Shown here one piece after another: positions 1 through 53,633 of a stretch of DNA of 53,633 nt (positions are counted from its first letter, which is position 1; every line of letters starts with the position of its first letter). Both the position numbers and the translations under genes were made by a program. Origin of the DNA: an uncultured beta proteobacterium (lineage in GTDB: Bacteria; Pseudomonadota; Gammaproteobacteria; Burkholderiales; Burkholderiaceae_C); contig CAIWNX010000230.1 of NCBI GenBank assembly GCA_903914175.1, positions 1 through 53,633 on the forward strand, written 5' to 3'. The notes beneath the pieces are model-generated. The model ran no database searches. It was not told the origin of the DNA and saw only the letters and a program-made list of their open reading frames with translations.

Positions 1-46
1 CGGTCACGACAAACCGGAATGACCGGTCACGATCGACCGGAATACC
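1..46. repeat. Two tandem 23-bp repeats, IS21-end-like
   Basis: Two direct copies lie head to tail with a 23-bp period (1-23 and 24-46). Both follow the pattern CGGTCACGA, three variable bases, then ACCGGAAT. From memory, arrays of GGTCACG...CCGGAAT units are typical of the terminal multiple repeats of IS21-family elements in beta-proteobacteria. No istA or istB is visible, so this would be only a relic or the edge of an element that lies left of the window. The repeat is certain; the IS21 assignment is a recollection. Confidence 0.5.
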
Positions 47-347
47 CAAGTAGTGAGCAATATCTGCCCCTACCAAATATCCACCACGGAAATCAACACT
101 GTTCCAAACTTGCTAGCGTCAAGAACACCGACGACCCCCCAAATACCCCACTTCAAATATCAAAACCTGATGTCGTTCAACGTGTTTGATCATCTTCTGT
201 CGAAATCAGTCCAACACAGCACAGCCGAGATTACAGATCTGTTGGAACACTACTGATTAGCGACCCCCTTTTTACCCCTGTTACCAGATCGTTGTCATCT
301 CAGGTTAGCCACGGGACAGTGGGGCATTGTCATAACAGAGCACCATC
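47..347. other. Non-coding stretch ahead of the integrase
   Basis: About 300 bases without a gene I can support. A GTG-started open frame of 67 codons (53-256) has no ribosome site and no recognisable sequence. The stretch should hold the integrase promoter and possibly the left attachment site. I found no direct repeat shared with the right side of the element, so neither is placed. Confidence 0.4.
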
Positions 348-1559
348 ATGTCTCACATCGCCTTAACACCATCGAACGTGTCAACTCTTGTATGTCCACC
401 CACAAAACGCAGGATCGATGTTCATGACCAGAAAACAAAAGGGCTTGTCCTTGAAATCAGACCAACAGGTGGGAAGACCTATTACCTACGGTACGTTGAC
501 CAACGCGGCCGAACACGCCAAATCAAACTTGCTGACCAACAAGACGTCTCACTTGCACAAGCCAGAGCACTTGCTGATTCTCTGCGAAACAGAGTTGCCG
601 TTGGTGAAGACCCGAATGAACTGAAAGCGGTTGCGCGTTCAACACCAACACTGAACGAGTTCTTCCACAACAGCTATCTTCCATTTGTTAAGGGATACAA
701 GAGGTCATGGGACTGTGACGAGCGCATGTTCAGAAACCATATTGCTCCAAAACTCGGAACCAAATTCCTCGATGAGATTACCAAGGATGACATCATCACA
801 TTACACCGCCAACGTCGAGAATCTGGTGCTGCACCAGCGTCCGCAAACCGCTTGGTAGTGATTCTGCGATACATGTTGAATCTTGCTATCCGCTGGGAAA
901 CACCAGGATTGGTAAAGAATCCGACACTCAACGTCACTCAGTTTGAAGAACACAACAAACGGGAGCGGTTCTTGACCAATGAGGAGGCGCAGCGCTTGTA
1001 CCAAATCGTCAAGCTCAGCGATAACAAGATGCTGCAATACATCGTCGCGATGCTAATTCTGACTGGTGCACGTAAACGTGAGGTTTTGGATGCGAAGTGG
1101 GAAGACTTCGACCTTGTGCATCAATCGTGGAGAATTCCGATGACCAAATCCGGTAAACCGCGTCATGTTCCGATGTCAAACGGCGTATTGGTCCTGTTGA
1201 ACACGATTCCACATTACGACAACTGTCCGTTTGTATTTCCGAACCCAAAAACACGCAAACCGTTTGTGACTGTGTTTGTCGCATGGAACACTGCACGCAA
1301 ACAAGCCGGACTTGCCGAGGTTCGAATGCACGACCTGCGACACAGCTTCGCCAGTTTCCTCGTCAACAATGGACGATCACTGTATGAGGTTCAGAAAATA
1401 TTGGGGCACACCCAAATCAAGACAACTCAGCGATACGCCCACCTTGCGCAAGAAACACTGCTTGACGCCGCAAACACCATAACAGTTTCATTGGGGGATG
1501 CGTTTACACCAGTGATATCAGCGATTCCAAACGCAAAGATGTTGACATCAAATCTCTGA
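348..1559 (+). CDS. Tyrosine recombinase / site-specific integrase
   Basis: A 403-residue phage/island-type integrase that cuts and rejoins DNA at an attachment site. Residues about 1-90 form the arm-binding domain of the DUF4102-like kind (a lysine/arginine-rich start and the KGLVLEIRPTGGKTYYLRY pattern). About 105-200 is the core-binding SAM-like domain. The catalytic domain shows the full set: R242 in TGARKRE, a candidate lysine at K267, HDLRH at 328-332, LGH at 352-354 and the nucleophile Y363 in QRYAHL. Nothing appears truncated, so it should be active. The ATG has only a weak ribosome site. It is followed by the small gene at 1601 in the same direction and by a replication protein, which suggests an integrated replicon or satellite rather than a plain prophage. 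Confidence 0.93.
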   Translation: MSHIALTPSNVSTLVCPPTKRRIDVHDQKTKGLVLEIRPTGGKTYYLRYVDQRGRTRQIKLADQQDVSLAQARALADSLRNRVAVGEDPNELKAVARSTPTLNEFFHNSYLPFVKGYKRSWDCDERMFRNHIAPKLGTKFLDEITKDDIITLHRQRRESGAAPASANRLVVILRYMLNLAIRWETPGLVKNPTLNVTQFEEHNKRERFLTNEEAQRLYQIVKLSDNKMLQYIVAMLILTGARKREVLDAKWEDFDLVHQSWRIPMTKSGKPRHVPMSNGVLVLLNTIPHYDNCPFVFPNPKTRKPFVTVFVAWNTARKQAGLAEVRMHDLRHSFASFLVNNGRSLYEVQKILGHTQIKTTQRYAHLAQETLLDAANTITVSLGDAFTPVISAIPNAKMLTSNL

Positions 1560-1600
1560 CACGGGAAGGTCCCCGTTCCTACACACTACCGGAGTTCCTG

Positions 1601-1882
1601 ATGCCGACGAAACCGACGACTGAAACCGTGACACCACAACCGTTCAACGCAGCAGCTGTTGAACAAGCTGTCCTTGCGGGGATGACCGCAATATCTGATG
1701 GCAAAACCAAAGTCCAAGCAGTCAACGCGATGTTCCCGTTGATTGCCACTGAGCCGAAAAACATCATTTTGAGAGCGTTCATCGATGGTGCCGGTCTGAC
1801 TGAGAAGGGTGCGCTGACCTATCTGTACAACGTCCGCCGTGCCGTCAAGAGGGGGTTGTTGAAAATGTCGACCGACGAATAG
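1601..1882 (+). CDS. Small unknown protein, possible DNA-binding regulator
   Basis: A 93-residue protein I cannot name. The start is the ATG after a GGAG-like site. The first 20 residues are rich in Thr and Pro. The remainder is predicted helical and ends with basic residues (VRRAVKRGLLK). The stretch FIDGAGLTEKGALTYLYN resembles a short pattern (AGLT..GA.TYYYN) that I remember from small phage and plasmid proteins of unknown role. It lies 41 bases behind the integrase and directly before a strong terminator, so it closes that transcript. By position it could be an excisionase or repressor-like control protein; that is inference only. Confidence 0.65.
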   Translation: MPTKPTTETVTPQPFNAAAVEQAVLAGMTAISDGKTKVQAVNAMFPLIATEPKNIILRAFIDGAGLTEKGALTYLYNVRRAVKRGLLKMSTDE

Positions 1883-1901
1883 CGTGTATTCCACGTTTCA
1901 G

Positions 1902-1930
1902 ATGCCCGCCTGTGTGCGGGCATTCTTTTT
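1902..1930 (+). terminator. Rho-independent terminator after the integrase pair
   Basis: A perfect 8-bp stem (ATGCCCGC at 1902-1909 with GCGGGCAT at 1916-1923) has a 6-base loop and is followed by TTCTTTTT. It sits 20 bases after the 93-residue gene and separates the integrase transcript from the replication gene. Confidence 0.9.
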
Positions 1931-2082
1931 GTCTAAAAACAACGGATTCCCGCTGATTAGAAGTATTCTTGACAATAAATATCCGTGGCCGCACATCGGT
2001 GACGAGACTCTTGAGTCCAAATCCTGATCCACTCGTCCTGGTGTGCTGTCAACCCCTATGGACTCGGGATACAGGATCAGCG

Positions 2083-5000
2083 ATGAACAACAAGAAAATC
2101 AAACTGTCGGTGCGTCATGACATCGTCAATAAAGCCAATGAAGCCGAGAAGTTACTGCTCGGCAAGGGATGGAAAAACGTCGAAATCACCGTCGACGAAT
2201 TGATAGATCACATCAAGCAAGGGTTTGCGTACACCCATCAATTTACAGGAGGTCACCGAACCAAGGACAATTTTGTTCTTGCCGACATCTTGATAGCCGA
2301 CATCGACAACGACATCGACAAGGATCCCGACAATTACATGACGATTGAGCAAGCTCTTGCCAATCCACTGGTCAGGGACCATTCAACGTTCATCCACACC
2401 ACTGCACGACACACACCAGAACGCCACCGTTTCCGCATCATCTTTGTTCTCGACAGAACAATCTTCAATGCAAGCGCATACGAAGCGATGTACAGAACAT
2501 TGATGGGGATTATTCCGACCGACCCCGCAACGAAGTCGGTTGCGCAACCGTTTTTTGGGTTTAACCAGACAGAAGTGACCGTAACCGGTAAATCACTGTC
2601 TGATGACAAGATAAACGAGATGGTCAGCCATGAGATGAACCGAATTCACCTCCAATCAGACCCACTATCACCATCAACAATCAAACCAACTTCACTTGTC
2701 AAGACAAGAGCAGGAACACTTCAAGAACTCAGAACATTGGAAGCCAAAACTTCGATTCAATGCCCATTCGGAACACATCCCGACAAGAATTACAGTGCGT
2801 TCGTCAAGGTCAATCAACATAGCACTCGTGGTGTTCAGTGCAGGTCCTGTCAACAGGAGGCTTGGTCCGACAAATTACCAGCGCGTGGCGACTCATTTGA
2901 CACGTTCGATCAACTCGTTATCCAGCATGTCGGCATGGAAAACAGCCATTTCCAATACACCGGACTTGGACTATATGACCACGATTTTGATACGAGCATT
3001 GCGAAGTCGTATTTCCACATCACCAACGCGAAACACGTTTCTATCAGAGATATTGTCCCCGGAATCCACTTGATCAAAAGTGCCAAGGGGACCGGGAAAA
3101 CACACTTCCTCTCAACTGTCGTCGCACACCTCAAACGCCCAGACGTCCGGCGGAAACACAAATTGAAAGATGACCGAACGATTCTGATAGGGCATCGTCA
3201 ATCACTGATCAAGGAAAGTGCCGAGAAATTACAACTTGAGTGCTACCTCGATACAACTGGGCACGACACCAATATTGTGCTCACAGAATCAGGTGGGAAG
3301 GAAATCCGGTCATATTCACAGAAACCACAACACTACGCTATCTGTCTTGACAGTTTATATACCCGTATCGTCCCCAGTCTTGAAAAATATGGGATTGTGA
3401 TCATTGACGAATCTGAACAGGTGTTTTCTCATCTACTGTCAGAGCACATGAAACGGCCAACTGAGAACTTCACAATTTTGTCAAATCTGATAGCGCGTGC
3501 CAAGTTTGTTTATTGCCTTGATGCCGATCTTGATCAAATCACGTTGACCGGAATTATGGCGTGTCTCAGTCACGCCAAGAACCTTGAACGCCACCGGTCA
3601 GAACCGACAGATGAAATCAACATCAAGAACTTCTACTGTCACCTAAACCAGTATAAACAACCAGAGAGAAAGATTGAGTTATTTACCAGTAAAAACCAAC
3701 TGACAGATGATTTACTGTCGAGTGTGACAAATGGACTGAGATGTTTCGTGACCAGCAACAGTAAAAAATACATTGAAGGCCTGTATCAGTCGTTTACCGG
3801 GAATTTCCCCGACAAGAAATTCAAATTAATTACATCAGAGTCAGGGGGTGACCCAGAAGTCAGAGGATTTATTAAAAATATTAAATCTGAAATCCTCAAT
3901 TACGATGCCATTTTCTCATCGCCAACAATTGGAACTGGAATTGACATCACATTTCCTAATAATTCAAAATTAATTGATGGTGTTTATGGGTTCTTCGACA
4001 CGAATATAAACACGCACTTCGACATTGACCAACAAATTGCCCGTGTCCGTCATCCGAAATTCAGCCGTATCTGGATTAATCCCGCACGTCACCGTAAATC
4101 AACAGACAAGAGAGTTATTTGTCGAGAATTACTGATGGGTAGCGACCCGAAAGGTGTGCGATATTTCCTTGACCAAGAGGGATTTCATGCAACTCGTGGG
4201 GAACACCCGTACATGGACCTGGTTACTGAAGTAATTTCAACACAACGGAAGTCAATTAACCAGCTGCGAAACAACTTCATCAAGTACAAACAGAATTCTG
4301 GATGGAGTGTTCATGAAATTGAACAGAACGATGCCAAGAGTGCCCGTGGTTCGATCATCAACCGGGCGAGTCGTGTTGCCCGGAGAAACACCCGGATAGA
4401 CAAGCTGATGAACGCTGTTGTCTTGACCGCCGATGAACAAAATCAAATTCAAAAATCCAAGGAGAAAAACGAAGACGTGACCGTTGGCCAGAATGCGAGT
4501 GTCGAGCGATACTGGATTGAACAGTTTTATAACCAGAAAATTACTGAACAATTAATTGAATTCGATGATGATGAGAAGACACGTGACAAGATCCGACTAC
4601 TTGATCTAGTAACCGAGCCAACAATCAGGTTCACTAATTACGAGCAAATCCGCGTCAAGAACTTGCAGTATATTGAGTTGATGGACTACAAGGCCAGACC
4701 AGTTTTGAAGCCAGACCTCAAACGACTGGTATTCCTGAGAGAACTGTTCATCGCCGCCGGGATTTACGACAACACGACGTTTCAGTTCAAGTTGGATGCG
4801 ATGTATGACACCAACTCGTTATCCGATTTTATTGCCGTGATCAAGAAACACAAAGAACGGTACGCCCAACTGTTTGACAATGAGGTTCACGAACACATCG
4901 ATGAGAGACCAGTAAACCAATTACACACGATCTTAAAACTGGTTGGACTGTGCCACTCTATAACCAAGAAAAATCGAGGTGCCGGTTCAGGACCATCGAA

Positions 5001-5124
5001 ATACCAAATTGACAGTGACCGCCATGCCCTGATTATGGGGATTGTTGCCGGCCGACGGGTCAGAACAAAGGCCGCCGCTGACGCCGCGAGGGCCAAACTG
5101 GAACTACAAGATAGGTTGGAATAA
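2083..5124 (+). CDS. Primase-helicase replication protein (AEP + zinc ribbon + SF2)
   Basis: A 1013-residue protein with three parts. Residues about 30-190 look like an archaeo-eukaryotic primase: the acidic pair D73/D75 in ADIDND, the basic strand RHRFRIIF near 115-121, and PFFGF near 156-160. About 227-256 is a zinc ribbon (CPFG...H, then CRSC). From about 325 there is a superfamily-2 helicase core: Walker A SAKGTGKTH (333-341), motif II IIDESEQ (440-446), YCLDADLD, motif V SPTIGTGIDI (613-622) and motif VI QQIARVRH (650-657). The helicase recalls herpes-type origin-binding proteins and the CyRepA1 plasmid replication family. The expected role is priming and unwinding at the element's own origin, perhaps the repeats just downstream. 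I chose the ATG preceded by AGGAT; a TTG at 1969 would add 38 unlikely residues. Codon use is AT-richer than in the host genes. Confidence 0.82.
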   Translation: MNNKKIKLSVRHDIVNKANEAEKLLLGKGWKNVEITVDELIDHIKQGFAYTHQFTGGHRTKDNFVLADILIADIDNDIDKDPDNYMTIEQALANPLVRDHSTFIHTTARHTPERHRFRIIFVLDRTIFNASAYEAMYRTLMGIIPTDPATKSVAQPFFGFNQTEVTVTGKSLSDDKINEMVSHEMNRIHLQSDPLSPSTIKPTSLVKTRAGTLQELRTLEAKTSIQCPFGTHPDKNYSAFVKVNQHSTRGVQCRSCQQEAWSDKLPARGDSFDTFDQLVIQHVGMENSHFQYTGLGLYDHDFDTSIAKSYFHITNAKHVSIRDIVPGIHLIKSAKGTGKTHFLSTVVAHLKRPDVRRKHKLKDDRTILIGHRQSLIKESAEKLQLECYLDTTGHDTNIVLTESGGKEIRSYSQKPQHYAICLDSLYTRIVPSLEKYGIVIIDESEQVFSHLLSEHMKRPTENFTILSNLIARAKFVYCLDADLDQITLTGIMACLSHAKNLERHRSEPTDEINIKNFYCHLNQYKQPERKIELFTSKNQLTDDLLSSVTNGLRCFVTSNSKKYIEGLYQSFTGNFPDKKFKLITSESGGDPEVRGFIKNIKSEILNYDAIFSSPTIGTGIDITFPNNSKLIDGVYGFFDTNINTHFDIDQQIARVRHPKFSRIWINPARHRKSTDKRVICRELLMGSDPKGVRYFLDQEGFHATRGEHPYMDLVTEVISTQRKSINQLRNNFIKYKQNSGWSVHEIEQNDAKSARGSIINRASRVARRNTRIDKLMNAVVLTADEQNQIQKSKEKNEDVTVGQNASVERYWIEQFYNQKITEQLIEFDDDEKTRDKIRLLDLVTEPTIRFTNYEQIRVKNLQYIELMDYKARPVLKPDLKRLVFLRELFIAAGIYDNTTFQFKLDAMYDTNSLSDFIAVIKKHKERYAQLFDNEVHEHIDERPVNQLHTILKLVGLCHSITKKNRGAGSGPSKYQIDSDRHALIMGIVAGRRVRTKAAADAARAKLELQDRLE

Positions 5125-5139
5125 CTGTAGAGGTGGCCA

Positions 5140-5183
5140 GTCTTGTTGGGTACTGCGTACCCAACAAGACGGACTGCGTCCGT
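5140..5183. repeat. Twin hairpins with identical TGC loops
   Basis: A perfect 14-bp inverted repeat (GTCTTGTTGGGTAC, 5140-5153; its complement 5157-5170) closes on a TGC loop. It shares two bases with a second perfect stem, ACGGAC (5169-5174) with GTCCGT (5178-5183), which also has a TGC loop. They start 15 bases after the primase-helicase stop. No run of T follows, so this is not a standard terminator. It may be part of an origin or a protein-binding site. Confidence 0.75.
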
Positions 5184-5218
5184 GGGGTATTAGACGGTTA
5201 GTATTGAGGGGCCAATAC

Positions 5219-5298
5219 CGGGTTTCCACCAGATTCCATCTAATCCAGTATTCTGTCCAGATTCCGTCCAGAATTTCGGGTTTCCACCGGGTTCCATC
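5219..5298. repeat. Iteron-like direct repeats, 58-bp period
   Basis: Two 22-base copies of CGGGTTTCCACC-R-G-R-TTCCATC (5219-5240 and 5277-5298) match at 20 of 22 positions. Between them is a 6-bp inverted pair, ATTCTG (5250-5255) and CAGAAT (5269-5274), and further TTCC(A/G)TC-like pieces continue to about 5330. Spaced direct repeats behind a replication-protein gene are what an iteron origin looks like. The function is inferred. Confidence 0.6.
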
Positions 5299-5343
5299 GG
5301 GTCTAACTTTGGGTTCCCGCCAGGTCCCATTTTCAGGGGAAAC

Positions 5344-5425
5344 GAGGGGGGAGTAAAACTGTTCTATTCTCTATAAACAAACACACCCCCTATTACTCCC
5401 CCCTCCCTTCTCTCACACCTCCCCC
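5344..5425. repeat. 13-bp inverted repeat and C-rich tract
   Basis: GAGGGGGGAGTAA (5344-5356) is repeated inverted and without mismatch as TTACTCCCCCCTC (5393-5405), with 36 bases between. The right arm lies in a pyrimidine tract holding four C-runs (5386-5390, 5398-5403, 5405-5407, 5421-5425), so the minus strand has four G-runs that could form a long-loop quadruplex. The remainder of the gap to 5561 is AT-rich and shows no convincing -35/-10 pair, although TTGACA occurs at 5482. Confidence 0.6.
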
Positions 5426-5561
5426 TCGATTTTCACCCGCAAATTCCAGTCCGATTAAAACAACATTTAACCCGGCTTTATTTGACATTAATTCGGATTA
5501 TTCTGGTTGTTTTCAGTCGAATAAATATTGGCTCCAGATATACCACAGGAGGACCGTTTCG

Positions 5562-5744
5562 ATGACTAATAACGAAGTAAAAGCCGCAGTAGCCGCCCCG
5601 AACTCGACAATCCTGTCAGAGTCAATTTCCCTGTTTCAGCGCAACTTGCCGACTGAAGGAGCCGCGTGGTTACGGCTTGTTGAAACCAAGGCGAAACAGT
5701 TGAAGAAGGGCAAGGTGGTTCTGATTGCCGTGATCAGTGATTAA
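5562..5744 (+). CDS. Small unknown protein (60 aa)
   Basis: Sixty codons starting at an ATG with a near-perfect ribosome site (AGGAGGA, 5547-5553, 8 bases before the start), which is the main reason to believe it. The protein has an uncharged first half and a basic stretch (ETKAKQLKKGK) before a hydrophobic end (VVLIAVISD). I recognise no family. Its TAA overlaps the stop of the convergent DUF6447-like gene, so the two reading frames share three bases. Base composition resembles the integrase/primase segment on its left more than the surface-layer genes on its right, so I assign it to the mobile element. Confidence 0.6.
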   Translation: MTNNEVKAAVAAPNSTILSESISLFQRNLPTEGAAWLRLVETKAKQLKKGKVVLIAVISD

Positions 5745-5965
5745 CCAAGTTTCAGCGTGTCCCCAGCAAATGGCGGCGGTGGTGCGGCAAGCGCTTCGTT
5801 AAGCGCCTTGGAATACGCGATCCGGGCAGTTTGAAGCACGGCGGCTTGTGCTTGCAGGCGTTGCAGTTCTGCTTCTACATACTGCAGCATTTGAAGCTGG
5901 TTCTTGGCCTCAGCGGACAGTTTGTCGAGTTCGTATTCTTGGTTGTCGATCTTGATGATGGGCAT
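5741..5965 (-). CDS. DUF6447-like small protein
   Basis: A 74-residue protein with the look of DUF6447: a short beta start (MPIIKIDNQEYELDKLS) and then one long helix (AEAKNQLQMLQYVEAELQRL and on to about residue 60) with heptad character, ending in a Pro-rich tail. The function of the family is unknown to me. It lies downstream of the surface-protein gene on the same strand but behind that gene's terminator, so it probably has its own promoter or depends on read-through. Its stop codon overlaps that of the mobile-element gene on the other strand. Confidence 0.75.
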   Translation of the reverse strand: MPIIKIDNQEYELDKLSAEAKNQLQMLQYVEAELQRLQAQAAVLQTARIAYSKALNEALAAPPPPFAGDTLKLG

Positions 5966-5983
5966 GACTGTGTACCTAAATTG

Positions 5984-6014
5984 AAAAACCCCACTGCCTT
6001 GCGAGCAGCGGGGT
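5984..6014 (-). terminator. Terminator of the surface-protein gene
   Basis: Read on the minus strand, ACCCCGCTGC (6014-6005) pairs with GCAGTGGGGT (5997-5988), with one A-C mismatch and a 7-base loop, followed by TTTT. It lies about 55 bases after the surface-protein stop and before the DUF6447-like gene. Confidence 0.8.
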
Positions 6015-6032
6015 CTGAGAGGTTTTCACCTG

Positions 6033-6057
6033 CACCCCTTGCCGAAGCAGAGGGGTG
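6033..6057 (-). repeat. Second hairpin after the surface-protein stop
   Basis: CACCCC (6033-6038) pairs with GGGGTG (6052-6057) and the inner TGC/GCA pair closes on a CGAA loop. It has no T-run and stands 12 bases after the stop codon, ahead of the terminator. It may protect the 3' end of a very abundant mRNA. Confidence 0.55.
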
Positions 6058-6069
6058 AAACCAAAGTGA

Positions 6070-9000
6070 TTAGGCGATGCCGACCAAGCCGGTAACCGTT
6101 GTATTCATCGAGGGTGCCGCGCTGACATAACCAACCAGGACAACGGTTTCAAAGACACCGGAGCCAATATCCCATGTCATCGTGCTATCGAGACCTGCAG
6201 CGGAATACGAGAATGTTCCAGCGACGCCATCGTATGTACCTGTAGCAAACGCAACTTTACCAGCAAGACCGGCCAAGTTCGTGTTGGTAACCGCCGTAGA
6301 CGGATTCACACCAAGAGAGCCAGTGAGGTTGAACAAGTCTGTCGATGTCAGACCCGTAATCACGTCAAATGTACCCGTCAGCTCGCTAATTGCAGAAGTC
6401 GTGGTTGTGTTGACACCGGTGTCCGAGTTGTTGGTGTACATCAGCAAATTGTGGCCGCCGGACACAGTGATCTTATCAGCACCGCCACCGCCAGTGATGA
6501 TGTCGGTACCACCGCCGCCAACGATCACGTCGGCTGCGCTACCGCCAACGATCACGTCAGAACCCGTGCCGCCCGTGACGGTCTGGATACCAGCAGAACC
6601 TGCATGCGTGAAGCTGTTATTGCCGTTACCCAAGGTTACGGTGTTGGCCTTGCCGTTGATACCCGTGATGACATCGTTGCCGGCGCCACCTGTGTATGTC
6701 ACGCCAAACGCAACTGCCGCATTGAAGTTGACGGTGTTGTTCTGCGTTGCACTGCCGGTGATGGTTGCGGCTGCTGCGAAAGCGGGTGTAGTCCAATCGA
6801 AGTCAGCCAACAGTGAGGAACTGGCGGTGATAGCAGTAACACCTGTCAGACCACTTGCGTTGACAGACGTAATCAACGTAGCGCTAGGAGTTGCCAAATG
6901 CAAACCGGCGTTACCCGAAATTGTCAAAGTCTTCAGCGCAGTGTCAGTCAGCGACAGTGTATGGAAAGTTGCGGCACTCGACGAGTCGGTCGATGTGATG
7001 GCAACGGTTTCGATGCCACTTGCTGTCAATGTCTTCGTGAGAGTACTTGTCGCATCGAAACCAACAGTACCCGTCAGCGTCAAGGCCAACGAATCCGAAG
7101 TGCCGGTTGCATCTAGCAAGCTGTAGGTAATATTCGCAGCTGGTGCCCCAGTCAACGTCAGTGGCGTTGCAGCGGCGACACTGCTAAATGTGACATCACC
7201 ACCCAATGGTCCTGCCTTCAGCGCCGTAATGCCAGAGATCCGGCTCATGATGAATTCACCGCTAGAGCCGCTGTCAAGTGCAAGAGTCTCAAAGTTGGTG
7301 AGCTTTGCACCTGTAGCAGCTGTCAGCAGGGTAGCTGCTGCGCCGCTGAGCACAATAACGTCCGCCGTACCGGCACCGCCACTAATCGCCTTCGTAGCAG
7401 CCTGAGTTATCGTGACGGTATCAACACCTGAACCGCCCGCGTACGTTGTGCCGGTGGATGTCGGGTTGATCGAAACAGTCACCGGACCCGTAGCGCCACT
7501 TGCGTCGATGGCAGTCACTGTGGTCGAGCCAGCCAAGCTGGCCGTGCTCAAACCACCAGCGCCCGAAACGGTCACACCCGTCAGCGCGTTGGCGCCGAGA
7601 GTAAGGGTCGTCAGCGCCGAGCCGTTCACCGTCAATGCTGTCATAGCAGCTGCATTCAAATTTGTGACGGTCAGGGCCACATCGCCACCAATCGTGACAC
7701 TGGTCGCAGCAGCGGCCGACAAAGTCGTGATCGTGCTTGCAGTACCGGTACTTGTCACGTTCAGTGTGGTGACGGTGTCGTCAGTCACAACAGAGTTAAT
7801 TGCCAACTTATTGACTGTCAAACCCAGCGTTGCCGACTTGACTGTCGCTGCGTCGACCACTGTGACATCTTTGGCAGAATTGGCCAGGGACAAAGTGGTA
7901 AGGCCATTGCTGTTAATAACGCTGCTCACACCATAACCACTCAGGGTCGCGGAGGTGATCGTGTTGGCCGCTGTAAGGCTTGCACTGTTCTTGTCGGATA
8001 CGATCACAGTGCCGTTAATTACGCCGTCTACTGCTGCAACCGCAGCGACTCCAGTTACACCGAAGCCAGCGCCACTACCTGGGATAGTTGCAACTAAAGT
8101 AGACCCAGCCGTTGTAGCCACGGTACCCAATGTACCAGCCGCTATTGGTGCTGCTGTTGCACCAGCGGTGGTTGCCGTGAACGTCACAGCGTTGCTGGCA
8201 ACTGCACTTGTCGACCATCCGACCAATTTACCAGAATAGGTGCCCAGCGCGTACGCCGACCCGATGGTGGCTCCATCCGCCAAACTCGCAAATACCGTAG
8301 CAAGTTGCGCTTGAGTCAAAGCCCCGGTACCAGACGTAAACGAGAGCCCGCCCTCTGAAACGGTGACACCGGCACCCAGCCCTGCAACGCCAGCGGTCAC
8401 GATATCAGCTTGTGCTACTGCTACTGTCGCAGCTACAGAACCAACACCAGTAACTGGCGCAGTCTGAGTCACGGTGACAGCGGTCGTAGCTGCACCACCA
8501 TTGACGGTAACGGAACCACCTGTGGCATTCACTGCACCCAGACCACCACCAGCAATAACTCCAGAAGTACCGCCGGTAATGTTTTGGGTGACGTTAACTG
8601 TCGTACCACCCGCCACTGTCACTGCGCTACCCGCCACAGCTGTCGTATTCACGTCAGAAACCGTCGCAGTGATCGCGCCAGCAGTCGTAGAACTACCGAT
8701 CGTGACCGTTCCGCCGGTTGTCACGCCGGCTGCAGTTGCGGTGAGCACCTTGCCGCCGGTAACCGAGAATGCAGTCGCAGCAGTAGTAGCTGACGTCACG
8801 GTCGCGTCTGTTGTAACAGCAGCGACCACTGTCGTCGTACCAACGCTCGCGGCGGTCAGAGAAGTAAGGCCGGTCCAAGCTGTCGTATTGGCGGTGAGTG
8901 TGCCCGAAGCAGTCAGAGTAGCCGTAGCGATGTTCTTGACAACAGCATTTGTTGGGTTGGCGTTAATGTTGGCGGCGACCGACGCGACCAATGTGTTGGT

Positions 9001-9630
9001 TCCAGCGCCACCATCAATATTGTCCAGAGCCGTCAGTGTCAAAGCCGAGTTGTCGGTGCTGTTGGCGACGAACGTATCGTTAAGCGCACCACCAACGAAG
9101 TTGTCAACACCAGCAGTGAGCGGATAGGTCGTGCCAATGGTTGCATCAGGCGGTGTAGCCACACCAGACACGCTACCTGCAGTGGTAGCGTGATTGAAGT
9201 CAGCCAGCGCCTGGGTGTTGTAGGTGGTTGCAGCGGCGCCATAGACGTCCGTTGTGCCAGCCAGGTTGCTGATGATTTCGCTCAACTGAGCAACCACCGT
9301 GCCGCGCGATGCGACGCCAACCGATGTCAGATAGTTTGCAACTGCGCCTTGCAAGGCGGCGTAAGCAATAGCGCCAGTCACCGTGGGGGTGACGGTGGAA
9401 GTTGTCAGCGTGGTGGCGCTGATGCCCATGTTGCCAAGGATCAACGTGGCAAAAGCAGAGTCGCTCAGGGTGCTGAAGCCTGAAGCCATTTGATTGGCCC
9501 AGACAAAGCCGTCGGTGGTGCCAATCTGTGCGATGTAGCTGGTGTACAGCGCATTGCCGGGTGCCTGACCGTACAGCGCCTGATAGACGTGGACAGCAAC
9601 TTCTGAAGAGCCTGTAATTTGAGATGCCAT
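6070..9630 (-). CDS. S-layer / RTX-like surface protein
   Basis: A 1186-residue protein with no cysteine, dominated by Ala, Thr, Gly, Val and Ser, as in bacterial S-layer proteins. Residues about 1-160 form an N-terminal domain like that of many Comamonadaceae secreted proteins (VYQALYGQAPGNALYTSYI, DUF4214-like), followed by a first calcium-type stretch (DNFVGGALNDTF). A long Thr/Ala beta region fills the middle. Near the C-terminus come clear RTX nonapeptides (GGAGNDVITG, GGTGSDVIVGG, GGGGTDIITGGGGADKI). There is no Sec signal peptide, which fits type I secretion with a C-terminal signal, as in Caulobacter RsaA. No type I exporter is in the window. The ATG has AAGGA before it. Expected to coat the cell, held by calcium and perhaps by polysaccharide. 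Confidence 0.82.
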   Translation of the reverse strand: MASQITGSSEVAVHVYQALYGQAPGNALYTSYIAQIGTTDGFVWANQMASGFSTLSDSAFATLILGNMGISATTLTTSTVTPTVTGAIAYAALQGAVANYLTSVGVASRGTVVAQLSEIISNLAGTTDVYGAAATTYNTQALADFNHATTAGSVSGVATPPDATIGTTYPLTAGVDNFVGGALNDTFVANSTDNSALTLTALDNIDGGAGTNTLVASVAANINANPTNAVVKNIATATLTASGTLTANTTAWTGLTSLTAASVGTTTVVAAVTTDATVTSATTAATAFSVTGGKVLTATAAGVTTGGTVTIGSSTTAGAITATVSDVNTTAVAGSAVTVAGGTTVNVTQNITGGTSGVIAGGGLGAVNATGGSVTVNGGAATTAVTVTQTAPVTGVGSVAATVAVAQADIVTAGVAGLGAGVTVSEGGLSFTSGTGALTQAQLATVFASLADGATIGSAYALGTYSGKLVGWSTSAVASNAVTFTATTAGATAAPIAAGTLGTVATTAGSTLVATIPGSGAGFGVTGVAAVAAVDGVINGTVIVSDKNSASLTAANTITSATLSGYGVSSVINSNGLTTLSLANSAKDVTVVDAATVKSATLGLTVNKLAINSVVTDDTVTTLNVTSTGTASTITTLSAAAATSVTIGGDVALTVTNLNAAAMTALTVNGSALTTLTLGANALTGVTVSGAGGLSTASLAGSTTVTAIDASGATGPVTVSINPTSTGTTYAGGSGVDTVTITQAATKAISGGAGTADVIVLSGAAATLLTAATGAKLTNFETLALDSGSSGEFIMSRISGITALKAGPLGGDVTFSSVAAATPLTLTGAPAANITYSLLDATGTSDSLALTLTGTVGFDATSTLTKTLTASGIETVAITSTDSSSAATFHTLSLTDTALKTLTISGNAGLHLATPSATLITSVNASGLTGVTAITASSSLLADFDWTTPAFAAAATITGSATQNNTVNFNAAVAFGVTYTGGAGNDVITGINGKANTVTLGNGNNSFTHAGSAGIQTVTGGTGSDVIVGGSAADVIVGGGGTDIITGGGGADKITVSGGHNLLMYTNNSDTGVNTTTTSAISELTGTFDVITGLTSTDLFNLTGSLGVNPSTAVTNTNLAGLAGKVAFATGTYDGVAGTFSYSAAGLDSTMTWDIGSGVFETVVLVGYVSAAPSMNTTVTGLVGIA

Positions 9631-9687
9631 TTGGTTTTCCTTAAGAAAAAATAAAACTGAAACCGGTCACGAATTGATACCCAAAGC

Positions 9688-9719
9688 TTTGCTTGCTACC
9701 TTTTCGGATCACAAGCAAA
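9688..9719 (-). promoter_or_regulatory. Possible 5'-leader stem-loop of the surface-protein mRNA
   Basis: TTTGCTTG (9688-9695) and CAAGCAAA (9712-9719) are perfect inverted copies 16 bases apart, 58 bases before the surface-protein start. If transcription begins further upstream the mRNA leader could fold here. The start of transcription is not known to me. Confidence 0.4.
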
Positions 9720-9840
9720 CGGGCCCACCCATTACAAGTTTGCGCAACAATTATTACACGAGCCCGGTAGTTGTGACCATGCAAAAGTTGATTTGTCGCC
9801 AACTTGGGGGCTACTGTAGGCGTTCGGCGCCGACCCCGCA

Positions 9841-9856
9841 AGTGACGGCCATCACA
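9841..9856. promoter_or_regulatory. CRP-like binding site
   Basis: AGTGACGGCCATCACA on the plus strand, or TGTGATGGCCGTCACT on the minus strand, matches TGTGA-N6-TCACA at nine of ten conserved positions. It lies about 210 bases before the surface-protein start and just beyond the stop of the barrel gene. A Crp/Fnr-type regulator and a nucleotide cyclase are encoded nearby. No convincing -35/-10 pair was placed. Confidence 0.5.
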
Positions 9857-9888
9857 TGTTTTTGCGCATTCATACGTAGTTTTCATCC

Positions 9889-11217
9889 CTACCAGCCCAT
9901 ACGCAAACCCGTGTAGACGCCCCAGTTGTCCTGCCGAAAGAGCGCCAGACTGCTGCTTTGCGCAACTTTCTCTGCACCAAAAGTCCATTGCATCGCGTTG
10001 AAAAAGGGATGCTGGTATTCCAACCGGGCCGCATGGCGCGATATAGAACGTGTGCGCACACTATCAATTAATTCGCTGTAAATGCTGGAATCATCTTGAT
10101 GGCTCAGTTCAAAATCGGCCAATAAACCGCTGCCTCGCACACCTGTAATAGGCCAGTAACCACTCAAGCGCAGGCTGTCTTGGTGCTGATCGCCGCCCGG
10201 CCGCGCAGCATCAACGGCAAGGTCACGGCCCGTCTTCAAACCCAACAGCCACTGCATTCCCGACGCTTGTTCACAGGACAAAAAGCTTGTCAGCCCCCTG
10301 TAGCGTCCAGACAACACTTGGTTATTTAGATAGTTGCGGTCCTGCCATTCGCCACCCAGGCGCGCCTCACAAACGGCGCTGCTGCCGTGCCAGGCACGAC
10401 CCCAACCGCCTGCCAGCGCAAACGCCACGTAGCGGGTACCGGTCTGCGACGCGAGGCCTGAGGCACTGGCGCTGACAAAGCTGCCGCCTGCGCCGGTGGC
10501 GGTGTTGCTGCGTTCGGCCAGCAAGTCGAGTTGACTGGAACCTGCCTCCGATACAACCGCGCTGTAGCGGTGCCGCAGGCTGGCCACCGCCTCCCAGCGC
10601 GCGCCATCGGGGGCGTTGCGACGCAAATCAAGTTGGGCGTCGGCACGTACATAGCTGCCGCTGCGCGCGAGGTAGCTGGCGTCAAGCGGCAGCACCACGG
10701 TCTGGCCCGCCAGCGTCAAAGACAGACTGTCAAGATTGGGGGAGCCCATCAGATTGCTGTCATAGCCAACCCGGCTGGCCAACGTGATTCGACTCTGCCA
10801 GCGACCCGGATCCGCCAGCGTTGCCACGGCGTTTTGCTGGCGCTGTATCAAGGTGCGCAGTTCCGCGGGCAGGGTGCGGTCCGCCAGCAAGTTGTCAAGC
10901 AGCGCTGCGGCAGAAAGAGGGTCTCCGCTGCCGGTCAATGCAATGGCGTAGCTGAGTTGCGCGTCTTTGAGGCTTGGGTCGAGCATCAGGGCGCGCTCGA
11001 GATGATCAGCCGCTTCGAGGTAGCGCCCTTCATTGTTAAGTTTCTGGCCCAGGGTTGCCAAAAAGAGCGCGTCTTTTTGGCACGCCGGCACGGCGCTGAG
11101 CATTTGCGGCAAAGATGCGCCGGCGCTGGTGCAGGGGTTACTGTCCTGCGCCTGGGCCGCAGCAGCCAGCCCAAGCGAAGCCAACAGTCCGAACAAGCGG
11201 GCCAATACCCAGGTCAT
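9889..11217 (-). CDS. TPR and outer-membrane beta-barrel protein
   Basis: A 442-residue protein with a Sec signal peptide (hydrophobic run to AQAQ, about 24). Residues about 50-140 carry tetratricopeptide-like helices (NNEGRYLEAADHLERALMLDP). From about 155 to the end there are alternating beta strands finishing in GLRMGW, an aromatic end typical of outer-membrane barrels. The layout, TPR plus a barrel, is like DUF560/Slam surface-assembly proteins; that is a resemblance in architecture, not a firm assignment. It is the last gene of an operon with the cyclase, 12 bases behind it, with a GGGGGA ribosome site. It could help place surface proteins or polymer outside the cell. Confidence 0.7.
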   Translation of the reverse strand: MTWVLARLFGLLASLGLAAAAQAQDSNPCTSAGASLPQMLSAVPACQKDALFLATLGQKLNNEGRYLEAADHLERALMLDPSLKDAQLSYAIALTGSGDPLSAAALLDNLLADRTLPAELRTLIQRQQNAVATLADPGRWQSRITLASRVGYDSNLMGSPNLDSLSLTLAGQTVVLPLDASYLARSGSYVRADAQLDLRRNAPDGARWEAVASLRHRYSAVVSEAGSSQLDLLAERSNTATGAGGSFVSASASGLASQTGTRYVAFALAGGWGRAWHGSSAVCEARLGGEWQDRNYLNNQVLSGRYRGLTSFLSCEQASGMQWLLGLKTGRDLAVDAARPGGDQHQDSLRLSGYWPITGVRGSGLLADFELSHQDDSSIYSELIDSVRTRSISRHAARLEYQHPFFNAMQWTFGAEKVAQSSSLALFRQDNWGVYTGLRMGW

Positions 11218-11229
11218 TGCGTCCCCCGC

Positions 11230-13242
11230 TCAGTGAAGGTTGGGCGCAGAAAATTGCGCGGCATGGAGCGGGTAAGCGTAGATGTGGTGCGGGGTGCGCA
11301 TGCCGTCCAGCAAAAAAGTGCCCATCGACTCAAGCCCGGCACCGCCAACTTGGGCGGCCAGGCCTTCACCGACCAGAATCGGATGCGCCAGTTCGGCCGT
11401 CATCTCAACCAGGCGGCTGGCGATGGTGACGGTGCGCCCCATTACCATGTGGGTTCGCCGACTGGCCAGGCCGAACGAGCCGGCCATGGCGGGCCCGGTT
11501 TCAGCGCCGATGCCCAGCGACAAAGGCTCCAGACCCGCTGGGGCCGGATCGGGCAGCACGCCCTGCATGGTGGCCTGCAGTTGAATGGCCGCCTGCAACG
11601 CTCGCTGGGCGTGGTCTCCAGCGCTACTGCCGTCAGTTGTGCTGCCACTTGCAGGTTCGCCGTTCCAGACCGCCAGAATGGCATCGCCCTGAAAGGCTTC
11701 GATGACACCGCCGTGGGCTTCCACGACACGGGTTGCCGTGGAAAAGAAGGCATGCAGCACCGCCGCAGATTCTTCCGGCGGTCTGGCTTCCAGGTAGGCA
11801 GAGAAATTGCGGATGTCGGCAAACAGCACCGACACCTGGTTGGTGCTGGCCCTGATTGCGCTCGAAGGTGCTTGCAATGCCAGTGCCGCCGCCACTGGGG
11901 CTGGCAGGTAACTCGAGAGGTGGGTGTAGAGGCGGTCGCGGTCGAGGCGACTTTTGGCGTGCTCCAGAATGCCCATGGCCGAGCCGGTAATCAGCACAAA
12001 CAGCGCCGGGTCAAACCAGCCCAGCCAGAGGGCATTGCGACTCAGCAGCAGGGCATGGCCGACCCACAGCAGGATGCTCCATAGCCCCGCCAGCAGCGGC
12101 AAAAAAACCACTGGGAAGCGTCGCCGGCGAAAAGGGTTTTGCGTCGGCTTGCGCGTCAGCAAAAGCAGGAGCGCAGCACCGATGCCAGCTGCCAAAACCT
12201 GCACTGCGGGCGTGCCGCGCGGCGTGTAGGGGGTGCGCCCGTCGATCAAGGCGGTGATGACCTGGGCGTGCACTTGTAGGCCGGAGCCAGCGCCGCCAAA
12301 CGGCGTGGCGATGGCGTCATTCAGGCCAAAGGCGCTGCTGCCCAGCAAAACCCAGGCGCCTTCAAGCAGGCCGCGTGGCACACGCCCGGCCAGCACGTCG
12401 GCGGCTGACAGGCTGATGAAGCTGTCGGGGTGCAGGCGCCAGGAGACGCGCAGGTCACCGCGTTCGTCCAGCGGGATCGATCCGAGCGCAAGGCCTGGGG
12501 CGCTGAGTTTCCAGGGCGCCTCCAACCAGCCACTGCCGCGTTCAAACGCAAGTGCATGTTCATTCGCGCCGTGCATCAGGGCCACCAGGCCCAACGCCGG
12601 GTAAGACTTGCCCTGAAAACAGATGACAGCAGGTTGGTGGCGCACAAAGCCGTCGCTGGCAATGCGCGGCGTGATGTGACCAACGCTGGTTGCCACTGGC
12701 GCTGTAGCCACTGCACCCGGGACTGGAAGCGCACCGAGCGCGGCGAAATTTGCCAGGTACCCGCTGGCCGTTCCAAAGGGTGCCGGGCAGGTGGGCCAAT
12801 CGAGTGCACCGGCAAGTTGCCCGACCTGCGGCTGGCCCCCCTGCTCCAACGCAAACACCTGGGCCAGCACCGCTCGCCGCTGCTGCACGGCTTGCACCAG
12901 CGCAGCGTCATCGGCTTGTGGGTCGGTAAAAACAATATCAAGAATTTGCTGCTGTGCGCCCAGCGCCGAAATCTGCTGTAGCAATTTGGCCTGGGTGGCG
13001 CGCGGCCAGGGCCAGGGGCCAACCTCGTGCAGGCTGCGCTCATCAAGATCAACGACGATCAGGCGGCGCTCGTCCTTGCGCTCGGCACCCAGACGCCAGA
13101 CTACGTCACCGGCGCGCTCTTCAAGCTGCGACAACACGGTACCTGCCGCAAAGTGCAGCAGCGCCCATATCAGGCTGGCCAGCAGCAGGCTAAGCGCAAA
13201 GACGCCGTGTCGGCGCAACCATGACAAACTGCCGAACGTCAA
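11230..13242 (-). CDS. CHASE2-domain adenylate/guanylate cyclase
   Basis: A 670-residue membrane sensor enzyme. An N-terminal membrane segment (about 13-32) precedes an extracytoplasmic CHASE2 domain (about 40-320, with DLDERSLHEVGPWPWPR). Three membrane segments follow (about 345-435). The C-terminal class III cyclase domain shows both metal aspartates, in VLFADIRNFS and FQGDAILAVW. It makes cAMP or cGMP in response to an unknown periplasmic signal. It starts at a TTG directly after the fecR-like stop codon, so the two are translationally coupled. The neighbouring Crp-type regulator is an obvious candidate target, but cyclase specificity cannot be read reliably here. Confidence 0.88.
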   Translation of the reverse strand: MTFGSLSWLRRHGVFALSLLLASLIWALLHFAAGTVLSQLEERAGDVVWRLGAERKDERRLIVVDLDERSLHEVGPWPWPRATQAKLLQQISALGAQQQILDIVFTDPQADDAALVQAVQQRRAVLAQVFALEQGGQPQVGQLAGALDWPTCPAPFGTASGYLANFAALGALPVPGAVATAPVATSVGHITPRIASDGFVRHQPAVICFQGKSYPALGLVALMHGANEHALAFERGSGWLEAPWKLSAPGLALGSIPLDERGDLRVSWRLHPDSFISLSAADVLAGRVPRGLLEGAWVLLGSSAFGLNDAIATPFGGAGSGLQVHAQVITALIDGRTPYTPRGTPAVQVLAAGIGAALLLLLTRKPTQNPFRRRRFPVVFLPLLAGLWSILLWVGHALLLSRNALWLGWFDPALFVLITGSAMGILEHAKSRLDRDRLYTHLSSYLPAPVAAALALQAPSSAIRASTNQVSVLFADIRNFSAYLEARPPEESAAVLHAFFSTATRVVEAHGGVIEAFQGDAILAVWNGEPASGSTTDGSSAGDHAQRALQAAIQLQATMQGVLPDPAPAGLEPLSLGIGAETGPAMAGSFGLASRRTHMVMGRTVTIASRLVEMTAELAHPILVGEGLAAQVGGAGLESMGTFLLDGMRTPHHIYAYPLHAAQFSAPNLH

Positions 13243-14730
13243 TCAACGCCCCCACAGGGTGATGCCGTTGAGTTGTCCGGCGGGCAGTGTCTTTTGGAAA
13301 AAATAGCCGGCTTCCTTGCCATCGACGCTGAGCGCGCCAATCGTGACAACATTGCCGCTCTGGCCGCGGAAGATGCCGCTGGTCTCAATCACGCCGGTGG
13401 TTGCTACGCTCTCGGTCCCGATGCGTGCGCTGGAGACATCAAGCGCTGTGGCGTAAGTGGAATGGGCAAAATCAACGCTGAGTGTGCCCTTGTCAACGTG
13501 TGCTGCATCGTAAATGTCGCGACCCCGGTCCGACCACACCAGTTGGGCCGCCGAGCCCGCCAGACGAAAGTTGGCTGATGTCTCGGCGCTGCTGAGCATG
13601 GCAGTGCCAGTACCGGACACGTCGCGATACAGACTGTAGGCGCCGTTGCCGACAGCGCCCTGCCTGCCATTTTGCACAGCCTGCGCAAAACTGCGGCTGA
13701 TGGTGTCGCCGTCTGCCGCCACCGTGGCCAAACGCGCCCACACCAATTGCGTGACAACCGGGGGTTGCACCGGTGCAACCACAACCGGTACCTCCGGCGT
13801 GACGACTGGTGCAACGACCGGCGTAACGATCGGTGCAACTGCGACCACCACCACCGGTTGAACTGGCGCAACGGTCTGGGTCGCAATGGCCACCTGGCTG
13901 GCGACAACCTCACCCATGCGCGATTCGCTGACGACGGTTTTTTCAGTAACACCATCAGACCGGCTGCTGACCGGGTTGGCGCTTGGCGCCAGCTCTGCTT
14001 TTGGCACCACGTCGGCACGCGGGGCGGCCTCGGCCAATACGGGGCGCGCAACACGCTGCGCCAGCAAATCAATCGCTGGCACCAACTGCGGTGTGCTCTG
14101 TTGCCGGCTGAGCGAAAGCATCTGACCTTTCATGTCTTCAGAGAGCAGTTTTTCGCTGCCATTCAGGCATGGCCCCAGACTGGCCTGGCAACCCGCGCCA
14201 TCCAGTGGCGTGAGCATGATGGCGCCGGTGTAGACCGAGGCCAGGGTGGTTTCACCGTCGGACTTGACGACGAAGTCAGTGCCCTTGACGCCAATGGCAG
14301 CCACAGGCGTGTTGAGCCGGAAACGATCGCGCTCGGCCTCGCCCCAGGCGCCGGTGATGGAGCGCACCACGCCTTCGTCAAGACGGAACTTGATGGCGGT
14401 CAGCGCACTGGCGTCACTGCCACGGCTGTAGTTTTCAACCTGTAGGCGGCTGGCCGGGCGCACGCTCAGGCGGGCGCCATCAACAAAACGCAAATGAACG
14501 TGTCCGCCAGCCCCGGTTTCGACGCGGTCGCCAACGCGGATGGCGCTGCCGCGCTCTACCGTGCGCTCAACGCCGTCAGCCGAAATGAGTTTGGCCACAC
14601 CAATGACCAGTGTGGCTTCGCCGACCATGGCCGGGCCGTCCTGGGTGGCTGCGCCATGCGCTGTGCCCATCAGCGCAAAAAGGAGCAAGGCAACCGGTGC
14701 CAGACGCAAATACAGTGGGACGGATTTCAT
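13243..14730 (-). CDS. FecR-domain periplasmic protein
   Basis: A 495-residue exported protein: signal peptide to about AHGA (27), then a FecR domain (about 45-190, with GSAIRVGDRVETG, VHLRFVDGARLSVRP, TPVAAIGVKGTDFVV). A low-complexity Val/Pro linker (about 285-335) leads to a C-terminal domain of about 150 residues that I do not recognise. FecR domains elsewhere pass signals across the inner membrane or bind cell-wall-linked ligands; this one has no transmembrane segment apart from the signal peptide. It is first in the operon with the CHASE2 cyclase and barrel protein. The ATG has GAGGT 6 bases before it. Confidence 0.85.
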   Translation of the reverse strand: MKSVPLYLRLAPVALLLFALMGTAHGAATQDGPAMVGEATLVIGVAKLISADGVERTVERGSAIRVGDRVETGAGGHVHLRFVDGARLSVRPASRLQVENYSRGSDASALTAIKFRLDEGVVRSITGAWGEAERDRFRLNTPVAAIGVKGTDFVVKSDGETTLASVYTGAIMLTPLDGAGCQASLGPCLNGSEKLLSEDMKGQMLSLSRQQSTPQLVPAIDLLAQRVARPVLAEAAPRADVVPKAELAPSANPVSSRSDGVTEKTVVSESRMGEVVASQVAIATQTVAPVQPVVVVAVAPIVTPVVAPVVTPEVPVVVAPVQPPVVTQLVWARLATVAADGDTISRSFAQAVQNGRQGAVGNGAYSLYRDVSGTGTAMLSSAETSANFRLAGSAAQLVWSDRGRDIYDAAHVDKGTLSVDFAHSTYATALDVSSARIGTESVATTGVIETSGIFRGQSGNVVTIGALSVDGKEAGYFFQKTLPAGQLNGITLWGR

Positions 14731-14836
14731 GGGAATACCTCACAAATACACGGGCCAATCTAGCAGGTCTGGCGTCTTCATTCTGTGTTGTCCATCACAA
14801 GTTGGACCTGTCAGTGTGGCGCTAAACTCGCGGGGA

Positions 14837-15535
14837 ATGCCCGTCTCGCTTCAATTACTCACCCAATTTCCATTGCTACACCCGCTACCGCGGGAGGCAC
14901 TGGAGCCGCTGTCAGCGCAAATGAGCCTGCGCTCGTTCGCGCGCCGCGCCATGGTGATATCCAAGGATACGCCAACGCAGGAGCTCGGTTTTCTGGTGGA
15001 CGGCCGGCTGCAGGGCGTCGATTTTACGGTGGACGGGCGCAGTGTGGGTCTGTATTTTGTAGACCCGGGCGACTATTTTGGCGAACTCTCGGTGGTGGAC
15101 GGCAAACCGGGCTCGGAATTTGTGGTGGCAGCAGCGCGCTCAACCGTGGCCTTTCTTGACGCAGCGGCCGCGCGCGAACTCATTGCCATGAACCCGGACC
15201 TGGCGCGCGCCGTGATGGCGCGGCTGGCGCAGCGGGTGCGCGCCGTGATGGCGCAGCGCATGCTCCTGAGCCTGGCCAATCCGTTCCAGCGTCTTAGCGT
15301 GCAGTTGCTGCAACTCTCGCACCAGAACGCTGCCGGCACCGTGACCGTAGACCCGGTACCCACGCACCAGGAACTGGCGATCATGATCAACGCCAGCCGC
15401 GAGACCGTGACACGCGCCTTCCAGTTGTTGTTTCTCAACAAGATTCTGGTGCGCGAAGGCAACACCCTGACACTGGTGCGCCGCGACAACCTGAAAGACA
15501 TCGCCGAAGGCCGCGTCGATCCACCCAAGGCTTAA
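14837..15535 (+). CDS. Crp/Fnr-family transcription regulator
   Basis: A 232-residue regulator with a cyclic-nucleotide-binding-like beta roll (about 10-125, including GDYFGELSVVDG) and a Crp-type winged helix at the end (THQELAIMINASRETVTRAF, about 176-195). In the phosphate-binding cassette the arginine found in E. coli CRP (RSA) is replaced by glycine (PGSEF, 91-95), so binding of cAMP in the standard way is doubtful. There are no cysteines for an Fnr iron-sulfur cluster. It is divergent from the fecR-cyclase operon and 6 bases ahead of wzm, a place from which it could act on both loci. The start is uncertain: the ATG chosen has GGGGA almost touching it. Confidence 0.82.
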   Translation: MPVSLQLLTQFPLLHPLPREALEPLSAQMSLRSFARRAMVISKDTPTQELGFLVDGRLQGVDFTVDGRSVGLYFVDPGDYFGELSVVDGKPGSEFVVAAARSTVAFLDAAAARELIAMNPDLARAVMARLAQRVRAVMAQRMLLSLANPFQRLSVQLLQLSHQNAAGTVTVDPVPTHQELAIMINASRETVTRAFQLLFLNKILVREGNTLTLVRRDNLKDIAEGRVDPPKA

Positions 15536-15541
15536 ACTGGC

Positions 15542-16354
15542 ATGACTTTGCGTACTCTACTTTCCTATTTGTTCCCGTGGCGCTACGCTGGCTTGATCGG
15601 GCAGTTTGTCAGACGCGAATTCCACGCGCGCTATCGGCAATCGACGCTGGGCGTGCTTTGGGCCTTTCTGACGCCGCTCTTGATGCTGGGCGTGTACACA
15701 CTGGTGTTCCGCTTCATTTTCAAACTGCGCTGGGGTGGCGTTGGCACTGAGAGTGATCTGACCTTTGCGCTGCGCATGTATGCCGGCCTGTCGGTTTTCA
15801 ATTTCTTTGCCGAGTGCGTGAACCGCGCGCCACGTCTGATTCTTGACCAGCCACATCTGGTCAAGAAAGTGATCTTCCCACTGGAAATATTGGCCTGGGT
15901 CAACGTGCTGGCGGCACTGGTCCACCTGGGCGTGGCGTTGCTGTTGTTGCTGGTGTTTGGCGCCTGGGATATGGGCACTTTGCCGCTGACCGTGCTGGCA
16001 CTGCCCCTGGTCTGGCTGCCCCTGCTGCCGCTGTGTGCAGGTCTGGGCTGGCTGCTGGCTGCCGTTGGAACCTATGTGCGCGACGTGAGCCAGATACTGG
16101 GCCTGCTGGTAAGCCTGATGATGTTTTTAAGCCCGATCTTCTTCCCGATGGAGGCATTGCCGGCGGCCGTCAAGCCGTGGATGTTTCTGAACCCTTTGGC
16201 CTTGACGATCACGCAGACACGCCAAGTGTTGCTTGACGGGCAATGGCCGAACTGGCCGGCGTTTGCGCTTCATTTGGCAGCCTGCTGCGCCATTGCATTG
16301 CTCGGCGCGGCTTTTTTCCGGCTTGCGCGCAAGGGGTTCGCCGATGTCGTCTGA
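15542..16354 (+). CDS. wzm: Polysaccharide ABC exporter permease
   Basis: A 270-residue ABC-2-type inner-membrane permease with about six membrane segments and the N-terminal signature of the Wzm/KpsM/TagG group (VRREFHARYRQSTLGVLWAF). With the next gene it moves undecaprenyl-linked O-antigen or a related glycan to the periplasm. Its stop overlaps the wzt start by 11 bases, so the two are coupled. It opens the glycan cluster; no wzx or wzy is seen, so export should be ABC-dependent. Confidence 0.92.
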   Translation: MTLRTLLSYLFPWRYAGLIGQFVRREFHARYRQSTLGVLWAFLTPLLMLGVYTLVFRFIFKLRWGGVGTESDLTFALRMYAGLSVFNFFAECVNRAPRLILDQPHLVKKVIFPLEILAWVNVLAALVHLGVALLLLLVFGAWDMGTLPLTVLALPLVWLPLLPLCAGLGWLLAAVGTYVRDVSQILGLLVSLMMFLSPIFFPMEALPAAVKPWMFLNPLALTITQTRQVLLDGQWPNWPAFALHLAACCAIALLGAAFFRLARKGFADVV

Positions 16355-17585
16355 GTTTGCCATTCGGGCGCAGCAATTAGGCAAGTGCTACAACCTGTAC
16401 GAGCACGAAGGCGACCGGCTCAAGCAGTTGCTTTGGGGTCGTTGGCGCGATCCGAATCGTCCCTATTTCCGCGAGTTCTGGGCGCTCAAGGATGTGGACT
16501 TTGCCATTGCGCCCGGCGAGGTGGTTGGCATCGTGGGGCGCAACGGCGCTGGCAAATCGACCCTGCTGCAGATGGTCTGCGGCACCTTGCAGCCCAGCAG
16601 CGGCAATCTGCAGGTGAACGGACGCGTCGCGGCGCTGCTGGAACTGGGCGCGGGCTTCAACCCCGATTTCACCGGCATCGAAAATATCTACATGAACGCA
16701 GCCATTCTGGGTCTGAGCAGGGCGCAGGTGGATGATCGGCTGCAAAGCATTTTGGACTTTGCCGACATTGGCGACTTCATCCGCCAACCGGTCAAGACCT
16801 ACTCCAGCGGCATGTACATGCGACTGGCGTTCGCCGTGGCCACCAGCGTGGAGCCTGATATTTTGGTGATCGACGAGGCGCTTTCGGTTGGCGACGGCGC
16901 TTTCGCCCGCAAGTCGTTTGACCGCATCATGGGGATGAAAGACGCCGGCAAGACGATTTTGTTCTGCTCGCACTCGATGTACCAGGTGGAGGCGCTGTGC
17001 TCACGCGCGATGTGGATCGAAGGCGGCAAGCTGCGCATGATCGGCTCCGCTGCGGATGTAACCAGCGCCTACCAGACCAGTCTGAACGCCAGCGCACCCG
17101 GGCCAACTGGCACGCGGGCGGAGGCGAAAGCAGTTTTTTCTGGTCAAGCGGCCATTGCCGCGCCGCCGGGCAGCGGAAGAATCAATCGGATTTTTGCCAG
17201 CGTGCACGGGCTGTCGGGCCGTGAACTGAATCTGGTCTCGGGTGAAACGGATTTACAGATCACGATGGATTTTTCGGTTGACCCCATGCTACCGGCACCC
17301 AGTGTGGCATTTGGATTTTCTGATGAAAATAATCTGACGATCGCCAGTGTGCTGTCGATCAATGATGGCTTCAATCTGCAGATAGATGCCAACGGACATG
17401 GTCGGGCTGCGGTTTTTTTTCCACGGCTGCCGCTCCTGAAAGGGCGCTACACCGTGACTGGCTTTTTGGCTTGCGAGAAGGCCTTGCACCTGTATGAGCA
17501 AGTGGACTCCAGTCTGATACTCAACGTGACGCAAAAGGGGTTGGAGCAGGGACTGGTGACTTTGCCCCACAGGTGGCAAGCATGA
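16344..17585 (+). CDS. wzt: Polysaccharide ABC exporter ATPase with Wzt C-domain
   Basis: A 413-residue ATPase. The N-terminal half shows Walker A GRNGAGKS (65-72), signature YSSGMYMR (153-160), Walker B ILVIDEAL (173-180) and the switch histidine H210. Residues about 270-413 form a beta-sandwich of the Wzt_C type (FFPRLPLLKGRYTVTGFL near the end), which in E. coli O8/O9a reads the capped end of the finished chain. The presence of this domain suggests the glycan carries a terminal modification, for which the methyltransferases of this cluster are candidates. The ATG follows AAGGGG. A longer frame upstream exists but overlaps wzm heavily and is not used. Confidence 0.93.
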   Translation: MSSEFAIRAQQLGKCYNLYEHEGDRLKQLLWGRWRDPNRPYFREFWALKDVDFAIAPGEVVGIVGRNGAGKSTLLQMVCGTLQPSSGNLQVNGRVAALLELGAGFNPDFTGIENIYMNAAILGLSRAQVDDRLQSILDFADIGDFIRQPVKTYSSGMYMRLAFAVATSVEPDILVIDEALSVGDGAFARKSFDRIMGMKDAGKTILFCSHSMYQVEALCSRAMWIEGGKLRMIGSAADVTSAYQTSLNASAPGPTGTRAEAKAVFSGQAAIAAPPGSGRINRIFASVHGLSGRELNLVSGETDLQITMDFSVDPMLPAPSVAFGFSDENNLTIASVLSINDGFNLQIDANGHGRAAVFFPRLPLLKGRYTVTGFLACEKALHLYEQVDSSLILNVTQKGLEQGLVTLPHRWQA

Positions 17586-18646
17586 CAGCGCAGTTGCCTT
17601 GCGTGGCGGATCAGACCGTGCGTATTGGCGAGCAAACATTGACACTGCGCGAAATCACACCCAACGACCGCCAAGCAGTGCTCGCCCTGCATACGATGGT
17701 TTTTGGACCCGAAGTTGATTCCGCCTGGTTTGCCTGGAAATACGGTCAGCAGCCGGGGCAGGGATATGGTCAAGCTGCCGGTATGTGGTGCGACGGCGAA
17801 TTGATTGCGTTCTGCGGCGGCTTGCCGCGTGTGCTGTGGCAAAAGGACAAACCCCTGCATGGCATGCAAATGGGCGATGTGATGGTGCACCCGCAATGGC
17901 GCGGCATCCTGACCCGACGTGGGCCTTTCTTCCACGTCACGAAGTCGTTTCACAGCAGCCGACTTGGCTCGCCGCCCACTCACCCCTATCAGTTGGGCTT
18001 TGGCTTCCCGAACGACCGCGCACTGCGCCTTCCGGTAAAACTCGGGCTGGTCTGGGACGCAGGCGTGATCGAATCGCTCCACTGGAAAACCGCTTTACCC
18101 ACGGAACTTCACTTGCCATGGCTATGGCGATGGCGTGAGTTGTTCACAACGGACCCGGCCTTTGACCAAAAAGTCAGCACGGCATGGCAGACGATGCAAT
18201 CACACCTTGGCAACTTGACGGTTGGGCAGCGCGATGCCCGTTACTTGCGCTGGCGTTACGTGAATCGCCCTGCGTCCTGTGGCGCTGCGCCGCAGTCAGC
18301 CGCCCGCTACCGTTTTTTTGAATTGCGACGCGTCTGGTCGGCCAAGCCAGTCGGTGTTGCCGTACTGGATCTGCGATCAACATCGGCACACTGGCTGGAT
18401 TGGGTCGGCCCTGTCGATCTGATGCCAATCGCAAGCACCGCCTGCCGAATCGAGGCGGCCTCAGCAGGCGCAACGGAATTGACGGCCTGGGCCAGCCTGG
18501 AGGTTGCAAAGCAACTTGACGAAACAAACATTGCCCGTCGCGAGATTTGTGCTGGCCTGGGAGTTTCAGCGGATTCCGACCTTCAGCCGGATCACTTGGC
18601 TGGACTGCGCTTCTGGCTGATGGGCGGGGACACAGACTTTTTATGA
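17582..18646 (+). CDS. GNAT-like acyltransferase
   Basis: A 354-residue protein that starts in an ATGA overlap with wzt. The N-terminal part (LREITPNDRQAVLALHTMVF) and the segment MGDVMVHPQWRGILTRRG look like a GNAT fold with a degenerate acetyl-CoA loop; FGFPNDRAL follows. Proteins of this kind occur in exopolysaccharide and lipid-glycan clusters, where they may acylate a sugar amine. The substrate is not deducible. The second half has no match I recognise and may be a tandem GNAT half. Confidence 0.65.
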   Translation: MTAQLPCVADQTVRIGEQTLTLREITPNDRQAVLALHTMVFGPEVDSAWFAWKYGQQPGQGYGQAAGMWCDGELIAFCGGLPRVLWQKDKPLHGMQMGDVMVHPQWRGILTRRGPFFHVTKSFHSSRLGSPPTHPYQLGFGFPNDRALRLPVKLGLVWDAGVIESLHWKTALPTELHLPWLWRWRELFTTDPAFDQKVSTAWQTMQSHLGNLTVGQRDARYLRWRYVNRPASCGAAPQSAARYRFFELRRVWSAKPVGVAVLDLRSTSAHWLDWVGPVDLMPIASTACRIEAASAGATELTAWASLEVAKQLDETNIARREICAGLGVSADSDLQPDHLAGLRFWLMGGDTDFL

Positions 18647-19398
18647 TACCCACCGAGCACATCGCACTCAGTTTTGTAAGCTGCGCCAGCAATTGGGAGG
18701 TGTTAAGCCAGCGCCTGTTGACGTCGCCCTGTTTGCAAGCGGGTGGGCAATCCCTGGCCGTTCATTTCAATTCGCTTTCGGCGGCCGATGGCTTCAATGC
18801 GACCCTGTCATCACTATCCGGCGCGGCCGACGGGGCTACCGCGTCTGGCTGGCTGGTATGGGTTCACCAGGACGTTTTTTTACCGGCCGCCTGGGACACA
18901 CGCTTCAAGCTTGCACTGGCGCAGGCCTTGCAACACTTTGCGCAATTGGCCGTGGTTGGTGTTTACGGCGTCACAGGATCGGGCACCCAGGCCCGGCGTT
19001 CTGGTCATGTGCTGGACCGAGGCGTTCTGTTACAGGAGGCTGCAGCTTTGCCGTGTCTGGTGGACAGTCTGGACGAACTGCTGCTGGCCGTACGCGTGGA
19101 TTCAGGCCTGCGAATGGACCCCACGCTAGGTTTTGACTTTTACGGCACCGACCTGGTAATGCAAGCGCAGCAGCGCGGCTTGCAATGCGCGGTAGTCGAT
19201 GCATATTGTGAACATTGGGCGACAACGCCTGCCAGCGGGGCAATTTCAAGCACCCTGGCGCAGCGCATTCAGAGCAGCGCTGCGGTGTTTGAGCGCAAAT
19301 GGGCACAACGCCTGCCCGTGAGTACGCCGTGTTTCGAGATCAACAAGGTCGGTGACGTGGCGGCGTTTATTGCGTCTGTTGGAGTGACGCCGCCGTGA
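18643..19398 (+). CDS. Family-2-like glycosyltransferase
   Basis: A 251-residue protein coupled to its neighbours by ATGA and GTGA overlaps. The pattern HQDVFLPAAW in the middle and LGFDFYGTDLVMQAQQRGL later recalls a GT2 subgroup with HQDV and F(H/D)xYgtDxCLxA motifs. There is no long membrane segment, so it should work on the cytoplasmic face, adding a sugar to the growing glycan. Donor and linkage cannot be read. Confidence 0.68.
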   Translation: MIPTEHIALSFVSCASNWEVLSQRLLTSPCLQAGGQSLAVHFNSLSAADGFNATLSSLSGAADGATASGWLVWVHQDVFLPAAWDTRFKLALAQALQHFAQLAVVGVYGVTGSGTQARRSGHVLDRGVLLQEAAALPCLVDSLDELLLAVRVDSGLRMDPTLGFDFYGTDLVMQAQQRGLQCAVVDAYCEHWATTPASGAISSTLAQRIQSSAAVFERKWAQRLPVSTPCFEINKVGDVAAFIASVGVTPP

Positions 19399-20342
19399 AA
19401 TCCTTGATTTGGCGCTTGGTACGGCTGGCCCACCATGCTGACTTTCGCTGGTTCTTACCCTGGATTGGCAAGTTGCCACTTCCGCTGGCCTACATGCTGG
19501 CAGACTGGCGCGGTCGCATCAATGCCGCCAGCGGACGCGATTGGCGTTCGGTGGCACTGGGCTTCAGACACATCCGCCGCCAAAGTTTGCTCGCGTATGA
19601 GGAAATTGGTGGGAGCACCAGCCAGAGAAAACAATGGTGCAAGCAGCGCTTTGTAACCGAGGCACGAGATGAATTCGAGGCACAGTTGCTGACAGCCCGC
19701 CGACTCCATGAGTTGAACTGCACTTTTGAACCAACTGGGATAGGCACACTGTTCGCAAACCGCAGTCGCGGCCTCGTGCTGCTGACGCCCCACTTTGACA
19801 GCTTCTATCTCGGCATCGCTTTTTTGGCGCAGGCAACTGGCACTCGGGTCAACTCGATGTCATCGGCGGTCAGCAGTGATCCGCGCGCGGATCGCGCCGT
19901 ATCCAAACACTTTGAACAAAAATACCGCAGCCTGGAAACCTATCTGAATGGCGGGAAAGTGCCCAACATCGAAGACGGTATGCGCCCCTTCTACCGCATG
20001 TTGGAGCGCAACGAAACGCTGGTCGTTCTGGGCGATGCACCGGTGTTGCCAAACGGCGCGACATTGAACGTGACGTTCCTGGGTGGCCAACGGACCTTGG
20101 CTGGTGGCGCGCTGCGGCTGGCGCAAAAGTCCGGCAGCGATATTGGGGGCTTTGTGTGTCGCATGGTGCGCCCTGGGCAGTACGCTGTGGCTTGGTGTGA
20201 AGCCGGTCCGGCAAACGATCCCAAGAGCTTGCAACGCGTGTACGACTTGTTCAATCGATCCATCCTGGCAGCGCCGGGGCGCTGGTGGGGTGCCGACCTG
20301 CTACCTCATATGCCTGCGGCGCCACCGGCTTCGAACGCCTGA
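19395..20342 (+). CDS. LpxL/HtrB-like acyltransferase family protein
   Basis: A 315-residue protein, GTG start in a GTGA overlap. Layout follows LpxL/LpxM lipid A acyltransferases: a hydrophobic N-terminus, then LLTPHFDSFYLG at the usual HxxxxD/E position, later LVVLGDAPVLPNG and VTFLGG. The catalytic box reads H133-FDSF-Y138, so the expected Asp/Glu is a tyrosine. It may be inactive, use D135 instead, or do another job such as acylating a sugar-lipid. Its place between glycosyltransferases, away from lipid A genes, supports a role in modifying the exported glycan. Confidence 0.72.
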   Translation: MKSLIWRLVRLAHHADFRWFLPWIGKLPLPLAYMLADWRGRINAASGRDWRSVALGFRHIRRQSLLAYEEIGGSTSQRKQWCKQRFVTEARDEFEAQLLTARRLHELNCTFEPTGIGTLFANRSRGLVLLTPHFDSFYLGIAFLAQATGTRVNSMSSAVSSDPRADRAVSKHFEQKYRSLETYLNGGKVPNIEDGMRPFYRMLERNETLVVLGDAPVLPNGATLNVTFLGGQRTLAGGALRLAQKSGSDIGGFVCRMVRPGQYAVAWCEAGPANDPKSLQRVYDLFNRSILAAPGRWWGADLLPHMPAAPPASNA

Positions 20343-20349
20343 ATCCAGT

Positions 20350-21555
20350 ATGCCCAAGACCACTGATAACCCATCGCTTGACTTTGCAGTCCTGCTGCTC
20401 AATGACAGTTCATTGACTGATACGGATGAGCTTGCGTTCGGCTTGCAAACACTGCGACGCCAGTGGAGTGGCTCGGCGCACCAGCCCGCGAGTTGGTCTG
20501 TTTACACGCGTGACACGGCGCCCTTGGCGGCCGTCCTGCTGCCGACAATCCAGACGCGCTACCTGCTGGTGCTAATGGAGCCCAGTTTGCTGGGCATGGC
20601 CACACTCCCACAAGATCTGGCCGATGCGCTCGAGGCGGGAGACGCACTGTGCGCGTTGGTGGAAGAAAGCCGCTTTGCCAAGGACCAATGGGAGCCTGAT
20701 TACAGAACACTGGTCGATTTTGAGCGCTACGTGACACGCCGCAGCGCGCTGCCCTGCTGCCTGCCGCACGCCGGACGGGTGCACAAACAGCCGAAGGCTT
20801 ACATGTTGCAAATCGAAAAACTCCGGAACTGGCCGGTGCCGGCGCAAGTGAGTTGGACTGATTTACCGGCGGCCCTGGCGGCGGGCACGGTTCTGGCCCC
20901 GCGGGCTTATGTGCACAGCTATGCTGATTATCAGCAGGGAGCTCGACCGGAAATGCTGGACTTGCTGGGAAGCGACGTGAAGAGGTTGCTGGACGTGGGC
21001 GGCGGTGAGGGCGGGTTTGCGCGAAGCTTTGCATTACAGCGCCATGGAGAAGCTGTACTGGTGGAGCCAGGTTGGGCAGCCGCGAAACGGGCTCGCGACA
21101 GTGGTCTGCAAGTCATCGAGGGGGGCATCGAAAGCGTCGATGCAGCCCGATACGGCTTGTTTCAGGCCGTGAGTTTTCTGGATGTACTGGAACACATGAC
21201 TGACCCGCTGGCGGCATTGCGATCGGCCCGGAAATTACTGGTGCCAGGGGGGGTCGTGCTGTTGTCCGTGCCCAATATCGGCTATTGGTCGGTGGTGCGC
21301 GACCTGATGCTGGGTCGGTTTGACTACCTGCCCGTGGGAATCCTTTGCAACACGCATCTGCGATTTTTTACCGCCAACAGTGTCGAACAATTGCTGCGAG
21401 ACGCCGGGTTTGAAGTCATACAACTACGCCGCCATGGCCCTGCCATGAACGAAGAACTCCTGCGCTTCATCCAGGTCGCGAAGGCGGCCGGACTGGAGTG
21501 CGACGAAGAAAACCTCGCCACCGAGTCCTTGCATGTTCTCGCCCATGCACGTTGA
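20350..21555 (+). CDS. SAM methyltransferase with extra N-terminal domain
   Basis: A 401-residue protein. The C-terminal half (about 205-400) is a class I methyltransferase: motif I LLDVGGGEGGFAR, acidic loop LVEPG, and FLDVLEHMTDP. The first 200 residues are not a methyltransferase; LLLNDSSLTDTDELAFGLQ and a Cys-Cys pair (ALPCCLP) give no family I can name, though the length could hold a glycosyltransferase-like fold. It could methylate a sugar or cap the chain end. The ATG is 7 bases after the previous stop; the ribosome site is weak. Confidence 0.75.
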   Translation: MPKTTDNPSLDFAVLLLNDSSLTDTDELAFGLQTLRRQWSGSAHQPASWSVYTRDTAPLAAVLLPTIQTRYLLVLMEPSLLGMATLPQDLADALEAGDALCALVEESRFAKDQWEPDYRTLVDFERYVTRRSALPCCLPHAGRVHKQPKAYMLQIEKLRNWPVPAQVSWTDLPAALAAGTVLAPRAYVHSYADYQQGARPEMLDLLGSDVKRLLDVGGGEGGFARSFALQRHGEAVLVEPGWAAAKRARDSGLQVIEGGIESVDAARYGLFQAVSFLDVLEHMTDPLAALRSARKLLVPGGVVLLSVPNIGYWSVVRDLMLGRFDYLPVGILCNTHLRFFTANSVEQLLRDAGFEVIQLRRHGPAMNEELLRFIQVAKAAGLECDEENLATESLHVLAHAR

Positions 21556-22657
21556 CATCGTTGTCGTCAACTATCGCAGTGCTGCGGATTCGCTGCAGGC
21601 ACTGATGCGCCTGGCGCCGTGGCCGCACGGCACCGTCTGGCTGGTCGACAACAGCGCCCACGAAGCAGACATGGCTACTGAAACATCAGCGCTGCAATCC
21701 GGCAGCGCACCAATGCCTTGGGTGACACTGCTGCGCCCGGGCGAAAACCTCGGATTTGGACGCGCCTGCAATCTGGCGTTTGAGCGATCTACAGCAGAAT
21801 TCTTTCTGCTGCTAAATCCAGATGCACGCGCTTCAATTGAAGACGTGCGGCTGCTGGTGCAGGCAATGCAGGCCGATCCGACGCTGGGCGCCGTGTCACC
21901 CAAGATATTCTGGAACGAGCAGCGCTCGTTCGTATTGCCGGTTGCCTTCCCACAGACGCCCTGGTGCAGCGTGGCGCTGGCGCTGGCAACGCGCTTTGCG
22001 TTGGCCACACGCTGGATTGCGCGCACAAAGGTGAACAAGACCATGCGCCAGATGGGCTTGCGCGAGGTGTTCCGGGTGAGTTTTCTGGCCGGCGCCGTGA
22101 TGATGCTGCGACGCGCAGCGGTACAGTCGGCCGGAGGGCTGTTTGATCCTGATTACTTCATGTTCTTTGAGGATTCCGACCTGTCGTTGAGGCTGCGCCG
22201 CGCTGGCCACCACCTGGCGATCGTGCCGACCGCCAGTGCCGTGCACGAATACCGTCACAAAGCCTATAAAGCGGGCCTGATGCAGACCAGTCAGCATCAA
22301 TATTTCGGCAAACGATTTGCGCTGTTTTACCGCCTGTCGCGAAAACTGAGCCGGGTTGCGGCGCTGGCCAAACCGATGGACCCGGCAACATGGTTCCGGG
22401 TGCTGCCACATCCGATCACCCGTGTTGAAGAATTCAGCCGACTAACCGGTGGCGCGCGCGTGCTGGCCCTTAGCCCTTCGCTACTCATGATGCCAGCCAT
22501 GGTCAGACCCTCGCGGGCCGCGGCACGCTGCTTCGATGAATCCGAATGGGACTTGCTGGAGCCGTCGGTTTATGTCGCCTTGCTGGAAGACAACAACGGC
22601 GAACCGAGGCAAACCTGGATCTATTTTGAACGCGCTGGTTTAGGCGACCAGCCTTAG
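21545..22657 (+). CDS. GT2 glycosyltransferase (WbbL-like)
   Basis: About 370 residues. The opening VDIVVVNYRSAADSLQAL and WLVDNS are the nucleotide-binding strands of family-2 transferases, followed by NLGFGRACNLAF, and LLLNPDARAS gives the D-x-D-like metal motif. This set is close to WbbL-type rhamnosyltransferases. Two in-frame ATGs (21533, 21545) are possible; I use the second because it leaves the usual short start, with an 11-base overlap with the previous gene. The last 18 bases overlap the convergent acyltransferase gene. Confidence 0.85.
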   Translation: MHVDIVVVNYRSAADSLQALMRLAPWPHGTVWLVDNSAHEADMATETSALQSGSAPMPWVTLLRPGENLGFGRACNLAFERSTAEFFLLLNPDARASIEDVRLLVQAMQADPTLGAVSPKIFWNEQRSFVLPVAFPQTPWCSVALALATRFALATRWIARTKVNKTMRQMGLREVFRVSFLAGAVMMLRRAAVQSAGGLFDPDYFMFFEDSDLSLRLRRAGHHLAIVPTASAVHEYRHKAYKAGLMQTSQHQYFGKRFALFYRLSRKLSRVAALAKPMDPATWFRVLPHPITRVEEFSRLTGGARVLALSPSLLMMPAMVRPSRAAARCFDESEWDLLEPSVYVALLEDNNGEPRQTWIYFERAGLGDQP

Positions 22658-23671
22658 ACCAATACGCGTTCGCGCCAGAATAGACACGGCGGTAAATGAC
22701 AGGCAGAACACCAGCAAAACAAAGCCAATATCCCAAATTGGCGACAAGACCAGGTAACGCACCGGGTATAGCAACTCTATCAATGCAACGTGAATGGCAT
22801 AGATGCCGAGCGTCAGTGGGCCGATCACGCCAAGCCCGGGGAACCGCGTGAAAGGTTGATTTGAAAGTGCCATCATGGCACTGCCCACGCCAAGAAAATA
22901 GGTGCCGACAACATAGTCCTGCGCCATCGTGGTTCCAAAACGACTGTGTAGAAAATCAAGCTCCACCAGCTGAAGAACGTAGCCAAACACAATCAGCGCC
23001 AGTCCGCCTGCGAACCATGTATCTTTTGGCTTGTGGCGCGACAGCAGGTAACCGGAGGCGTAGAAGATCAGGCCGAAGAATGGACCATTTCGTGTATTGA
23101 ATTCGATTGCAATGCCAAGCGGTGTATCAGCGTACGCCTTGCTCAGCAGACCGACTGCATACAGGACAATGGCAAGCCACAGCAGTGGTGTCGCCCTGTC
23201 GTAGGCGATCAAAACCGCGCTCACACCCAGACAACACAAGAGTGCCGGCAAAAACCACAAATGCCCTTTGGTACCCTCAAAAAATACTCGCGCCGGATGG
23301 TCCGCAATGGCATGAAAATTGGCGCCGATTGCCTCGGCAGCGCCGGCCAGGCCGTGCTGAAAAAGCAGCTCCGTGTTGAAAGGCAACACATAGATCAGTG
23401 ACCAGAATACAAAAAGAGCCAGCAGTCTTTTGCCCAGGGTGATCGACACCGCAACCGTGTGCGCCCGGGTATCGGCTTTTACGCCCCAAAAAAAACCGGT
23501 CATGACAAAGAAAAAAGGAACGGCAAAGCGGGCGAACTGATTCGCCAGAGTGGCCGCATCGAAGGCGTCGCCCACAGCGCTGCCCGGATCTGCAAATGGC
23601 AAGCTATGGATGACCATGACCGCCAGGATCGCCAGCGCACGAAAACAATCGACACTTTCGATTCGTTGCAT
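22640..23671 (-). CDS. Acyltransferase-3 family membrane protein
   Basis: A 343-residue integral membrane protein with about ten hydrophobic segments. The start (MQRIESVDCFRALAILAVMVIHS) has the R and H of the OafA/WecH family (RxxA...VxxxH). Members move acetyl groups onto surface sugars. It is the only gene of the cluster on the minus strand, and its end overlaps the previous gene. I take the ATG at 23671; a TTG 22 codons upstream is also open but less likely. It might O-acetylate the glycan made by its neighbours. Confidence 0.85.
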   Translation of the reverse strand: MQRIESVDCFRALAILAVMVIHSLPFADPGSAVGDAFDAATLANQFARFAVPFFFVMTGFFWGVKADTRAHTVAVSITLGKRLLALFVFWSLIYVLPFNTELLFQHGLAGAAEAIGANFHAIADHPARVFFEGTKGHLWFLPALLCCLGVSAVLIAYDRATPLLWLAIVLYAVGLLSKAYADTPLGIAIEFNTRNGPFFGLIFYASGYLLSRHKPKDTWFAGGLALIVFGYVLQLVELDFLHSRFGTTMAQDYVVGTYFLGVGSAMMALSNQPFTRFPGLGVIGPLTLGIYAIHVALIELLYPVRYLVLSPIWDIGFVLLVFCLSFTAVSILARTRIGLRLVA

Positions 23672-23749
23672 CAGGGGGTGAGTCTGTTTGTTGTTGCTTT
23701 GGATTGTGGCATCCAAATCCGTACAATCAAACGGCAATCCTCATTTCCA

Positions 23750-24709
23750 ATGTCCGCCTCTGTTGCCCTCGTCATTCCATGCTACCGAGTGAAAGACCAC
23801 ATACTTGGGGTCCTGTCGCGGATCGGCCCTGAGATAGATCACGTTTTCGTCATTGACGATGCCTGCCCTGAGGGATCAGGCGAACTCGTTCGGTCGCAAT
23901 GCAAGGACCCGCGTGTAAAGGTTTTATCGCATAGCGCCAATCTGGGTGTGGGCGCTGCTGTGATGACGGGTTACAGAGCCGCGCTGAGTGAAGGTGCCCA
24001 AGTCATTGTGAAGGTTGACGGTGACGGGCAGATGGACCCGGCTTTAATCCCTTACTTCATCACGCCGATTCTGAAAGGTCAGGCCGACTACACCAAGGGC
24101 AACCGGTTTTACGACCTGACACATATTGGCCAGATGCCTGGCATCCGACTGTTGGGCAATGCAGCGCTGTCGTTTATGTCCAAGTTATCGACCGGTTACT
24201 GGAACCTGTTTGATACAACCAACGGGTTCACCGCTATCCACGCCAAAGTAGCACGTCGTATTGCGTTCGACAAACTCAGTCAACGTTATTTTTTTGAAAC
24301 GGATATGCTGTTTCGTCTCAACACCATCCGGGCCGTAGTGGTTGATATTGCGATGGATGCCTCCTATGGATCAGAGCAGAGCAATCTGCGCGTGAGTCGA
24401 GTGGTGGGTGAATTTCTCTTCAAGCATCTGCGCAATTTCGGCAAACGGGTTTTTTACAACTATTTTGTTCGTGACATGACAGCCGCTTCACTGGAATTGG
24501 TATTGGGCGTTTTCGCACTGTCTTTCGGTTGTATCTTCGGCGCATTTCACTGGGGTCGCGGCATTGCGACCGGGCTGCCAACGCCCCTTGGAACTATTAT
24601 GTTGGCAGCCTTGCCTACGATGCTGGGCCTGCAACTGCTGTTGGCATTCTTGGCCTTTGACGTGGCCAATGTGCCGCGTCGCCCGATTCATGTTGACCTG
24701 CCAGACTGA
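23750..24709 (+). CDS. GT2 polyprenyl-phosphate glycosyltransferase-like
   Basis: A 319-residue protein of the dolichyl-phosphate-mannose synthase type: VALVIPCYRVKDHILGVL, VIDDACPEGS, ANLGVGAAVMTGY, VKVDGDGQMDP (metal motif DGDGQ), KGNRF, then two C-terminal membrane segments (about 240-305). Such enzymes charge a lipid carrier with one sugar on the cytoplasmic side. Together with the DMT-type transporter and the DUF2142 protein downstream this suggests a lipid-linked sugar that is flipped and used in the periplasm. The ATG was chosen because the upstream extension is antisense to the acyltransferase gene. Confidence 0.88.
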   Translation: MSASVALVIPCYRVKDHILGVLSRIGPEIDHVFVIDDACPEGSGELVRSQCKDPRVKVLSHSANLGVGAAVMTGYRAALSEGAQVIVKVDGDGQMDPALIPYFITPILKGQADYTKGNRFYDLTHIGQMPGIRLLGNAALSFMSKLSTGYWNLFDTTNGFTAIHAKVARRIAFDKLSQRYFFETDMLFRLNTIRAVVVDIAMDASYGSEQSNLRVSRVVGEFLFKHLRNFGKRVFYNYFVRDMTAASLELVLGVFALSFGCIFGAFHWGRGIATGLPTPLGTIMLAALPTMLGLQLLLAFLAFDVANVPRRPIHVDLPD

Positions 24710-25583
24710 CCACACCCGTGATCGGTGTCCTTGTTGCCTGAACGAACTGACTGGCGGACTGGACAACTGGCATCACGTTTGCAACTCGTGCGGCTATGAA
24801 TCAGCCGCGCTTGACAACCGCATCAACGTGGAAGCAGCCGCCCTTTGCGAAGTGGCTCGCGAAGACGGCTTGCGCACATTACGGCAAGACAATTTCAAGG
24901 AATTGATGGGCATGATCAGCGCCCGCCTGACGATGCAAAGTCCAGCCCTGCTCGAAGTGGGCTGCGGTCATGGCTGGTTCCTGGAACTGGCAGCAAGACG
25001 CTTCGCGACCGTTGGCATTGAACCGGATCATCGGATGTTTCTCAAATTACAAGACAAGGGCCTCAACGTGATTGAAGGCTATTTCCCGGATGCGCTGAAT
25101 CCGACTGAAAAATTTGATGCCATCGTATTCAACGACGTTTTGGAGCACATCGCTGATCCTGAAGCAGCCCTGAAGGCCTGCCTGTCGATCTTCAAGAAAG
25201 ACAGCGTGCTGGTTCTGAACCTGCCTACCAGCGCTGGCCTGTTCTACCGTATGGCAAAGATAGGCAAGCAACTTGGTCTGGGCGGTGCTTTCGAACGCAT
25301 GTGGCAAAAGGACTTTCCCTCCCCGCACTTGCACTACTTCTCGGCGCCCAATCTGAAACTGCTGTTGCAACGCTGTGGTTTCAATGTCAAGTCATGCGCG
25401 AGCCTGCCCTCAATCCGGCTGTCAGGCCTGTACAGCCGGATCGCGTATGCGGATTCAACCAGGAAGTGGCGGCATGTGCTGCTCTGGTTTGCGCTGGTCA
25501 TCAGTTACCCCCTGGTGCGTTGGTTTACGAGCGACATCATGGTTGTTTTGGCCAGTGCTGATGGGACCGACAGGGAATTCTGA
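24690..25583 (+). CDS. SAM methyltransferase with N-terminal zinc-ribbon
   Basis: A 297-residue protein overlapping the previous gene by 20 bases. Residues about 13-36 hold two Cys pairs (CPCC and CNSCG) that look like a zinc ribbon. Then comes a class I methyltransferase core: LLEVGCGHGWFLELA, GIEPD, VFNDVLEHIADP. Zinc-ribbon methyltransferases of this layout are common in O-antigen and sugar-modification clusters. It may methylate a sugar or cap the chain. A hydrophobic segment occurs near residues 265-280. Confidence 0.84.
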   Translation: MLTCQTDHTRDRCPCCLNELTGGLDNWHHVCNSCGYESAALDNRINVEAAALCEVAREDGLRTLRQDNFKELMGMISARLTMQSPALLEVGCGHGWFLELAARRFATVGIEPDHRMFLKLQDKGLNVIEGYFPDALNPTEKFDAIVFNDVLEHIADPEAALKACLSIFKKDSVLVLNLPTSAGLFYRMAKIGKQLGLGGAFERMWQKDFPSPHLHYFSAPNLKLLLQRCGFNVKSCASLPSIRLSGLYSRIAYADSTRKWRHVLLWFALVISYPLVRWFTSDIMVVLASADGTDREF

Positions 25584-25605
25584 AATCCGCAACAAGGACC
25601 CGGCT

Positions 25606-25959
25606 GTGACAATTTCTCAACTCCTTCTCACCGCGTTGACGGTGATTGCCATGGCATCAGGGCAAGTCCTGTTCAAACTGGCCGCAAACCGGATGCCAGA
25701 CGGTGGATCCTGGCCAAGTCAGCTGATTTTCAACAGGTACTTGTGGTTGGCCATGGCCGTCTACCTCTCGGCCACGGCGCTGTGGGTGGCGCTGTTGCGT
25801 CAAATTCCATTGCATGTGGCCTACCCGTTTGTCGCGCTTGCCTTCTTTCTTGTGCCCTTGTTGGGCCATTGGTTCTTGGGCGAACCACTGCGCTGGCAAA
25901 GTCTGTTCGGGGCAATGGTGATTGTGCTTGGGGTATGGATTTCGGTTGGGCTCGAGTGA
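25606..25959 (+). CDS. Small DMT/SMR-type transporter (ArnE-like)
   Basis: A 117-residue protein with four membrane segments. QVLFKLAANRMP, TALWVALLRQIPLHVAYPFV and LGEPLRWQSLFGAMVIVLGV are the standard landmarks of the EamA/SMR half-size group that includes the ArnE/ArnF flippase subunits. Likely flips a lipid-linked sugar as a dimer. The start is a GTG with AAGGA in front. It follows the methyltransferase by 22 bases and overlaps the next gene by one base. Confidence 0.82.
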   Translation: MTISQLLLTALTVIAMASGQVLFKLAANRMPDGGSWPSQLIFNRYLWLAMAVYLSATALWVALLRQIPLHVAYPFVALAFFLVPLLGHWFLGEPLRWQSLFGAMVIVLGVWISVGLE

Positions 25960-27395
25960 TGCTTTGGAAAACGTGGATGAACATCAAGTCTGCGCCCTTC
26001 ACGCTATGGGTACTTGCCTTTCTTTTGACAGCGGGCCTGTCCACCCTGATCCCGCCAATGATGTCACCCGACGAGTCAAGCCATATCAACCGCGCCTACC
26101 TGATCTCGCAGGGCACCTTGCTGCTACAACCCTTGCCGCAAGACGCGCTGATCAACTCGATTCAGAATTCACCCGTCACGGCAAACGTTGCTACCAGCCA
26201 GCGACGCGGTGGTCGTGTGGGGGGAATGATTGACGCCGGATTGGTCGAGTTCACCGATAACCATCTTGCCTTGCTGATTCAAACGGACAAGAGGCTGACG
26301 TCGACAGATCAAGAACGGTTGGCTCGAATCACCTGGACCGACAAAGCAAGCTTCATTGCATTTCCAGGAACTGGCTACTACTTCCCGGCCATTTACACGC
26401 CCCAGGCCGTCGGCCTTGCCATCGGGCAGGCTCTCCACTTCGGTGTGGCGCAGTCATATCATCTGGCACGCGCTGCAACCTTGCTGATATGTTTTTCCTT
26501 ATTGGGGTGGGCATCAACACTGTGGCGGCCAAATTCTTTTGTCATGGCCGTCCTGCTGTTACCGATGAGTTTGTTTCAGTTGATGTCGCCTACCATCGAC
26601 GGCCTGTCCACCTCACTTGCCGTTCTGGCCATCGCCTTGTTCCTGTGGTCGGCCGACCTCAAACACAAACATTTAGTGCGTCATTCCTGGGGACTGGCTG
26701 TCTGCATTGTCCTGATCGTCACCTGTCGAACCCATTTGCTGCCCCTTTTACTGCTTCCTTTTTTTATCGCGTGGAAGCGCCACTCACGAAGAGACTTTTA
26801 TCTGGGTTGTTTTGTTGCAGCCATCGCCACTGCCTGGATCCTGTTTGCGCTGCAGACTACCAGTGATGTACGCGTGATCCGCCAACAAACGTCCGCCGAA
26901 CTCTTGCTGCAATACGCGACTTCGCCCATGGCGTTCTTGAGGGTCGTTCTTGCTTCACTGGCGGACGCCAAACTGTTCACTTTTTACGAACAGTCCTTTA
27001 TCGGCATACTGGGCTGGCTGGATGCACCGCTGCCAGCGTATTTTTATCCAATCCTTTGGTCTGGTCTGGCGCTATGCGCAACGCTTTCGCTGTCGGCGTC
27101 AACGTGGCGTGCGGATTGGCAGACAAGGCTTTTGCTGACAACGACTTCCATTGCCAGCGTTGTCTTGATGTTTCTAGCATTGCTGGTAACGTGGACGCCC
27201 CATCCGGCAACGGTGGTGCAAGGTGTGCAAGGCCGCTATCTTGTGGTGCCGGCGATCCTGCTGGGTTGTTCACTCAGTGGGTTTTCAGCGCCAGACGGAC
27301 CACGCCGGCGCCGATTTGTTTGGGTTACCGTGGCTGGATTTATGCTGTTTTGCCTCACGGCACTCATCATGACGCTGCTGCGTCGTTATCATTGA
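25959..27395 (+). CDS. DUF2142 membrane protein (GT-C-like)
   Basis: A 478-residue protein with about ten or more membrane segments. The stretch after the first segment (PPMMSPDESSHINRAYLISQG) has the DE(x)xH signature of DUF2142 and the acidic first periplasmic loop of GT-C enzymes. It may transfer a sugar from a lipid carrier in the periplasm, fitting the DPM-like transferase and ArnE-like flippase just upstream. It starts in a TGATG overlap. A Met six codons later is an alternative start. Confidence 0.82.
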   Translation: MLWKTWMNIKSAPFTLWVLAFLLTAGLSTLIPPMMSPDESSHINRAYLISQGTLLLQPLPQDALINSIQNSPVTANVATSQRRGGRVGGMIDAGLVEFTDNHLALLIQTDKRLTSTDQERLARITWTDKASFIAFPGTGYYFPAIYTPQAVGLAIGQALHFGVAQSYHLARAATLLICFSLLGWASTLWRPNSFVMAVLLLPMSLFQLMSPTIDGLSTSLAVLAIALFLWSADLKHKHLVRHSWGLAVCIVLIVTCRTHLLPLLLLPFFIAWKRHSRRDFYLGCFVAAIATAWILFALQTTSDVRVIRQQTSAELLLQYATSPMAFLRVVLASLADAKLFTFYEQSFIGILGWLDAPLPAYFYPILWSGLALCATLSLSASTWRADWQTRLLLTTTSIASVVLMFLALLVTWTPHPATVVQGVQGRYLVVPAILLGCSLSGFSAPDGPRRRRFVWVTVAGFMLFCLTALIMTLLRRYH

Positions 27396-27403
27396 CACCA
27401 TGG

Positions 27404-27419
27404 TTCCGGGATCCCGGAA
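27404..27419. repeat. Perfect 16-bp palindrome
   Basis: TTCCGGGATCCCGGAA in the 34-base gap between the DUF2142 gene and the deacetylase/transferase gene, followed by an AT-rich stretch. It could be an operator or a weak hairpin. It is the only clear break in an otherwise overlapping run of genes. Confidence 0.6.
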
Positions 27420-27429
27420 AATTTAATTA

Positions 27430-29481
27430 TTGTTTGCCCACCGCCCATTGGAATCCGAACTCATCCCCTACAGCGCCAGTCAGGGCTTGCCAGCGCAAGC
27501 TGTTTTGGTGTTGGCGCCGCACCCGGACGACGAGGTGTTTGGCTGCGGCGGTGCCATTGCCAGACATGTCAGCAAGGGACATCCGGTTCACGTGGTGGTA
27601 CTGACCGACGGAGCGCTTTACGGCGACGTGCAGGTGCGTCAGCACGAGAGTCAGGCAGCCGCCAAGGTACTGGGTTACGGCGAACCTGAATTCTGGAATT
27701 ATCCGGACCGCGCACTGCACTGCAGCGATGCACTGGTGCAGCGACTGGTCGACAAGATTGCGCAGACCGGCGCCGATCTGGTGTACGCACCCTCGCCCTG
27801 GGAGATCCACCCGGACCATCGACAAACCCAGTTGCTGGCAGTGGAGGCGGTACGCCGCTGTGCATCGCAAGTTCGGCTCGCTTTTTATGAGGTCGGCGCG
27901 CCACTGCGGCCCAATTTGTTGCTCGACATTACGCCATTGCTGCAGACCAAAGACACGGCCATGCGCTGTTTTACGTCGCAACTCGCCCAGCAAGACTACG
28001 GGCGACACATCCACGCCCTGAATCAATACCGCAGCTACACACTGGCGCACGAAGTTTTGGCTGCCGAGGCGTTTTGGCTGGTATCACCAAACGAATTGGC
28101 GCAGATCGCCTCTATCGGCTTGCTGGTGGGTGTATCCCCTGGTCTACAAGAATTCCCGGCAACTGCACCCGGATTGATGCCAAAGGTATCGATCCTGATT
28201 CGAAGCATGGACCGTGGATACCTGGTCGAGGCGCTGGACTCAGTTGCCTTGCAAACCTACCCGCATCTGGAGGTAGTGGTAGTAGCGGCCCGACCCGACC
28301 ACCAACCCCTACCAGCGAAGTGCGGCCCATTTCCTGTGAGACTGCTGCAAACCGACGTACCCCTGGCGCGCAGCCAGGCGGCAAACAAGGCCATGGCACA
28401 GGCGCGTGGTGAACTGTTTCTGTTTCTCGATGACGATGACTGGTTGATGCCCGGACATATTGCACGATTGGCACAGACACTCACCCATCAACCCCACGCA
28501 CTGGCTGCCTACACCGGCATCAGCGTCGTCGATTCGAACGGCCATCCAAAAGGGCAAGCTTTCGATCTGCCTTTCGATGCGATCCGTCAGATGGCAGGCA
28601 ACCTGACACCGATTCATGCCGTCCTGTTTCGCGCAAATGTATTAAGTCAAGGCTGTCGATTCGACGAAGCACTGGACTTGTACGAGGACTGGGATTTCTG
28701 GCTGCAACTGGCCAAGCTAGCACCGATGGTGCACCTGCCAGGTGTCAGCGGTGTCTACCGCATCCATGACAGTTCGGGTGTTCACACGGACCCGGGGCCC
28801 AGCGGAGCCGCAGCTGCCACCATCTATCAGAAATGGGCCGCAGATTGGAGTCCCGAGCAAATCAGCCTGATGATGCAGCGCGTTTGGACGTTCCCCGAAT
28901 TGCAATCGCGGTTAACAGATACCATCCAACATTCGTCGGAAACCACACAGCACTTGGCGGAGATCCGACAACAAATGGTAGAAACCAATGATGTACTGAC
29001 AACTGCAAGGCGTGATCTGACCGAAACGCAGCGCTTACTGGCTGACTCAGATCAGCAGTTGACAGACACACGTTTGCGTCTCGCGCAATCGAATCAAAGC
29101 CTGCTCGATGCAAATCAAGAGGCATCAGAATTAGGCCAGCTGCTGGCGCAAACCAAACAGGTATTGACGCAGACCGAGCAACAGTTGGCAGCTACCCGTC
29201 AAGGCTTGACTGATGCCAATCAGCAACTGGAAACAGGCCTGCATCTGCAGGCACAATCTGACGCCCGCACGGCTCAGCAGCAGCTACAAATCGAACAGCA
29301 AACACAAGAGATCGACGCCAAGACGGCCGAGCTGGCACGCCAAAGGCACGACCAGGCCGCACTGCTTGGCAGCCATAGTTGGCGAATAACAATGCCCTTG
29401 CGCTGGCTGGCCGAGCGCTCACGCGCCAGCCTTGTGGGCCAGTTCGTCCATCGGATTCGCAGCTCAAAAAAAAACCAGTGA
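27430..29481 (+). CDS. PIG-L deacetylase / GT2 glycosyltransferase / coiled-coil fusion
   Basis: A 683-residue three-part protein. Residues about 22-225 are a PIG-L/LmbE-type zinc deacetylase with PHPDDE (30-35) and HPDH (127-130). Residues about 252-470 are a family-2 transferase (VSILIRSMDRGYL, LFLDDDDWLMPG with the metal motif at 334-337, YEDWDFWLQLA). From about 500 to 640 there is a long Gln/Leu/Thr-rich coiled coil with near-repeats (LTETQRLLADSDQQL, LTQTEQQLAATRQGL), then SHSWRITMPLRWL, a tail common in large glycosyltransferases. A protein that both removes an N-acetyl group and adds a sugar is a plausible reading. The start (TTG) is uncertain; a TTG at 27448 is also possible and no good ribosome site is seen. 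Confidence 0.83.
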   Translation: MFAHRPLESELIPYSASQGLPAQAVLVLAPHPDDEVFGCGGAIARHVSKGHPVHVVVLTDGALYGDVQVRQHESQAAAKVLGYGEPEFWNYPDRALHCSDALVQRLVDKIAQTGADLVYAPSPWEIHPDHRQTQLLAVEAVRRCASQVRLAFYEVGAPLRPNLLLDITPLLQTKDTAMRCFTSQLAQQDYGRHIHALNQYRSYTLAHEVLAAEAFWLVSPNELAQIASIGLLVGVSPGLQEFPATAPGLMPKVSILIRSMDRGYLVEALDSVALQTYPHLEVVVVAARPDHQPLPAKCGPFPVRLLQTDVPLARSQAANKAMAQARGELFLFLDDDDWLMPGHIARLAQTLTHQPHALAAYTGISVVDSNGHPKGQAFDLPFDAIRQMAGNLTPIHAVLFRANVLSQGCRFDEALDLYEDWDFWLQLAKLAPMVHLPGVSGVYRIHDSSGVHTDPGPSGAAAATIYQKWAADWSPEQISLMMQRVWTFPELQSRLTDTIQHSSETTQHLAEIRQQMVETNDVLTTARRDLTETQRLLADSDQQLTDTRLRLAQSNQSLLDANQEASELGQLLAQTKQVLTQTEQQLAATRQGLTDANQQLETGLHLQAQSDARTAQQQLQIEQQTQEIDAKTAELARQRHDQAALLGSHSWRITMPLRWLAERSRASLVGQFVHRIRSSKKNQ

Positions 29482-30839
29482 AATTTTGGAATGGGGAATC
29501 GTCTTTGAGTGATATTTACCGCAAGGCTTTTGCGTTCTGGCAAAAATATGGAAGCAGGGAATTAGTCAAGCGAATTCGGGCTGAATTCGCCCTGAGGTCG
29601 CAGCAGGCGGTGGCGCGCGGGCAACCTTCAGCGCTTGCGCAGGCTACAGCGTCATTCATCATGCCGAAGGGACCGAGCCCCAGTGTGGCTCAAATGAGCA
29701 ACAAGAGATTTGAAGCACTAACGCCCCTGGCCACCTACTTGGCGCCTCCATCGCCCCACAACCGAATAAACATCGTCACCGACAGCATTGGTAGCGGAAG
29801 TTTGTTCGGCGGCGTTGGTACAGCCCTGATTTTTGCCACTTTGCTTGCCAATAAATTAGGGGCCAATCTGCGCATCATCACGCGCACCGAGCGGCCGCAG
29901 GCTGAAAACGTGGATCACATCTTGTCTGTTTATGGGCTGGCGTTACAGGGTGAAATACAGTTCAAGTTCCTGCCGCCTTACGATCACAGGGAAAGCATCG
30001 ATTTTTCCGAAACCGAATCCTTCATCACGACGTCATGGTGGACAACAAGCGCCACCCTGGCCAGCGTGCCGGCAAGTTCGATCATCTATTTGCTGCAGGA
30101 AGATGAACGAATGTTTTACCCTTTCGGGGACGACCGGCTCAAGTGCGAAGCGATCCTGCGTAACAGCGATATCCAATTCGTCATCAACACCCAATTGCTG
30201 TTCGATCATTTTGTGTCAGAAGGCTTTATCAATATCGCGCAACATGGCTACTGGTTCGAACCTTCATTCCCAACGCAGGTTTTTCACCCACGCCCAATCC
30301 AGAACAAGAGCAAGTACAAGTTCTTTTTCTACGCCAGACCGAACAATCTGCGCAATCTTTTCTATTTGGGCCTCGAAGTGATCGATGCTGCCATCGCACA
30401 GCAGATACTTGATCCGGCCGAATGGGAAATCATATTGGTAGGGAAAGACATACCGGATATTGTTTTTGAAGGCGACCTCGCACCTACCAAGCATGAAAAC
30501 ATGAGTTGGTCGGAGTACGCCGATCTGGTGGGCTCGATAGACCTGGGTTTGAGCCTCATGTATACACCCCACCCCAGCTATCCCCCACTTGATCTGGTAG
30601 CCAGTGGTGCTGTGGTTGTTACCAACAGATTCTCCAACAAGCAGAGTCTTGATCAATATTCCGCCAACCTCATTTGTGTCAACGCTGACCGTGAGGCGCT
30701 TTTGTGCGCCATGCGGGAAGGTGTTGCACTGGCAAAGGACAAAGGCCGACGGGAACAAAACCTTCAAAACAATGGCCTTGGCACGGACTGGCGTCTGTCA
30801 TTTGCCGACATTATTGAACGGCTAGCCGGGAATATCTGA
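29478..30839 (+). CDS. WsaF-like glycosyltransferase
   Basis: About 453 residues. IIYLLQEDERMFYPFGDD, FVINTQLLFDHFVSEGF and WFEPSFP recall WsaF, the Geobacillus S-layer-glycan rhamnosyltransferase, with a GT-B second half (FFFYARPNNLRNLFYLGLE, LSLMYTPHPSYPPLDLVASG). It likely adds rhamnose to the chain. Two starts are possible: GTG at 29478 in a GTGA overlap, or TTG at 29505 preceded by GGGGA; I list the first. Confidence 0.82.
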   Translation: MKFWNGESSLSDIYRKAFAFWQKYGSRELVKRIRAEFALRSQQAVARGQPSALAQATASFIMPKGPSPSVAQMSNKRFEALTPLATYLAPPSPHNRINIVTDSIGSGSLFGGVGTALIFATLLANKLGANLRIITRTERPQAENVDHILSVYGLALQGEIQFKFLPPYDHRESIDFSETESFITTSWWTTSATLASVPASSIIYLLQEDERMFYPFGDDRLKCEAILRNSDIQFVINTQLLFDHFVSEGFINIAQHGYWFEPSFPTQVFHPRPIQNKSKYKFFFYARPNNLRNLFYLGLEVIDAAIAQQILDPAEWEIILVGKDIPDIVFEGDLAPTKHENMSWSEYADLVGSIDLGLSLMYTPHPSYPPLDLVASGAVVVTNRFSNKQSLDQYSANLICVNADREALLCAMREGVALAKDKGRREQNLQNNGLGTDWRLSFADIIERLAGNI

Positions 30840-32005
30840 TGTTTGTGGCAGACCACCCCGCAGTTCCGTACGCGGACCCATGGAATATTCCGTTGTCAGA
30901 ACGGCTTCGCCTGCTGAGGCATGGCAAACACCGCATTGCCTACTATTATGAGAGCGCGAACAACAGCACGTTTCGCTATCGCGCCTACAACATGGTTCAG
31001 GTTCTCAATAGCGAGCCTGAAGATGGTTGCTGTGGAAGTTATTTCTTTCAGGCAGACCTGCACCGCATTGAAGAGATCGCCGATGCTGCCGATGTTCTTG
31101 TCATCTGCCGCTCGGGTTATAACAACAAAGTTAACCAGTTATTGACAAAGTTTCGCATCCGACGCAAGCGAGTACTTTTTGATGTTGACGATTTTGTTTT
31201 TAACACTGAGTATGCGCATCTGATCGTGAGCACACTGGGACTGGACCGCGAGGATCCGCGAGTCTGGGAAGACTGGTTTGCAATGATTGGCCGCATGGGA
31301 CAAACATTGCGTCTGTGCGATGGCGCCATCACGACCAACGACTACCTGGCCGCACGGATTACGGAATTTGCCCAAGTACCCGTCAATGTTGTCCCCAATT
31401 TCATGAACCGGGAACAATTGGATATATCTGACAAGGTATTCAATGGCAAGCAATCCAACGACTTTGTCCGCGATGGTGCCATTCATCTGGGTTATTTCAG
31501 TGGCTCGCCCTCGCATAATCTGGACTATGCCATCGTGGAAGCTGCTCTGGAGTCAGTTCTTGAAAGTGATTCCCGTACCCATCTGATGGTGGTAGGTTAC
31601 ATTGACGCCAGCCCTTCATTTGCTCGCTTTGGCAACCGGGTGATCCGTCAGCCATTTCATGATTACGTCAATTTGCAAAGACTGATCAGCCGGGTTGAGT
31701 TCAACCTGATGCCTTTGCAGTTCAATATTTTCACCAACTGCAAATCGGATTTGAAATACTTCGAATCTGCAGTTGTTGGCACCTTGAGCATTGCCTCACC
31801 GTCACAGAGCTATGCCTGCGCCATCCGGGACGGCGAAAACGGATACCTCGCACGGGCTCACCAATGGGCCAGCGTAATTCGACGTGCAATCGACAATATC
31901 GAAAACTACCCTGATATGGCCACTGTGGCCTATCACGATGCACGGACCAAATATGCTTGGTTTAACCAACGTGGGCGGATTCTTCAAGCATTGGGGTTTG
32001 AGTAA
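30839..32005 (+). CDS. GT4-like glycosyltransferase
   Basis: A 388-residue GT-B type transferase starting in a TGATG overlap. The first half holds STFRYRAYNMVQVL and VLFDVDDFVF; the second holds LGYFSGSPSHNLDYAIVE, FNLMPLQFNIFTNCKSDLKYFE and VGTLSIASP, the donor-binding end with its glutamate. It belongs with the WsaF-like neighbour in chain building. Sugar and linkage are unknown. Confidence 0.83.
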   Translation: MFVADHPAVPYADPWNIPLSERLRLLRHGKHRIAYYYESANNSTFRYRAYNMVQVLNSEPEDGCCGSYFFQADLHRIEEIADAADVLVICRSGYNNKVNQLLTKFRIRRKRVLFDVDDFVFNTEYAHLIVSTLGLDREDPRVWEDWFAMIGRMGQTLRLCDGAITTNDYLAARITEFAQVPVNVVPNFMNREQLDISDKVFNGKQSNDFVRDGAIHLGYFSGSPSHNLDYAIVEAALESVLESDSRTHLMVVGYIDASPSFARFGNRVIRQPFHDYVNLQRLISRVEFNLMPLQFNIFTNCKSDLKYFESAVVGTLSIASPSQSYACAIRDGENGYLARAHQWASVIRRAIDNIENYPDMATVAYHDARTKYAWFNQRGRILQALGFE

Positions 32006-32007
32006 CA

Positions 32008-32949
32008 GTGTCAAAGCACGAACTCTGCGGCGATGTAGCAGCGGTACTGGTTACCCATAACCCAAATTTGGATGCGCTTTGCGCAGCAATTGAGGCGGTG
32101 GCGAGTCAGGTCTCTGAAGTATTCGTCGTCGACAATGGATCGACTGGGGCCCCCAATTTGTGGCGGGACAAGCTCAGTGACGAATGTATTGAGCGCCTGC
32201 GATTCCTGCCTCAGTCCACCAATTTGGGAATTGGGGCCGCCCATAACTTTGGCATCGAACAGGCTCGAATGCATGGCTCTGCATTCGTTCTCTTGCTGGA
32301 CCAGGACAGTCAACTTCATCCGGGAACAGTCGCCCGACTGCGGTCAAGCTATGCGTCCTTGACGAAAGAGGGCTTTCGAGTTGCCGCGGTGGGGCCGCGC
32401 TATCACGACAACGCGAGAAACAGGCTTTCCAAATTTGTCCGAGTAGGGGTTTTTGGGTTTGACCTCGTCGACTGCAAGAGCCAGGACACAGCGCTAGAAA
32501 TTGATTTCCTGCTTTCATCAGGCTCCCTATTGCCGCTATCAAACCTGCAGGACATTGGCCCAATGGATGAAAGCCTGTTTATCGATCATGTCGATACTGA
32601 ATGGTGCTTCCGTGCGAAAGCCAAAGGCTTTCAGATATTTGGCGTTTGCGATGCCGTCATGACCCATGCATTGGGCGAACATCGCAAAGAATTTTGGTTC
32701 ACTCGGCAACGCATGGTTCCGTTTCATAGTCCGTTTCGGTACTACTACATGTTCCGAAACAGCGTTCTGCTGTACCGTCGCAGCTACATGCCCTTGGCTT
32801 GGAAGTTGGCCGATATACAACGATGCCTCAAGATTGCGGTCTTCTTTGGCCTCGTCGCCCCCAACCGCTTTGCGTGCCTGAAGATGATGGCGCTGGGCCT
32901 GATCGACGGCTTCAAAGGCGTGTCAGGCAAAAAGCCTGAACGCCCTTAG
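32008..32949 (+). CDS. GT2 rhamnosyltransferase-like (RfbF-type)
   Basis: A 313-residue protein starting at GTG two bases after the previous stop. AAVLVTHNPNLDALCAAIEAV, VFVVDNGSTG, NLGIGAAHNFGIEQA, LLLDQDSQLHPG, FLLSSGSLLP and DHVDTEWCFRAKAKG are the ordered landmarks of the RfbF/WbbL rhamnosyltransferase group. It is the last gene of the glycan cluster. A hairpin overlaps its 3' end. Confidence 0.87.
   Translation: MSKHELCGDVAAVLVTHNPNLDALCAAIEAVASQVSEVFVVDNGSTGAPNLWRDKLSDECIERLRFLPQSTNLGIGAAHNFGIEQARMHGSAFVLLLDQDSQLHPGTVARLRSSYASLTKEGFRVAAVGPRYHDNARNRLSKFVRVGVFGFDLVDCKSQDTALEIDFLLSSGSLLPLSNLQDIGPMDESLFIDHVDTEWCFRAKAKGFQIFGVCDAVMTHALGEHRKEFWFTRQRMVPFHSPFRYYYMFRNSVLLYRRSYMPLAWKLADIQRCLKIAVFFGLVAPNRFACLKMMALGLIDGFKGVSGKKPERP
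32917..32944. terminator. Hairpin at the end of the glycan cluster
   Basis: GGCG..TCAGGC (32917-32928) pairs with GCCTGA..CGCC (32934-32944) around an AAAAA loop. It lies in the last codons of the RfbF-like gene and between convergent genes. There is no T-run on either side, so ending transcription is only a guess. Confidence 0.4.
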
Positions 32950-32960
32950 ACCACGCCCAC

Positions 32961-34142
32961 CTACATCGTCTCACCAAACAGTTCCCGCCCAATCAGCATG
33001 CGCCGGATTTCGCTGGTGCCGGCGCCGATCTCGTAGAGCTTGGCGTCGCGCCACAGGCGGCCCAGCGGGTATTCGTTGATGTAGCCGTTGCCACCGAAAA
33101 TCTGCACGCCCTCACCGGCCATCCAGGTCGCTTTCTCGGCGCACCACAGGATGACCGAGGCGCAGTCCTTGCGCACCTGGCGCACGTGGTCGGTTCCGAG
33201 CAGGTCCAGGTTTTTGGCCACGGTATAGGCAAATGAGCGACCGGCCTGCAGCACGGTGTACATGTCGGCCACCTTGCCCTGGATCAGCTGGAACTCGCCG
33301 ATGCTCTGGCCAAACTGCTTGCGGTCGTGGATGTAGGGGATGACGTTGTCCATTACCGACTGCATGATGCCCAGCGGCCCGCCGGTCAGCACGGCACGCT
33401 CGTAGTCCAGGCCACTCATCAGCACTTTGGCGCCACTGCCGAGTCCGCCCAGAATGTTTTGCGCGGGCACCTCGCAGTTGTTGAACACCAGCTCGCACGT
33501 GTGCGAGCCGCGCATGCCGAGCTTGTCGAGCTTTTGCGCAACCGAGAAACCCTTCATGCCCTTCTCGATCAAAAACGCCGTGACGCCACGCGCGCCGAGC
33601 TCGGGCTCGGTCTTGGCGTACACCACCAGCGTGTCGGCGTCGGGCCCGTTGGTGATCCACATCTTGTTGCCGTTGAGCAGGTAGTAGCCGCCCTTGTCTT
33701 CGGCCTTGAGCTTCATGCTGATGACGTCCGAGCCAGCACCGGGTTCGCTCATGGCCAGCGCGCCGACGTGCTCGCCCGAGATCAGCTTGGGCAGGTATTT
33801 CTTGCGCTGCTCGGCGCTGCCGTTGCGGTTGATCTGGTTCACGCACAGGTTGCTGTGCGCGCCGTAGGACAGGCCGATGGAGGCCGAGGCGCGCGAGATT
33901 TCTTCCATCGCGATCATGTGCGCCAGATAGCCCATGTTGGCGCCACCAAACTCTTCACTCACCGTGATGCCGAGCACGCCCAGATCGCCCATCTTGCGCC
34001 ACAGGTCCATCGGAAACTGGTCGTTGCGGTCCGCTTCGGCGGCGCGCGGCGCGATCTCGGTCTGGGCAAATTCGCGCACCGTGTCACGCAGCGCGTCGAT
34101 GTCTTCACCGAGTTGAAAATTGAGTCCTGGCAAATTGTTCAT
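32961..34142 (-). CDS. liuA: Isovaleryl-CoA dehydrogenase
   Basis: A 393-residue flavin acyl-CoA dehydrogenase that oxidises isovaleryl-CoA to 3-methylcrotonyl-CoA in leucine breakdown. All parts are present: the helical N-domain, the beta-domain ([31 protein letters not shown]), and the catalytic glutamate in [15 protein letters not shown], the position used by isovaleryl-CoA dehydrogenase. The end has [20 protein letters not shown]. Ribosome site AGGAGA before the ATG. Transcribed after liuR; the usual liuB/C/D partners are not in the window. Confidence 0.95.
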
Positions 34143-34228
34143 TGGATTCTCCTGGTTAGTAATTCTTGGGCACCACCATCAGACCCTGGCGTTCAAGACT
34201 GGTCTGAACGCGTGTCCAGATGATTTCC

Positions 34229-34663
34229 TTAGTCGTCATTGCTGGCTTTGCCTTTGCCGGCTTTGGCAGCGGACTTGCTGATGCTCTTGGCGAGCAGGGC
34301 GCGCGCCTCGCGCTGGTGTTCCTTGAGTTCGTCCAGATTGGCCTGCAGGTCGGTCATCTGCGCTTCGAGTTGCGTCTGGTGCTCGGCAATCACGGCCAGG
34401 AACTTGCGCAACTGCGGCCCGGTATCGCGCGGGCTGTCGTACATGTCGATGATTTCCTTGGCCTCGGTCAGGCTCAAGCCCAGGCGCTTGGCGCGCAGTG
34501 TGAGTTTGAGTCGCGTGCGGTCGCGCCCGCTGTAGACGCGGCTGCGCCCGCCCGGCCCCGAGCGCTCGGGTTGCAGCAGGCCCATGTCTTCGTAGAAGCG
34601 CATGGCCCGCGTGGTCAGGTCAAATTCCCTGGCCAGGTCGCTGATGCTGTAAGTGATTGCCAT
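34229..34663 (-). CDS. liuR: MerR-family regulator of leucine catabolism
   Basis: A 144-residue MerR-type protein: winged helix at the start (YSISDLAREFDLTTRAMRFYE, MGLLQPERSGPGGRSRVYSG), then a coiled coil (about 85-125) and a Lys/Ala tail. The pairing with isovaleryl-CoA dehydrogenase on the same strand points to LiuR. I use the ATG that starts MAITYS; 19 more codons upstream would run into the operator region. The palindrome at 34726-34741 is its likely target and would give self-control as well as control of liuA. Confidence 0.9.
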   Translation of the reverse strand: MAITYSISDLAREFDLTTRAMRFYEDMGLLQPERSGPGGRSRVYSGRDRTRLKLTLRAKRLGLSLTEAKEIIDMYDSPRDTGPQLRKFLAVIAEHQTQLEAQMTDLQANLDELKEHQREARALLAKSISKSAAKAGKGKASNDD

Positions 34664-34725
34664 AGTTGGTGTCCGACAAAGGTGACTGCACAAGCAGGTT
34701 GGTCCCCCTACAATGTCCAATCTGA

Positions 34726-34741
34726 TTGACGTTTACGTCAA
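34726..34741. promoter_or_regulatory. LiuR operator palindrome
   Basis: TTGACGTTTACGTCAA is two perfect 7-base arms around TT, followed by a half-site CGTCAA. It lies between divergent liuR and the MBL-fold gene. ACGT...ACGT palindromes of this kind are the known LiuR-type sites in proteobacteria. Confidence 0.8.
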
Positions 34742-34771
34742 CGTCAATTATGTCGCAAATCTGGAGCGCCC

Positions 34772-35845
34772 TTGAAACAAGCCGTCAACCAACTTGAATT
34801 GCAGCTGCACTACCCGCTGGGCGATACCTTGCCAGCACCCGGGACGGCGCTGGAGGTAGCCCCTGGCGTGAAGTGGATCCGCATGAGTCTGCCGTTTGCG
34901 CTTAACCACATCAACCTGTGGCTGCTGCGCGACGAGATCGACGGCCAAGCCGGCTGGAGCGTGGTGGACTGCTGCATCAGCAGCGACGGCGCCAAAGCGC
35001 AGTGGGAACAGATTTTCACCACCGAGCTTGAAGGCCTGCCCGTGCTGCGCGTGATCGTGACCCACATGCACCCGGACCACATTGGTCTGGCTTACTGGTT
35101 ATGCCAGCGCTGGAATGTTGCGCTGTGGATCAGCGCTACCGACTACTCCATCGCCCGCATTGGCAGCAAGGGCGAGACCGGTTTTGGTGGTGACGCGGCG
35201 GCGGCTTTCTTTGCCATGAACGGTCTGAACGACCCGGCCTCGGTCGAGAAGATCAGGGGCCGCGCCGACTATTACCGCACCCTGGTGCCCGACGTGCCGC
35301 CGCACTACCGGCGCATGATGGACGGCAATGTGCTGACCATTGGCGCTCGCCACTGGCGTTGCATCAGCGGCCACGGTCACGCACCCGAACACATCTCGCT
35401 CTACTGCGAAGAACTGGCTGTTTTGATCGGCGGCGACATGATGCTGCCGCGCATCTCGACCAATGTCAGCGTCTACGAGCAGGAGCCCGAGTCCAATCCG
35501 CTGAAATTATTTCTCGACTCCATCGACAAGTTCCGCGCGCTCGACGAACGCACATTGACCCTTCCGGCACACGGCAAGCCTTTTACCGGCCTGCACAAAC
35601 GCATCGAGCAGTTGCACCAGCATCACCGCGAGCGCCTGGCCGAGGTGATGCAGGCCTGCCAGGGCGAGCCGCGCAGCGCCGCTGACATGATCCCGGTGCT
35701 GTTCACGCGCACGCTCGACCTGCACCAGACCACGTTCGCCATGGGCGAATCGATCGCCCATCTGCACCTGCTGTGGTTTTCCGGCCAGCTGCGCCGCACG
35801 CGCGACGCAGCGGGTGTTTACCAGTTTGCGGCCAATCAGAAGTGA
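34772..35845 (+). CDS. MBL-fold metallohydrolase
   Basis: A 357-residue metallo-beta-lactamase-fold enzyme with the metal motif THMHPDH (97-103) and a later histidine in CISGHGHAPEH. It resembles glyoxalase-II-like hydrolases linked to acyl-CoA catabolism genes; the true substrate is unknown. The frame opens at a TTG with GGAG in front; no better in-frame ATG exists near. It is divergent from liuR and so may share its operator. Its last 10 bases overlap the convergent porin gene. Confidence 0.85.
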   Translation: MKQAVNQLELQLHYPLGDTLPAPGTALEVAPGVKWIRMSLPFALNHINLWLLRDEIDGQAGWSVVDCCISSDGAKAQWEQIFTTELEGLPVLRVIVTHMHPDHIGLAYWLCQRWNVALWISATDYSIARIGSKGETGFGGDAAAAFFAMNGLNDPASVEKIRGRADYYRTLVPDVPPHYRRMMDGNVLTIGARHWRCISGHGHAPEHISLYCEELAVLIGGDMMLPRISTNVSVYEQEPESNPLKLFLDSIDKFRALDERTLTLPAHGKPFTGLHKRIEQLHQHHRERLAEVMQACQGEPRSAADMIPVLFTRTLDLHQTTFAMGESIAHLHLLWFSGQLRRTRDAAGVYQFAANQK

Positions 35846-36702
35846 TATTCAGCGCGGAACATCGGCGTCTTGGCATAAGCGCCTTTGCCAGCCGCACCAC
35901 CGCTGTCGTTGCCAAACTTGTTCTTCCAGTACTGGTATTCCAGACCGACCTTGAAGGTGTTCTTGCCGGCACCGATCAATGAGCCCAGGTCGTACATGAC
36001 TTGCATGTCGATATTGGTCTCGGCTGCGCTATCGAAACCGCTCTCATTCTTGCCCTTGGCAGCGATGAAGTTGGCAAAGCCTTCGAATGACAGCGGCAAC
36101 TCGCCAACGCTGAATGGAATGGCCCAGGCCAGGCCCAGCATCGGATGCACGTCGTAGCTGTAACGCGGCGTCGAGATTTTGCTGAACGTGCTGTAGGGCG
36201 CATTGCTTTCCCACAGGGCCAGCAGGCTCACATTGAGGAAACCGGGCACATCGAGCATCAAAGTCGGGCCGGCCACCAGCATGCGCTTCTTGGAGTTGTA
36301 GCCGGCGTCGGTCTTGGTGTTGAAGTCAAAACCTGCCGTCAAGCCAACGCCGCGCACGACGCCATACTTGAACGAGGTACCGCTGACCTTTTCCAGATCC
36401 AGGGTGTGGCGGTACACCACATAAACTTCCTGAGCACCATTGGTCGAGCCCGCGCCGGCCGGGTCCTTGTCGTCCGAAACCAGCAAATCAGCATTGAAGA
36501 AGTTCGAGCCGTACTTGTAGCCACTCGCATGATTCAGGTTAAAGATATTCTTGCTGATGGCGTTCGTATTGAAGGGCTCGGCATAGTCCGAACCGGTCCG
36601 GTAGCCGATCGACGTGTCGCTCCAGATGGCGGCCTGGGCCGAAATACCGGTCGCGGCGAGGGCGACGAACATACCAGCGTATTTGATCATTTGAGAGGTC
36701 AT
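35836..36702 (-). CDS. Tsx/OmpK-like outer-membrane channel
   Basis: A 288-residue outer-membrane protein: signal peptide to AQA (about 24), then IWSDTSIGYRTGSDYAEPFN, GYKYGSNFFNADLLVSDDKD and a row of amphipathic strands ending in FRAEYHF, with the terminal phenylalanine needed for barrel insertion. This matches the nucleoside-specific channel (Tsx) family. Substrate not provable here. AGGA precedes the ATG. An inverted repeat lies just upstream. Confidence 0.8.
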   Translation of the reverse strand: MTSQMIKYAGMFVALAATGISAQAAIWSDTSIGYRTGSDYAEPFNTNAISKNIFNLNHASGYKYGSNFFNADLLVSDDKDPAGAGSTNGAQEVYVVYRHTLDLEKVSGTSFKYGVVRGVGLTAGFDFNTKTDAGYNSKKRMLVAGPTLMLDVPGFLNVSLLALWESNAPYSTFSKISTPRYSYDVHPMLGLAWAIPFSVGELPLSFEGFANFIAAKGKNESGFDSAAETNIDMQVMYDLGSLIGAGKNTFKVGLEYQYWKNKFGNDSGGAAGKGAYAKTPMFRAEYHF

Positions 36703-36724
36703 AGAAATTCCTGTGGGTTAATTT

Positions 36725-36741
36725 GGTGCATCAATTGCACC
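36725..36741. promoter_or_regulatory. Inverted repeat ahead of the Tsx-like gene
   Basis: GGTGCA-TCAAT-TGCACC, perfect 6-base arms 22 bases before the porin start codon. The position suits an operator or a leader hairpin. No regulator can be named. Confidence 0.4.
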
Positions 36742-36784
36742 CAGGCAGAGCATAGCAATTAATGCGCCAGTTGCAGGCGCCCCG

Positions 36785-37624
36785 CTAAACCCAGCGCGGC
36801 ACGGCATCGTCCTTGAGTTGGCGGCGCAGCGCGGCGTAGTCGGGCAGCACGCTGCCCACCGTATCCCAGAAACGCGCACTGTGGTCCATCACACGCAAAT
36901 GGCTCAGCTCATGCGCCACCACGTAGTCGATGACGTCCTGCTGCAGATGAATCAAGCGCCAGTTCAATCGGATTGAGCCATCGATGCTGGCGCTGCCCCA
37001 GCGCGTGCCGGCGTTGCTCAGCGTGAGCTTGCGCCACTGCACCTGCAACTGCGGCGCAAAGTGATCGAGCCGCGCGATAAAGACACGGCGCGCCTGGCGC
37101 ATCAGCCAGGCCTGTACGGCGTCGCGGATCTGCTCCGGCGTGGCACCATGCGCCAGCGCCAGTTGCAACACCGGCTCAGGCGCATCGGCCAGGAGTTGGG
37201 CACCGACCGCACCAAAAGCGTGGCGTGGATCAAGTTCCAAGCGCACCGGCCGCCCCAGAAAGGGCACGGTCGTGCCGTCGCGCCACTCGATGCGCTGCGG
37301 CAGCAGGCGTTCATGGCGCTCACGCGTCTCGCCGAGTTTGCGCAAAATCCAGGCTGACTTTTCCTGCAAGGCGCTCTCGACCTCGCGCAAGGCCACCCAC
37401 TGCGGCGCGCGCACCGCCAGCCCTTCCGGGCCCACAACAAAACCGATGCTGCGCCGCTTGCCGCGCTTGAATTCATAGGCCACCGGTGTGCCACACAAAC
37501 GCGTCTCGCGGTTGGCGCGCGGATGGCGAAATAGCGCGTGCGCGTCCGTTGGCACGGGCAACGGCGCCTCGGGAACCGGTGCCGATTCAAACAGGTCCAG
37601 CGTGAAGCGCAGCAGGGGGTGCAT
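36785..37624 (-). CDS. YgjP/DUF45-type zinc metallopeptidase
   Basis: A 279-residue soluble protein. The C-terminal half has YVVAHELSHLRVMDHSARFW: the HExxH zinc site with the third ligand in DHS, and the preceding RWGSASIDGSIRLNWRL, both standard for the YgjP (M48-like) family. First gene after the acyltransferase in the downstream order of the gly operon. Biological substrate unknown. Confidence 0.88.
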   Translation of the reverse strand: MHPLLRFTLDLFESAPVPEAPLPVPTDAHALFRHPRANRETRLCGTPVAYEFKRGKRRSIGFVVGPEGLAVRAPQWVALREVESALQEKSAWILRKLGETRERHERLLPQRIEWRDGTTVPFLGRPVRLELDPRHAFGAVGAQLLADAPEPVLQLALAHGATPEQIRDAVQAWLMRQARRVFIARLDHFAPQLQVQWRKLTLSNAGTRWGSASIDGSIRLNWRLIHLQQDVIDYVVAHELSHLRVMDHSARFWDTVGSVLPDYAALRRQLKDDAVPRWV

Positions 37625-37635
37625 GCGGCCAGTTC

Positions 37636-38370
37636 TCAGCGATAGGCTTCGGGATCAATACGGCGCATCTCGGCCTCAATCCAGCGCTCAACCTCGCGCA
37701 TCAGCTCCTTGGGCTCGCGCCCGACGCTGGCGATCGGCTTGCCAATCGAGACCTGCACCACGCCGGGATACTTGATGAAGCCCTGGCGCGGCCAGCACTG
37801 GCCCGAGGACACGGCAATCGGCACCACCGGCACGCCGCACTCCACCGCAAGCCGGGTACCGGCCGTCTGGTAGGTTCCCGCCTCACCACGGTCGATGCGC
37901 GTGCCCTCGGGGAACATGATGACCCAGGTGCCCTGCGCCAGCAGCGCCTTGCCCTGCGTCACCACCTGTTTGAGTGCCTGGGCCCGCGTCGAGCGGTCGA
38001 TATGGATCATGTCGAGCCGCGCCATCGACCAGCCGAAGAAGGGAATGCGCAGCAACTCGCGCTTGAAGACAAAAGCCAGCGGGTGTGGCATTAGCGTCGG
38101 CAGCAGTATGGTTTCGAGCGTCGACTGGTGCTTGGAGAGCAGGATCGCTGCGCCGCTGGCGCCCTGCGGCAGATTCTCCAGCCCGCTGACCTTGACCTGC
38201 ACGCCCAGGATCACGCGCGTGCCCCAGACCACCAGCCGGAACCAGCCTACGGCAAACCACCACAGCGGCGTGCGCTTCACCCACAACGAGACAATGACCA
38301 GTGTCAGCCCCCAGGGGATGACCGTGATCACCAGCCACCCCATGTGCAGCAGTGAGCGCAGCAAAAGCAT
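37636..38370 (-). CDS. plsC: 1-acyl-glycerol-3-phosphate acyltransferase
   Basis: A 244-residue membrane-bound enzyme that adds the second acyl chain to make phosphatidic acid. N-terminal membrane segments are followed by SKHQSTLETILLP (the HxxxxD/E box, here with Glu) and IMFPEGTRIDRG. It starts in a one-base TGATG overlap with gmhB, so the two are made together. Confidence 0.9.
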   Translation of the reverse strand: MLLLRSLLHMGWLVITVIPWGLTLVIVSLWVKRTPLWWFAVGWFRLVVWGTRVILGVQVKVSGLENLPQGASGAAILLSKHQSTLETILLPTLMPHPLAFVFKRELLRIPFFGWSMARLDMIHIDRSTRAQALKQVVTQGKALLAQGTWVIMFPEGTRIDRGEAGTYQTAGTRLAVECGVPVVPIAVSSGQCWPRQGFIKYPGVVQVSIGKPIASVGREPKELMREVERWIEAEMRRIDPEAYR

Positions 38371-38939
38371 CAGACGCGCGCAGCTTCGTGCGTCAACAAA
38401 AACTCGGCAAACGCGGCCAGGTCGGCGTGAACCCGCGTCGCCTTCGGAAACGAATCGGGCAGCTCACGCCCACGGTAGGTCTCACCCTTGCCGGTGAGCA
38501 CCAGATGCGGCTGGCAGCCAACAGCCACGGCGGCCAGCACGTCGCGCGCCGAGTCGCCCACCATGTGCACATCGCGCAATTCAACGGCGTAGCGCTCGCT
38601 AATCTGCTCCAGCAGACCCGGCTCGGGCTTGCGGCAGTGGCATGCATCGTCTGAGGTGTGCGGGCAATAGAAGACGGCGTCGATGCGGCCACCGACTGCA
38701 GCCAGCAGCGCATGCATTTTGGTGTGCATGGCGTTGAGCGTGGAGACGTCGAACAAGCCGCGCCCCAGACCCGACTGATTCGAGGCGACCACCACGTGCC
38801 AGCCAGCGTGATTCAGTCGCGCAATAGCCTCCAGCGCACCCGGCAGGGGCTGCCATTCCTCGGGCGATTTGACGTACTCGGCGCTGTCCTGGTTGATGGT
38901 GCCGTCGCGGTCCAGAACGACCAGTTTGATGCCTGACAT
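38370..38939 (-). CDS. gmhB: Heptose-1,7-bisphosphate 7-phosphatase
   Basis: A 189-residue HAD phosphatase of the ADP-heptose pathway for the LPS inner core. Shows VVLDRDGTIN (nucleophile and acid aspartates), ASNQSGLGRG, the zinc loop CPHTSDDACHCRKP and MVGDSARDVLAA. It begins one base after the glyS stop, in a conserved Burkholderiales order with plsC. Confidence 0.94.
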   Translation of the reverse strand: MSGIKLVVLDRDGTINQDSAEYVKSPEEWQPLPGALEAIARLNHAGWHVVVASNQSGLGRGLFDVSTLNAMHTKMHALLAAVGGRIDAVFYCPHTSDDACHCRKPEPGLLEQISERYAVELRDVHMVGDSARDVLAAVAVGCQPHLVLTGKGETYRGRELPDSFPKATRVHADLAAFAEFLLTHEAARV

Positions 38940-38940
38940 C

Positions 38941-41091
38941 TCAGGCCACCAGTCTGGAGAGATCGGCCACGCGGTTCATGGCCAGGTGCAGACTCTTGAG
39001 CAGGCCCTGGCGATTCAGACGCAGGTCCGGTTCCTCGGCGTTAACCATGACGGCATCAAAGAAGTCGTCCACCGGCAAGCGTAGGGCGGCCAGGGTTTTC
39101 AGCGATGCGGTGTAGTCACCGGCCTCAAACTGGGTCTGCGCCTGCGGCGCGAGTTGTTGCATAGCAGCATACAGCGCAATCTCGGCCGGCTCGCGCAGCA
39201 GCAGTTCGCTGACATGGGCGTCGACCTCGGGCGCTTTCTTCAGGATATTGCTGATGCGCTTGTTGGCTGCTGCCAGTGCCGGCGCTTCCGGCAGAGCAGC
39301 GAAGACGCGCACCGCCGCCAGACGTTTGGGCACATCGCCCAGGCGTTGCGGGCGCAGCCCGAGCACGGCGTCGACTTCGGCCGCGCTGTAGCCCTGCTCG
39401 CGCAGACTGCCTGCCAGGCGTTCGAAGATGAACTCGGCCAAGGCCGCGCTGGCGTCCACGATGCTGTCGCCAAAGACTGGCACGGCGCTGGCAATCAGCG
39501 CGTCGAGGCCCAGGGGCAAATCTTTTTCGATCAGCATGCGCAACACACCGAGCGCATGGCGGCGCAGCGCAAAAGGATCCTTGTCGCCGGTGGGCAGGTT
39601 GCCGATGCCGAACATGCCGACCAGCGTTTCAAGTTTGTCGGCCAGCGCAACCACCACACCGACCGCATTGCGCGGCAATTCATCGCCGGCAAAACGCGGC
39701 TTGTAGTGGTCTTCGATCGCCAATGCCACGTCCTCACCCAGACCATCGTGGCGCGCGTAGTAGCCGCCCATGATGCCCTGCAGTTCCGGAAACTCGCCGA
39801 CCATATCGGTCAACAAATCAGTCTTGGCCAGTTGCGCTGCGCTATCGACGGCGGCGCCCAGCGCCGGGTCGCCCAACTGCGCGCTGATGGCGCCCGCGAG
39901 TGCGCGCACGCGCTGCATGCGCTCGCCTTGCGTGCCGAGCTTGTTGTGGTAAACCACTTTGTCCAGGCCCGCCACGCGCGAGGCCAGTGTCTTCTTGCGG
40001 TCCTGGTCGAAAAAGAACTTGGCATCGGCCAGCCGCGGGCGCACCACGCGCTCGTTGCCGCCAATGACGGCGCTGGCGTCGGCTGGGCTGATGTTGCTGA
40101 CCACCAGAAATTTGTTGCTCAGGCGCTGGTCGGCGCCCAGCAGCGGGAAGTATTTCTGGTTCGCCTTCATGGTCAGGATCAGACATTCCTGCGGCACATC
40201 GAGAAAAGCCGGCTCAAAGGCGCAGACCAGCACATTCGGGCGCTCGACCAAACCGGTTACCTCGTCGAGCAGGGCCTCGTCCTCAATCGGGTGCAGCGCG
40301 GCATCTCCCGCAGCACCGGCGACAGCGGCTGCAGCGGCAAGCTGGCGCACAATCTCGGCGCGGCGCTCGGCGAAGCTGGCGATCACGGCACCGTCTTCGC
40401 GCAGCGTATCGGCGTAGCTGTCGGCGTCCATGATCAGCACCGGAAAAACCTGGGCTTCAAAACGGTGCCCTTGGGTGTGCTTGCCGGCTTTGAGCCCGAG
40501 CACGCCGACCGGCACTACCGTGCTGCCGTGCAGCGCGATCAGGCCATGCGCCGGGCGCACAAACTGCACACTGCTCCAGCCCGGCAGCTCGCAGTCGGTC
40601 TCCAATTGATACGTCATCACCTTTGGAATCGGCAGGCGCGCAAGCGCTTCTTCCAGCGCTTTTTGCAGCCCGGTATCCAGCGTGGCGCCACCAACCAGGC
40701 TGTCATAAAACAGGGCCTCGGCCTTGCCGTCTGGTGCGCGACGCAGGGCAGCGACGGCTTGCGCCGGGTCTGACAGATCAGCACCGAGCGCCTGCAGTTT
40801 TTTCAGCAGCGCCGGCGTTGCCTGACCGGTGGCGTCGAGACCGACGCTCACAGGCATCAGTTTTTGCTGCACCGTCTTGTCGGCCGCCTTGCGCCAGACC
40901 TTGGTGATATGCGCGCCCAAGCGGCGTGGCGTGGCATAAGGCGTCACCACGGACGCTGCATCGGCCAGCCCACGGCTGCGCAATTGCGCTGCGAGTTCGC
41001 TGGCAAAGGCTTCGCCCAGTTTCTTCAGCGCTTTGGGCGGCAGCTCTTCAACAAACAGTTCAACCAGAAGGTTTTGCGTGGTCATGTTCAT
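38941..41091 (-). CDS. glyS: Glycine-tRNA ligase beta subunit
   Basis: A 716-residue subunit of the bacterial two-subunit glycyl-tRNA synthetase. The opening [16 protein letters not shown] and later [16 protein letters not shown] and [17 protein letters not shown] are family landmarks; the end carries the anticodon-binding domain. The ATG lies in an ATGA overlap with glyQ; a second ATG follows two codons on. Full length. Confidence 0.97.
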
Positions 41092-41993
41092 GCCGCCTTC
41101 TTCGTGAGTTGTTCCACCCACTCGCGCGGTGCCATCGGGAAGCCGAGTCGCTCGCGGCTCTCGTAGTAGCTTTGCGCCACGGCACGCGCCAGGTTGCGGA
41201 TGCGGCCGATGTAGGCGGCGCGCTCGGTGACGCTGATGGCGCCACGGGCGTCAAGCAGATTGAAGCTGTGCGCGCACTTGAGCACCTGCTCATAGGCCGG
41301 CAGGGCCAGTTGCACTTCGATCAGGTGTTTAGCCTGTTTCTCGTGCGCGGTAAAAGCGGTGAACAAAAAGTCGGCGTCGCTGTGCTCAAAGTTGTAGGCC
41401 GACTGCTCCTTCTCGTTTTGCAGATACACGTCGCCGTAACTCATGCTGTCCGTCCAGGCCAGGTTGTAGACGTTGTCCACACCCTGCAGGTACATCGCCA
41501 GACGCTCCAGGCCGTAAGTGATCTCGCCGGTGATGGGCTTGCAGTCGATGCCGCCGACCTGTTGGAAGTAGGTGAACTGTGTCACCTCCATGCCGTTGAG
41601 CCAGACTTCCCAACCCAGACCCCAGGCACCGAGCGTGGGGTTTTCCCAATCGTCTTCGACAAAGCGGATGTCGTTCTTCTTCAAATCGAAACCCAGTGCT
41701 TCGAGCGAACCCAGATAGAGTTCCAGAATATTGCTCGGCGCGGGTTTGAGCACCACCTGGTACTGGTAGTAGTGCTGCAGGCGATTCGGGTTCTCGCCGT
41801 AGCGGCCGTCCTTTGGCCGGCGGCTCGGCTGCACATAGGCGGCCTTCCAGGGCTCGGGGCCGAGGGCACGCAGAAAGGTTGCCGTGTGTGAGGTGCCAGC
41901 ACCGACCTCCATGTCATAGGGTTGCAGCAAGGCGCAACCCTGGCCGTCCCAGTAGGACTGCAGTTTCAAAATGATTTGCTGGAAAGTCAACAT
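41088..41993 (-). CDS. glyQ: Glycine-tRNA ligase alpha subunit
   Basis: A 301-residue catalytic subunit: [19 protein letters not shown], then [38 protein letters not shown] and the [19 protein letters not shown] end. I use the ATG that gives MLTFQQ; 15 upstream codons do not fit the family. First of the glyQ-glyS-gmhB-plsC run. Confidence 0.97.
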
Positions 41994-42050
41994 GAATGAT
42001 GGGCTTGGACAGGCCGGGCCTTGTGGGTGGAACAACACGACGCGCGCGCG

Positions 42051-43628
42051 TCAGGCGCTGATTTTACGGGGCTTCAGGCGCAGCGCCAGAGCGAGCAGAC
42101 CCAAAGCCAGCAGCCAGTACGGCCACAGGCCCCAGCGCGCCACCCAAGCGGCATAGGGCGTGATGCCGCTGCGGCCTTCAACCTCGCCCACCAGCACGCC
42201 CCGCGTGTCGCGCGCCAACGCATGGCTGACGCGTGCGCGGTGGTCCACGATGGCGGTGCTGCCGGTGTTGGTTGCCAGCAGAAAAGGACGCTCGAATTCA
42301 AGCGCGCGCATGCGTGCGATCTGCAGGTGCTGGTCCATCGCCTGGCCTTTGCCAAACCAGGCCAGATTGCTGATGTTGACGAAGATGGTGGGAGCCTGCG
42401 TCGGGTCCAGAAAGCGCTGCGCCAGTTCCTCGCCAAACAGGTCTTCGTAGCAGATGTTGGCTGCGAGTCGCTGGCCTTGCCAGACAAACGGCGGCTGGCG
42501 CAACGCGCCGCGGTTGAAGTCACCCAGCGGGATGTTCATCAGTTCCGTGAACCACTTGAATAACGGCGGAATGAATTCGCCAAACGGCACCAGGTGCTGC
42601 TTGTCGTAACGCCAGGGCTGGGCCTGGCCCGGCTGCAGCCCGAGCACCGAGTTGGTATAGCCCTGTTGGTAGTTGCCCAGCGGGATGCCGATCAGCGCCG
42701 CCTGCGTGCCACTTGCAAAGCGCTGCTGCAGCGCCTCCCAATAGCCCGGCGGCAGTTGCTGCGGCAGCAGCGCAATGGCGGTTTCAGGTGCGATCACCAA
42801 TGAGGTGGTGCTGGCCTGCAGCTGCTCGGCGTACCAGCGCAAAGCCAGCGGCACGCCGCTGGCATTCTCAAACTTCTCGTCCTGGGGAATATTGCCCTGC
42901 AACAGTGCGACGCCCAGGCGTCCACTGGAAGCGCCAGACGCTGCGGCGCCTGCCTGATCACGCAGCAGCAGGGACGGCAGCGCCAACAGCAGCACGATCG
43001 TGAGCAGCGCACCAACACGCGCTGGCGCGCTGCGCAGCATGTGGGCCAGTGCCATCGCCAGCGCCGCCGCCAGCGCACCCAAACCATAGACGCCCAGCCA
43101 CGGCGCCAGCGCGGCCAGCGGGCCATCCACGTGGGCATAGCCAGCAGCGCCCCAGCCAAAGCCGGTGAGCCAGGTACCGCGTGCCAGTTCGGCCAACAGC
43201 CACAGTGCCATGAAGACCAGCATCTGCAGCATGCGAGCGCTCGGGGCCAGCCACACAAACAGGCCAGCGGCACCAGCGTAAAACAGAGCCATCAAACCGG
43301 TGAACAGCAGCACCGCCAGCGCCGCCAATGGCGCAGGCAAACCGCCATAGGTGTGCAGTGCGATGAAGGTCCAACCCACGGTTGCGGCAAGCCAGGCGCT
43401 GGCGAACAGCCAGCCCAGCAGCGCGCCACGACGCCAGTCAGTGGTGTTGAGCAGCAAAGCGGCCAGCACACTCAAAGCCAGCCATTGCAGCCACCAGATC
43501 GGTTGGCCCTGCTGCACACCCATCAAAGGAATTGAAAAATCAAAAGACCAGGCCAGGCTGGCCGCTTGGGCGCCGCCCGCAAGCAGCGCCAACGCAAACC
43601 GCGGAGCTATCGCCTCAAACGGCTTCAT
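42051..43628 (-). CDS. lnt: Apolipoprotein N-acyltransferase
   Basis: A 525-residue inner-membrane enzyme that adds the third acyl chain to lipoproteins. About eight membrane segments frame a nitrilase domain with the triad Glu in LVIAPETAIALLP, Lys in YDKQHLVPFGEFIP and Cys in NICYEDLFGEE. It overlaps the end of corC by 14 bases, the usual pairing in proteobacteria. Confidence 0.95.
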   Translation of the reverse strand: MKPFEAIAPRFALALLAGGAQAASLAWSFDFSIPLMGVQQGQPIWWLQWLALSVLAALLLNTTDWRRGALLGWLFASAWLAATVGWTFIALHTYGGLPAPLAALAVLLFTGLMALFYAGAAGLFVWLAPSARMLQMLVFMALWLLAELARGTWLTGFGWGAAGYAHVDGPLAALAPWLGVYGLGALAAALAMALAHMLRSAPARVGALLTIVLLLALPSLLLRDQAGAAASGASSGRLGVALLQGNIPQDEKFENASGVPLALRWYAEQLQASTTSLVIAPETAIALLPQQLPPGYWEALQQRFASGTQAALIGIPLGNYQQGYTNSVLGLQPGQAQPWRYDKQHLVPFGEFIPPLFKWFTELMNIPLGDFNRGALRQPPFVWQGQRLAANICYEDLFGEELAQRFLDPTQAPTIFVNISNLAWFGKGQAMDQHLQIARMRALEFERPFLLATNTGSTAIVDHRARVSHALARDTRGVLVGEVEGRSGITPYAAWVARWGLWPYWLLALGLLALALRLKPRKISA

Positions 43629-44484
43629 CCGGAAGCGGTGAAACCTTGAACCATTTCACGGCACCGCCCTTGGTGTGCATGACGACGAAATTGAGTCCGG
43701 CCAGGCGGAAACGTTCACCGCGCTTGGGTACATGACCCATCTCATGCGCAATCAGGCCACCGATGGTGTCAAACGCGTCATCCGGGTCGCTGCCAACCAG
43801 TTTGACACCGAAGGCGTCCTGAACGCGCTCAATGGTGGTATCGCCGCTGACACGGTAAGTGCGATCGGCCAGCCCGAAAATGTCGCCCTCGTCCTCGGCG
43901 ATATCGAATTCATCCTCAATTTCGCCGACGATCTGTTCGAGCACATCCTCGATGGTGATCAACCCTGCAACCCGGCCAAACTCGTCGATCACGATCGCCT
44001 GGTGGTTGCGGTTGCCCTGGAACTCGCGCAGCAAGTCGTTGAGCCCTTTGGTCTCGGGCACGAAAACCGGCGGGCGCAGCAGGGCACGGATATTGAGTTC
44101 GGGCGCACGCTGCAGCTTGAGCAAATCCTTGGCCAGCAGGATGCCAATGATGTTCTCACGCTCGCCCTGGTACACCGGAAAACGCGAGTGCCCGGCGTCG
44201 ATAACGCCGTGCAGCAGCACATCGTAGGGTTCGTCGATGTTGACCAGGTCCATGCGCGTGGCCGGCACCATCACGTCGCCGGCCGTCATGTCGGCCATGC
44301 GGATCACGCCTTCGAGCATGGCGCGCGACTCGGCGCCGATGATGTTGTTCTCCTGCGCCTCGGCCAGGGTTTCGATCAATTCGTCCGCAGAGTCGGGCCC
44401 CGGGTGAATGAACTCGGCGATTTTCTGCAGAAAGGTACGCTTGTCTTCGCGGTCGGGATGGCGCGCGGGGTGAGGGTCTGACAC
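43615..44484 (-). CDS. corC: CorC/HlyC-family CBS-domain protein
   Basis: A 289-residue soluble CorC-type protein: two CBS domains (VMVPATRMDLVNID, YQGERENIIGILLAKDLL, FQGNRNHQAIVIDEFGRVAGLITIEDVLEQIVGEIEDEFD) and the C-terminal CorC_HlyC domain (YRVSGDTTIERVQDAF). Associated with magnesium/cobalt efflux in other bacteria. Starts at GTG. Ahead of lnt in one transcript. Confidence 0.93.
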   Translation of the reverse strand: MSDPHPARHPDREDKRTFLQKIAEFIHPGPDSADELIETLAEAQENNIIGAESRAMLEGVIRMADMTAGDVMVPATRMDLVNIDEPYDVLLHGVIDAGHSRFPVYQGERENIIGILLAKDLLKLQRAPELNIRALLRPPVFVPETKGLNDLLREFQGNRNHQAIVIDEFGRVAGLITIEDVLEQIVGEIEDEFDIAEDEGDIFGLADRTYRVSGDTTIERVQDAFGVKLVGSDPDDAFDTIGGLIAHEMGHVPKRGERFRLAGLNFVVMHTKGGAVKWFKVSPLPDEAV

Positions 44485-44571
44485 AGCCAGATTAGCAGGA
44501 CATGCGGTTGTTTGGGACCCTCAAGGATAGCGGATTGCAGCCGGCTGCCATTTGTGGACGGCACGACGGCC

Positions 44572-45231
44572 TTACTTTGGGCTGCTGCGATCAGCTTGCT
44601 GCACGTCACGGCGCAGTGTCTGAATACCCGCGAGCAGGTCCCAAAACTGCTTGACCTGCACCTTGATGTGGTAGTCAGTCTGCGCCATTTGTTCGGCCAC
44701 CATTTCGGTCAAACGCGTGTCCAGCGTGGCCGGTGGAAGATACAGATGCGCCTCGGATTCAGAGCCGTCACGCTCGACGATGGCGCCGGCGTTGCGCGCA
44801 ATCTTGAGCATGGCGGCGTTCTCGCTCAGGGCGTGAATGAACATGCGGCTCACACCCTCGTTGCGCGCGTGCATGGCGGCCCGGTCAAACAGTCGCGCGC
44901 CGTAACCGCGTCCGCGTGCCGATTTGGACACCGACACGCCAAATTCGGCGCAGGCCGACAGATCGTGATCCGCCGAGAACGCCAGATGTGCCATCGCAAT
45001 CAACTCAAGTCGCCGGTTGTAGATGCCAAAAACTTCATCCACATCAAAATTCAACCGTTCCACGTAGCGCGCGATCTGATCGTCACTAGCGGCAAAACCA
45101 AAGCGCAGGTAGCGGTCGTGGCTGTGAAGCCCGCGCAGATGGCTCAAGATGCGCGCACGGTGATTCGGACCCAGGGAACGGATCGGAACCGATACCGACG
45201 GCGACTGATTCAGGGTGCTTGTTTCTTCCAT
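44572..45231 (-). CDS. GNAT family N-acetyltransferase
   Basis: A 219-residue protein with the GNAT core: LHSHDRYLRFGF, ELIAMAHLAFS, FGVSVSKSARGRGYGARLFDRA (acetyl-CoA loop RGRGYG) and MFIHALSENAAMLKIARNAG. It looks like the stand-alone form of the acetyltransferase domain seen in Pat-type protein acetyltransferases. Substrate unknown. ATG (MEETS) preferred over a GTG three codons upstream. Confidence 0.85.
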   Translation of the reverse strand: MEETSTLNQSPSVSVPIRSLGPNHRARILSHLRGLHSHDRYLRFGFAASDDQIARYVERLNFDVDEVFGIYNRRLELIAMAHLAFSADHDLSACAEFGVSVSKSARGRGYGARLFDRAAMHARNEGVSRMFIHALSENAAMLKIARNAGAIVERDGSESEAHLYLPPATLDTRLTEMVAEQMAQTDYHIKVQVKQFWDLLAGIQTLRRDVQQADRSSPK

Positions 45232-45290
45232 GAGGCGCACTATAAGGGTTTTCCCCTAGACTGCGTTCCCCAATGCGTCCAGTGCGCGAC

Positions 45291-45764
45291 TCACAAGGGC
45301 AGTGCGGTGGTCGCCTTGACACGGTCCAGGACAAAGCTGGTTCGGCAGTCCTGCACACTGGGATGCTTTAACAGCGTGTCCATAACGAAATGTGAGTACG
45401 CGCTCATGTCGCGGACAAGCACCCGCAGAAAGTAGTCCATTTCGCCGCTCAAGGCGTCGCATTCGACCACTTCTGGCCAGGTTTGAACGCTGGCCCGAAA
45501 CAGATCGCGCGGGTTGCGCTGCTGACTTTCGGTACTTTTTTCGAGCCGGACGTTGATGTGCGCCATCAAACCCAGACCAATGTGCTCGGGCCTGAGCAAG
45601 GCCACGTAGCGGTCAATCACGCCGCTGGTTTCCAAGCGCTTGACCCGGCGCAGCACGGCGCTGGGCGACAGGCTCACAGCCTCGGCGATCTGGTCATACG
45701 TCGCTCTACCATTCGCTTGCAAAGTGCTCAATATCAGCTTATCCAGCTTGTCCAAGGTTTCCAT
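45291..45764 (-). CDS. Lrp/AsnC-family transcription regulator
   Basis: A 157-residue regulator: helix-turn-helix at the start (LDKLILSTLQANGRATYDQIAEAVSLSPSAVLRRVKRLETSG) and the ligand-binding RAM domain (VVECDALSGEMDYFLRVLVRDM). It probably answers to an amino acid. Target genes are not clear; it lies beyond glgP, which ends 34 bases from its start on the same strand. Confidence 0.93.
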   Translation of the reverse strand: METLDKLDKLILSTLQANGRATYDQIAEAVSLSPSAVLRRVKRLETSGVIDRYVALLRPEHIGLGLMAHINVRLEKSTESQQRNPRDLFRASVQTWPEVVECDALSGEMDYFLRVLVRDMSAYSHFVMDTLLKHPSVQDCRTSFVLDRVKATTALPL

Positions 45765-45798
45765 TCGTCAATTTTCGCTGATTTCTTGCGCAATCCAA

Positions 45799-48273
45799 TC
45801 AAGTACCAGAATTAGGCCCGTCGTCACCGAACAGCGGCTGCACGTTCCAGATCTCGCTGGCGTATTCGCCAATCGTGCGGTCCGATGAAAACGGCCCCAT
45901 GGCGGCGATGTTGAGAATCGCCTGGCGCGTCCACTCGGAGGGGCGCCGGTAGAGCGCATCGACACGCTGCTGTGCCGCCACATAGTCCGGAAAATCCGCC
46001 AGCAACTGGTAATAGTCCGACTCCAGCAGCGTGCGCGTGACGTCCTGGTAGCGCTGCGGTTCCGCAGGCGAGAACGCACCGTCGGCGATGCGGTCAATCG
46101 CGGTCTTGAGTTCGTAGTTGTTGTCGTAATAACGACGCGGCTGGTAGCCGTGAGCGCGCAGTTCGGCCACCTGTTGCGTGCGGTTGCCGAAGATGAAGAT
46201 ATTTTCCAACCCGACGTTTTCGGCAATCTCGATGTTGGCGCCGTCCCAGGTGCCGATGGTCAGCGCGCCATTGAGTGCGAACTTCATGTTGCCGGTGCCG
46301 GAGGCTTCGGTGCCGGCCATGGAGATTTGTTCCGAGAGATCGGCCGCCGGGATGATCAGCTCGGCCAGTGTCACGCGGTAATTCGGAATGAAGACAACCT
46401 TGAGCAGATCGCCGACATGCGGGTCGGCGTTGACGACGGTGGCCACGTCGTTGATGAGGCGGATGATCTGCTTGGCCATGTAATAGGCGGAGGCCGCCTT
46501 GCCGGCAAAGATCACCGTGCGTGGCACCCAGTTCGCATGCGGATTGGCCAGGATCTGGTGGTAGCGGCTGACCACGTGCAGCAGGTTGAGCAACTGGCGC
46601 TTGTATTCGTGCATGCGTTTGACCTGCACATCAAACAGGCTTTGCGGCGAGACCCGGATACCGAGTTCGCGCCCGATGTAGTCAGCGAGCCGGCGCTTGT
46701 TCTGATGCTTGGCCAGTTGCACGGCGTTGTTGAAAGCCGGTTCGTTGGCGAGTGCGCGCAGCTGCGAGAGTTGCCCCAGATGGCGGCGCCATTGCGGCCC
46801 GATCCGGTCGTCAATCAGGCTGGCCAGTGGCTGATTGGCCTGCGCCAGCCAGCGCCGTGGCGTGATGCCGTTGGTCTTGTTGCAAAAACGCTCGGGAAAC
46901 AGGCGCGCAAAATCGGCGAAGATGGTTTGCACCATCAGATCGCTGTGCAGCGCCGAGACGCCATTGATCTTGTGGCTGGCGAGCAGGCACAGATAAGCCA
47001 TGCGCACGCGCCGGTGTTCGCCCTCGTCAATCAAGGACACGCGGCGCAGCAGATCGGGGTCGCCTGGGTGGCTCTCATGCAGACCGGCCAGAAAGCGGGC
47101 GTTGAGGTCGTAAATGATGCGCAGGTGGCGTGGCAGCACGCGGCCCATCAGGTCCACCGACCAGGTTTCCAGCGCTTCTTGCATCAGCGTGTGGTTGGTG
47201 TAGCTGAAGATGCGACAGCACAGCGACCAGGCCAGGTTCCAGTCCAGGCCGTGCTGGTCCACCAGCAGTCGCATCAGTTCCGGAACGGCCAACGCTGGAT
47301 GGGTGTCGTTGAGGTGAATCGCCACCTTGTCGGCCAGGGCGTCGAAACCACTGTGGCTTTGCAGATAACGACGCAGCAGATCTTGCAGCGAGGCGCTGAC
47401 GAAGAAGTACTCCTGGCGCAGGCGCAGTTCCTTGCCATGATCCGTGCTGTCGTCCGGATAGAGCACGCGCGAGACGTTTTCCGACTCGTTCTTGGCCTCC
47501 ATGGCACGCATGTAGTCGCCCTTGTTGAAGGCATCAAGGTTGATCACGCTGGTGGCGTGCGCCGACCACAGGCGCAGCGTCGAGACCGAACTCAGCTCGT
47601 AGCCCGGCACCGCACTGTCGTACGCCGTGGCGATGACGTCTTCGGTGTCGATCCAGTTGACAACGCCGTTCTCGGTCGTCAGGCGACCACCGAAGCGCAC
47701 GGTGTAACTGAGTTCAGGCCGCATGAACTCCCAGGGGTTGCCATTGACCAGCCAGCCGTCGGGCTCTTCCACTTGCCGGCCGTCCACAATGCGCTGGGCG
47801 AACATGCCGTAGTCGTAGCGAATGCCGTAACCCATGCCTGGCAAACCGACGGTAGCGATGGAGTCCAGAAAGCAGGCCGCCAGTCGCCCCAGGCCACCGT
47901 TACCCAGTCCGGGGTCGGCTTCAAAATCGGTGATGGCATCGAAGTCAGCGCCGAGCTGCGTGCAGGCGGTGCGGGTCTGCTCATAAATGCCCAAGGCCAT
48001 CAGCGCGTTGGTCAGCATGCGCCCGGGCAGGAACTCCATGGAGAGGTAATAGACGCGCTTGCGGTCCTGGTCCTCGGCGGCATTGAGACTGGCGCGCCAG
48101 CTGTCCATGGTGCGGTCGCGCAGGGCGTACAGGATGGCAAACAGCCAGTCGCGCCGTGTTGCCGAGCGCATGTCCTTGCCGACCTGGTACACCAGCCGAT
48201 TGGAGATGGAACGGCGCAGCGCGTCGACCGTGTTGGTGGGTTGATCGAATTGGAAGGGCACAACGGTGGGCAT
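45799..48273 (-). CDS. glgP: Glycogen phosphorylase
   Basis: An 824-residue pyridoxal-phosphate enzyme that releases glucose-1-phosphate from glycogen or maltodextrin. GNGGLGRLAACFLDS, YGIRYDYGMF, RRWLAQANQPL, GKAASAYYMAKQIIRLIN and EASGTGNMKFALNGAL (the cofactor region) are all in order and the length is normal. GGAG precedes the ATG. It closes the glycogen operon after glgA. Confidence 0.96.
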   Translation of the reverse strand: MPTVVPFQFDQPTNTVDALRRSISNRLVYQVGKDMRSATRRDWLFAILYALRDRTMDSWRASLNAAEDQDRKRVYYLSMEFLPGRMLTNALMALGIYEQTRTACTQLGADFDAITDFEADPGLGNGGLGRLAACFLDSIATVGLPGMGYGIRYDYGMFAQRIVDGRQVEEPDGWLVNGNPWEFMRPELSYTVRFGGRLTTENGVVNWIDTEDVIATAYDSAVPGYELSSVSTLRLWSAHATSVINLDAFNKGDYMRAMEAKNESENVSRVLYPDDSTDHGKELRLRQEYFFVSASLQDLLRRYLQSHSGFDALADKVAIHLNDTHPALAVPELMRLLVDQHGLDWNLAWSLCCRIFSYTNHTLMQEALETWSVDLMGRVLPRHLRIIYDLNARFLAGLHESHPGDPDLLRRVSLIDEGEHRRVRMAYLCLLASHKINGVSALHSDLMVQTIFADFARLFPERFCNKTNGITPRRWLAQANQPLASLIDDRIGPQWRRHLGQLSQLRALANEPAFNNAVQLAKHQNKRRLADYIGRELGIRVSPQSLFDVQVKRMHEYKRQLLNLLHVVSRYHQILANPHANWVPRTVIFAGKAASAYYMAKQIIRLINDVATVVNADPHVGDLLKVVFIPNYRVTLAELIIPAADLSEQISMAGTEASGTGNMKFALNGALTIGTWDGANIEIAENVGLENIFIFGNRTQQVAELRAHGYQPRRYYDNNYELKTAIDRIADGAFSPAEPQRYQDVTRTLLESDYYQLLADFPDYVAAQQRVDALYRRPSEWTRQAILNIAAMGPFSSDRTIGEYASEIWNVQPLFGDDGPNSGT

Positions 48274-48290
48274 TGAAAATCTCCGGGGAA

Positions 48291-49772
48291 TCAGGCAGGA
48301 ATCGTGAGCAGGCGCTGGTACAACGCGCGGTAGGCTTGTGCCGGCGCTTGCCAGTCAAAGCGTTGTTGCATGGCGTGGCGTTGCACGGCGGCCCATTCTG
48401 CGGGTCGGCGGCGCAGTGCAAAGGCGCGGCGCATGGCGCCACGCAGTGCGTCGCTGCTGAATTCATGAAACACAAAACCGCTGGCGCTGCCGTCATCAAT
48501 GGCTTCCAGGCTGCAATCGGTGACGGTGTCGGCCAATCCGCCCACCGCATGCACCAGCGGCAAGGCGCCATAGCGCAGACCGTATAACTGCGTCAAGCCG
48601 CAGGGCTCAAAGCGTGAGGGTACGAGGATCACGTCGGCGGCGGCGATGATGCGATGCGCCAGGGCTTCGTCGTAACCAATTTGCAGGGCGGCTTGACCCG
48701 GATGGCCCAGCAGTGCAGCGCGCAGGGCGGCCTCAATGGCGGCATCACCGTTGCCCAGAATCACAAGCTGGCCGCCGCGCTCAATCAGCTCCGGCAGTAC
48801 CGGTGGCAGCAGATGCAAACCCTTTTGTTCACTCAGTCGCGATACCGCCACAAACAGCAGTGCATCGGCGCGTTCTTCCAGGCCCAGCAGTCGCTGCAGA
48901 GCGCGCTTGGCGCGAGCCTTGCCGCTCATGCGCCCAACATCGAAGTGGGCCTTGATGAGCGCGTCGGTGGAAGGATTCCACAGTTCATAGTCAACGCCAT
49001 TGAGGATGCCGCTCAGGCGCTCCTGACGCTGGCGCAACACGCCGTCCAGGCCGCAACCCTGCTCGGCTGTCGTGATCTCGCGGGCGTAGCGTGGGCTCAC
49101 CGTGGTGATGGCGTCGGCAAACTGCAGAGCGGCTTTCATGAACGACAACAAGCCGTGGTACTCCAGGGCGTCAACCTTGAACAGGGACGCGGGCAGACCG
49201 AGTTCGGTGCAACTGCTCGCCGCAAACAATCCCTGGTAGGCCAGGTTGTGGATGGTGAAGACGCTGGGCTTTGCCGGTCGGTCCCCGGCCAGCAGTTTCA
49301 AATACAGCGGCGCCAGCGCAGCATGCCAGTCGTGCGCGTGCACCAGATCGGGTTGCCACTGGGGGTCGGCGCCATAGCCGAGCGCGGCAGCGGCCCAGCC
49401 CAGCAGCGCAAAGCGCGCTGCGTTGTCACGCCATTCCTGACCCGCTGCATCCTGGTACGGTCCGCCCTCGCGCAGGTACAACGCCGGGGCATCGATCAGG
49501 TAAACCGGCTGACCACTCGCGATCACATGGCCCGGAACAAGCATCGGCGCCTGCGCGAGCGTGCGCAGCACATCGGGCCCGCCAACATCGGGCAGGGCTA
49601 GGGGCGGCCCATCGGCGCAGACACCGGCGGCAATCGAGGCAAACGCCGGTAGCAGCATGCGCACTTGGCAGCCCGCCGAACGCAGCGCGACCGGCAGCGC
49701 AGCACCGACGTCGGCCAGGCCACCGGTCTTGAGCAGCGGATAAATTTCGGTACAGACATAGAGAATATTCAC
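48291..49772 (-). CDS. glgA: Glycogen synthase (ADP-glucose)
   Basis: A 493-residue GT5 enzyme. The start [21 protein letters not shown] has the ADP-glucose loop KTGGL, and [49 protein letters not shown] follow. It extends glycogen from ADP-glucose made by glgC. The start is GTG in a GTGA overlap with the glgC stop. Confidence 0.96.
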
Positions 49773-51058
49773 TGTGGCGCTTCTCCGGCATCGGCGCCTT
49801 GCGCCAGTCGCGCCAGCATGGCGCGCGTCACCAGCACCACACCCTGCTCGGTGCGGAAAAACCGGCGTGCGTCCGCGATCGGGTCCAGACCGATGGTCAT
49901 GTTGTCGGGAATGCGGCAGCCCCGGTCGATCACCACTTTGCGCAAATGGCAGTGCCGCCCGACTTCCACGGCCGGCAGCAGCACCGACTCCTCAACCTTG
50001 CTGTAGGAATGCAGGCGCACCTTGGAGAACAACACCGAGCGTCGCACCAGCGTACCCGAAACAATGCAGCCACCCGATACCAGCGAATCGACCGCCATGC
50101 CACGACGCCCGTCGTCATTGAAAACAAATTTAGCCGGTGGCAATTGCTCCTGGTAAGTCCAGATCGGCCAGTCGTGGTCGTACATATCAAGTTCGGGCAC
50201 GGTGCTGGTCAGATCGAGGTTGGCCGCCCAGTAGGCGTCGATGGTGCCGACGTCACGCCAATAAGCCGGCGCCTCGGGCGTGCTCTTGACGCAGGACAGC
50301 CCGAACGGATGGGCGACGGCCTCGCCACGCGCCACCATGGCTGGAATCAGGTCCTTGCCAAAGTCGCGGCTGGAGTCGGCCGTTTCGGCATCGGCCTTCA
50401 GGGCCTCATACAGGTATTGGGCGTCGAACACGTAAATGCCCATGCTGGCCAGCGCATGGTCGCTTCTGCCGGGCATGGGAGCGGGGTGCTGCGGCTTCTC
50501 GTCAAAGCGAACGATGCGGCGATGCTCATCAATGGCCATAACGCCAAGGGCGCTGGCCTGCGCCAGCGGCACTTCAATGCAGGCCACGGTGCAGCGCGCG
50601 CCCTGGGCCACGTGGTCGGCGATCAGATTGGCGTAGTCCATCTTGTAGATGTGGTCGCCGGCTAAAACCAGAACGTATTCGGCCCGGTGCGAGCGCAGGA
50701 TATCGAGGTTCTGGTAAACGGCGTCGGCCGTGCCCTGGTACCAGGACGACTCGTCGATGCGCTGCTGCGCCGGCAGCAGGTCCATGAACTCGTTGAATTC
50801 ACTGCGCAGGAACGACCAGCCGCGTTGCAGATGACGCAGCAGGCTGTGCGATTTGTACTGGGTCAGGACAGCGATGCGACGCACGCCCGAATTCAGGCAA
50901 TTGGAGAGGGCGAAATCGATGATGCGGAATTTGCCGCCGAAATAGACCGCCGGTTTGGCGCGTCGTTCGGTCAAATCCTGCAGCCGTGAGCCGCGACCGC
51001 CAGCGAGTACCAGTGCGATGGTGCGGCGTGCAAGCCCTTGCGGTGAGTTGGAATTCAT
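49769..51058 (-). CDS. glgC: Glucose-1-phosphate adenylyltransferase
   Basis: A 429-residue enzyme forming ADP-glucose, the controlled step of glycogen synthesis. [22 protein letters not shown] is the nucleotide loop, followed by [42 protein letters not shown] and a left-handed helix domain at the end ([19 protein letters not shown]). I start at the ATG with a perfect ribosome site; a longer upstream frame is not needed. Confidence 0.96.
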
Positions 51059-51062
51059 GCTG

Positions 51063-51070
51063 ACCTCCTT
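51063..51070 (-). promoter_or_regulatory. Strong ribosome site fixing the glgC start
   Basis: AAGGAGGT on the minus strand, four bases before the glgC ATG. It settles the start against 40 extra upstream codons and suggests strong translation inside the operon. Confidence 0.85.
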
Positions 51071-51087
51071 CTTTGCTTGTGTTGCGT

Positions 51088-52611
51088 CTACGGTGACGTC
51101 TGTTGGAATGCGCTGCGGCCATGCGCACTGGCCATGGTCTTGAGTTGGTGTGCCAGCGTCGCATCGATCTGCGCCCATTCAAAGCGCCAACGCCAGCAAC
51201 CGCTGGCCTGACCGGGCGTGTTCATGCGGTGCGCGCTGTCCAGACCCATGATGTCCTGCAAGGGAATCAGCAGCGTGTTGGCCACCGACTGCGAGAGCGC
51301 GCCGATCATGGCCCAATGGATTTGGTTGTCGGCCTGCGGCCCCAGGTAGTCGCGCGCCGCCGTGCGCTCTTCCGGGCGCGCCTGCTGCCACCAGCCGACG
51401 CTGGTGTCGTTGTCGTGGGTGCCGGTATAGGCCACGGTCTGCGGCTGGTAGTTGTGCGGCAGGTAGGGGTTGCGGGCTGTGTCGCCAAAGGCAAATTGCA
51501 AAACGCGCATGCCCGGAAATTCGCAGTCACGGCGCAGCGCCGTCACCGCCTCGGTGATGATGCCCAGGTCCTCGGCGATGATGGGTAGCACCCCGAGCGT
51601 GTCTTCGAGCGACTGAAAAAAAGCCAGCCCGGGACCGGTCTTCCATACGCCTTCGGCCGCGGTGGGCGAGGTGGCGGGGATTTCCCAGTAAGACTCGAAA
51701 CCGCGGAAGTGATCCAGTCGCACCAGGTCCACCTGCGACATCAGATGCTGCATGCGCTGCTTCCACCAGCGATAGTCGTCCTTCGCCATGGCGTCCCAGC
51801 GGTACAGGGGATTGCCCCAGCGCTGACCGGTGGCGCTGAAGTAGTCGGGTGGCACGCCGGCGATGACGCTGGGTTCGCCTTCGTCGTCGAGCAGGTACTG
51901 GCCGGCGTTGGCCCAAACATCGGCGCTGTGGTGTGCCACGAAGATCGGTGCATCGCCCGCGATGTGGATGCCACGGCCGTGGGCATGTTCGCGCAGACTG
52001 GCCCATTGCACATGAAAACGCCATTGCACAAAGCGCCAGAAGTCAATTTCCGTCCGGGCCTCCTGCTGCAACGCTTGCAGCGCAGCGCTGTCGTGCCGCG
52101 CGTAAGGCACGGGCCAGCGCGTCCAGGGTTCGCCATGGCGATCCTGCAACAGCATGAACAAGGCGTAGTCGTCGAGCCAGGCACGGTGCGCTTGTGCAAA
52201 GTCGGCCAGCTCGCCTTGCTCGGTTTTGCTGGCCTTGGTGCAAAAGCCGCGCCAGGCCTGGCGCAAAGCGGCCAGGCGGTAGGGCAGCACGTTTTCAAAA
52301 TCGCAATTTCTGGGATCGAAGTCGGGCGCCGGCGTTGCCGTCAGCCAACCCTGGCGCACCAGATCCTCCAGATCGACCAGCCACGGACTGCCGGCAAAGG
52401 CCGACGGGCTTTGGTACGGCGACTGGCCAGCGCCGGGCGGCGTCAGCGGCAGCACCTGCCAGAGTGTCTGTCCGGCTGAGACCAGCCAGTCCACAAAGTG
52501 GCGCGCGGCCGCGCCCAGATCGCCCGAGCCATGGGGCCCGGGCAGGCAGGTCAGGTGCAAGAGCACACCGCTGGTACGGCGTGCGAGCAGTGGGTGTGGA
52601 TGGTCCTTCAT
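51088..52611 (-). CDS. malQ: 4-alpha-glucanotransferase (amylomaltase)
   Basis: A 507-residue GH77 enzyme that moves glucan pieces between maltodextrins. [55 protein letters not shown] (nucleophile aspartate), [12 protein letters not shown] and [13 protein letters not shown] are the conserved points. It starts in an ATGA overlap with glgX and precedes glgC, so it recycles the short chains that glgX and glgP leave. Confidence 0.95.
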
Positions 52612-53633
52612 GGCGGGGTCTGGTTTGCTGACGCCAGGTTTTGCACCAGCAGCAGCAGCGTCGGCCCCGACACATGCAAGGGTGATGCCATGCTGGCCGT
52701 AGCGGCTGCGTCCTCGTCTGCTTGCCCGGCCTCGGCGCTGGACAGCAGCAATTGCCAGGGTCCATCGGGCAGGCACAACTCGATCGGCGCCGGGTCAGCG
52801 TACAGGACCAGCAACAGGCGTTCACGCGCCGCTTGTGCCCCTTCGCCAATGCTGATAACGCACACCAGCAGGCGCTGCGCGCGCTGTTCCCAATCAGCCG
52901 CGCCGGGTGTCTGGCCGTTGGCGCTGCGCCATTCGATGTCGGGCCAAGTGGCACCGTCAGGCACCGCACCGTTAAACCAGCGTGGATGGCGCAAGCCCGG
53001 GTAGCGCTGGCGCAGATGCACCACTTTGGCCACAAACGCCGTCAGTTCCTGATCGGCTTGCGCCCAATCGAGCCAGGTGAGGGAATTGTCCTGGCAGTAA
53101 GCGTTGTTGTTGCCGCGCTGGCTGTGGCCCAGTTCGTCACCGGCAAGCAGTTGCGGCGTGCCCTGCGCGCACAGCAGCGTGGCCAGCAGGGCGCGGCGCC
53201 ACTGCCCGCGCCGTTGCAGAACGGCCGGGTCAGCGCTAGGTCCTTCGTGGCCGGCGTTGGCGCTGAGGTTGTGGTCATGGCCGTCGCGATTCTCTTCACC
53301 ATTGGCCTGGTTGTTTTTGTGCGCAAACGCAGTCAGGTCGGCCAGTGTGAAACCGTCGTGCGCGGTGATCAGGTTGACGCTGGCCAGTGGCGTGCGTGCA
53401 GCGCTTTGGAACAGGTCGCTCGATCCCGTCAGGCGCCGCGCCATCTGGCCCGGTGTGCAGTCGTGGCCCAACCACCAGGCGCGCGCGGTGTCACGAAACC
53501 GGTCGTTCCACTCGGCCCAGGGCGCAGCAAAACGCCCAATCTGGTAGCCCTGCGGCCCCAGGTCCCAGGGCTCGGCGATCAGCTTGACATGGGCCAGCAC
53601 CGGGTCCTGTGCGATCGCCGCAAACAAGGGTCC
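52608..53633 (-). CDS. glgX: Glycogen debranching enzyme, C-terminal part
   Basis: The last 341 or so codons of a GH13 debranching enzyme; the beginning lies beyond the right edge. LIAEPWDLGPQGYQIG, WNDRFRDTARAWW, NLITAHDGFTLADL, ENRDGHDHNLSANAG and LLAGDELGHSQRGNNNAYCQDN identify GlgX rather than pullulanase. It removes limit-dextrin branches. First visible gene of the glycogen operon; glgB may lie further upstream. Confidence 0.92.
   Translation of the reverse strand, partial: GPLFAAIAQDPVLAHVKLIAEPWDLGPQGYQIGRFAAPWAEWNDRFRDTARAWWLGHDCTPGQMARRLTGSSDLFQSAARTPLASVNLITAHDGFTLADLTAFAHKNNQANGEENRDGHDHNLSANAGHEGPSADPAVLQRRGQWRRALLATLLCAQGTPQLLAGDELGHSQRGNNNAYCQDNSLTWLDWAQADQELTAFVAKVVHLRQRYPGLRHPRWFNGAVPDGATWPDIEWRSANGQTPGAADWEQRAQRLLVCVISIGEGAQAARERLLLVLYADPAPIELCLPDGPWQLLLSSAEAGQADEDAAATASMASPLHVSGPTLLLLVQNLASANQTPP

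Follow-up and report, generated by a model that had tools for sequence, protein, structure and literature searches.

The window, by which is meant the whole 53,633-nucleotide stretch of contig CAIWNX010000230.1 from an uncultured beta proteobacterium, opens inside an insertion sequence (IS), behind which lie the genes for an integrase, a small protein and a replication protein (Rep), then a block of repeats, and finally the genes of a DUF6447-like and an RTX protein (Table 1). A sequence-only reading had described an AT-rich segment at this place, and the GC content is indeed 0.470 at 49-5500 against 0.629 at 33000-53633. The integrase that it named is borne out by matches to two domain profiles, and its one very large replication protein by the single ORF of rep. 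The repeats noticed behind that gene comprise an inverted repeat and four iteron-like copies, a number of copies that no shuffle reached in sets of 60 and 40. As for the two small unknown proteins that had been counted, ORF93 can stand: it has no match in Pfam, NCBIfam or the plasmids searched and, like int and Rep, none among the PADLOC defence families. The 60-aa ORF cannot, since C13, another contig of this genome, has a 64-66% identical paralogue beside DUF6447 and RTX genes, placing it with the RTX/DUF6447 gene set. To say that the segment contains nothing else goes too far, the visible DNA being bounded on the left by the IS in which the contig starts. The capsid, relaxase and partition genes reported as missing were not matched by any of the six window proteins scanned, a MobI match to the 74-aa DUF6447 protein (0.006) falling under its cut-off. 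No tRNA genes were found in the window. Elsewhere in the same genome there are no copies of 5125-5562, and for 49-347 there are just matches of 15-22 nt with E values of 1 or worse.

Table 1. Genes and sequence features at the left side of the window (positions in the window).
Feature	Position	Strand	Remarks
End of IS21-family insertion sequence; contig starts inside the IS	1..48		Repeats common to many relatives
First nine bases of the attachment core (CTCACTACT), proposed left end, cut by the IS	49..57	-	
Tyrosine integrase (int), arm-binding domain, 403 aa	348..1559	+	Phage_integrase 4e-31; Arm-DNA-bind_3 1e-14
ORF93, small protein	1601..1882	+	Family accompanies 7/31 Rep relatives
Rep, replication ORF, 1,013 aa	2083..5124	+	ATG at 2083
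Perfect 14-bp inverted repeat, immediately behind rep	5140..5170		
Four iteron-like copies, candidate origin	5214..5331	+	~27 nt each, 28-33 nt apart
60-aa ORF	5562..5744	+	Paralogue on contig C13, same genome
DUF6447-like protein, 74 aa	5741..5965	-	23.5 bits, under cut-off 27; paralogues on C13
RTX protein, 1,186 aa	6070..9630	-	
Attachment core in RTX gene, proposed right end	9104..9120	-	One mismatch, codons LTAGVD

Rep combines in one protein an archaeo-eukaryotic primase (AEP), a zinc ribbon and a helicase of the herpes UL9 type. Its primase covers residues ~1-180, the zinc ribbon is marked by C227, H232, C253 and C256, and the helicase (~320-660) is followed by a C-terminal part. All three domains proposed from the letters are therefore present, but the primase is of the archaeo-eukaryotic and not of the DnaG/Toprim kind. 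A model of the N-terminal part resembles the AEP domain in the PrimPol of phage S-2L (5.5e-6). AEP motif I (hhhDhD) is present with D73 and D75; its D-x-D occurs in 21 of 24 aligned proteins and both aspartates are invariant in a 20-row alignment, the AEP profile having been made from 20 proteins, 19 of them also among the proteins counted. The A-R-H at 108-110 is compatible with motif II (sxH), the placement of motif III (hD/E) is uncertain, and a DAxRxFFG stretch, with R in many relatives and Q in the window Rep, is a candidate for the motif IV arginine of PrimPol-PV1. The helicase matches the UL9/Herpes_ori_bp origin-binding protein in Foldseek (2e-16) and through an alignment profile (4e-14); as a single sequence Rep scores 14.8 bits against Pfam Herpes_ori_bp, under the cut-off of 20.

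Rep also exceeds the curated cut-off of the NCBIfam family CyRepA1 (NF042913; 290.5 bits over residues 327-956, cut-off 200). CyRepA proteins are described as having an N-terminal DUF3854 (Toprim-related) domain and as residing on cyanobacterial plasmids (PMC10079941, PMC10899382). The window Rep shares the helicase part with them, whereas its N-terminus is an AEP, without a Pfam match to the DUF3854/Toprim-related domain, and its gene is chromosomal, beside an integrase. A likeness in composition is also offered by the PrimPol-PV1 cryptic elements, in which an AEP primase is fused to helicases, one group being remotely SF2 with relatives nearest to UL9; these elements are bacterial and integrated, they use tyrosine or serine integrases, and one class is without phage or conjugation genes (PMC5862659). 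Like the window, they join an AEP-helicase fusion to an integrase in an integrated state. The sites named in the available text of that paper are tRNA genes, intergenic regions, the GMP synthase gene and the tmRNA gene, and do not include coat genes or comM, unlike those proposed for the window and its relatives. In layout the window resembles the minimal replicon of the archaeal plasmid pRN1, described as having a small regulator and a replication protein, with an essential stretch immediately 3' of the replication operon (PMC4234260).

The module recurs in other Proteobacteria. From the best 80 of 333 Rep relatives, 31 proteobacterial loci were used, several of them on short contigs; in 24 of these the locus includes a recombinase of the tyrosine or serine type, as compared to 0 of 30 random 20-kb stretches, with a recombinase profile that was built on the 31 loci plus seven others and may favour them, the controls being scanned likewise. 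An int gene and a Rep-type gene are adjacent in 20 of the 31, those integrases forming another clade. The window Rep is sister to the proteins of L080 and L075 (SH-aLRT 95). Attachment repeats lie at tRNA sequences in L088, L091 and L096 (spacings of 9.8, 11.1 and 17.6 kb), and the candidate sites among Rep relatives are tRNA sequences or comM. Cyanobacterial CyRepA1 loci were considered as further elements and rejected, a tyrosine recombinase being found in just 1 of 48. Among genome and viral contigs, relatives came to light in scans with alignments and in none of those with single proteins. The sequence-only reading had asked whether related genomes carry the primase-helicase as ordinary chromosome; in the part of this check that was run, among 89 genomes of the genus, Rep occurs in its own genome and as one partial match. 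That the region is an integrated replicon and a mobile element is well supported, and int and rep very probably form one such element. The idea of an integrating plasmid with an integrase, a primase-zinc ribbon-helicase and a candidate origin gains from the recombinases beside Rep relatives and from the repeats behind rep.

The ends first proposed for it, 348 and 5744, are probably wrong: no repeat of at least 9 nt is common to 49-347 and 5100-5760, for which reason they were dropped, and the ORF at the right end goes with the RTX/DUF6447 set. A pair of core sequences suggests others. In some loci with relatives of the integrase, S-layer-like genes are cut at an attachment core, CTCACTACTGGTGTTGA, read as the codons LTTGxD, and the core within the RTX gene is the sole place in the window within 3 mismatches of it. 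The nine bases CTCACTACT have a single occurrence in the window; they adjoin the IS edge upstream of int, in the expected orientation and 291 nt away from the start of that gene. Taken as a 17-mer, this left core has 5 mismatches and 20 window places are equally good, so that the left end is placed at 49-57 provisionally, from nine bases. The element is likely to be 49-9120 (~9.07 kb), including the DUF6447 gene and the C-terminal part of the RTX gene. RTX residues from ~171 onward would make up the coat cassette of the element, and residues 1-170 the host part. The description "minimal" does not hold either, the left end being lost at the IS and the element probably reaching 9120. In 49-9120, the visible part, neither the relaxase or type IV secretion genes of an ICE nor the packaging or capsid-interference genes of a phage satellite were recognised. 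When the genome was searched for the displaced coat-gene half, the window gene alone was matched, and no relative with the window's locus was found among 60 compared. As to the IS, inspection by eye of L273 and L274 shows IstA- and IstB-type frames flanked by two such IS ends.

What gives this core its meaning is the behaviour of related integrases, the nearest being 54-59% identical among the candidates scored; two of the relative scans scored just the first 3 or 4 candidates per genome, and absence from them is weak evidence. The window Int branches within the core-using clade (96). Of 24 loci that contain relatives of the integrase, 8 have an S-layer-like frame that starts at the core and lies 223-1,630 nt from int, as compared to an S-layer-like frame in 1 of 30 random stretches, whose start is without the LTTGxD motif; S-layer-like was judged on amino-acid composition, at looser limits for the integrase loci than for the Rep loci, and the random stretches were scanned at the stricter limits of the latter. 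At the core, CTCACT encodes LT in 11 of 12 sites, three of the 12 originally found through the DNA pattern itself, versus 3 of 232 other LT pairs.

Both cores are visible in just two of the eight cut loci, most others being on short contigs. In G713 they are in frame, 15,662 bp apart and identical over 20 nt; the coat gene on contig G713:C29 has 1,212 codons, 190 of them ahead of the core, and is distinct from an S-layer-like frame ending at 23583 on that contig. The order of coat gene, helicase, int and core is that of the window. On the Pseudomonas plasmid pA62H2 (3,263 plasmid records match the integrase, and two neighbourhoods were inspected) both cores are again in frame, 7,672 bp apart with 15 of 17 positions matching. 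In both cases the cores enclose int and a replication helicase. These two elements thus share with the window the integrase clade, the in-frame cores in coat-like genes and a replication helicase, and differ in having DUF927-Toprim or VapE in place of the AEP-UL9 Rep. In G615 a single frame runs through the core: the portion behind it is 79% identical to the cut-off half of G713, and the N-terminal part has no match to that of G713. In L248, which is not one of the cut loci beside int, a core lies 6 kb from int, within a frame that opens 85 codons earlier. The core also occurs in G615 and G581, where no such integrase appeared among the candidates scored, and the core in the RTX gene is therefore no proof of insertion by itself. 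Besides, a related integrase in L253 lies beside a cut flagellin gene, which hints that other surface genes also serve as sites.

From these relatives a mechanism can be proposed. Judged by its sequence, the element is probably able to exist as a circle and to replicate. Rep would bind the iteron-like repeats, open the DNA and prime its own synthesis, elongation being left to the host. The integrase would recombine at the LTTGxD-encoding core inside S-layer-like/RTX genes, and since the frame is preserved across the core, insertion would fuse the N-terminal part of the host protein to the C-terminal cassette that the element carries; the host's old C-terminal part would end up beyond int, without a start. 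For the window, the cores in question would be the two of Table 1, the left one later cut by the IS21-type insertion. This whole statement, an integrated replicon with coat-gene ends, is favoured, though with moderate confidence. Its extension to a family of integrative replicons stands at about even chances: such replicons would attach at an in-frame codon motif, carry a C-terminal coat cassette and swap the exposed coat part at each integration or excision, the integrase remaining constant and the replication module exchangeable (AEP-UL9 Rep, DUF927-Toprim, VapE).

A serious but rather unlikely rival holds that the replicon runs from 49 to ~5,500, or farther leftward, that its ends are unrelated to the core and that RTX is a neighbouring host locus. 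The left core is partial, and 0 of the 31 Rep relatives, with their candidate sites at tRNA sequences or comM, has an S-layer-like frame in the locus; nor is one found in four close integrase relatives (L250-L252, L066) or seven distant ones. Against this are the position of Int in the core-using clade, the two cores as placed in the window, with the near-perfect one unique in it, and the lack of shared repeats between 49-347 and 5100-5760. It is less probable still that int is a gene of the coat locus, a recombinase shuffling coat-gene halves, with rep an unrelated remnant beside it. C-terminal parts do recur at the core with differing N-terminal parts, and in G687, G658 and L255 int adjoins a cut coat gene, with neither a second core nor a full element: no second core lies within 57 kb in G687 and G658, and L255 fits a full element poorly because tRNA genes lie ~1.5 kb behind int. 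The enclosed int and helicase of G713 and pA62H2 speak against such a shuffler, as does the frequent adjacency of int and Rep-type genes, though with integrases of another clade. A phage satellite, as the sequence-only reading had also envisaged, or a decayed prophage is highly improbable: the helicase family does extend to the phage-plasmids N15, VP882 and LE1, but scans of six window proteins turned up no virion, capsid or packaging family, the best phage integrase among the matches listed is 30.8% identical to that of the window, and the N15 and VP882 replication proteins, from phage genomes and in VP882 with an annotated protelomerase nearby, leave the AEP profile unmatched. The Leptospira phage LE1 type (KF114878, AGS80647.1) likewise has an AEP-type domain (5e-33) with this helicase family, differing in its phage genome and in a distant helicase whose branch is long and unsure.

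If an integrated replicon with coat-gene ends is indeed what lies here, it would join the autonomous replication of cryptic elements, a bacterial fusion of a UL9-type helicase with an archaeal-type primase, and the variation of surface coats, three subjects that are mostly studied separately. It would provide a defined sequence core to search for, and a testable mechanism by which S-layer-like outer parts are exchanged across species. Surface proteins are frequent phage receptors, and an arriving element could thus alter the phage susceptibility of its host.

The RTX gene of the window carries the core, a 17-base putative attachment sequence, in frame at 9104-9120 with one mismatch; within three mismatches the core occurs nowhere else in the window and in none of 100 shuffles. 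The same strand carries CTCACTACT at 49-57, right where an insertion sequence (IS) ends and 291 nt from the start of the integrase gene int. Among cousins, the distance from integrase to core is 246 nt (L254), 262 (L256), 609 (L255), 613 (L257) or 1,684 (L244). The chance of meeting these nine bases on either strand within 49-347 is about 7e-4 (calculated post hoc), and when scored as the 17-base core, 49-57 has five mismatches, as many as or more than 19 other places in the window. Gene order and strands (coat gene, helicase, small ORF, int, core) are the same in the window and in the genome G713. From the two core positions and this common order, the element is read as probably spanning 49-9120.

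The window is contig C230 in a genome of 322 contigs. Its right part looks chromosomal by eye (glycyl-tRNA synthetase, glycogen genes), and GC is 0.470 over 49-5500 versus 0.629 over 33000-53633. The IS is placed in the IS21 family on the IstA- and IstB-type proteins read by eye between two copies of its end in the loci L273 and L274. Its insertion may have left this copy of the element immobile.

Features of the proposed element and its left border in the window
Feature	Positions	Remark
IS end	1-48	same sequence found in many relatives
int	348-1559	
ORF93	1601-1882	
rep	2083-5124	
Repeats behind rep	5140-5410	
60-aa ORF		first after the repeats
DUF6447-like protein		second after the repeats
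RTX protein, 1,186 aa		third after the repeats

Two relatives carry both cores. One is G713, where two identical 20-nt copies flank a DUF927-Toprim helicase and an integrase: the copy at 18310 falls within a frame of 1,212 codons whose N-terminal domain is DUF4214, and the copy at 33972 opens a frame of 1,551 codons that lacks an N-terminal part. In the Pseudomonas plasmid pA62H2 (L065), cores at 5763 and 13435 share 15 of 17 bases and enclose VapE and an integrase. All four cores are in frame. The genome G615 has the same 20-nt core within a continuous frame (169 codons before it, 340 after it to the contig end). Behind the core, this frame matches the cut-off half of G713 with 79% identity over 345 columns; before the core, it has no match to G713's N-terminal part. 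In G581, from G713's genus, the N-terminal part is 61% identical to that of G713, and the first 168 residues of the C-terminal part are 73% identical to the part joined to it there. Judged from these half-by-half matches, C-terminal coat parts are exchanged at the core; either half of G713, cut-off or joined, could be the ancestral one.

Scoring at most four candidates per genome, matches to Int at 1e-60 were found in 17 other genomes among 399 of the order, one with two copies; at 1e-50 there were four other genomes within the genus. These nearest relatives of Int are distinct from the integrases of the Rep loci. The set of 24 integrase relatives comprises 22 loci from order and genus plus two plasmid loci. 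At eight of them (L244, L247, L254-L257, L267, L065), an S-layer-like open frame lies 223-1,630 nt from the integrase; it lacks its N-terminal part and starts at the codons LTTGxD or at a slight variant of them. At L248 the core lies 6 kb from the integrase inside an S-layer-like frame that opens 85 codons before it; L245, L246 and L249 end too early to be judged. Thirty random stretches held one S-layer-like frame, with the motif absent from its start. In the integrase tree, the window groups with L066 and the same-genus L255 (89) within a 15-row clade (96), 8 of whose rows are labelled cut coat-gene loci if L248 is counted. We infer the S-layer function of these coat-like genes from composition and RTX repeats.

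The LT of the motif is written CTCACT at 11 of 12 core sites versus 3 of 232 other LT pairs in the same frames. Three of the 12 (the N-joined sites of G713 and pA62H2, plus L248) were found via the DNA pattern, and 8 of the 9 found independently of it have this spelling. With this enrichment, the core looks conserved as DNA, beyond the protein alone.

Another candidate attachment site is flagellin: next to an integrase of this clade, L253 (G690:C48, about 11170-12630) has a flagellin gene that is cut within the N-terminal region and lacks the start of that region. A small conserved protein (CPSLSGRSxLxYxLG) was seen by eye near clade integrases (L065 8536-9102, L250 4156-4674, L251 13985-14419). 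A short RTX gene at L073 (G000:C13, 2964-3602) resembles ORF93 in its first 40 residues (E 3e-4) and has further copies of the small ORF and of DUF6447 next to it; it is perhaps the scar of a second similar element.

Several observations speak against these ends. The left core of the window has nine bases only, and the displaced coat-gene half was not seen in its genome. No second core lies within 57 kb in G687 or G658, and tRNA genes close behind int argue against a full element at L255. Of the 24 integrase relatives, 11 have no coat-like frame, nor does any of 31 proteobacterial Rep loci (from the best 80 of 333 relatives) have one nearby. The core is also present where the integrase is unlisted (G615 and G581, with at most four candidates scored per genome).

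The helicase part of Rep matches NCBIfam CyRepA1 (290 bits, cut-off 200) and PHROG 4913 'replication' (4e-63). AlphaFold2 models the whole of Rep with a mean pLDDT of 78.9, and residues 1-266 with 91.6. The top Foldseek match is the HSV-1 origin-binding protein UL9 (2e-16), to which a profile search also links Rep (4e-14); the sole match below 0.001 for the N-terminal model is the AEP domain of the cyanophage S-2L PrimPol (5.5e-6). AEP motif I, D-x-D, is present in 21 of 24 aligned proteins, and the zinc ribbon residues C227, P228, H232 and C253 are invariant. With the AEP profile, hits were obtained at 26 of the 29 proteobacterial Rep loci passing the coverage filter (19 of the 26 had themselves been used to build it), in a Bradyrhizobium plasmid protein and, at low strength, in three viral contigs. 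In a Leptospira LE1-type phage, the replication protein (L209 3890-6847) likewise combines the AEP domain (5e-33) with a helicase of this family. Among the matches listed, the profile hits neither N15, VP882 and ARM81 nor the 14 cyanobacterial rows; in cyanobacterial CyRepA the N-terminal domain is instead described as the Toprim-related DUF3854 (PMC10079941). On this evidence, Rep is of a primase-UL9 type set apart from the cyanobacterial proteins. AEP primases are already known from cryptic integrated elements, where some are joined to a helicase with remote SF2 and UL9 similarity (PMC5862659).

Among 89 genomes of the genus, full-length Rep occurs only in its own, with a partial match in G016. 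At the 31 proteobacterial loci (genome contigs, from the best 80 of 333 relatives), tyrosine recombinases accompany Rep in 20, serine recombinases in 9, and at least one of either in 24, compared with 1 of 48 cyanobacterial loci and none of 30 random 20-kb stretches. That int and rep form one mobile element, as the sequence-only reading had proposed, is very probable. ORF93 relatives occur at 7 of the 31 loci (one runs off the end of its locus), and precisely these seven loci carry an integrase of 364-388 aa; they include L080 and L075, to which the window's Rep is sister in the helicase tree (SH-aLRT 95). For the window, and for 2 of 28 relatives (L074, L077), the repeats directly behind rep beat all shuffles; the match in L080 falls in coding sequence, and that in L097 passed one of three settings only.

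A search for attachment repeats at 19 Rep loci found three pairs: 21 nt with one mismatch, 9,757 bp apart (L088; one copy adjoins int, the other sits by eye in a partial tRNA-Gly that ARAGORN did not call), 48 identical nt at tRNA-Arg, 11,142 bp apart (L091), and 45 nt with two mismatches at tRNA-Gly, 17,559 bp apart (L096). The other 16 gave nothing save a 15-nt match each in L095 and L102. At nine of the 31 loci (L076, L079, L084, L087, L089, L092, L093, L099, L102), the match to comM (yifB) begins or ends at reference residues 171-186, at or near Walker A, with only one half visible per locus. Several of the nine carry a large serine recombinase, and rep abuts the start of comM in L090 and L100. 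Other elements are known to target comM (PMC11472951). A literature search, with subscription journals mostly outside its coverage, found no paper on CyRepA-type elements in comM or on S-layer genes as attachment sites.

Further genes were read by eye at these loci. The 17.6-kb Paraburkholderia element (L096) seems to hold a reverse transcriptase and a ParA-like gene (15998-16960 and 3788-4732). Type I restriction-modification-like genes lie beside the Gallionella L080 (1716-8118) and Devosia L088 (1-5603) loci, in the latter outside the attachment repeats. A ComEC-like gene apparently lacking its N-terminal part (7660-9225) abuts the Methylobacter locus L075, possibly another competence gene hit.

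The predicted course is probably as follows. Int would join the two cores, excising the segment as a circle. Rep would recognise the repeats behind its gene, open them with its UL9-type helicase and make primers with its AEP domain, leaving synthesis to be completed by the host polymerase; pRN1 (PMC4234260) offers a parallel. Integration into another coat gene would preserve the reading frame, so that the element's cassette would then be driven by the host's promoter and N-terminal part, and the host's old C-terminal part would end up startless.
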